Shown in pieces: positions 1 through 64,000 of a stretch of DNA of 64,000 bases. The notes under the pieces are model-generated. The model was not told the origin of the DNA, ran no database searches, and worked only from the letters and a program-made list of their open reading frames with translations. The DNA is from Agelas oroides (Eukaryota; Porifera; Demospongiae; Agelasida; Agelasidae). The stretch is taken from NCBI GenBank assembly GCA_949130485.1, contig OX422199.1, forward strand, positions 536,501-600,500, in the 5' to 3' direction. The position numbers and the translations under genes are program-made. The first letter of the stretch is position 1; each line of letters starts with the position of its first letter.

Positions 1-113
1 GAAATTATCTGCCAACTCTTGAACAAGTACATGGAGGGGTATTGGGTACAGGGCTAGTAGTGTGGAGGACAGGGAAGCTGGCGTGTGTCTCATCCACCTT
101 GTCCTCTCCGCAG

Positions 114-21306
<21,193 letters not shown>

Positions 21307-23946
21307 ACCTCACATGCACTACATGAACTGTAACCATGGATACACTCACACAATTCACATCATCAGTGATCATGTTTATACTACATTCTGTGCATGCACA
21401 TACATGTGAATCTTTCTTACATCATGTCAAATAGAAAATGAACAGTAGTTGCCAGGTGTGGAATTCTAAATCTATGGTACTCCACATGGTGGGAATTTGC
21501 AGCAATTGCCAATTGATCATGAAAATATTGACTGGAAAAGGACAATAGTGCATGTGTTGGCTAACCTAGCCGTGTTCCCAGGCAGGCCTGGGAACACGGC
21601 TAGGTTAGCCCAAATTCAAACATGTTGCTACACAAACTTTGTTCAACTTATCTGTCACTTAGTGTTGAGCTAGCTACAGCTGGCTTAATTCCTAAAATGC
21701 TTATATAGATCTCATTATTAGTCAGTCAGTCACACATGAATACTGTCTGCACAAATTCCATCGTTTGTCATGTGATGAATGAATGCTGTACCAGAAGTAT
21801 GAATTTCTCCCCTTAGCTTGCCTACAATAACAGTTATAAAGGTTCAGCTCAGCTAGTTACTATAGCAATACCCCATTTGCCCCATTTGCTATGGCTATCC
21901 TGCAGGTGACTCCACAGCCTAAATCCACCTCTCTCTCTCACACATAGCCTTTATTAATTAATACTTCTTTCACATATGCATAAAATGACCTGTATTCACT
22001 AACAGGTCAGTGTTCATATCTCCAATGCTCTAAAGCAAACTGTAGCTGTTGCAACTCCACTGCATATCTGCTCCCTTATTGGAAGTTTTAAGGATGCAAT
22101 GGATACGGTGAAAGCTAACACAAATGTACATTGCATGGTAACTCCATGTCCTGAGTATGTGTAGTGATTGGATTGTAAATTAGCATAGTTCTAGAGTGTA
22201 TATGTACGTAGCAACTGTAACCTCTAATAACTGTAGGAGCGTAATAACAATACCATCCATCAATCCTGTTTACCAGAGTTTTAGTGACAATGATAAATAC
22301 TGCTAGCACAAACTCCATCCCATGTTGGTAAATGTGCTAGCAAAATGAATTTCCTACCCCTAACATATGAATTCAGACATGCAGACTTGCATCATTCTGC
22401 TGCTCTGTATTTATATCCTTGTGTCTGCAAATTCACTATCTGGTGGGTTAGCTTACCTGGTTCTGAGCCTTTTTGTCACTTGAAGAAAACAGATTTTCTG
22501 TTAGAATAATATAATGGTATGGTCTGATAAAGTGTCAGAACCTTTAGTCTTTACTCTGTCTGTAGCACTCAGCTGGTTGCTATAGCAACATGTGCTATGT
22601 CCACCCTGCAGATGGTACCCACTCATCTCATGGGTCACTGTTTAAACTGTAACTGACAATATGTCATAAATATATGGAAGTAGAAAGGTTTTTTGTTGTC
22701 AACTTGAAATCGGAAAACATTTGCCGATGTTTTGACTGTCAGTTGTCATCAAAGTGAATGTGAAGAAGTGTAAACAAACACTACTATTTAAAACTATGGA
22801 AGTGCACGGAAAGTTCATGTATATATACAGGATTACAAGACAGACACAGTGATTAGTGAGGCAGTGTCATCCTTGCCTAGTCTTGCTGAGTCCCTTGCAC
22901 GAATGTAGACATGCAGGAGCAAAGTCACTAGTAGGTTTGTGGCACAGCCGCTCACTGTGGCTCCTGCAAGACAACAGTTTCTTGTAGTCATAGCATGTTG
23001 AGAATATAACCCTATATTTATGGTGGGTGTAATTTTGGTAGCAATATTCCTACAAATGATACATGTATAAATTTACATGGTATAGATCTTGCAGAGATCA
23101 ATTTCACAGTAGGAAGTTTCATATCATCATCACCCCACAGCCAGTATGAATGACACTATAGCCCACTCAAATAACCATCACCAATAGAATTTCCCAAAAG
23201 ATCAATTTAACAAGTGGTAACAGATCTGTAAATCACAATAGAACCTCTCCGATTCAGATGCCATTGGACAGGTAGATGGTGAAAAACTAATTAAATGTAA
23301 CTTTGAGAACCAATTACGTCCTAGCCCCAGAGAGTAGATCCACGGTGTAGCACATGCAATGTGACAGACAGACAGACAGACAGATGTACCTGGTGAAGCT
23401 GTGGTCTGGTCTGTCCAGTTTGGCCTTCTGGGTTTGCCACAAGGTGCAGCCACTGTATCAGAACTTTAGGTCTGAATGCAGGATGGATGAGCCTAGGTTG
23501 ATAGAGGAGGGAAGGTGAATAACTTTCAGTGTAAAAGACAGGACACCATGAGAATACATTCCAAGTGTTGAACAATGATAACATGATTCTATTCCCCCCT
23601 TCTCACACCCACCCAATACACACATTTCCCCTCTTCCCTCTACTTCTCACCTAATACACACACTTTCCCCCTCCCCCAAACACACTCACCTGTATCATAA
23701 ACTTACCTAGCTACTCATACGCCACACACACACCTAAAGTAGGTATGTTGTTACACTGCATTCTTCCATACACACTTGGCCAAGTGAGGTCCTCCGCATG
23801 ATAGATTCATCTCAGCAGCATGTGTTGTCCATACTGGCCATGGGACAGTAAAAGTCACTTATCCAAACATGTTAAAACCAAAGAGTAAAATGTTAGTACC
23901 AAACAGGAGTAACTGGAATGTCAACAACTGCAGCATTACTCACAAA
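21307..23946. other. Intergenic region between TPR stop and NLR1 stop
   Basis: This is the convergent 3' region of TPR and NLR1. The first ~110 bp are TPR 3' UTR conserved in all copies (actgtaaccatggatacact, then atcatcagtgatcatgttta). A perfect 25-bp-arm hairpin lies at 21559-21610. I see no convincing ORF; a short GACA tract lies near 23370. Confidence 0.7.
21559..21610. repeat. Perfect 25-bp inverted repeat (hairpin)
   Basis: The arms ggctaacctagccgtgttcc..caggc and their exact complement are separated by 2 bases. It carries the same gttcccaggc core as the MITE family at 16397 and 27041, so it is probably a minimal derivative. It lies 250 bp after the TPR stop. Confidence 0.85.
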
Positions 23947-26894
23947 TTAGCGGCGGAACCTCACTCTTCTGCCTACTCTACTAATTGATGACTTGTACTT
24001 CAGAGGGAGCCACAATTCTTCCACTGTTGTGTTGTGTGTGAGAGAGTCGATCAGTTTCTGAGCACCCTCCTCACCTATGGAATCATTTCGTAAGTCCAGT
24101 ACTTTCAATGACTTGTTCTTGAGCAGCGTTTCAGCAAATGCAGTAGCTCCTTTGACTCCAATTGGGTTGTGCTGCAGGTACAAATACTGCAGTGTATCAT
24201 TTGTGCACAGAGCACTTGCTAACTGACATGCTCCATCTGAGTCAATGTCACATTGTTCTAGGTCGAGGTAAACAAGGGTGTGGTTTGTCCTCAACACTGA
24301 AGCCAGTGAGATGGTGTTCTGGAGAGAAAAGTGTGAGACAACCATGTTAACCTTCTTGAGTGTGGTGTTGTGATGGAGTCCACTGATGATCTGTTCAACA
24401 GCTTCTGGAGGAAGGGCATTATGACCTGTGCGGAGCTCCTTGAGACTTGTGGATGATGACAGCAGTTCACTCAGAGCTCGGCAGTCCTCCACACCAATTC
24501 CAGTCTCGTCCAATGACAGCCTCAGATGTGAGTTATGACCTGTTAGTGATGTGATCAGTGGGACAGCCCCTCCCTGACCAATGTTGGGATTGCAGGACAG
24601 GTTGAGTTTTTTCAGTTGAGGCACATGTGGGATGAGATGGGCAAGGGTTACACAGAATTGTGAGTCTAACATATTGCTAGCTAGATCAAGTTTTTCCAAT
24701 TTGTTTCTCCATTTCTTTGGAAAATTCAACAGATGTTTCACTCCTTCAGATGTGATATCATTCTCACTCAAGTTTATTTCAGTAATCCCTCCTGTGCATT
24801 GAACTTTCTTCTCCACTGCACCTCGTACTAACATTTCAACTTCCTTATCTCCGATGCTACACTGCTCTAGGTGAATCTTCCAGGTACGGTTGCTGTGAGA
24901 CACACAGTAGCCCAACACAAAGCAGTCAAAAGGAGTAATTTGACTAAGTTGTTCAAAGAGTTGAATGTCAGATGTACCTAGTAAGTTAGCAATGACATCA
25001 CAGTCTCGTGCTTCAAACAACCAGTGCAGAGTATCAAAGGGAACCTCATATATGACACTAGCCATGTCATCATCAGATCTTTCTATACACAATGTGCTCA
25101 GCACCTCACTCGGATATCCATCGAACTTACTTACACCACATAAAAACCGCAGCACCATGTGCAGGTGGTGGTGTCTTTGGTGGTTCACGTCCAATTCAAT
25201 ATCAGAGTCATCACTAGCCTCGATATGGTATTGATAACTAAAATCATCCTCAGATTCAATGTCGGATTCATGATTAGAATCACTACTAGATTCAACAGCA
25301 GAGTCATCACTAGCCTCGATATGGTATTCATAACTAAAATCATCCTCAGATTCAATGTCGGATTCATGATCAGAGTTACCACTAGATTCAACATCAGAGT
25401 CATCACTAGCCTTGACACTAACACTGTCAAAACCAAATTCGTTTTCCTTGTATTCCCTAAAATGCTCAATCTGTTTCGCCACTGGCTGCTGTGAGAGGTG
25501 AAATGCAGCCAGATACTCTTGCACAGTCAAGTGCAGGAAGTTGTAGGAAACTGCAGCCCCTTCATCTACATACAGCTCTCGGACACGCTGCATCAGACCC
25601 AGGGTTTCAAACTTTTCCAGACTCAGACCCAGGGTTTCAAAGTCTTTTTGATGGAAAATCACCTGCTGATCATTACAGATTCCTTCGTATGCTATTCTGC
25701 CCAGTTCACACAGCTGTTGGTACACATCTTGGGGCAGGTCACTGAAATTTTGTAGGCTCCAATCCCTCTTCTTACCATGCACTGGGTGGTCAAACAGGTG
25801 GCGCAGGAGTAGACTGCGAAATAGGGAGGAATACAGTTCCGTCATGGTCTTGGGGACTAGGCTCTTGTCTTTTCTGCTGTTTCGGTAGACTTCAACCACA
25901 ATGGCAGAATTGAGAGGAATGTACATCATGCTATTGATGTGGGGGTAACATGAGATGTACTTCTTCAGGTCAGCCAGCAGTGAGGGGTCATTGGGTATGG
26001 TGCTCTCTAAATAGGATTGGATGTTGTCTTTGGTGAATCCCAGGATCTCAATATGCTGGGATATGCGTCCCTTGTAGTCCCTGTGGAGGAACTCACTTGC
26101 CCAGGGGCGGCTGGTGATGAGGACTGTGGCCTCTGGTAGCTCCCTCCCTATGATGACGTCCAGGAAAACAGAACTCTCATTGCGTAATTCCTCTGGGAGT
26201 TCATCATATCCCTCAAACAGAAGGAACACACGTTTGCCCCAAGTTCTTTGGATCTCCTCAACTGCTGCTTGCTGGATCTGGGGGTCACGGTATTGGAAGA
26301 GGTCAGAGATGTTCTTTGCAGCTCGCACACTCTTGTCTCGGAGCCTGAGGAGGACAACCAGCTGGTACTGCTGGAGCAACTTTCCCTTCCCCCACTTGCG
26401 GCACAGTTTCCAGGCAAATGTGGATTTTCCCACGCCTGGTGCCCCCTCAACAAGGATGCACTTTGGTTGTGACCCATCTGGCAGCTGGGCAATTTGGCCA
26501 ATGTCTGTGGCTCGCTTTGACTTCTTGATGTCATCAATGTTCCCATGGATTGTGTCTGTCATAAACTGATATGCCTCTGGTTTTGTGATGTCCTCCTTTT
26601 CAATAAGGGCAAGGTTGATGTATTTCTTGGATTTCACTAGCGGCCATTTGTCGTAAAATTTTAGTTTCTCTTGTGTGTAGACAGACTTGAGGTAGGAGGC
26701 ATAGGTATCAACTGCAGAGGTTTGCACACCTGGTGTTTGGTGATTGTGTTGGAAGTCACATGCTTGCATGGTGTGTTTTGGTGGTTGCAATTTGTCTGTT
26801 CTACGTCGTTTAGCTGGTGGGGAAGATGATGGCCCAGGCTGGTGTGATGGGTATTGGGGGTGTGGCTCTAGCTGTTCAGATGTCAGTTTGCTAC
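23947..26894 (-). CDS. NLR1 exon 3: NACHT and LRR
   Basis: Acceptor gtacctccag on the minus strand. The exon begins SKLTSEQLEP, has a KRRRTDK basic patch, the pre-NACHT block YASYLKSVY...KYINLALIEK, NACHT, winged-helix region, a double acidic repeat (DFSYEYHIEASDDS twice, plus-strand 25191-25420), and LRRs with one 56-residue unit of the RTNHTL...CDIDSDGACQLASAL...NPIGVKGATAFAE type. Confidence 0.9.
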
Positions 26895-29218
26895 CTGGAG
26901 GTACAATAAATATTTCCTTGAGACATAATGTGTACGATATTCCCCACTGAATATGTTGGTTACATGAGTTTAAAGAATCATAGTTCCTTTTCCCATGCCT
27001 CCTCACAATTATAGACTGCAGGTAGTAACATACATATCAATAGCCTCGTTCCCAGGCCTTCCCCGTTTTTGTTCTTCTGTTTCACTTTTCCGCTTCCATG
27101 TATTATACTGAACGCAAAGCGAAGAACAAAAACGGGAGAGACCTGGGAACAAGGCTACATATCAAGTGTTGACTTGTTTCTATGACATCAGATACTTACA
27201 CTAGGGGGGACATTCTACACTAGGGGACAAACAGCTAACAAGGGAGGAGATTGTTGGGGGACACTTTACACAAGTGTAAAATGCCCACGTGGGGGGACAT
27301 TATACATGGAGGTTTACACTCTGACATTGGTCGGTTTCTGTGTTGGTACCAGACTTAACCCCAATCGAGTACAGATCCATAACGATCTCCGCACAATCAG
27401 ACAGTGTAGTAGTTCTTTGAGCTTTTAGCTGTAACTATGGTAACCACACTGTGGTCAAAACAACCAACTTCTTTTGCAGCATATAAAATCTACCTTGAGA
27501 CTTGAGACCTGATTTGATGACTCTTCCCTTCCTTGGTGTGCTGGCCCTCTTTCCCCTCTCCCTGCCCCTCCTCCCTCTTCCTCTTCCTCCTTGGCTTCCA
27601 GAGCTGCTCCCACTGGACACAAGAGGGTCTACGCTGGCTGGCGTGCTCACTGAGGAGGCAACAGACAAGCAGACAGTGAACATCCTGTGATTGACACGAG
27701 AAACTGGATGTATGTAGTAGACTGTAGTCATAGTTATTACTCCAAATAACACACACCAGTGAGGAAACTGGTGGGAACAATTTCTGGGCAAAGAGGTTGT
27801 CCGAGAAAGTTTGAAATCGAAAGTTATTCTTGTGCATGCATGAACAGATTTTGGACAACTTTAAGACCTCTGCACACAGCTGGGTGTAAGGTTTTACACA
27901 CACTTTATGAAGACTCTAGCTAAATAACTTGCTTGACATAAGCTGTTTGCTTACACTACGTTGCAAAGACAAAGTGAAAGATTGACAGTTCGTTGTAAGT
28001 GTAGACCATGAAGAAACTGGCCCTCAAGCAGACGTACAGTCCCTTGTGTAAACGCTCATAAAGAAAAGTGACTATTTTCATGAACTAAAGTTCTTAAGCC
28101 CGTTTACACTAGCACTAGTTTCAAATCGGGCTTTATTTAGTTGCAGTCATAGGCAGCCACTCCAAAATTTCTGATTCAAGGCCACACCATGCAAATTGAT
28201 TTCATGTTTCACGGACAACCAAGTCCCAAATTTTGACCCGGGTGGCAGGCCCAAAAATAAAGGAATAATTTAGTGAACATTATATCACATCCTACAAACT
28301 TCGCAGTTGTAGTGATCTGTATTTTCTTGATGTCGGACTCCCTCCTGACCACGTTTAACTTGCATGTTCAACCTCGCTGACAATGTTGCCATAGTGTTAG
28401 GGCATGAGTAGCTCAAGAGGCTGACCACACCCACTATTAATGTGCAATTTACATTTTTCGTGATAAAATAGAGATCTGTGAAACATGAAATCAATTTGGT
28501 ATGGTCCAACTGTAAAATGTTTGCAGGCTGTATAATATGCAGAGTTCACCATCTACTTGCTCCAAGTTATTAGACAATGACATTTATTCTGGTGAACTGC
28601 GAAGACTGAATTTGTGCAGTTGGAATGTACATGAGTGAGTGTATAGCCTCGTATAGCCAAGCCAAGAGTCTGGCGGGTACAAGACTAGTGAGTGTATGAT
28701 TCTAGTCTCACAAGCAGCCATATTTTTTTGTTTCCAGCGGAAAGAGCGAGAGGGAGTCAGAGCAAGTTTCTTTCCCTCTCCCTCGATAGCTAGCTCCTCT
28801 CACTGGAAATTAACAAAGAACAATAAGACTGGCTCACAAGATTAGTGTGATCCTTAGAACAATAATTATGTAGGTCAATTTATGTACCTTCATCAACCAG
28901 AAGTCTGCACACCCTCTCTGCAAGGTCAGCTCTACTAAGCTTCAAGAAAACATCAACTAGAACTTGATACGTTGCTTTGAACAAATTCTTGTTCTTCCAC
29001 CTCCGAAGGGTTTTATATCTCTTGTCCGGTGTATTCTTTCCCTCTTCTTCTACATCCTCTTCATCTGTTTCAGTGAGTCCCAGAAGAGGTGCAACCGTCT
29101 GCCAGTTAGCTAGGAAGAGTGATATACTGGTAATGTGCTCATCAGAGCACGGCTTGTTCAGTTCGTCAGCTGAAATACCAACATGAGCGATCAGCTCCTC
29201 AAATGTGACACCAGCCAT
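23947..29218 (-). CDS. NLR1: DEATH-NACHT-LRR receptor (three exons)
   Basis: This is an intracellular NLR-type innate immune receptor, expected to oligomerise through NACHT on ligand sensing and signal through its DEATH domain. Exons on the minus strand are 29218-28888 (DEATH), 27649-27494 (linker) and 26894-23947 (NACHT-LRR); both introns are phase 1 and the total is 1,145 codons. The NACHT P-loop GAPGVGKST is near residues 313-321, a Walker-B-like FLLFEGYDELP near 386-396, and TSRPW near 423. The NACHT-associated helical region contains FLHLTVQEYLAAFHLSQQP. An acidic Ser/Asp insert follows, then ribonuclease-inhibitor-type LRRs. Start codon: MAGVTFEEL, the same position as in NLR4. It resembles the other three NLRs, above all NLR2, with which it shares exons 2-3 and the flanking introns. 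The ligand is unknown. Confidence 0.88.
27041..27157. mobile_element. 117-bp MITE with 8-bp target duplication (NLR1 intron 2)
   Basis: Ends tagcctcgttcccaggcctt and, inverted, tagccttgttcccaggtctc. CATATCAA lies directly on both sides, an 8-bp duplication of hAT type. The same insertion is present at 38000-38117, so it predates the NLR1/NLR2 duplication. Confidence 0.85.
27494..27649 (-). CDS. NLR1 exon 2: Arg/Gly-rich linker
   Basis: On the minus strand: acceptor tgcctcctcag, donor gtagat; 156 bp, phase 1 to phase 1. It encodes SSGSSSGSQGGRGRGRRGRE then RKGRVIKSGLKSQ, a basic disordered linker. It is almost identical to NLR2 exon 2. Confidence 0.8.
28888..29218 (-). CDS. NLR1 exon 1: DEATH domain
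   Basis: It encodes MAGVTFEELIAHVGISADEL and NWQTVAPLLGLTETDEEDVEEE, where the W..(V)AP.LGL...DE pattern is typical of DEATH domains, then RWKNKNLFKATYQVLVDVFL. Donor gtacat after GATGAAG, phase 1. About 15 differences in 110 residues from the NLR4 exon. An in-frame upstream extension to 29275 exists, but MAG is the start conserved with NLR4. Confidence 0.82.
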
Positions 29219-29356
29219 GTTAAAATCAACAGAGCTAGTTCCTGTGTCGGGCGACTCGCAGTGGACCACTCTCAAGCAGTGTTTGTTCGGCGCGCGTTCA
29301 GGTCAAGAGCTAGAGTGGGCAGTGTCTAGGGGAAGTCCCTTCTTTGTAATTGTGTC

Positions 29357-31073
29357 TGTCACGAAGTAAACGGGCCCCCGAAGTACGTGGTCCCCCGGCC
29401 CATTTACTCCGGAGCAGTTGGTCCCCCGGGCAATATACTTCGGGGTAACTGTTCCCCCAGGGATAATTTGCTCCGGAGTAAATGGTCCCCCCTTGAAGTG
29501 AATGGTCCCCCCTTGAAGTGAATGGTCCCCCTCCTCCAACTCCTCAACTGAGCATACTCTTCACAGTAAATGGTCCCCCAACTACTCATCTAAGAATAGC
29601 CTTACTCCAGTGTCAACTCAGGAAATATTTTATGTTTGTATGTAATAAGAACACAGCTACAATGCATACTTAATAAGAACATGAACTACACAACCAGTTG
29701 TAAGACGGTTCTATGTATACTTCCTCAGGAATGTTTTGGCATCGCTGGTGAAACCACTCCTTACACCGCCCGCACTTGGCTAGGTCACCGAAAATGTTTT
29801 GGTTCTTGTTCCACGTCAGCCTACATGTGCAGTACACATTGAAGGTTCGAACAGATTTCACCCTTGTGCGACCCAATCGTCGTGGTTTTGCGGCTGCAGG
29901 AAACTCAGACATTGTCAGGTTTTGTAGGCATGAATGGAGGTGGCACCGCATCCGTGACTGGTCAAAGGAACACAAGTGGGGATCCTTTCCTGTACAAAGT
30001 GCATACATAAATGCTATTGCAAAAAGGCCGCAATCTTGCCCTCCACTCTGGTGCTGCACATCAATGTGCCTCAGCTTGAAACTGGGGCTCTGACATTTCA
30101 TAATTGCAGCAACTTGACAGGTAAGTGTGCTGGTGTAGACAGGTGACATGCTGTCGTAAAGGTCGCAGACTTCTGGAGAGGAAAAAATGTTAGAGGAACA
30201 AACCCAATGACTTTGACTGACGTGTAATATCTGAACGAAATCCGAGTTGCTTGACTGCCACTGAAGATTCTTTGCAAGGATTTGGGTTGACTGGAGGCCA
30301 TTCTGGTCTGGGAACTGCTTCTTGAGCAGTGTCATGGCAGCCTGGATGAGTTGGTCATTCAGCCATTCTCCGCTAGTCAGGACTCGCTCATCGTGCTTAG
30401 TTAAGCTGAGTTCTCTGACCCAGTATTCAATCTCAGGCTGAGATGTGTGGTGCACTTTATCCAAATCAATGGCTTTGTCTCGTGTTTCCCCCTTTCTTAT
30501 CAGTTTTGACCTGAGTTTGGGTGCCTACACACACACACACAAAAAAAAGACACAGGTGATGTAATCAACACAATCACAATAGCATACCAGCAAGCAAGTC
30601 CCACAACCCTCATGCAAGTATATACATGTGTATGATTATAGTGATGCTTTACCTTTCCAGATGGGTCTGAATCTTCTCGCTTCCTTTTGTTTCGTCTGCT
30701 TGCCTTTGGTTTTTTGAGCTCATCTGGCTCCTTGCTGGGTTCTGTGATCTCAGGTACTTTTTCTCCGTCAGGTAGTCGTACACTCGTCTGAAAACAGCCT
30801 CTTCGTCTTCTGTGCGATGTTCTTCGTCGATGATGCATTCTCCGCCAGCTTCACAGTCGCTCTCGCCTTCCATCTCGTTTAGATTTGACACCAGTGAAAG
30901 CGTTGGAGCCATTTTATAACACTTTTTCTTCTCTTGCCGGGACGGAAGTCGGGAAGAATGCACGTGACAGAATCGCGCAAAGGGGGACCGTTTACTTCAC
31001 AGGGGGTCCATTTACTCCGGAGTAAATTATCCGGGGGGACCACGTACTTCGGGGGCCCGTTTACTTCGTGACA
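29357..31073 (-). mobile_element. 1,717-bp TIR element carrying a Ulp1-like protease with PHD finger
   Basis: Perfect 40-bp terminal inverted repeats (starting tgtcacgaagtaaacgggcc, 29357-29396 and 31034-31073) are flanked by TGTC on both sides (29353-29356, 31074-31077), a likely 4-bp target duplication. Inside each end, short motifs tttactccggag and ggtccccc recur as subterminal repeats. The only gene inside is the protease at 29670-30912. No transposase is visible, so it is either non-autonomous with cargo or mobilised in trans. Confidence 0.85.
29670..30912 (-). CDS. Ulp1/SENP-type cysteine protease with C-terminal PHD finger (transposon cargo)
   Basis: Exon 2 (30524-29670) encodes the C48-type fold: WLNDQLIQAAMTLLKKQ, catalytic His in SQSHWVCSSN, Asp in CDLYDSMSP, and Gln/Cys in HQSGGQDCGLFAIAF, so the catalytic residues look intact. 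A basic KPRRLGRTRVK hinge follows, then a PHD-like zinc finger (CTCR...CGRCKEWFHQRC...WLCSSC). Ulp1 proteases remove SUMO or related modifiers; PHD fingers read histone tails. Exon 1 (to 30653, donor gtaaag) is acidic then Lys/Arg-rich. Its best ATG (30912) is in a different frame from the part that joins exon 2 in phase; an ATG at 30838 is in the joining frame. So either the start is the inner ATG or exon 1 has a frameshift. Confidence 0.8.
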
Positions 31074-31091
31074 TGTCATTGGTCACACATG

Positions 31092-31144
31092 CTAAGCCGT
31101 GGTCTCGCGTGGCCACACCCTGGCCACGCGAGACTAGCTAAGCC
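31092..31144. repeat. Short hairpin just outside the Ulp1 element
   Basis: Arms ctcgcgtggcca and tggccacgcgag with flanking ctaagcc and ggcttag form a near-perfect palindrome, 19 bp from the right end of the Ulp1 element. Confidence 0.7.
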
Positions 31145-32243
31145 GATGGATGCCTCTGTGTGCACTGAGTTGCAGATGATCCTGAAACTAAGGAGGAAAC
31201 ATTGACAGAGACCCTCGCCACCAGGTAAAGAGGGAGCTCGGAGGGACAAAGATGAAGCCGCAAGATGCAAAGGGAAACCGTCACAAGCATCAAGGGAGGC
31301 CAGCAGGGTGTTGGAGATACCTCAGCAGACCATGTCCAGTCCTGCACCAATCATGATCCTCCCAGTGCAGAGGAGGTTGGCCAATCTTGCAGAAGTACCC
31401 TCGGCTTTGATCCTTGCATCTGAAGAGCAGTACAGCAAGTGTACATACCCACTCTGTTTTGACTTCTCCATGTGTTCCATTCACCCAACCCTTCCACGTC
31501 TTCTGTCTACAACCAGCACTTTAGGGATCTAGTTAACCTCAAGTATCCTGCAACTGTGGACAGTTTTGTGACCCAGTCTTCAACACAAGCTCTTCCTCAC
31601 TTCTGATCTCACCTGACTTACAGTTGTCATGGATACCAGAGCCACTGGGAGGAGGAGGAGATGTGGGTAAACCCCTCTAATTAGTCCAGTGCATTCTGGT
31701 CAATATTCCATCCTGACACATGAATACTAAAGTGCTAAGGTGTGGTACACTCAGCTAACCTCATACCCACACCAACATTCATGATGTACCTCAACCTCAG
31801 GTCTGATAGCAAAACCCAAAGTAATGGACGTTAAATGCAGTGCTGTGATTGTACATACACACAGCTAGCCTTGTACCCAGACCTTCTCTCTCAAGATCTG
31901 CTACACTGTCTCATTCCCCACCTCTTGTTTGCATACTGCAAGCAATCAATACCTGGAGATGGTCTGGGGAAGGTCTGGGAAAGAGGCTAAAACCTCATCA
32001 CATGCAGTGACGTATCTGGATACCAGGTGGACGTCTGGATGCACCAAGGTGATCTACACTCAGCTAGCTTCATACCCAGTTTCTATTCTGCTATATCTGC
32101 TTTACACTAGCTATAGGTTAGTGGTGTGTGAAAGCCTACTTGGTTGAATAAAAAAAAAGATTTTGGTTTCATTCTTGTGTGTGAGGTTTGAGTAAGAAGG
32201 GAGGGAGGGAAATGGTGGGGATGAATAACCTCTCATTTCATAG
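31145..32243. other. Non-coding segment between the Ulp1 element and TPR-tail copy 1
   Basis: No supported gene. A stretch at 31499-31620 (tctacaaccagcactttagg, then gtatcctgcaactgtggaca) recurs at 42368-42480, showing that this spacer is part of the duplicated unit. Confidence 0.6.
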
Positions 32244-32616
32244 GTAAGTGGAAACGATGGTGATGGCAGTGGCGAGGAAGGAGAGGGGGAGGAGGGGGGT
32301 GGTCCCACTGACCAGAAGGAAGAAGGTGACACTGACACAAGATCAAGGTCACATGAGCCGCCAGACAACCAGCCCTCTCAGCCGTCCACCTCCACTCTCC
32401 CCTCCATGGAGTCTGGGCACTCTCTGGGTCTGCCAGACGACGAGACATCAATGGACATTCCTGCGTCCCCACTGCGACCCACCCATATCTCAGGGTGAGT
32501 GAGGCTTCTATGGTGGAAGGTTACTAAGCACTCGATGTTTTGAGATGAATGAGAGAGAAAAGTTTGTGCAGAACATAAAGAAGAGGATTGTGAGGGTTGA
32601 TGGTAGTGATCAGAGC

Positions 32617-33196
32617 ACTGGCAGCTCAAACCAGGAGCCCTGGGTTCAAGACTGCTGGCTCGCTGGCAGCTCAAACCAGGAGCCCCGGGTTCAAGACTGC
32701 TGGCTCACTGGCAGTTCAAACCAGGCAGCTCAAACCGGGAGCCCCGGGTTCAAGACCGCTGGCTCGCTGGCGGCTCAAACCGGGAGCCCTGGGTTCAAGA
32801 CTGCTGACTCACTGGCGGCTCAAACCGGGAGCCCCGGGTTCAAGACTGCTGGCGGAGCCCTGGGTTCAAGACTGCTGGCTCACTGGCAGCTCAAACCGGG
32901 AGCCCCGGGTTCAAGACTGCTGGCGGAGCCCCGGGTTCAAGACTGCTGGCTCACTGGCAGTTCAAACCAGGCAGCTCAAACCGGGAGCCCCGGGTTCAAG
33001 ACCGCTGGCGGAGCCCTGGGTTCAAGACTGCTGGCTCACTGGCAGCTCAAACCGGGAGCCCTGGGTTCAAGACCGCTGGCTCACTGGCAGCTCAAACCGG
33101 GAGCCCTGGGTTCAAGACCGCTGGCTCACTGGCAGCTCAAACCGGGAGCCCTGGGTTCAAGACCGCTTGCTCACTGGCAGCTCAAACCAGGAGCCC
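32617..33196. repeat. 45-bp minisatellite with tRNA-like B-box motif (~13 copies)
   Basis: The unit ggcagctcaaaccgggagcc + ctgggttcaagaccgctggctcact repeats with partial units. The first unit is preceded by tagtgatcagagcactgg (A-box-like), and each unit has gggttcaagac (B-box-like). It therefore looks like amplification of a SINE/tRNA head. Because 45 is a multiple of 3, open frames run through it; these are not genes. Confidence 0.85.
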
Positions 33197-33435
33197 TACC
33201 CCTAGTTGGAGGGGTGTATACCGTATACCACTTCAGTCCCACTCACTCCTCCTCCTCCTCCTCCTTCCCCCTTCACCCCCCTCTCCACCACTAGCTACTC
33301 ACCCTGTGAAGAGAAAGCCACAACTAATTGTCTGGGATGAACCATCTTGTAAGCAGTGCAGTATAATTATGTACCTCGATCACCATAAAATTGCAGCCAC
33401 TGAAACTCATCTTATCTCAAGGTCAAAGGTCAAAT

Positions 33436-33438
<3 letters not shown>

Positions 33439-33519
<81 letters not shown>
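33439..33519. repeat. (CA)n microsatellite
   Basis: About 40 CA dinucleotides in the intron w34-w35 copy. The tract resumes at 33916-33937, so a SINE seems to have landed inside it. Confidence 0.95.
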
Positions 33520-33520
<1 letters not shown>

Positions 33521-33544
33521 CGGACAAACGACAAACGTAAGGAG

Positions 33545-33918
33545 CTCCCCTAATGGGGATATGCCCCCCCAGACCAATTAAGGCTGGGACCCCTGTGCGC
33601 TATTTCAGGGAACACTGGGCCTAGCACTAGACAAACTCCTGAAACCGGGCCAAGCACTCGCAGGACCACTGACTATGCCCCTCCACTGTGGTGTGGGCAC
33701 CCAAAGTCCCACCTGTACCCCAGTGGAATTAGGCACAGCCAGTGGTCTTGTCCTTCCCCAGCCTAGGGCCAGGTTCCCAATTTACTATTTTACTTGGGCC
33801 TGGGTTGGGTGCCAAGTGGAGAAAGAAAGATGTTTTTTTTTTTCTCCTGTGGTAACTGGTGGGACTTGAACCTGTGATCTTTCGATTCACAGTCAAGTGC
33901 TTTAACCACTTGGCCACA
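33545..33918 (-). mobile_element. tRNA-derived SINE inside a CA repeat
   Basis: The minus strand starts with a tRNA-like head (33918-33850): gtggccaagtggttaaagca (A-box), an anticodon-loop-like ctgtgaa, and ggttcaagtccc (B-box). A ~300-bp body follows. CA repeat flanks both sides. Confidence 0.65.
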
Positions 33919-34234
33919 CACACACACACACACACAGCTTCTAGTTCCTCATGCAGTACCAAGGGGTCCAGTTCGAAAGATTATTCGACGACAGAGAGGT
34001 GAGCTTGAGTAATAAACCTTTTTTGTTTGGGTTTTCACTGCACAGGAAATTTTGTCAACTCTGAATATGCATATCATACCTATAAATGAACTGTCTACCA
34101 AGTTGGTCTACTGAGGAATCTCTCAACTGAGTAATGTTCCCTCTCTTCTCCCTGCAGCCCCAGAGCCACGACAACCCAGTGGACAGGGGAAGAGAAACAT
34201 TTGTTTCAAGGGCAAATCTCATCAGAGCAAATAG

Positions 34235-34785
34235 TCCTCACACATGAACTGTAACCATGGAAACACTCACACAATTCACATCATCAGTGATCATGTTTAT
34301 ACTACATTCTGTGCATGTACATGCTAGCCTCGTTCCCAGGCTTCCCCCGTTTTAATTTCGCCGATCTTCCGATTCTGTGTATTATTGTGAATGCAAAGAT
34401 GAAAACGGGGGAAGCCTGGGACAGAGGCTATGCACATGCTTAATCTTTCTGTGTATGAATGTAATGTACAACCTGTTACCTAGGCAACATATAAGAAGGT
34501 TGCTCATCTCTCTTCTACAGTGGTGTTGCCTAGTTATATATCTCGATCCCCCATCCCTCCCTGGGGGTTGTAGAATGACACCCCCCACTAAGGATCTCAC
34601 CTAGCTACTACTTCTTGCAATTACCTCTAATTAGCTACCCCCTGTGAGTATCTTGGGGGTAGGGTTTACACTTGAGGAGTCATGCAAATTACACCCCAAT
34701 ATGTGAATTATTAATCAGGAACAGCTTAAAATAATTGCACAGACATTGATAATGAGCATGTATCAATTAAAATACAACTGTGATA
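34235..34785. other. Spacer between TPR-tail copy 1 and NLR2 stop
   Basis: TPR 3'-UTR-like sequence, then a MITE at 34324-34430, then AT-rich unique sequence. No gene seen. Confidence 0.6.
34324..34430. mobile_element. ~107-bp MITE with an empty site in the paralogous copies
   Basis: Ends tagcctcgttcccaggcttc and, inverted, tagcctctgtcccaggcttc. It interrupts gtgcatgcacatgct, which is uninterrupted in TPR-tail copies 3 (near 53570) and 4 (near 63460); tgtacatgc / tgcacatgc on the two sides is the probable target duplication. Confidence 0.8.
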
Positions 34786-37700
34786 TCAAAATATAGATCT
34801 GCTGCTCAAATACCAGCTCACTCTCTTGTCTACTCCACTACTGGCAATGGATGACCTGTACTTCACAAGGAGCGCCAGTTCTTTTACTGTTGTGTTGTGC
34901 GTGAGAGAGTCAATCAGTTTCTGAGTGCCCTCCTCACCTATGGAATCATCTCGTAAATTCAGTGTTTTCAATGACTTGTTCTTGAGCAGCATTTCAGCAA
35001 ATGCAGTAGCTCCTTTGACTCCAATTGGGTTAAGCCACAGGCTCAAGTTCTGCAGCGTATCATTTGTGCACAGAGCACTCGCTAACTGACATGCTCCATC
35101 TGAGTCAATGTGGCATTGTGCTAGGTCGAGGTGAACAAGGGTGTGGTTTGTCCTCAGCATTTCAGCAAATGCAGTAGCCCCTTTCACTTCAATTGAGTTG
35201 GCCTCCAGGTCCAACAGCTGCAGTGTATCATTTGCGCACAGAGCACTTGCTAACTGACATGCTCCATCTGAGTCAATGTTGCATCGTCCTACATCAAGAC
35301 ACCCAAGGGTGTGGTTTGTCCTCAGCAGTGAAGCCAGTGAGATGGTGTTTTGGAGAGAAAAGTGTGAGCCCCTCATGTGCAACCAGTCTAGCGTGGTGTT
35401 GTGATGGTGTCCACTGATGATCATCTCAACAAATTCTGGAGGGAGGTCATTGATCTCTAGTTCCCTGAGACGTGGGAATGATGACAGCAGACCTCGGAAG
35501 TCATCCACACCACCTGGAATGTCGCTCAACTTAAGAAACTCAAATGAGTTAAGAACTTTCAGTGATGTCATCAGTTGGACAGCGTCTTCCTGACCAATGT
35601 TGGGACTGAGAGACAAGGAGAGTTCTTTTAGATAAGGCACATGAGGGATGATATGGGCAAGGATGGCACAGGATTCTGAGTCTAACTCATTGTATTTTAG
35701 ATCGAGTATTTCCAATTTGTGTATCAATCGTATTGGTAAACCCAACAGATGTTTCACTCCTTCAGATGTGATATCATTCTCACTCAAGTTTATCTCAGAG
35801 ATTCCTCCTGTGTAGTGAGTTTCCTCCTCCACTGCACCTCGCACTACCATTTCCACTCCCTCATCTCCAATGTAGCAAGCTTCAAGGACAATCTTCCAGG
35901 TACAGTCACTGTGAGACACACAGTAGCCCAACGCAAAGCAGTCAAAAGGGGTCACTTTTCTTTCATACTGTTTATCAAGCTGAATGTCAGATAACCCTAG
36001 CAGTTTAGCAGTGACATCATTGTCCCGTGCTTCAAAAAACCAGTGCAGAGTATCAAAGGTGATCCTACCTACAACACCAGCTGAGTCATCACCATCTGAA
36101 TCATTACCATCCGAGTCGTCGCCAGATTCACCATCCGCGTCATCACTAGCTGAGTCATCACCATCCGAGTCGTCGCCAGATTCACCATCCGAGTCATCAC
36201 TAGCTGAGTCATCACCATCCGAGTCGTCGCCAGATTCACCATCCGAGTCATCACTAGCTGAGTCATCACCATCCGAGTCGTCACCAGATTCACCATCCGA
36301 GTCATCACTAGCTGAGTCATCACCAGACTTGTCTGCACACAATGTGTTCAGGTCCTCACTCGGATATTCGTCAAACTTCCTTATTCCACACAGAAACCGC
36401 AGCAACATGTGAAAATGGTGTCGTCGTTTTTTGACTTCCTTGTATTTCTTAAAATGTTTAATCTGTTTCTCCACTGGCTGCTGTGAGAGGTGAAATGCAG
36501 CCAGATACTCTTGCACAGTCAAGTGCAGGAAGTTGTAGGAAACTGCAGTCCCTTCATCAGCATACAACTCTGGGGCACACTGCATCAGACCCAGGGTTTC
36601 AAAGTCCTCTGGGAAATCAGAGAAAATCACCTGCTGATCATGAAGGATTCCTTCGTATGCTATTCTACCCAGTTCACACAGCTGTTGGTAGACATCTTGG
36701 GGCAGGTCACTGAAACTACATACCCTCCATCTCCTCTTCTTGCCATGCACTGGGTGGTCTAACAGGTGGCGCAGGAGCAGACTGCGAACTAGAGAGGAAT
36801 ATAGCTCTGTCATAGTCTTGGGGACTAGGGTCTCGTCTTTCCTGCTGTTTCGGTAGACTTCAACCACAATGGCAGAATTGAGCGGGATGTACATCATGCT
36901 ATTGATGTGGGGGTAACATGAGATGTACTTCTTCAAGTCAGCCAGCAGTGAGGGGTCATTGGGTATGGTGCTCTCTAAATAGGACTGGATGTTGGCTTTG
37001 GTGAATCCCAGGATCTCAATATGTTGGGATATGTGTCTCTTACATTCCAAGTGGAGAAACTCACTTGCCCAGGGACGGCTGGTGATGAGGACTGTGGCCT
37101 CTGGTAGCTCCCTCCCTGTGATGATATTCAGGAAAACAGAACTGTCACAGCGTAATTCCGTTGGGAGCTCATCGTAGCCCTCAAACAGGAGGAGCACTCC
37201 TTTACCCCCCGTTCTTTGGATCACCTCAACTGCTGTTTTCTGGATCTGGTGGTCACAGTATTGGAAGAGGTTGGAGATGTTCTTTGCAGCTTGCACACTC
37301 TTGTCTCGGAGCTTCAGGAGGACAACCAGCTGGTACTGCTGGAGCAACTTTCCCTTCCCCCACTTGCGGCATAGTTTCCAGGCAAAGGTAGATTTTCCCA
37401 CGCCTGGTGCCCCCTCAACAAGGATGCACTTTGGTTGTGACCCATCTGGCAGCTGGGCAATTTGGCCAATGTCTGTAGCTCGCTTTGACTTCTTGATGTC
37501 ATCAATGCTTCCATGGATCGTGTCTCTCATAAACTGATCGGCCTCTGGTCTTGTGATGTCATCTTTTTCAATAAGGGCAAGGTTGATGTATTTCTTGGAT
37601 TTCACTAGCGGCCATTTGTCATAAACTTGTAGTTTCTCTCGTGTGTAGACAGACTTGAGGTAGGAGGCATAGGTATCAACTGCAGAGGTTTGCACACCTG

Positions 37701-37862
37701 GTGTTTGGTGATTGTGTTGGAAGTCACATGCTTGCATGGTGTGTTTTGGTGGTTGCAATTTGTCTGTTCTACGTCGTTTAGCTGGTGGGGAAGATGATGG
37801 CCCAGGCTGGTGTGATGGGTACTGGGGGCATGGCTCTAGCTGTTCAGATGTCAGTTTGCTAC
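34786..37862 (-). CDS. NLR2 exon 3: NACHT and LRR with 54-bp acidic repeat
   Basis: The 5' part, including the KRRRTDK patch, P-loop and Walker B, is almost the same as NLR1; the LRR half is more diverged. Four copies of a 54-bp repeat (GDDSASDDSDGESGDDSD, plus-strand 36082-36333) sit between the helical region and the LRRs, at a different point from the NLR1 insert. Confidence 0.9.
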
Positions 37863-40445
37863 CTGGAGGTACAATAAATATTTCCTTGAGACATGATATT
37901 CCCCACTGAATATGTTGGTTACATGAGTTTAAAGAATCATAGTTCCTTTTCCCATGCCTCCTCACAATTATAGACTGCAGGTAGTAACATACATATCAAT
38001 AGCCTCGTTCCCAGGCCTTCCCCGTTTTTTGTTCTTCTGTTTCACTTTTCCGCTTCCATGTATTATACTGAACGCAAAGCGAAGAACAAAAACGGGAGAG
38101 ACCTGGGAACAAGGCTACATATCGAGTGTTGACTTGTTTCTATGACATCAGATACTTACACTAGGGGGGACATTCTACACTAGGGGACAAACAACTAACA
38201 AGGGAGGAGATTGTTGGGGGACACTTTACACAAGTGTAAAATGTCCACGTGGGGGGACATTATACATGGAGGTTTACATTCTGACATTGGTCTGTTTCTG
38301 TGAGGTTTGAAGTAGTCTTGGTACCAGACTTAACCCCAATCGAGTACAGATCCATAACGATCTCGGCACAATCAGACAGTGTAGTAGTTCTTTGAGCTTT
38401 TAGCTGTAACTATGGTAACCACACTGTGGTCAAAACAACCAACTTCTTTTGCAGCATATAAAATCTACCTTGAGACTTGAGACCTGATTTGACGACTCTT
38501 CCCTTCCTTGGTGTGCTGGCCCTCTTTCCCCTCCCCCTGCCCCTCCTCCCTCTTCCTCTTCCTCCTTGGCTTCCAGAGCTGCTCCCACTGGACACAAGAG
38601 GGTCTACGCTGGCTGGCGTGCTCACTGAGGAGGCAACAGACAAGCAGACGGTAGAGTGTACATCCTGTGATTGACACGAGAAACTGGATGTATGTAGTAG
38701 ACTGTAGTCATAGTTATTACTCCAAATAACACACACCAGTGAGGAAACTGGTGGGAACAATTTCTGGGCAAAGAGGTTGTCCGAGAAAGTTTGAAATCGA
38801 AAGTTATTCTTGTGCATGCATGAACAGATTTTGGACAACTTTAAGACCTTTGCACACAGCTGGTTTTACACACACTTTATGAAGACTCTAGCTAAATAAC
38901 TTGCTTGACATGAGCTGTTTGCTTACACTACGTTGCAAAGACAAAATGAAAGATTGACAGTTCGTTGTAAGTGTAGACCATGAAGAAACTGGCCCTCAAG
39001 CAGACGTGCAGTCCCTTGTGTAAACACTCATAAAGAAAAGTGACTATTTTCATGAACTAAAGTTCTTAAGCCCGTTTACACTAGCACTAGTTTCAAATCG
39101 GGCTTTATTTAGTTGCAGTCATAGGCAGCCACTCCAAAATTTCTGATTCAAGGCCACACCAAATTGATTTCATGTTTCACGGACAACCAAGTCCCAAATG
39201 TTGACCCGGGTGGCAGGCCCAAAAATAAAGAATTAATTTATCACATCCTACAAACTTCGCAGTTGTAGTAATCTGTATTTTCTTGATGTCGGACTCCCTT
39301 CTGACCACATTTAACTTGCATGCTCAACCTCACTGACGATGTTGCCATAGTGTTAGGGCATGAGTAGCTCGTGAGGCTGACCACACCCACTAATGTGCTC
39401 TACCAGTTTTGTTCCAGACTCACAGTTAATGGAGGCACAGTGGAACCCTGATCTATAGGCACCACTGAAAAGCGGCCATCTACGATAATGAGGATACTCG
39501 TTTGGTCCCGAATGTATTTGCATATCTTTGTGTACAATCAAAACCCCTGAAATGTGGAACCCCCGTATTCCGTAAAGCGGATAAGTGTTTCGGTCCCACT
39601 AGTACCAAAACCGTACAAAATTCAGTCAATAATGCAGACGGCCGCATGCCTCTCACGAACTAAGATTGTTCACCACTGCTGATTGATTCAACAACTGTAC
39701 ATTATAATAACACTGGTACACATAGTAGGCTCTGGTTAGCCTTCCTCACCAGCGTACAGCAAGACAGAGCTCTGGAATGCGGCTTCATAGTGCTCAACAG
39801 CACACTGCACTGCCACCCCTACTGAAAGTATGCCAGAAGCCTCTGAAATACAGACGCCGCTATATTCCGGACATGCAGTGGTGGTCCTATGGTGTCCGCA
39901 TTAGAGAGGTTTCACTGTATATACCATGATCCCAGCATAGATAATAGAATGTGTACTAGGATTGGAAACATGCACAACAACAAACTCAGGCCCCTGGGTT
40001 TTTCAGACACCTATTGCCAAGTTTGGTATGCATAAGACTGTCAAGATATGAACTGATCAACTGGTATACTGATTAGTGAAGATTACACATCTACTTATTT
40101 AGCCTAGCAGGCTATACTAGACGGTGCAGTGTAACACAACTCACCTTCTGGTTTTGGTAGTAGCTTCAGCAAGACTTGTGGATTGAGATGCTTCTCTAAA
40201 ACATCGTAGAAGTCTTGATACAGTGGCGGAGCTATCTTGACTGGAGTAATGATACATTGGAGTAGGTCATTAGCTCTTTCAAGTGGAGGGGTTGCTTTGG
40301 CGTTGACAATCCTGTCGTAGTCCTCGTCACCGAGCAGTCGTAGGCCTTTCAAGTCATTAGCGATAAGGGTGAGGTTTCCACGGATTAGCGCAGCAAGGTC
40401 ATTGGCATTCTGTTCAATAGCTTTCACTTGAGGAGAATCGTCCAT
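34786..40445 (-). CDS. NLR2: CARD-like-NACHT-LRR receptor (three exons)
   Basis: Exons on the minus strand are 40445-40145 (effector), 38624-38469 (linker) and 37862-34786 (NACHT-LRR), both introns phase 1, 1,178 codons in all. Exons 2-3 are near-identical to NLR1 in their 5' part, but exon 1 encodes a CARD-like domain instead of DEATH. Key motifs: GAPGVGKST, VLLLFEGYDELP, TSRPWASEFL, FLHLTVQEYLAAFHLSQQP. After the helical region comes an 18-residue acidic repeat, then RI-type LRRs with two 56-residue units. A NACHT-LRR of this type is an intracellular sensor; the ligand is unknown. Confidence 0.87.
36082..36333. repeat. 54-bp in-frame coding minisatellite in NLR2
   Basis: An 18-codon Ser/Asp/Gly/Glu unit repeats about four times with only point changes, keeping the frame. 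Confidence 0.93.
38000..38117. mobile_element. 118-bp MITE, duplicated with NLR2
   Basis: Same element and same CATATCAA target duplication as at 27041-27157. Confidence 0.85.
38469..38624 (-). CDS. NLR2 exon 2: Arg/Gly-rich linker
   Basis: 156 bp, phase 1 to phase 1, GRGRGRRGRGRGKRAST type. Nearly identical to NLR1 exon 2 (one Glu to Gly change in the RG tract). Confidence 0.8.
39403..40144. other. NLR2 intron 1, unique part
   Basis: No similarity to the NLR1 intron seen and no ORF of interest. It separates the duplicated part of the gene from the CARD exon. Confidence 0.55.
40145..40445 (-). CDS. NLR2 exon 1: CARD-like effector
   Basis: From MDDSPQVKAIEQNANDLAAL through IANDLKGLRLLGDEDYDRIV, RANDLLQCIITPV and YQDFYDVLEKHLNPQVLLKL: an all-helical pattern like CARD (L..GL...EDYDRI, RA..LL..I, F...L). 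Donor gtgagt after CCAGAAG, phase 1. The start at 40445 is chosen because it directly precedes the domain; the frame stays open upstream to 40532 with a hydrophobic stretch that might be intron. Confidence 0.7.
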
Positions 40446-42500
40446 TTTTCTCCTGCACAGATCAGAGAGATAGAGTAGCAGTGGCATTACCATGACAACA
40501 AATAAGCCCAAGTATACATACCCAGGTAGCATAGCTCTCGTATGGCCCAGGATATAGTACTAAGCTTACCTACTATCTATGGCTATAGTTATAACACTGT
40601 AGTCCGTGGTTCATCACAGATACAGCAATTTGGTTGGCTACATTTAAGTACCTCTGCAAAATATGCGAAAAGTTCAAGAACTGTGTTACCAGCCGAATTT
40701 TTCATGGCTATATCTGGCTGGGCATGAGACTAAGTTAGTTGGTTGAACAACACACAAACTGTTCGTTTTTGTTCCTTGTTTCTCAATTACTGAACAACTG
40801 TGGGTACCCCATCTGGCATCACTGACTCACTTGCAGAAGTCAAGGTGGACTAATCCATGAAAAAAACAGGTCTCAGAATGAGATTGAGACTAGCCTACTT
40901 TTTTTATATGTAATTATGGATTAGTGTGGCGTCAACTGCAAGTGAAGGGTCAGCAATGCCAGAGGAACAAGCAATGAAAAGTTGGGCATAGGTCTGGAGC
41001 TACTACCAGCACCCACACTCATTTGCTGGGTTAGCTAGCTACCTTGTGGACTGGGGTATCCACAATTGTCCACCAGTATGCAAGCTTTTGGGCGAGGGGC
41101 TGGTCACTGGAAATCTGTACGAGATTTCAACAAGATTATTTTAATCACATGATCATGACAAATTACTGAGAACAGAGAAGAGAATTAAGGTTTTCACATG
41201 ACATCATCACTTTTAAGAATACAACAGCCACCACATTGGAGTACAAGAGGTAGCTTCTATGGTGAATGCAAAAAGACACCTATAATATTTCTAGTATGTG
41301 TTGAATCAGGTGAAATAGTTAAAACAAGCTAAATTGATTGGGGCACTTTGGTTTCGAGCGATACCGCATACACTGCCACATATATACTGTACTCCAAACT
41401 AGTGGTGCAAGTTTTGGTTTATGAATGTATGTGGTTTCAATGACGTAGACGAAAAGGGTCTATATTGAGTACAGAAATTCTTGTATGTCCTGTTTATGTC
41501 CCACATACACTTCTTCCTGCTCAATTTCAATTTGCAATAAGCAACCATTACCAGTCTAGGGGACAGCCAAAGTTATAATTTGGTCCCCAAGACAAGTTTT
41601 GGTTGCCAAATTTGGCAAGGAGGAACCATTTTTGGCCGGACAGAGAACTGAAATCTGAATCCCTTCATGTCTATTTGTCTGAACATGATCTGAATAACCC
41701 ACTGATCAACTCCCAGAGCCAGACTCACACACAGAAACAACGGGAAAGAGTCTGGTGATCAACCTTTACGTTTCCAGTAGCTACCTGTTTTGCCAGGGCT
41801 GTACCCAACACTCACTTAGATAGACTCTTCTAGAACCATTGTCAGGCGAATCGCGCTCTCTAGCTGCTCAGCGAAGTCGAACGGGCTCGCGAACGGGGGA
41901 GTGGACTGGATCCTTGTGCGGTTTACATGTTTAGGATACAGTGGGGGGATCCCCTGGGGAAGTCCCACTTGAAATAATTTGCGTAGCGCCATGCACATTG
42001 GTTCCCTCCTACCAGGAACACACGCTCTACCTGCTACCTCAGTTGCAGCATACAGATGTTGGTGTTGGTGGTGAGGGGTAGAGAGGGGGAGTCCAGGCTA
42101 GTGGATGTTCTTCTGCAGGAGGCCTATAGTATAGGCTATACAAGAGAAGGCTGCTGGACAAGAATAATTTCCCTGTTCGCTAACTCCCATAATTTTGGCC
42201 TACTTTAGGACTGGAGGAGCTGTGGGTCAGTGGGAGGAAATTTGCACCTCTATGTGCAATGAGCTGTAGCTGATGAACCAGTCTCACCTCAATCTGTGTC
42301 AGGAGGTGGACATGTTGAGGGAGACTCTCACCCCAGGTGAAGGAGGGACAAAAATGGAGCGTCTTTGTCTACAACCATCACTTTAGGGACCTATTTAACC
42401 TCAAGTATCCTGCAACTGTGGACAGTTTTGTGACCCAGTCTTCAACACAAGCTCTCCCATACTTCTGATCCCACCTGACCAGATCATGATTACATAGTAC
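40446..42500. other. Intergenic region upstream of NLR2
   Basis: AT-rich unique sequence without a supported gene, which should contain the NLR2 promoter. 42368-42480 repeats the spacer seen at 31499-31620. Confidence 0.6.
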
Positions 42501-44536
42501 ACCGGATCCAGACCCTCCTGTGAGTCATGTGACCATCACATGACGTACCACATGCATCTCACATGACATACCCTGAATGAAACATATCTCCTTTAGTTAG
42601 ACTGGGTGTAACCCGTCCACTGTGTGAAATGTGTTTTCAGCCAGTGTACCCTCATCATAGGCTGGATTACAACTTTATCTATATTGAAGATTGAATCAAA
42701 CATGTACTATCTCTGTGAATGACACGATTGAAGTGCTAGCTATTTCTCACACTATAACACATCATTGTGATGTCACTGTTTCCCAGGTCTTGAGGAGGGG
42801 GAGTTGGAGGAGGAGGAAGAGGGACAGCCATCTCTGCAGCAGACAGCCACCTCTGTAGCTGCTGGCGAAGAAGAGGAAGGAGAATTGGGAGAAGGAACCA
42901 CTAACCAACCCTCCACCTCAGCAAGTACTTCACAGACAAAGGAGGAAGGAGGTGAGAGAGAGAAATGTGGTGTAATAGAGCTAGTGGGAGGGGTCTACAC
43001 CATACCACTTCAGTCCCACTCACTCCTCTTTCTCCTTCCCCCTTCACCCCTCTCCCCCACTAGCTACTCACCCTGTGAAGAGGAAGCCACAACCAATTTG
43101 TCTGGGATGAACCATCTTGTAAGCAGTGCAGTATAGTTATGTAGCTCAACATAAAATTGCAACCACTGAAACTGAACTCCTTATCTCAAGGTCAAAGGTC
43201 AATCCTCGTACACACACACACACACACATGCACATGCACACGCACACACCCACACCCACACACACACACTCGCACACACACACTCACACATCCAAGCACA
43301 CGCATCAACACATGCAAGACACACACATGTACAGACATACATAGACACACACCAGATACACACACACACTCACATGCAGCATGCACACATACTGTCTATA
43401 TGCCAACCCCCATAATCAAAATTAGATTTGGCCCGATAAAATAGTCTACCTCCTGCACACACGCCACCTAACACAATTAAAGCCATCACAACTTGTACAT
43501 ATCACTTAGTACCCAACTAATTTAAGCCAGCTGTACACAAAAAAGATCAGTCATAAGCGCCAGTAAGAGAAAGCCAAGTAAGAACCCAGCAGCCAGGACT
43601 CTTCCAAGAGACAAGGTACATAAGTACACTTCTATCATTAGCTACTGACAGTTCACTGGTGATAATCAATAGTAAAATCAAAACTGTAGGTAGATAAAAC
43701 CATGCAACCTGCAGTAGGACATGGGGGACTCAAACGAGGAAGAACCCATGCTTCAGCTGCAATGCTAGCCAGACTCGTAATTAAACAGGCCTGAAAAGAC
43801 ACTAGTTATTAAAAAGCATACATAGCCCACGTGTAAACCCACGTGCAACGCATCTCAACCAGAAGACCAGGCTGGACTCCGCCCTTTCTGTAGCCAATCA
43901 CAGGTCGGGAGTTTAAAGGAGTCGAAACCTGTGTTTATGCAAAGATCAGACTGGGAACTCCCCTGATGACCAGCAAAAAGAAAACTGTGAACTGGAAACA
44001 GTAGAACAGTCAAATATGTAGTTACTACTGTGATACCCGCACAGTAATGAGCTCAACATTACATTATTCAGCATGCTATATCACACACATGCAAGTCCCC
44101 CCAAAAGGAAAAAATCAAGTATCTCATTTTCACTGACTCAGGATGCAATGGACACATTCCCTGCCACCCTCCTTAACGGGAAAACTTTCCAAACACACAC
44201 ACACATCCCATCCATGCACATCACATACACACAGCTTCTAGTTCCTCAGTCCCAAGAGGACCAGTTCGAAAGATTATCCGCCAACAGAGAGGTGAGCTTG
44301 AGCAACAAACCATTTTTGTTTGGGTTGCCACTGCACAGGAAATTTTGTCAACTCTAAATATACATGTCATACCTATAAATGAACTGTCTACCAAGTTGGT
44401 CTACTGAGGAATCTTCCAACTGAGTGATGGTCCCATCTCTCCCTCTCTTCTCCCTGCAGCTCCAGAGCCACGACAACCCAGTGGACAGGGGAGGAGGAAC
44501 ATTCGTTTCAAGGGCAAATCTCATCAGAGGAAATAG
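42501..44536 (+). pseudogene. TPR 3'-end copy 2 (w30 fragment, w33-w36)
   Basis: A 19-bp end of exon w30 with donor (42501-42519), then w33 (42787-42951, intact frame), w34 (43064-43118, one extra T, frameshift), w35 (44235-44291) and w36 (44460-44536, intact to its TAG). Exons w31 and w32 are missing. The intron before w35 has a ~1-kb expansion within its CA-rich tract (43205-44234). Confidence 0.87.
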
Positions 44537-44628
44537 TCCTTGCACAACATGAACTGTAACCATGGATACACTCACACAATTCACATCATCAGTGATCATG
44601 TTTATACTTCCTTCAGTGCATAAGTAAT

Positions 44629-44686
44629 TTAGTCTCATTCCCAGGCTCTCTCCTGTGTGCAGGGGAGAGCCTGGGAATGAGACTAA
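44629..44686. mobile_element. 58-bp fold-back element (minimal MITE)
   Basis: ttagtctcattcccaggctc and its complement form an almost perfect hairpin with a short loop; same cattcccagg core as the larger MITEs. Confidence 0.75.
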
Positions 44687-44759
44687 TGACCAAGTTTATT
44701 TACAAGCCATTTCTGTAATCCTCCCGAGTTAAATATCATTGGGGTGGTGATTGTTGTCG

Positions 44760-44812
44760 TAATTGTGGAGGTCACTCTCTTGTCTACTCTACTACTGGCA
44801 ATAGATGTCCAA
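44760..44812 (-). pseudogene. Fragment of an NLR 3' end
   Basis: The minus-strand translation SIASSRVDKRVTS closely matches the C-terminus of NLR2 (SIASSGVDKRVSW) and NLR3 (SIASSVVDNRVIF). Only this short piece remains, about 500 bp before the NLR3 stop. Confidence 0.55.
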
Positions 44813-45283
44813 CAGGACACCAACTTTTGGGATGGGCCTAGAATAAGTATACACAACATCGGAATAACCAGAGAATAATACTTCTGAAAGGACACTCTGA
44901 AACAAGGATACCTTGGTTAATCCATGTGTAGCCTTGTTCCCTGTATTTTTCCTGTTGCAAAACTTGAAACTCTTACCCAGCAGCAACAATCAACACTGTA
45001 AGGTTATATATCTCTTTCTGTGATGTAAATAATGAGAACACATACTAGGGCAACTTTAATGGTATAAGTCTTTAGCGTAATGGAATAGAATTGGCTAATA
45101 AAAAATCATGATTTGTCAGGGTCTAATGCTCATCATACTTGGGTATATATTGTCACTGTGGTATTTGTAATATCATGGAAATTGCATTTCAGCAGCTGAC
45201 ATTAATGATGTCATAAGACGAAATAGCTCAGGATCAATTTTGTCTCCATCGGTTTATATACATGTATATACAACTGCATGATG

Positions 45284-48200
45284 TCAAGAACTGTAGACGA
45301 AATTGGTGAATATTACTCTGTTGTCTACTACACTGCTGGCAATAGATGATGACCAAAACCCCTTATCAAGCACCAGACTTTCCAATGTTGTGTTGTGTGA
45401 GAGAGATTCAATCAGTTTCTGAGCACCCTCCTCACCTATACGATAATCTGAGAAGCCTAGTACTTTTAATGACTTGTTCTTGAGTAGCATTTCAGCAAAT
45501 GCAGTAGCTCCTTTGACTCCAATTGAGTTGCCCTCCAGGTACAAGTTCTGTAGTGCATCATTTGTGGACAGAGCACTTGCTAACTGACATGCTCCATCTG
45601 AGTCAATTTCGCAGTGTCCAAGGTCTATGTGAACAACGGTGTGGTTTGTTCTTAGCATTTCAGCAAATGCAATAGCTCCTTTGACTCCAATTGAGTTGTA
45701 CTCCAGGTCCAACCACTGTAGTGTATCATTTGTGCACAGTACACTGGCTATCTGGCACACTCCATCTGAGTCAATGTTGCAGTGTCCTAGGTTGAGGTGA
45801 ACAAGGGTGTGGTTTGTCCTCAGCATTTCAGCAAATGCAGTAGCTCCTTTGACTTCAATTGGGTTAAGCCACAGGCTCAACTTCTGCAGTGTGTCATTTG
45901 TGCTCAGAGCATTCGCTAACTGACATGCTCCATCTGAGTCAATGTCACATGCATCTAGGTTGAGGTCAACAAGGGTGTGGTTTGTTCTCAGCACTGGAGC
46001 CAGTGAGATGGTGTTCTGGAGAGAAAAGTGTGAGCCCCACACCCACAACTTATCCAGTGTGATGTTATGATAGAGTCCACTTATAACCAGTTCAACTGCT
46101 TCTGGAGAGAGAGCATTCCAACTAATGTTAAGCTCCTTGAGACTTGTGGATGATGACAGCAGTTCACTCAGAGCTTGGCAGTCCTCCACACCAATTCCAG
46201 TATTATTTAATGACAGTTTTTCAAGTGAGTTATGAGCTGTCAGTGATGTAATCAGTGGGACAGCCCCTCCCTGACCAATGGAATTGTAAAACAAAATGAG
46301 TTCTTTTAGATGAGGAACATGTCGGACAAGAAGGGCTAGGGCTGCACAGGATAGTAAGTTGAATTCATTGAAGGTTAGATCGAGTGTTTCTAATCTGATG
46401 ATCAATTGTGGAAAAATTAACAGTTCTACAGATGTGATACCATTCCCATTCAAGTTTATCTCAGAGATACTTCCTGTGCAGTGTGTTTCCTCCTCCACTG
46501 CACCTCGCAGTAACATCTGTGCTCCCTCATCTCCAATATCACAGCGGCTGAGGTCAATGCTCCAGGTACAGTTGCTGTGAGACACACAGTAGCCCAACAC
46601 AAAGCAATCAAAAGGAGTCACTTCACTAGAATGTTCATGAAGTTGAATATCAGGTAACGTAAGTAATTTAGGGATGACATCATTGTCATGTGCTTCAAAC
46701 AACCAGTGCAGAGTATTGAAGGTGACCTCAAATGTGACAATACCTGAGTCATCACAGGACTTCTCCTCTATGCACAATGTGTTTAGCACCTCATTCGGAT
46801 AGTCACTGAACTTCCTTACTCCAGACAGAAACCGCAGCACCATGTGAAAGTGTTGGTGTTTGTGGTAGTCCAAGCATTCCTTTTGTTGATTGGGGTCATC
46901 CTTGTGCTGTCTCTCATGCCCCTTGTATTCCTTTAAGTGTTCAATCTGTTTCTCCACTGGCTGCTGTGAGAGGTGAAATGCAGCCAGATACTCTTGCACA
47001 GTCAAGTGCAGGAAGTTGTAGGAAACTGCAGCCCCTTCATCTACATAAAGCTCTGGGGCACACTGCATCAGACCCAAGGTTTCAAAGTCTTCTGGGAGAT
47101 CAGTGAAAATCACCTGCTGATCATGAAGAATTCCTTCATATGCTATTTTGCCAAGTTCACACAGCTGTTGGTACACATCTTGGGGCAGGTCACTGAAACT
47201 ACGTACTCTCCACCTCCTCTTCTTGCCATGCACTGGGTGGTCTAACAGGTGACGCAGGAGCAGACTGCGAACTAGGGAGGAATACAGCTCTGTCATGGTC
47301 TTGGGAACTAGGGTTTCGTCTTTCCTGCTGTTTCGGTAGACTTCAACCACAATGGCAGAATTGAGAGGGATGTACATCATGCTATTGATGTGGGGGTAAC
47401 ATGAGATGTACTTCTTCAAGTCAGCCAGCAGTGAGGGGTCATTGGGTATGGTGCTCTCTAAATAGGACTGAATGTCAGCTTTGGTGAATCCCAGGATCTC
47501 AATATGCTGGGATATGTGCCTCATACATTCTCTGTGGAGGAACTCACTTGCCCAGGGACGGCTGGTGATGAGGACTGTGGCCTCTGGTAGCTCCCTCCCT
47601 GTGATGACATCCAGGAAGACAGAACTAGCGGTACGTAACTTGTCTGGGAGCTCATCATATCCCTCAAAAAGAAGGAGCACTCCCTTGCCTCCTGTATCTT
47701 GGATATCCTCAACTGCTGTTTGCTGAATATGACGTCTGTGGTATTGAAAAAGGTCAGAGATGTTCTTTGCAGCTTGCACACTCTTGTCTCGGAGCCTCAG
47801 GAGAACAACCAGCTTGTACTGCTGGAGCAACATTCCCTTCCCCCACTTGTGGCACAGTTTCCAGGCAAAGGTAGACTTTCCAATGCCTGGTGCCCCCTCC
47901 ACAAGGATGCACTTTGGCTGTGACCTATTCGGCAACTGGGCAACTTGGCATATATTCATCGCTCGCTTTGACATCTTGATGTCATCAATGTTCCCATGGA
48001 TTGTGGCTCTCATAAACTGATATGCCTCTGGTTTTGTGATGTCATCTATTTCAATGAGGGCGAGGTTGATGTATTTCTTGGATTTTACTTGTGGCCATTT
48101 GTCATAAACTTGTAGTTTCTCTCGTGTGTAGACAGACTTGAGGTAGGAGGCATAGGTATCAACTGCAGACAATTGCACGCCTGGTGTTTGGTAAGTGTGT

Positions 48201-48330
48201 TGGAAGTTACATGTTTGTATGGTATGTTCCTGGGGTTGTAAGATGTCTGCTTTAAGTTGAGCTGGTGGGGGTGATGATGGTCCAGGATGGTGTGGTGGGT
48301 ATGGCTGTAGCTGCTCAGATGTCAGTATAC
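45284..48330 (-). CDS. NLR3 exon 3: NACHT and LRR
   Basis: Acceptor gtactttcag on the minus strand, then ILTSEQLQPYPPHHPGPSS, pre-NACHT, NACHT, helical region and LRRs. The 168-bp LRR unit (RTNHT...) occurs three times, at about 45640, 45808 and 45976 on the plus strand. Confidence 0.9.
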
Positions 48331-51139
48331 CTGAAAGTACAAGAAATATGCTAATTAAGTACTTCTTTCCTCAGGATTTAATGTGGAGAATGTGGAGAAT
48401 GTTCCCCACTGACTACACATTGACAGATGAAGAGTTATTTCTCTTTGTGGACATATTTATCAAAGCATGACTTGTTTCTATGAACCAAACCTGATACTTG
48501 TGCTAGGGGGGACATTCTACACTAAGGGAGAACAATTAACTAACAGTGGATTGTCCAGGGGTACAGGAGGATGTCCTATCCTCAGGGAGTAGAGTAGACT
48601 GTCAGGGGACTTTTTATGCTAGTGTAAAATCTGCAGAGGGACATTCTATATGAAGGGACATCTTACATTCTGATACTGGTCAGAGACTATGCTAACATGG
48701 TTTCTTCATACCATATTTCTTCGAATAGATACCACCCTTGAATAGTAGCTGTGACTAGTGGACCCAACACGCACACACGTGTGTGAAAAATTTCTGACAA
48801 TGGTCACCAAGCTAGCGCTAGGGCTATTCATGTTGTACGAGTCGTTTCCAAGGCTGACAGCAGGACCCAAGGCTGTGCGTACTACTGACAGCCTCTAACA
48901 ATCATCACTGTCTCACTCATACGTACCTTATCCAGCCATCGTAGATGTCTGTGGGCTTTCCAAAGAAATAAATGCCGCCCTCGAATAGTAGCCATACAAA
49001 GATGAGCAGTGAAAAAATAGTAGCTGTGACGTCTGATCGAAGAAATATGAACTAAACTAGTCTTGGTACCAGACCTAACTCCTTCTCCTGTGCAAGAGTA
49101 AGAATCTGGTACTGACACCAGTCCGGTACTGACACCAGTCTGGTACTGAGATCAGTCTGGAATGAGACCAGTCTGGCTGGTAGAGGCTGTTTGTACTTGA
49201 CTGTGAGTGTGGGACATCTGGCTTTTGTCTGAGACAAGGGGGAGTCACATCTTGCCTGCTAAAGCATTTGGAACTGGGTTTATAATTCTACACAAGTTTG
49301 TACGGCATATTTCGTACTGAAATAAGATGGGACTCTTGATACAAGCGGGTGGCTCCCCCACAGATGTTCGGTGGTTACTAACCAGGATCATGCACCTATC
49401 TCTCTATGCAGTTGGTCTCTACAAGACCGTAACCACTATCTGTTCAACTTCTGTGTAACCAGGGCAACCACTTTGTGGTCAAACAACCAATTTGTTTTCG
49501 CTGTTATTTAATATACTGATACCTGGTTTGACTGCTCTTCTCTTCATTGGTGTGTTAGCCCTCTTGCCCCTCCCCCTCCCCCTCCCCCTTCCTCGCTGTC
49601 TTTCAGAGCTCCCCACAGAGCTGCTCCCACTGAATGCAAGGGGATCCATCCTTGCCTGTGTGGTTGCTGAGGAGGCAACAGATAAACACAGCATACATCT
49701 TGTGAGCACTACAGCATTTGATTGCCACTTCAGTTACTATTGATTGTATGTACTTAATATTAGCTAGGTTAACTTTCGTGAAAAAATTCAGCCTTGTTTT
49801 AGTTTAATTAGGCTACAGATTCACATTGTTAATTTAGTTTTAGTTTTAATTACTAAAGTTATTATCGGTACCTATAGCTCTAGTGAACTACCATTTTGGG
49901 CAATTTCAAATTTTTTAATTAATAGATGAAGATAGCATCAATTTTAGTTTCAGTTTTATATAGTAAAATTAAATAGCATTTTACTTTTAGCTTTAGTTAA
50001 CTAAAACAACACTGCTGTACATAACTGCTCTTCTGATTCAGAGTTGGCAGAATACACTTCATATTGGCAGGAGAGAAGGGGGACATCCAGGCTCAATCTC
50101 CCTTTCCGTGCAGGAGAAAGAGCCTGGGTACAAGGCTAGGGGGCATGCACAAATGATGGTGTGTGTGTAAGAACTCAGGAGTTAAGGGGGGTCTTTCTAC
50201 TAATACTGAAACAGCATGACCTCCTCCCAACTTGTAGTCCAAGACTACTATAATGATCCCTAAATACAAGGTTCCCAGGTCCTCAACATCCAGCTTTTGT
50301 CTGAGATAGCAGTAGACTGTAGAAGTGATTGCAACCGGTCAATGTACTTATCAAGGGATCAATATGAACTTCGAACGATCAACAGATCAATAAGATACTA
50401 AGAAGACAAAGCTAATATTTCCCTTTGAATCAAGTGATCAAGAGCTTCGGAACAGAACAACCAAGTGATCACGGGTGATTTTTGCTGATTACGATTCTTG
50501 ATCCTGGTGACAAGCGCACTACTGGTTGAGATGTAAGTGACTACTCGTTGTAGGAACAAGACCATGTCTGTATTCAGGGACCATAAACAATCTTCCACCA
50601 CAAGTGGGAGGAGCTAATGGTGTTTCATTAGTGGCACCAATAATGTAATGGCATAAGCTCCTCACCACACACCATAAGCTCCTCCCACTTGTGGTACAAG
50701 TGGAGAGGAGCTATGTAGTTTGGACAGTTCTGAGGCAGCCATGTGTGGTTTACTAGTTAACTTGTAACACAATATTCAAGTTTCCTACACTGTCCAAACT
50801 AGCTTACCACCTGCTGTTGGACTTACTGTATGCGTCCTTCATTCTTCTGCAGAGGTCACACATTGAGGGTCGCTTGGCGAGCACTGACAAAAACAAGTCA
50901 AATGTTCCCGAGTCCACTTTAATCTGTGACTCCACAGCTGCCAGCAGGTTTGAGGTTCTCACACCCTTCTCGTGCATCACGTAAGCGGCGGCATCGCGTA
51001 CTGCTGGAGGGATAATGTTTTGTGCATACAGCTCCCATGCCAGGACCTCGGGGTCCTGTATGACCGTGAGCAGATCAGCAGAGTGCTTACGAAATGTCTC
51101 GTAGGCAAGATTGAAGTTTTCTCTGCCACCAGTAGCCAT
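45284..51139 (-). CDS. NLR3: CARD-like-NACHT-LRR receptor (three exons)
   Basis: Exons on the minus strand are 51139-50827 (effector), 49666-49523 (linker) and 48330-45284 (NACHT-LRR); phase-1 introns; 1,168 codons. P-loop GAPGIGKST, Walker-B-like VLLLFEGYDELP, TSRPWASEFL, FLHLTVQEYLAAFHLSQQP. Where NLR1 has an acidic insert, NLR3 has a short His/Gln/Lys-rich linker (HERQHKDDPNQQKE). The LRR region is the longest of the four, with three 56-residue units. It lacks the KRRR patch of NLR1/NLR2. Intracellular immune sensor by architecture; ligand unknown. Confidence 0.87.
48331..49522. other. NLR3 intron 2
   Basis: Retains blocks shared with NLR1/NLR2 intron 2 (acttgtttctatga, gggggacattctacact), so it descends from the same intron but has diverged. 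A run of tetranucleotide-like gtctggtactgaca repeats lies near 49115-49170. No ORF supported. Confidence 0.6.
49523..49666 (-). CDS. NLR3 exon 2: Arg/Gly-rich linker
   Basis: 144 bp, phase 1 both sides. Encodes SSERQRGRGRGRGRGKRANT then VKP; shorter and more diverged than in NLR1/NLR2. Confidence 0.75.
49789..50014. mobile_element. 226-bp MITE (TTAGTTAACTAAAACAACACTG family)
   Basis: Ends cagccttgttttagttt and, at the right, aactaaaacaacactg. Same family as the better preserved copy at 63625-63906. It lies in NLR3 intron 1. Confidence 0.65.
50593..50697. mobile_element. ~105-bp fold-back element in NLR3 intron 1
   Basis: The arm ccacaagtgggaggagct and its complement agctcctcccacttgtgg enclose a ~50-bp spacer; a second short inverted pair (gtttggacagt / actgtccaaac) lies just beyond, near 50718 and 50793. 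Confidence 0.65.
50827..51139 (-). CDS. NLR3 exon 1: CARD-like effector
   Basis: MATGGRENFNLAYETFRKHS, VIQDPEVLAWELYAQNIIPP, RTSNLLAAVESQIKVDSGTF and FLSVLAKRPSMCDLCRRM form a six-helix-like pattern typical of CARD. The donor chosen is a|gtaagt at 50826, phase 1, which matches exon 2; other GT sites downstream would break the phase. An upstream in-frame ATG exists at 51181. Confidence 0.7.
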
Positions 51140-52512
51140 GGTTGAGTTGAGAATTAGGTGGGAGGGGCTGGACAGTCCCAACTTCCCGTTGCAGAATCAG
51201 TGAGCTCCAAAGTCAAGCTGAGAGCTGTGTGTGTGTTGGTGCTCCTCTGTAATGATATAAGAAGAAATCACTCCTGAAGGCTATATGGGGGGCAAACTAT
51301 TTTGTTCCAAATAACATCATTGTGACATTAAGGATGGGAAGGTTGGGGGGGGTAAACCCAAGGGGTCACAACTAGCATGAAATCTTGTACACCAGCTCAA
51401 CTTTCAAATTCGGAAATCTTCACAACCTAGCAATGTCTGTATACAAGAGTGCATAGGAACAGGTGGCTTGAGCAAGAGTGTGTAACTCCAATAGAAGCCC
51501 ATAGTCTGGTTAAAATTATTGAACCGTAAAACACCTTGTCACATGTTGTAGCAACAATGGCTTGTGTCACACAGCATGCGCAGTACATGTTACTATTTTT
51601 AGTACTGGCAGTATAAATTCTATCCAGTTTCTAATTTTACAGAGTTACACACTCTTACTCAAGCCACCCGTTCTTATGCACTCTTGCCGTATACTAGCCT
51701 AAACTCTCATACACCACCCACAATTGTGTCCTGTTGTGGACCCCTCGGGTAAACCATGTGATGTTGATAGTGCAACTTGCAACAGCACTAGAACTGTTGA
51801 TGATGATGGTTACACATGAAGTCATGGAAACAGTACACACTGATCCACATGTATCAAGCAAATAGTTTGTTCCCAGACTCTTCTGGTGCTCTTGAACTAA
51901 ACTATCAAGCAAATTGTGTACATGAGTGTAGCTATGTACCTGGGGTTGTCTACACAACTAACTGCATCCGAGAGATGAGTTCTTTTTAGACTGGATTCTC
52001 CCAATCAGTTGACTGATCTCGAACTATGAATGCCGGACAGAGGTGGGGAGGTCTGGGCTGGGGAAGCCCCTTCTTCAAAATTACGTAATAAAGTATCCTT
52101 GATTACGTAATCTGAGAGGACCACTGCAGGACAGATTCCCTTGGGCTTGTCCTGCTTCATCTGATCAGGATCTGGGATGTTGGTGTTGATGGTGAGGCAC
52201 GTGAGAGGTGAGGAGGGTAGGGGAAGGCTCTCCAGTAGAACTGTCATGAGAGAAGACCACTAAACTATGAGGGCCCTAGAGGAGCTGTGATTTCAGATCT
52301 GAGAGTTGAAGGAGATCCATGCATCTGTGTACACATTGAGGGAGCCCCTCACCCCACAAATGGTTAGCAACACAAATTATGTTATTATCATATCCTATAC
52401 TGTATTTATACACGCCTAACCACACCCTAAACTAGTGTATAGGGAGAGGGGAGAGGAGAGGCCAGGAGGGATTGGTGGGGTGTGTGTAGACCTCAAGTTT
52501 TTGATTTCATAG
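51140..52512. other. Intergenic region upstream of NLR3
   Basis: Should hold the NLR3 promoter. Unique sequence with no supported gene; the end (52440-52512) is TPR intron sequence (gtgtgtgtagacctcaagtt) of the next TPR-tail copy. Confidence 0.6.
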
Positions 52513-53484
<972 letters not shown>

Positions 53485-53700
53485 ACCTCACACTACATGA
53501 ACTGTAACCATGGATACACTCACACAATTCACATCATCAGTGATCATGTTTATACTACATTCTGTGCATGCACATGCTTGTGTGTGATATATGGATCTTT
53601 CCTGGTTCTTGCAAGTTGTATTTTGTCCTGGGTTGAACATTAACATGAGCTAAACACATCATTCAATGATCTGAAGCACAATTGAAGACAGTGAAAAGTT

Positions 53701-53766
53701 GGCAGTCACTGGAATCAAACCTAGGGACCCTGGCTTGAACTGCCAAGTGCTCTGACCATGTGAACA
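53701..53766 (-). mobile_element. tRNA-like SINE head
   Basis: The minus strand reads catggtcagagcacttggc (A-box region) through ggtttgattcc (B-box). Similar to the head that seeds the 45-bp minisatellite at 32617. Confidence 0.55.
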
Positions 53767-53804
53767 CATCAGTAGAATTGAATAAAGAGAAAAGTTGTGA
53801 GGGC

Positions 53805-53951
53805 TGGTGGTTGTCTGTTTGTCATAGCTCAGCGGCAGAACACTGGCTGCACAAGCCAGGTGTCCTTGGTTTGATTCCAGGTGACTGGCAGCCTTTTCAT
53901 CTTCCTCTCTTTTCGCCTCAAAAAATTCTCTTTATCAAGGAACTTTTTTCT
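53805..53951 (+). mobile_element. tRNA-derived SINE, copy A
   Basis: Head gtcatagctcagcggcagaa (A-box), loop ctgcaca, ggtttgattcc (B-box), then a short tail (cagccttttcatcttcctct) ending aaggaactttttt. A second copy lies 600 bp downstream. Confidence 0.75.
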
Positions 53952-54420
53952 TGTATGCACATGTACTGCACAAAATTAATACCATAAAAGGATCTCGGAT
54001 GTCATTCTTGCTGAATACTTGTATACTCAACTCTACATCTCCCCCTTCAGTGGTCAGGTGGTTGCTATGGCAACATGTGTTACCTCCACCCTGCAGGTGG
54101 TACCCACTCATGCACCACCCTAGCCTTGTACCCAGGCTCTCACATGTCCCACTTTCACCCAGTTCCCACCACCTCCCTCTGATGATTCTGACCAGACAAT
54201 AATTGATAGTGAGGAACAAGGGGGGAGGAGGAGGAAGCTGAGAGCATGTGGTCTATAGTGTGGCTGAGAACTCGATAGTACTAATAATTTACGAGAAGTA
54301 CACAAGTATATAGCTTAACTGGTAGCCTGTTAAATTCCCAGACCTTTGAATCCAGTTTTTGATTGCTTGCACTATGCAAAAATGAAGACGGAAAGGAGGA
54401 GATTGATCGAAAATTAGGGG

Positions 54421-54559
54421 TGGTGGTTGTCTGTTTGTCATAGCTCAGGGGCAGAACAGTGGCTGCACAAGCCAGGTCCAGGTGACTGGCAGCCTTTTCA
54501 TCTTCCTCTATATTCCTCCATTTTCGCCACAAAAATTCTCTTTATGAAGGAACTTTTTT
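54421..54559 (+). mobile_element. tRNA-derived SINE, copy B (B-box deleted)
   Basis: Same head and tail as copy A, but ~17 bp including the B-box are missing between ccaggt and ccaggtgactgg, so it is probably not transcribable by Pol III. Confidence 0.72.
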
Positions 54560-54710
54560 TTGGGATGCACAAAAAAAAGTACATATGTACAAGCTGTTTT
54601 GATCAACTTAAAACAAAGACTCTCAATTGCATGATTTTCAAAGTTTGACTTGGGCTGGTACGATGTGATTTGATTTCCAGTGATATCATAAAGATAGAAG
54701 GCAAAATCAA

Positions 54711-57199
54711 CTATAAACTATATAATGTCACCCCACGAGAGAAATACACTCTACGATTGTCACTGGATGACTCGTACTTATCAGGGAGCTCCAGGTGTTC
54801 CACTGTTGTGTTGTGTGTGAGAGAGTCAATCAGTTTCTGAGCACCCTCCTCACCTATGGAACCGTGTTCTAAGTAGAGTTTTTTCAATGACTCATTCTTG
54901 AGCAGCATTTCAGCAAACGCAGTAGCTCCTTTGACTCCAATTGGGTTATTCCCCATGAATAACGTCTGCAGTGTATCATTTGTGCACAGAGCACCTCCTA
55001 ACTGACATGCTCCATCTGAGTCAATGTTACATCCTACTAGAGTGAGGTAAACAATGGTGTGGTTTGTCCTCAGCACTGAAGCCAGTGAGATGGTGTTCTG
55101 GAGAGAAAAGTGTGAGCGATGCAGGAACAACTTTTCGAGTGTGGTGTTGTGATGGAGTCCACTGATGATCAGTTCAACAGCTTCTGGAGGGAGGTCATTA
55201 TCACTGATGTCAAGCTCCTTGAGACTTGTGGATGATGACAGCAGTTCGCTCAGAGCTTGGCAGTCCTTCACACCAAGTCCAGTCTTGTTCAACCACAGTT
55301 CCTCAAGTGAGTTATGAGTTGTCAGTGATGTCATCAGTGGGACAATCCCTCCCTGACCAATGTTGGGATTGACGGACAAATCGAGTGTCTTCAGTTTGTT
55401 TATGAATGGCAAATGCAAGAGACATTTCACTCCTTCAGATGTGATATTAGAACGCAACTTCATCTTAGAGATCCATCCTGTGCAGTGGGTTTTCTCCTCC
55501 ACTGCACCTCGCACTAACATTTCTACTCCCTCAACACGCTGAAGGTCAATCTTCCAGGTACAATTGCTATGAGACACACAGTAGCCCAACACAAAGCAGT
55601 CAAAAGGAGTCACTTGACTATATCGTTCACTGAGCTGAATGTCAGATGACCCTAACACTTTAGCAATGACATCATCGTCCTGTGCTTCAAAAAACCAGTG
55701 CAGAGTATCAAAGGTGATCTTACGTACGACACAAGCCATTTCATCTCTATGTTCCTTTACACAAAATGTGTTCAGTACCTCACTCGGATACTCAGTGAAC
55801 TTTCTTACTCCACACAGAAACTGAAGCACCATGTGGAAGTGTTGTTGTTGTTGTCGTTGTTGTTGTTTCTTGTATTCCCTGAAATGCTCAATCTGTTTCT
55901 CCACTGGCTGCTGTGAGAGGTAAAATGCGGCCAGATACTCTTGCACAGTCAAGTGCAGGAAGTTGTAGGAAACTGCAGCCCCTTCACCTACATACAGTTC
56001 CGGGGAGCACTGCATCAGACCCATAGTTTCAAAGTCCTCTGGGAGATCACAGAAAATCACCTGCTGATCATGAAGAATTCCTTCATATGCTATTCTGCCC
56101 AGTTCGCACAGCTGTTGGTGGACATCTTGGGGCAGGTCACTGAAACTACGTACCCTCCACTTCCTATTCTTGCCATGCACTGGGTGGTCTAACAGGTGGC
56201 GCAGGAGCAGATCACGAACTAGGGAGGAATACAGCTCTGTCATGGTCTTGGGGACTAGGGTCTCGTCTCTCCTGCTGTTTCGATAGACTTCAACCACAAT
56301 GGCAGAATTGAGAGGGATGTACATTAAACTACCAATGTGGGGGTAACATGAGATGTACTTCTTCAAGCCAGTCAGTAGTGAGGGGTCATTGGCTGTGGTG
56401 CTCTCTAAATAGGACTGAATGTTAGCTTTGGTGAATCCCAGGATCTCAATATGTTGCGATATTTGTTCCTTACATTCCCTGCGAAGGAACTCACTTGCCC
56501 AGGGGCGGCTGGTGATGAGGACTGTGGCCTCTGGTAGCTCCTCACCTGTGATGACATCCAGAAAAATGGAACTCTTGGTGCGTATTTCCTCTGGGAGTTC
56601 ATCGTATCCCTCAAACAGAAGGAACGCTCCTTTGCCTCCTGTTTTTTGGATCTCCTCAACTGCTGGTTGCTGGATCTGGTGATCATGATATCGGAAGAGG
56701 TCAGAAATTTTTGTTGCAGCCCGCACATTCTTGTCTCGAAGCCTCAGGAGGACAACCAGCTGGTACTGATTGAGTGACTTTCCCTTCCCCCATTTGCGGC
56801 ACAATTTCCAGGCAAAGGTAGATTTTCCCACCCCTGGTGCACCCTCCACAAGGATGCACTTTGGGTGTGACCCATCTCGCAGCTGGGCAATTTGGTCAAT
56901 GTCTGTAGCCCGCTTTGACTTCTTGATGTCGTCAATGTTCCCATGAATTGTGGCTCTCATAAACTGATATGCCTCTGGTTTCGTGATGTCATCCTTTTCA
57001 ATGAGGGCGAGGTTAATGTATTTCTTGCATTTCACTTGTGGCCATCTATAAACTGGTGCTTTCTTGCTTGTGTAGACAGATTTGAGGTAGGAGGCGTACT
57101 GCAGCACTGGTGCTACGTCTGTTTTAGTTTGTAGGGAAGATGATGGCCCAGGCTGGTGCAATGGATGTTGCGGGAGTGGCTGTAGCTGCTCAGATACAC
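54711..57199 (-). CDS. NLR4 exon 3: NACHT and LRR
   Basis: Acceptor taccttcag on the minus strand, then VSEQLQPLPQHPLHQPGPSS; NACHT and LRR as described for the gene. Ends RVYFSRGVTLYSL. Confidence 0.9.
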
Positions 57200-58333
57200 C
57201 TGAAGGTAGAAGCAATAGCTACTAACTAGGGGGGATGTAGAACATTGTGGGGCGAGCATGAGCAAGCGATGCACTACAGCATTGACTGTTATGTAGCAGC
57301 ACGCCTAGCCCTGTCAGTGTCGAACCAGTGAGGGGAGGTCTATGTGCTTCACTGTTTTGTGTAAATGGGAAGGTGAATGAAATTTAAAATTAGACACTTG
57401 CTCTGTGGCAGTACATTAGCTACTTGTGGTTAGTACCAGTTGCTAAGGTGTTGCTATATATGAGTCATCTCTGTTATCTGTGGCTACAGTGTGTAGTTAC
57501 TTGACAATCTTAAACTTCAGCAGGCTACACAATATTGGTACACACAGTTAGTCTTGTTCTCAGACCCCACCCGAGAGAAGAGGGTGACATTCAGCTGATT
57601 CCTCAGGCTTCATGAAGCCTATGGAGTCGGGTAAATGTCACTAGACACTCTCTTCCTACCAGTGTGAACTTGAGGCTAGCTAGTGTCATTGTAGCACAGA
57701 TGTACAGTCAGACTCCAGACCTGGTTTCGTCGCTCCAGTAGGTGTGCTAGGCCTCTTGCCCCTCCCCCTGCCCCTCCCCCTGCCCCTCCCCCTTTCTCCT
57801 TGACTTCCAGAGCTTCTTGTGGAACTGCTCTTAGACACAAGTGGGTCTCCCCTGGCAGATGTGCTTGCTGTTGAGGAGATAGAGGATAAGATAGCAGAGT
57901 GCACATCAAAGAGTTGTGTGGCTGGAATGCACATGAGTGGGCGTATGATCCTTAGGAAACTACAAACTGCAAAAGGGCTGCACTGATTTTGTACACTAGT
58001 ACCTTCATCAGCCAGAAGTCTGCACACCTTCTCTGCGAGGTTGGTCTTACCAAGCTTTAAGAAAACATCAACTAGAACTCGATACGTTGCTTTGAACAAA
58101 TTCTTGTTCTTCCATCTCCGAAGGGTTTTATATCTCTTGTCCTGTGTCTTCTTTCCCTCTTCTTCTACATCCTCTTCATCTGTTTCAGTGAGTCCCAGGT
58201 GGGGTGCAACTGTCTGCCAGTTTGTGAGGAAGAGCGATATACTGGTAATATGCTCATCAGAACACGGCTTGTTCAGTTTGTCAGCTGAAATGCCAACATA
58301 ACCAATCAGCTCCTCAAATGTGATACCAGCCAT
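54711..58333 (-). CDS. NLR4: DEATH-NACHT-LRR receptor (three exons)
   Basis: Exons on the minus strand are 58333-58003 (DEATH), 57867-57721 (linker) and 57199-54711 (NACHT-LRR); phase-1 introns; 989 codons, the shortest of the four. P-loop GAPGVGKST, Walker-B-like FLLFEGYDELP, TSRPWASEFL, FLHLTVQEYLAAFYLSQQP. The segment between exon start and pre-NACHT is reduced and lacks the KRRR patch; the post-helical linker is Gln-rich (KKQQQRQQQQHFHM); one 56-residue LRR unit. The DEATH exon closely matches NLR1, not its neighbours NLR2/NLR3. Intracellular immune sensor by architecture. Confidence 0.87.
57721..57867 (-). CDS. NLR4 exon 2: Arg/Gly-rich linker
   Basis: 147 bp, phase 1 both sides; encodes SSSTRSSGSQGERGRGRGRG then KRPSTPTGATKP. 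The donor is gtctgg after AAACCAG, the same place as in NLR3. Confidence 0.75.
58003..58333 (-). CDS. NLR4 exon 1: DEATH domain
   Basis: MAGITFEELIGYVGISADKL then NWQTVAPHLGLTETDEEDVE; donor gtacta after GATGAAG, phase 1. The MAG start is conserved with NLR1. A MITE begins 28 bp upstream of the ATG. Confidence 0.82.
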
Positions 58334-58361
58334 GTTGAATCTCCAACACCAGTTTCGTGTA

Positions 58362-58622
58362 AGCCAGACTCTCACACGAGAAGCGGGAGAGAGTCCAGTG
58401 ACTCTCTTGAGTTGGTGCTAATAGGCCCATGCAGGAATTTCTGGGAGCGATAATTGACCATAAGTGAGTTACCGTTTGAGAGTCTGGCTTCAATGCCACT
58501 CCATGACTTCCTTGTCAAACGCACACTTGTTTGCACCTACTTAATTATCCTGACAGTCCAACACCAACTCAATATGGGAAAGTCACCAGACTCTCTCCCG
58601 TTTTTCATGTGAGAGTCTGGCT
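58362..58622. mobile_element. 261-bp MITE in the NLR4 5' flank
   Basis: Left end agccagactctcaca, right end its near complement (tgagagtctggct), with inner agagagtcc/gactctctccc arms. It lies 28 bp upstream of the NLR4 start codon, so it must supply or displace the 5' UTR or promoter. Confidence 0.75.
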
Positions 58623-58727
58623 ATGTGAGACTACTCCAACACAGCTGTACTGGAAGTGATCAAAGACTGGAGGAGAGTATCTCTCGAAACGAAGCGTTGG
58701 GAGTAGTCCCCTTTCAATTTCGATTCA

Positions 58728-59630
58728 TGCCCACGAGATCAACTCCCACGAAATCAACTCCCACGGTTCCTACCAGATCAACTTCCCACAAGATCAACTC
58801 CCGCGAGGTCAACTCCCACGAAATCAACTCCCACGATTCCTACCAGATCAACTTCCCACAAGAATCACTCCCGCGAGGTCAACTCCCACGAAATCAACTC
58901 CCACGATTCCTACCAGATCAACTTCCCACAAGATCAACTCCCGCGAGGTCAACTCCCACCAGATCAACTCCCACGATTCCTACCAGATCAACTTCCCACA
59001 AGATCAACTCCCGCGAGGTCAACTCCCACCAGATCAACTCCCAATACATTGTAAAAGTTGTTAATGAAATGTGAGTGTTTGAGTCAATGTGGGATCGAGA
59101 AGTGTAGCTACCACTTCAAAAAATTGTCCACTTCAAAGAAATGTGCCATTTCAAACATAACTTAGTAATCAACACATCTACATCACAGAACTGGTTTAGA
59201 ACTTGGAGATGGGGAGACACAGAAGCCAATGTCCAGCAAAAGTGACTACTCATGAGACCACTGTGCAGTCTTGCAGAGGAGAACACAATCACCCACCTGA
59301 TGTTGCTGCCAATCAAGTAGTAGCAACAATAGGCAAGATGAGAAAGAGAGCTCGTGAAGAGAGTCAACAACAATTCCGCAGATATACAATGAGTGCAACT
59401 TAGCTGACTATTTAGCAGCTGTTCAACATCAAACTGGACTTTAGAGACAATAATTAGCTACTGGTGAATTTCTGTGCATTTTAAACTCTGTATTGTGTTA
59501 TATTATTTAAAAGAAGTTGATTTCGTGGGAGTTGACCTCGTGGGAAGTTGATCTGGTAAGAGTTGACCTCATGGGAGTTGACCTCGTGGGAGTTGACCTC
59601 ATGGGAGTTGATCTCGTGGGAGGACACCTC
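58728..59630. mobile_element. ~0.9-kb element with inverted minisatellite-like ends and a FLYWCH-finger remnant
   Basis: The left end (58728-59042) is a tandem array of gatcaactcccacg(a)-type units; the right end (59517-59630) is the same array in inverse orientation (gtgggagttgacctcgtggg). Between them, 59203-59403 encodes CPAKVTTHETTVQSC and RGEHNHPPDVAA, the C-terminal half of a FLYWCH zinc finger as found in Mutator-like transposons. No transposase is left. Long inverted ends and the finger suggest a MULE-derived non-autonomous element. Confidence 0.7.
59203..59403 (+). pseudogene. FLYWCH-type zinc-finger fragment
   Basis: Only the C-x-A-(R/K)-(L/V)-x-T ... GEHNHPPD part survives; the upstream aromatic residues are in a frame with stops. 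Probably a relic of a transposon or transposon-derived DNA-binding protein. Confidence 0.6.
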
Positions 59631-59888
59631 AATTTCCCAGACCCCACCTTCTCATGGGGAACGAGGCTAGGTGTAGACAACTTTTGAGAAGTGGGGGGGC
59701 TTAGCCTCTAGGATTGCGCATATAAATGAGAGCTGACTTCATATATTTGGACACTTCTAAGCTTTGATTTTTGTATGTGTAACACTGCTTATAACCTGAA
59801 AGCCATACGTTTTTTCCTCTCTTGTTTTTCTAAAATTTGGACACATTTTTGCGGTAACTGCTTGCACACATAGTAAATTAGCTAAATC

Positions 59889-59934
59889 TGGGGGGGGGGG
59901 GGGGGGGGGGGGGGCTCCCCCCCCCCACCCCCTT
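59889..59934. repeat. Adjacent G run and C run
   Basis: About 25 consecutive G, then ct and a run of C. Able to form a hairpin or G-quadruplex; also a likely site of assembly error. Confidence 0.85.
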
Positions 59935-60462
59935 GCCTACACCCTTGCAAGACTATAATTTCTCACACCCTGGATTGGGGAACCATAAAACGAAGATGTA
60001 TGTGATAAAACTTGATGGAGCCAATTATCACCACTTGAAGTAAATGTCCATGGAATAATTGACCTGGTCTGGATGGAATGCCATTCTGTGAACTATATAG
60101 AAGGCCCCTTTCCACAGTGGAGCTATTCTGAAGTGCTTTTCAAAGCTCTAATCCTATTGGTCAATATATTATACACGGCTATACGTGCATATGCGCCATT
60201 GCCCTAACAACACCCTAAATTAACCCTAACCCAACCAATCAAATTAGGGCTTTGAAATGCACTTCAGAACTATAGCCACAGTGCACTCAGCCCAACCTCA
60301 AAATGAAGTTTTCCTTCCTGTCCCTCAGAGGGCTGCCTCATTAACCAGTGTTATCCTAGCTGAACACACCATGACATTTTATTGTGTTGTGTGTACTTGG
60401 GTGTGCATTGTGTGTGCCACAGTCATGTGACATAACTAAACAGTTGAGATTACGTCTAATAT

Positions 60463-60769
60463 TAGTCTCGTTCCCAGACCCCACCCTCTCATGAGGAGAA
60501 ACGGTCTGGTGAACCAAGTTGAATTTCTTGGGCTAGCGCACGCTTTGCGACAATGTAACCTAGCAACGATCAAAACATTTTGCAGCCAACCTGCTCAAAA
60601 AAGGTACGGATGTTCGAATGGAGATGAACAAATTTTGATGTTGTAAGCACGTGCTACGTAATCACCGATCTCGCAATCTCATTGTTTTGGGTAATAAGCC
60701 CAAGAAATGCGACTTCGTTCACCAGACCGTTTCTCGCCGGGAGGCGCGTGCGGGCGGGGCACGAGACTA
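60463..60769. mobile_element. ~307-bp MITE (tagtctcgttcccagacc family)
   Basis: Left tagtctcgttcccagacccc...gaaacggtctggtgaac, right gttcaccagaccgtttc...cacgagacta. Flanking gtctaata/gtttaata is a candidate 8-bp target duplication. Another member starts at 63937 and is cut by the window end. Confidence 0.75.
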
Positions 60770-60921
60770 GTTTAATATGGTCATATGAGTGACATTGGAT
60801 ATTCAGCACAAGAAAGAATCAGTATGTCAGGGTTGCATCCACTGTGATAAAAATTTAGTCCTAGGGCTGCAAGTAATAAACTAGTAGCATCAGTGAGGGG
60901 TGATGTAGGAATTGTTCTGGG

Positions 60922-61479
60922 TCATGTGTACATCAGTTCTGCCATTTCTGACATGGGTTTTGGGAGGAATACAATTTGGTCCAGGTATCCTGCTAAATCG
61001 TCCACTGTTGTATCGTCAAGGTAACAAGGTGCACACGCCTCTTGACGACAAGTTCTACACAGCATCCGAGGTGTGGTGCTAGGACATAGGCCAGTCGGTG
61101 TGGCGGGGAGGTGTGATAGGTTAACACTAGACTGTGTGGGTACACATTGAGGTGTAGCTGCACACGTGGGGCTTGAGACACAAAGGACGTTGAAAGACTC
61201 AATCATCTCCTGAGTGCCCTCCAGCTCTAAAGCCTTGTCGTCACCAACCTTCCTACAAATGGGACAGACGTGGGTTTGCTTTGATTCTACAACATCCGGC
61301 TCCACATCCTCAGCACTACATGTGCATGTTCCGCTTCTAGTATTGTTGGAGTGTCCACTGGTACCGTCCAAGTGAGAAAAGACGAGGGGGCAGGGAGACA
61401 CTGCACTGCCAGCTGTAGCTAAGGGTTCACGGTAGTGCTCTTGACGACTTGACTCGACATCTTCTTGGCAGTCCAGAGG
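60922..61479 (-). CDS. OSER1-like C-terminal exon (oxidative stress-responsive serine-rich protein)
   Basis: On the minus strand, acceptor ttttctcag then PLDCQEDVESSRQEHYREP, an open frame of 186 codons including the stop. The C-terminus YLDDTTVDDLAGYLDQIVFL then PKPMSEMAELMYT closely matches the conserved end of vertebrate OSER1 (DUF776). A Cys-rich part (CTCS, CPICRKVG, CRTCRQEACAPC) lies N-terminal to it. OSER1 is a stress- and FOXO-responsive nuclear protein whose biochemical role is unclear. Upstream exons are not visible; 82 bp upstream the TPR-tail copy 4 begins, so the gene may be truncated or its 5' exons may lie outside the window. Confidence 0.7.
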   Translation of the reverse strand, partial: PLDCQEDVESSRQEHYREPLATAGSAVSPCPLVFSHLDGTSGHSNNTRSGTCTCSAEDVEPDVVESKQTHVCPICRKVGDDKALELEGTQEMIESFNVLCVSSPTCAATPQCVPTQSSVNLSHLPATPTGLCPSTTPRMLCRTCRQEACAPCYLDDTTVDDLAGYLDQIVFLPKPMSEMAELMYT

Positions 61480-62280
61480 CTGAGAAAAGAGGTGGGTAGG
61501 TGGTAATTATAATGACCTGCATAACAAGAGCGGTGTGTCACAATCACAAATCAAGGTCAGTACCTCCACAAGTTGGAGAGTCACATGACACAGCTCACAT
61601 GACCCACAGACAATCAGTGTTGTTAGTCATGTACATGATCCCCAGGGTGGCCCCCAGTTGGTCCTGAAAGATGGTGACATCATGGACGATGTCATTGAAG
61701 ACATTGTTGCCCAGGCAACCAGTAGCAGCAGCTCCTCAGAGGATGAAGCTGAGGACACCACAGGTTAGTCTCATCTCTAGACCAAATGTTTCACACGCAA
61801 TTACCTTGTGGGAGTGACATCACACTGTATTACATCATTGTGATGTCACTGTTTCCCAGGTCTTGAGGAGGGGGAGTTGGAGGAGGAGGAAGAGGGACAG
61901 CCTTCTCTGGAGCATACAGCCACCTCTGTCGCTGCTGGTGAAGAGGAGGAAGCAGAAGGGACTGCCCCCACTGACCAGCCCTCCACCTCAGCAAGTACTT
62001 CACAGACAAAGGAGGAAGGAGGCGAGAGAGAGAAATGTGGTTTAATAGAGCTAGTGGGAGGGGTCTATACCGTATACCACTTCAGTCCCACTCACTCTTC
62101 CTCTCTCTCCTTCCCCTTCACCCATCTCCACCACTAGCTACTCAGCCCGTGAAGAGAAAGCTACAACCAATTGTCTGGGATGAACCATCTTGTAAGCAGT
62201 GCAGTATAATTATGTAGCTCAACATAAACTTGCAACCACTGAAACTCGTGTCCTTATCTCAAGGTCAAAGGTCAAATCTT

Positions 62281-62399
<119 letters not shown>

Positions 62400-62402
62400 T
62401 AC

Positions 62403-63071
62403 CAGTGGCGGATTTAGGGGGGGTAAGGGGGGTGCAAATGCACCCCCCTTTGGCGGCTAGTAATGAATTTTGCGTACATAACTGCACGAGTCCATCAAAT
62501 GATTATGCAGCAGTGGCATGCAGCAACAACAACCAGGCACAGTTACACACTCACGTATCAGTTCCTTACTGATCTCCAGACGTTTGACTAGGCCTAGAGT
62601 TGCTTCGAGATATTCAGTTCGGCCCGAGGGGTCCGCCACGGCGCGCCTCGGCGTACGAGATATCGAAATCCACTGGATTTCACGTGGATTTCGGATTTCA
62701 GAGTGGATTTCTGGATTTCAGTTTGGATTTCTGCCGACAGGTTTCTTCTTGTATGTTCTTGGATATTTTACTTTTTAGTTATAGTTCCCAGCTTAGCAAA
62801 AATTTTTAGTTAGTTGTAATTTTGGTTAACTAAATTTTAAAAAGGCCATACTAAAATGTATTTAGTTAAAGTTATAGTTAACTAAAACAACACTGTCGGA
62901 CAGTGTACGAGATTTCTTTTGTGACGGACCCCTCGGTTCGGCCTTCCAGCTATATTTTGTATGAATGCGTTCACGTGATCGAAAGTGGGCGTGGCAACCC
63001 AAAAAATTTTCCGCCGCGCGAAGCGCGCCGGTGACTTAACCCCCCTTTCTAAATTTCTAGATCCGCCACTG
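62403..63071. mobile_element. 669-bp composite TIR element in a CA tract
   Basis: Ends cagtggcggatttaggggg and, inverted, cagtggcggatctagaaatt; CATAC on both sides (62398-62402, 63072-63076). The CAGTGGCGGAT terminus is typical of hAT-like non-autonomous elements. An inner inverted pair (cggcccgaggggtccg near 62620, cggacccctcggttcggc near 62925) and the end of a ttagttaactaaaacaacac MITE show nesting. Confidence 0.78.
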
Positions 63072-63624
63072 CATACAGCTTCTAGTTCCTCAGTCCCAAG
63101 AGGACCAGTTCGAAAGATTATCCAGCGACAGAGAGGTGAGCTTGAGCAACAAACCATTTTTGTTTGGGTTTCCACTGCACAGGAGATTTTGTCAACTCTA
63201 AATATTCATGTCATACCTATAAATGAACTGTCTACCAAGTTGGTCTACTGAGGAATCTTCCAACTGAGTGATGTTCCCATCTTTCCCTCTCTTCTCCCTG
63301 CAGCCCCAGAGCCACGACAACCCAGTGGACAGGGGAGGAGAAACATTCATTTCAAAGGCAAATCTCATCAGAGGAAATAGTCCTCACACTACATGAACTG
63401 TAACCATGGATACACTCACACAATTCACATCATCAGTGATCATGTTTACACTACATTCTGTGCATGCACATGATTGTGTGTGATATATGGATCTTTCCTG
63501 CTTCTTGAGCACTTTATGATTGATTTGGTTCAGTCACTGGAAGAAACATTGATGAGTTTCCTCAACTTTCCTGAAGTATTATGGTAGGGGTCACTGGCAA
63601 GTCACAACTGTACCTACTCCAGTG

Positions 63625-63906
63625 CAGTGTTGTTTTAGTTTAATGTTCGGACTAGTATATAGTTTAGTTTTAGTTTAAAGCTACAGATTTAAATTGTTAG
63701 TTCAGTTTTAGTTTTAATTACTAAATCTAGTATCAGTACTTTTAGTTGTAGTTAACAACTATTTTTTGGTGATTTCAAATTAGTTTAGTTGTTTTTAATT
63801 AACTGACTAAGGCAGCATCAATTTTAGTTTTAGTTTATTTACTAAAAGGTTTTATGTCTTACTAAATGCATTTTAGTTTTGGTTTTAGTTAACTAAAACA
63901 ACACTG
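63625..63906. mobile_element. 282-bp hAT-like MITE
   Basis: Perfect 16-bp ends CAGTGTTGTTTTAGTT and its complement; flanks ctccagtg and ctccagag give a 7-of-8 target duplication. AT-rich tagtttagtt body, no ORF. Confidence 0.85.
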
Positions 63907-63936
63907 CTCCAGAGCATGTAATATGTATATCAACCT

Positions 63937-64000
63937 AGTCTCGTTCCCAGACCCTCAGCAAGACCCCCAGTAAGAAAGGAGGAGGGTCTGGTGAATATAG
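63937..64000. mobile_element. Start of a tagtctcgttcccagacc MITE, cut by the window end
   Basis: Same terminal sequence as at 60463, with the inner arm ggagggtctggtgaa. Confidence 0.6.

Follow-up and report, generated by a model that had tools for sequence, protein, structure and literature searches.

NLRs are well known to carry differing N-terminal domains, and a change of such a head is usually deduced from distant comparisons. The locus described here, from the sponge Agelas oroides, is a well-resolved case within this known modularity. The main text of a report on another sponge, Dysidea avara, describes NLRC (CARD), NLRD (DEATH) and NLRX genes in one genome, and cites 15 Amphimedon NLRCs nested in a clade that also contains NLRX and NLRD genes (PMC12909245). 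Our locus resembles the D. avara repertoire as portrayed there in that CARD-NACHT-LRR and DEATH-NACHT-LRR genes occur together, in large species-specific expansions, with some near-identical neighbours and some membrane-bound NLRs. Whereas NLRC and NLRD genes form distinct clusters in D. avara, CARD- and DEATH-bearing genes are here interleaved on one body tree and breakpoints are visible; the near-identical neighbours reported from D. avara are all NLRX, and the main text of that paper mentions neither recombination nor gene conversion, tandem copies or domain shuffling (PMC12909245).

Zebrafish NLR-B30.2 genes are likewise clustered, with conversion that is uneven across gene parts and with groups that have differing N-terminal domains (PMC4852459). 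There, the N-terminal and NACHT parts share a clear grouping which the C-terminal LRR and B30.2 parts do not, whereas here it is the N-terminal effector that does not follow the NACHT domain. By their titles, papers on brown-algal ROCO (PMC11378527) and NB-ARC proteins also have exon shuffling yielding diverse candidate immune receptors; these receptors belong to different families, and alternative splicing is mentioned for them, whereas the module here is a single 5' effector exon. Fungal NLRs show variable domain organisation around shared NB domains, and unequal crossing over and conversion have been proposed for their clusters (PMC12258605). In that case, the mechanism is proposed from repertoire data, whereas here breakpoints and a relic are seen, and in an animal. 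A literature search of titles and abstract openings, mostly outside the subscription literature, yielded no account of effector-exon replacement with breakpoints in animal NLRs. The reading that we favour, at a probability of roughly 0.78, is that effector first exons have been exchanged as modules between NLR family members via ectopic recombination.

The window, that is, the whole stretch of 64,000 nucleotides that was analysed, corresponds to C17:536501-600500, where C17 denotes its contig in the animal's own 259-Mb assembly. The minus strand of the window carries four NLR genes (NLR1-NLR4) with the same exon plan, in which an effector exon is followed by a short linker exon rich in Ser, Gly and Arg codons and then by a single large exon for NACHT and LRRs:

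28888..29218, minus strand: NLR1 exon 1, DEATH effector, 110 codons + 1 nt; phase-1 donor AAG/GTACAT; Pfam Death E 1e-8
27494..27649, minus strand: NLR1 exon 2, Ser/Gly/Arg linker, phase 1 at both ends; donor AAG/GTAGAT taken, upstream CAG/GTCTC a possible alternative donor
23947..26894, minus strand: NLR1 exon 3, NACHT, HD2-like and LRR body, 981 aa
40145..40445, minus strand: NLR2 exon 1, CARD-a effector; phase-1 donor AAG/GTGAGT
38469..38624, minus strand: NLR2 exon 2, linker
34786..37862, minus strand: NLR2 exon 3, NACHT and LRR body, 1024 aa
50827..51139, minus strand: NLR3 exon 1, CARD-b effector; phase-1 donor ACA/GTAAGT; weak AF2 model, best matches CARDs
49523..49666, minus strand: NLR3 exon 2, linker
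45284..48330, minus strand: NLR3 exon 3, NACHT and LRR body
58003..58333, minus strand: NLR4 exon 1, DEATH effector; Pfam Death E 1.1e-8
57721..57867, minus strand: NLR4 exon 2, linker
54711..57199, minus strand: NLR4 exon 3, NACHT and LRR body

All four bodies match the Pfam NACHT family (PF05729, E 4e-20 to 3e-19) and contain C-terminal LRRs (LRR_6); for the NLR1 body, the top PDB matches are 5irm/5irl, followed by ribonuclease inhibitors and NLRP3. The effector exons lie upstream of the bodies on the same strand, and joining in phase 1 gives one open coding frame per gene, of 1144, 1177, 1167 and 988 aa for NLR1, NLR2, NLR3 and NLR4, respectively. In NLR4, intron 1 is only 135 nt long and itself open in frame with DEATH. 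NLR1-NLR4 appear to be three-exon animal NLR genes with a death-fold effector in exon 1 and a linker bounded by phase 1 on either side in exon 2, and position, strand and phase suggest that exon 1 is spliced to its own body in every gene. A scan of viral and prokaryote contigs with the window bodies retrieved no relatives.

The earlier sequence-only reading held that all effector exons end in phase 1, and the joined frames bear this out in 4 of 4 window genes, with a higher-scoring GT nearby in NLR3 and NLR4. For 23 effector exons of four kinds (DEATH, CARD-a, CARD-b and a membrane-anchored DEATH at locus L015), all GTs close to the exon end were scored in all phases against a generic donor consensus; the best-scoring donor was in phase 1 in 20 of these exons, which are not independent of each other because of shared ancestry. 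In the other three (NLR3, NLR4 and L024), a GT in phase 2 or 0 outscores the phase-1 GT.

The first exons of NLR1 and NLR4 match Pfam Death (PF00531) with 35.6 and 35.5 bits, respectively, at a cut-off of 22.6, and are 91% identical in nucleotide and 86% in amino acid sequence, so that the initial identification of a DEATH exon on NLR1, and of almost the same exon on NLR4, proved correct. It had also been stated that exon 1 of NLR2 is unrelated to the NLR1 DEATH exon; indeed, no sequence relation between them is detectable, and the effector exons of NLR2 and NLR3 align neither with each other (BLASTP E 1.5) nor with DEATH. A hidden DEATH exon upstream of NLR2, which would have been used in place of the CARD-like one, was not found: tblastn gave none at NLR2 among the matches listed, and when a DEATH-exon HMM was run against 1612 six-frame window segments of at least 25 aa, nothing apart from the two known exons fell below E 0.5, the best of the remaining hits being at E 0.8.

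The description of the NLR2 exon as CARD-like is compatible with structure prediction but not supported by Pfam. The predicted six-helix model of CARD-a resembles CARDs, with a designed protein as the top Foldseek match, but the Pfam CARD family is matched neither by NLR2 nor by its relative L030, and by relative L029 at E 0.084. For CARD-b of NLR3, the AF2 model is poor (pLDDT 54) and its best matches are CARDs; 2 of 8 copies tested match Pfam CARD, both below the cut-off, and the CARD-b alignment, used as a profile against the PDB, had no hits. Foldseek gave no match at E 0.001 or better for the models of either kind, and the assignment of CARD-a and CARD-b to the CARDs is a provisional one, by fold resemblance. 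A 'lysozyme' PDB match to CARD-a (E 6e-6), consisting of three weak repeat matches (i-E 3.5-27), was dismissed as chance, as was the hit of a single CARD-b copy to Pfam 'Tax' (E 0.0018).

The argument had originally been built on near-identical NLR1 and NLR2 bodies, a description which is wrong for exon 3 as a whole and applies to a tract of ~1.5 kb:

26716..28195, minus strand: NLR1/NLR2 98.8% identical tract, probable gene conversion (NLR2 ~37684-39163)
28445..28580, minus strand: junction interval in NLR1 intron 1, with DEATH-lineage intron on the 5' side and NLR2-like sequence on the 3' side

From 28195 to 26716, DNA identity between the two genes is 98.8% overall and 97.9-99.6% per 250-column bin. 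It is lower, at 95.3%, from 28445 to 28195 (Fisher p 7e-4), and falls to 90-94% from 26716 to 25468 and mostly to 77-86% beyond, but with ~91% near the 3' end, so that identity over the remainder of exon 3 is 77-94%. The stretch that had been called almost identical (26000-28443) accordingly includes the 98-99% tract, but ~0.7 kb of it is only 90-94% identical. In the four-gene alignment, a sister relationship of NLR1 and NLR2 is resolved for exon 3 codons 1-170 alone, where both alternative topologies are rejected (AU p 0.02), and the three later parts of the exon give no resolved topology. In a run-of-agreement test, the NLR1-NLR2 result was equalled in 0 of 5000 permutations and that of NLR2-NLR3 in 1 of 5000, and the other four pairs gave 48-642 of 5000 (48, 53 and 129 for three of them), suggesting that smaller exchanges probably happened among other window pairs, too. 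NLR1 and NLR2 are homologous paralogues with a block of raised identity and lower identity on both sides, the hallmark used here for gene conversion, and the 98.8% tract was probably produced by this process inside an older homology boundary, which makes the argument from NLR1/NLR2 identity weaker than it had seemed.

The reported abrupt end of the homology inside intron 1 is real, at 28445 in NLR1 and 39398 in NLR2. Further upstream, the NLR1 block 28580-28644 resembles the introns of the DEATH genes NLR4, L013 and L021 (78-83% over 33-65 bp); it is found in 3 of the 6 other DEATH loci of the same body family, and in NLR4 an equally good match was obtained with 0 of 500 shuffles. These alignments reveal NLR1 intron 1 as chimeric, DEATH-gene-like down to 28611-28580 and NLR2-like from 28445 onward. 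A decayed exon 2 considered in the same intron was dropped, as 25 of 500 dinucleotide shuffles were as good. Between NLR1 and NLR4, dS is ~0.23 in the DEATH exon and 0.18-0.46 in the bodies, depending on the segment; these values being similar, NLR1 need not be the gene whose head changed. Within the window alone, recombination in intron 1 is visible, but the pattern does not tell whether head or body moved and could stem from homogenisation of the bodies.

On the scale of the contig, the window bodies belong to a family (family A) whose NACHT part is present in all 19 C17 loci listed, 18 of them distinct; the list rests on 45 scored candidates out of 488, and the tree comprises the C17 bodies, except for one more body of family A that lies within L010 (near C17:252-253k), beside a CARD-like stretch. 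The nearest same-strand effector is DEATH at 7 of the 19 loci, CARD-b at 9 and CARD-a at one (NLR2); the remaining two are L016, with a CARD-like stretch in the same frame, and L015, with a membrane-anchored DEATH ORF. The effector mostly lies 0.5-2.8 kb from the body on the same strand, an arrangement that recurs across many loci, and the putative effector is farther upstream in L021 (~6 kb) and L015 (~4.5 kb). In-frame stops occur in 4 of the 19 family-A stretches on C17 (L010, L017, L019 and L021). On the NACHT tree, in which 9 of 15 inner branches are weak, DEATH requires 5 changes, at least 4 of which are forced by well-supported branches, and CARD-b requires 6, at least 3 of them forced. 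Shuffled labels gave counts as low in 149 of 500 (DEATH) and 219 of 500 (CARD-b) trials, so that the labels are not more clustered than expected by chance, and one-clade tests reject both a single DEATH clade (p 1.7e-4) and a single CARD-b clade (p 9.2e-5). Across the body tree the types of effector are dispersed, with DEATH- and CARD-bearing genes interleaved.

The same heads are found on a second NACHT-LRR family (family B), which has hydrophobic membrane-like segments and is only 27-29% identical to the NLR1 body. Nine family-B loci were listed (67-100% identical) and four, all on C17, examined; L024 and L025 carry DEATH exons with 88% and 87% amino acid identity to that of NLR1, and L026 and L027 carry CARD-b exons 78% and 70% identical to that of NLR3. 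Between the families, dS of the DEATH exons is 0.10-0.28, no larger than inside family A, where it is 0.13-0.33 if one identical pair is set aside; in the tree of DEATH exons, no branch is well supported. For CARD-b, the exon of L020 in family A and that of L027 in family B form a sister pair with 100/99 support and have 478 alignment columns in common, including 124 bases of 5' flank. Similarly, a 5'-flank block present in 4 of the 7 family-A DEATH loci (NLR1, L021, L022 and L023) is shared with L025, where it is displaced by ~230 bp (75-79% identity). CARD-a has 15 matches in the genome, one on C17 (NLR2) and 14 on C1, C2, C3, C8 and C20, none of the latter less than 140 kb from a listed family-A body. 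One of these copies (L029) precedes an 866-aa STAND NTPase (AAA_16 E 8e-8, NACHT 1e-5, NB-ARC 3e-5) and another (L030) a DEATH ORF (E 0.0014). Two other members of family B (C17:1472418-1474169 and C14:5417807-5419555) have a divergent DEATH (27% to that of NLR1) in the same frame as NACHT; this may be the original head of the family.

Two pairs of loci bear on the replacement of a head. Within family B, L024 (DEATH) and L027 (CARD-b) share 91% DNA identity along 2297 columns that run from intron 1 to within NACHT, and 80-86% further on, the bodies having 89% protein identity over 408 aa. The upstream flanks are homologous as well (72-79%), with an unrelated effector island between the flanks. 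L024 also contains fragments of the start of the CARD-b exon and of its 5' flank, inverted and scrambled (78-89% identity, block lengths 66-176 bp), which sequence comparison identifies as the relic of a replaced CARD-b effector. The L024 body is interrupted by a ~460-bp insert with stops and, consequently, this locus may be a pseudogene unless the insert is spliced out. Within family A, L013 (DEATH) matches L015 with 99% identity along 3174 columns, up to a point 113 bp before the DEATH exon, where the homology ends. The membrane-anchored DEATH ORF of L015 (L015:2284-2892; Pfam E 5.6e-11), 4.5 kb upstream of the body and with a strong phase-1 donor, is possibly a very recent fourth head.

Unrelated effectors hence stand before sister bodies, near-identical effectors before unrelated bodies, the exons are compatible in phase and, in the L024/L027 pair, homologous flanks surround the exchanged effector. 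If DEATH-NLRs and CARD-NLRs were instead old and separate lineages, with NACHT kept alike by conversion and no effector ever moved, the 98.8% tract with its lower-identity flanks, the sisterhood limited to this tract and the comparable NLR2-NLR3 segment would all be expected, and strong conversion is on record for zebrafish NLRs (PMC4852459). This account is nevertheless unlikely: it leaves unexplained the near-identical effectors on bodies as distant as those of families A and B, the sister CARD-b pair L020/L027 and both the CARD relic and the homologous flanks of L024. The genome favours exchange over such homogenisation because the same effectors front both body families and the types are intermixed on the tree. 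It is distinctly unlikely, too, that both families have had their effectors since ancient times and that conversion acting on exon 1 alone has kept these exons similar, no cassette being replaced. The main DEATH homology block between families is about the size of the exon itself (-12 to +358 around the 331-nt exon), and conversion that stays within the exon could give rise to some of what is seen. However, the 5'-flank block shared by L025 and the family-A DEATH loci, the CARD-b homology between families, which takes in 5' flank and intron start, and the different effectors of L024 and L027 in the same slot all speak against it. Exon-sized DEATH homology was rejected as proof of exon-only transfer, since between family-A members of similar dS, too, alignable flanks are often missing, which renders exon-limited homology uninformative.

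Alternatively, the effector exons could be separate genes or alternative first exons that do not set the output of the body, as the long gaps in L021 and L015 might indicate. We regard such a gene-model artefact as very improbable, given that all four window genes are open when joined, that DEATH and linker of NLR4 share one open frame across the short intron and that the same-strand pairing recurs at so many loci. Least credible is that collapsed haplotypes or chimeric joins in the assembly created the mosaics: although the L022/L023 palindrome can be an artefact of this kind, NLR1 and NLR2 differ along their alignment, and the breakpoints differ among NLR1/NLR2, L013/L015 and L024/L027.

Under the favoured reading, modular exchange of first exons, the cassette would comprise the promoter-proximal flank, the effector exon and the start of intron 1, and, on the simplest account, ectopic recombination between dispersed relatives would swap such 5' cassettes, breaking them in intron 1 and in the 5' flank. 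The phase-1 ends of the effector exons would allow a cassette to be joined to another body without a frameshift. Later gene conversion, as in the NLR1/NLR2 tract, would homogenise the bodies. Of the 'modular rewiring of signalling output' proposed at the outset, the modular exon exchange is the part that is supported, with the same exons before two body families and scattered on the body tree; DEATH and CARD heads would presumably recruit different adaptors, in which case an exchange would alter the output while the sensor is kept. Should the signals of the heads prove to differ, the cluster would be a natural receptor set with similar sensors and different outputs, and the independent evolution of sensor versus output would become directly testable. 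The occurrence of junctions, homologous flanks, a relic of a replaced exon and a cross-family sister pair in one genome makes mechanism, direction and rate measurable. A broader and more doubtful proposition, which we advance tentatively, is that a pool of circulating 5' cassettes is present on this chromosome and common to NACHT-A, membrane-bound NACHT-B and, for CARD-a, an AAA_16/NACHT-like STAND protein encoded elsewhere in the genome, heads being reassorted about as fast as bodies diverge; were this true, an antibody-less animal would keep recombining which signal each of its sensors sends.

Several further features of the region were noted. Acidic Asp/Ser/Glu-rich repeats lie between NACHT/HD2 and LRR in NLR1 (~25180-25440) and NLR2 (~36075-36344), and there are none in NLR3 and NLR4. 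Upstream of the CARD exon of NLR2, the frame remains open through 40446-40559, a hydrophobic stretch with its own ATG, which could be a membrane anchor or merely the pyrimidine tract of a 5'UTR acceptor. The NLR1 start codon is preceded, at a distance of ~140 bp, by a DNA transposon (29357-31073) whose terminal inverted repeats are perfect over 40 bp and which contains an ORF with PHD and weak Ulp1-like matches; inverted repeats are also present near the NLR3 and NLR4 effectors. We can only conjecture that the transposon and these repeats aided the exchange events. At C17:3746900-3759900, a DEATH-NLR is duplicated as a palindrome (L022 and L023) whose arms show 100% identity in the 2.3 kb that was compared; this is either a recent event or an assembly artefact. 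Mostly beyond the window end, L016 (C17:598500-608400) is a fifth NLR with a CARD-like region (40% to CARD-b, E 1.6e-6) that shares an open frame with NACHT, and several relatives on C4 and C11 are alike by coordinates. On the plus strand, there is the end of a coiled-coil gene (19107-21408), which may be TPR-like, although Pfam gave no support for TPR. Pieces of it recur at 32235-34322, 42501-44621, 52464-53582 and 61560-63471, that is, 3' of NLR2, NLR3 and NLR4 and at the window end, and because of this recurrence the duplicated unit probably included them.
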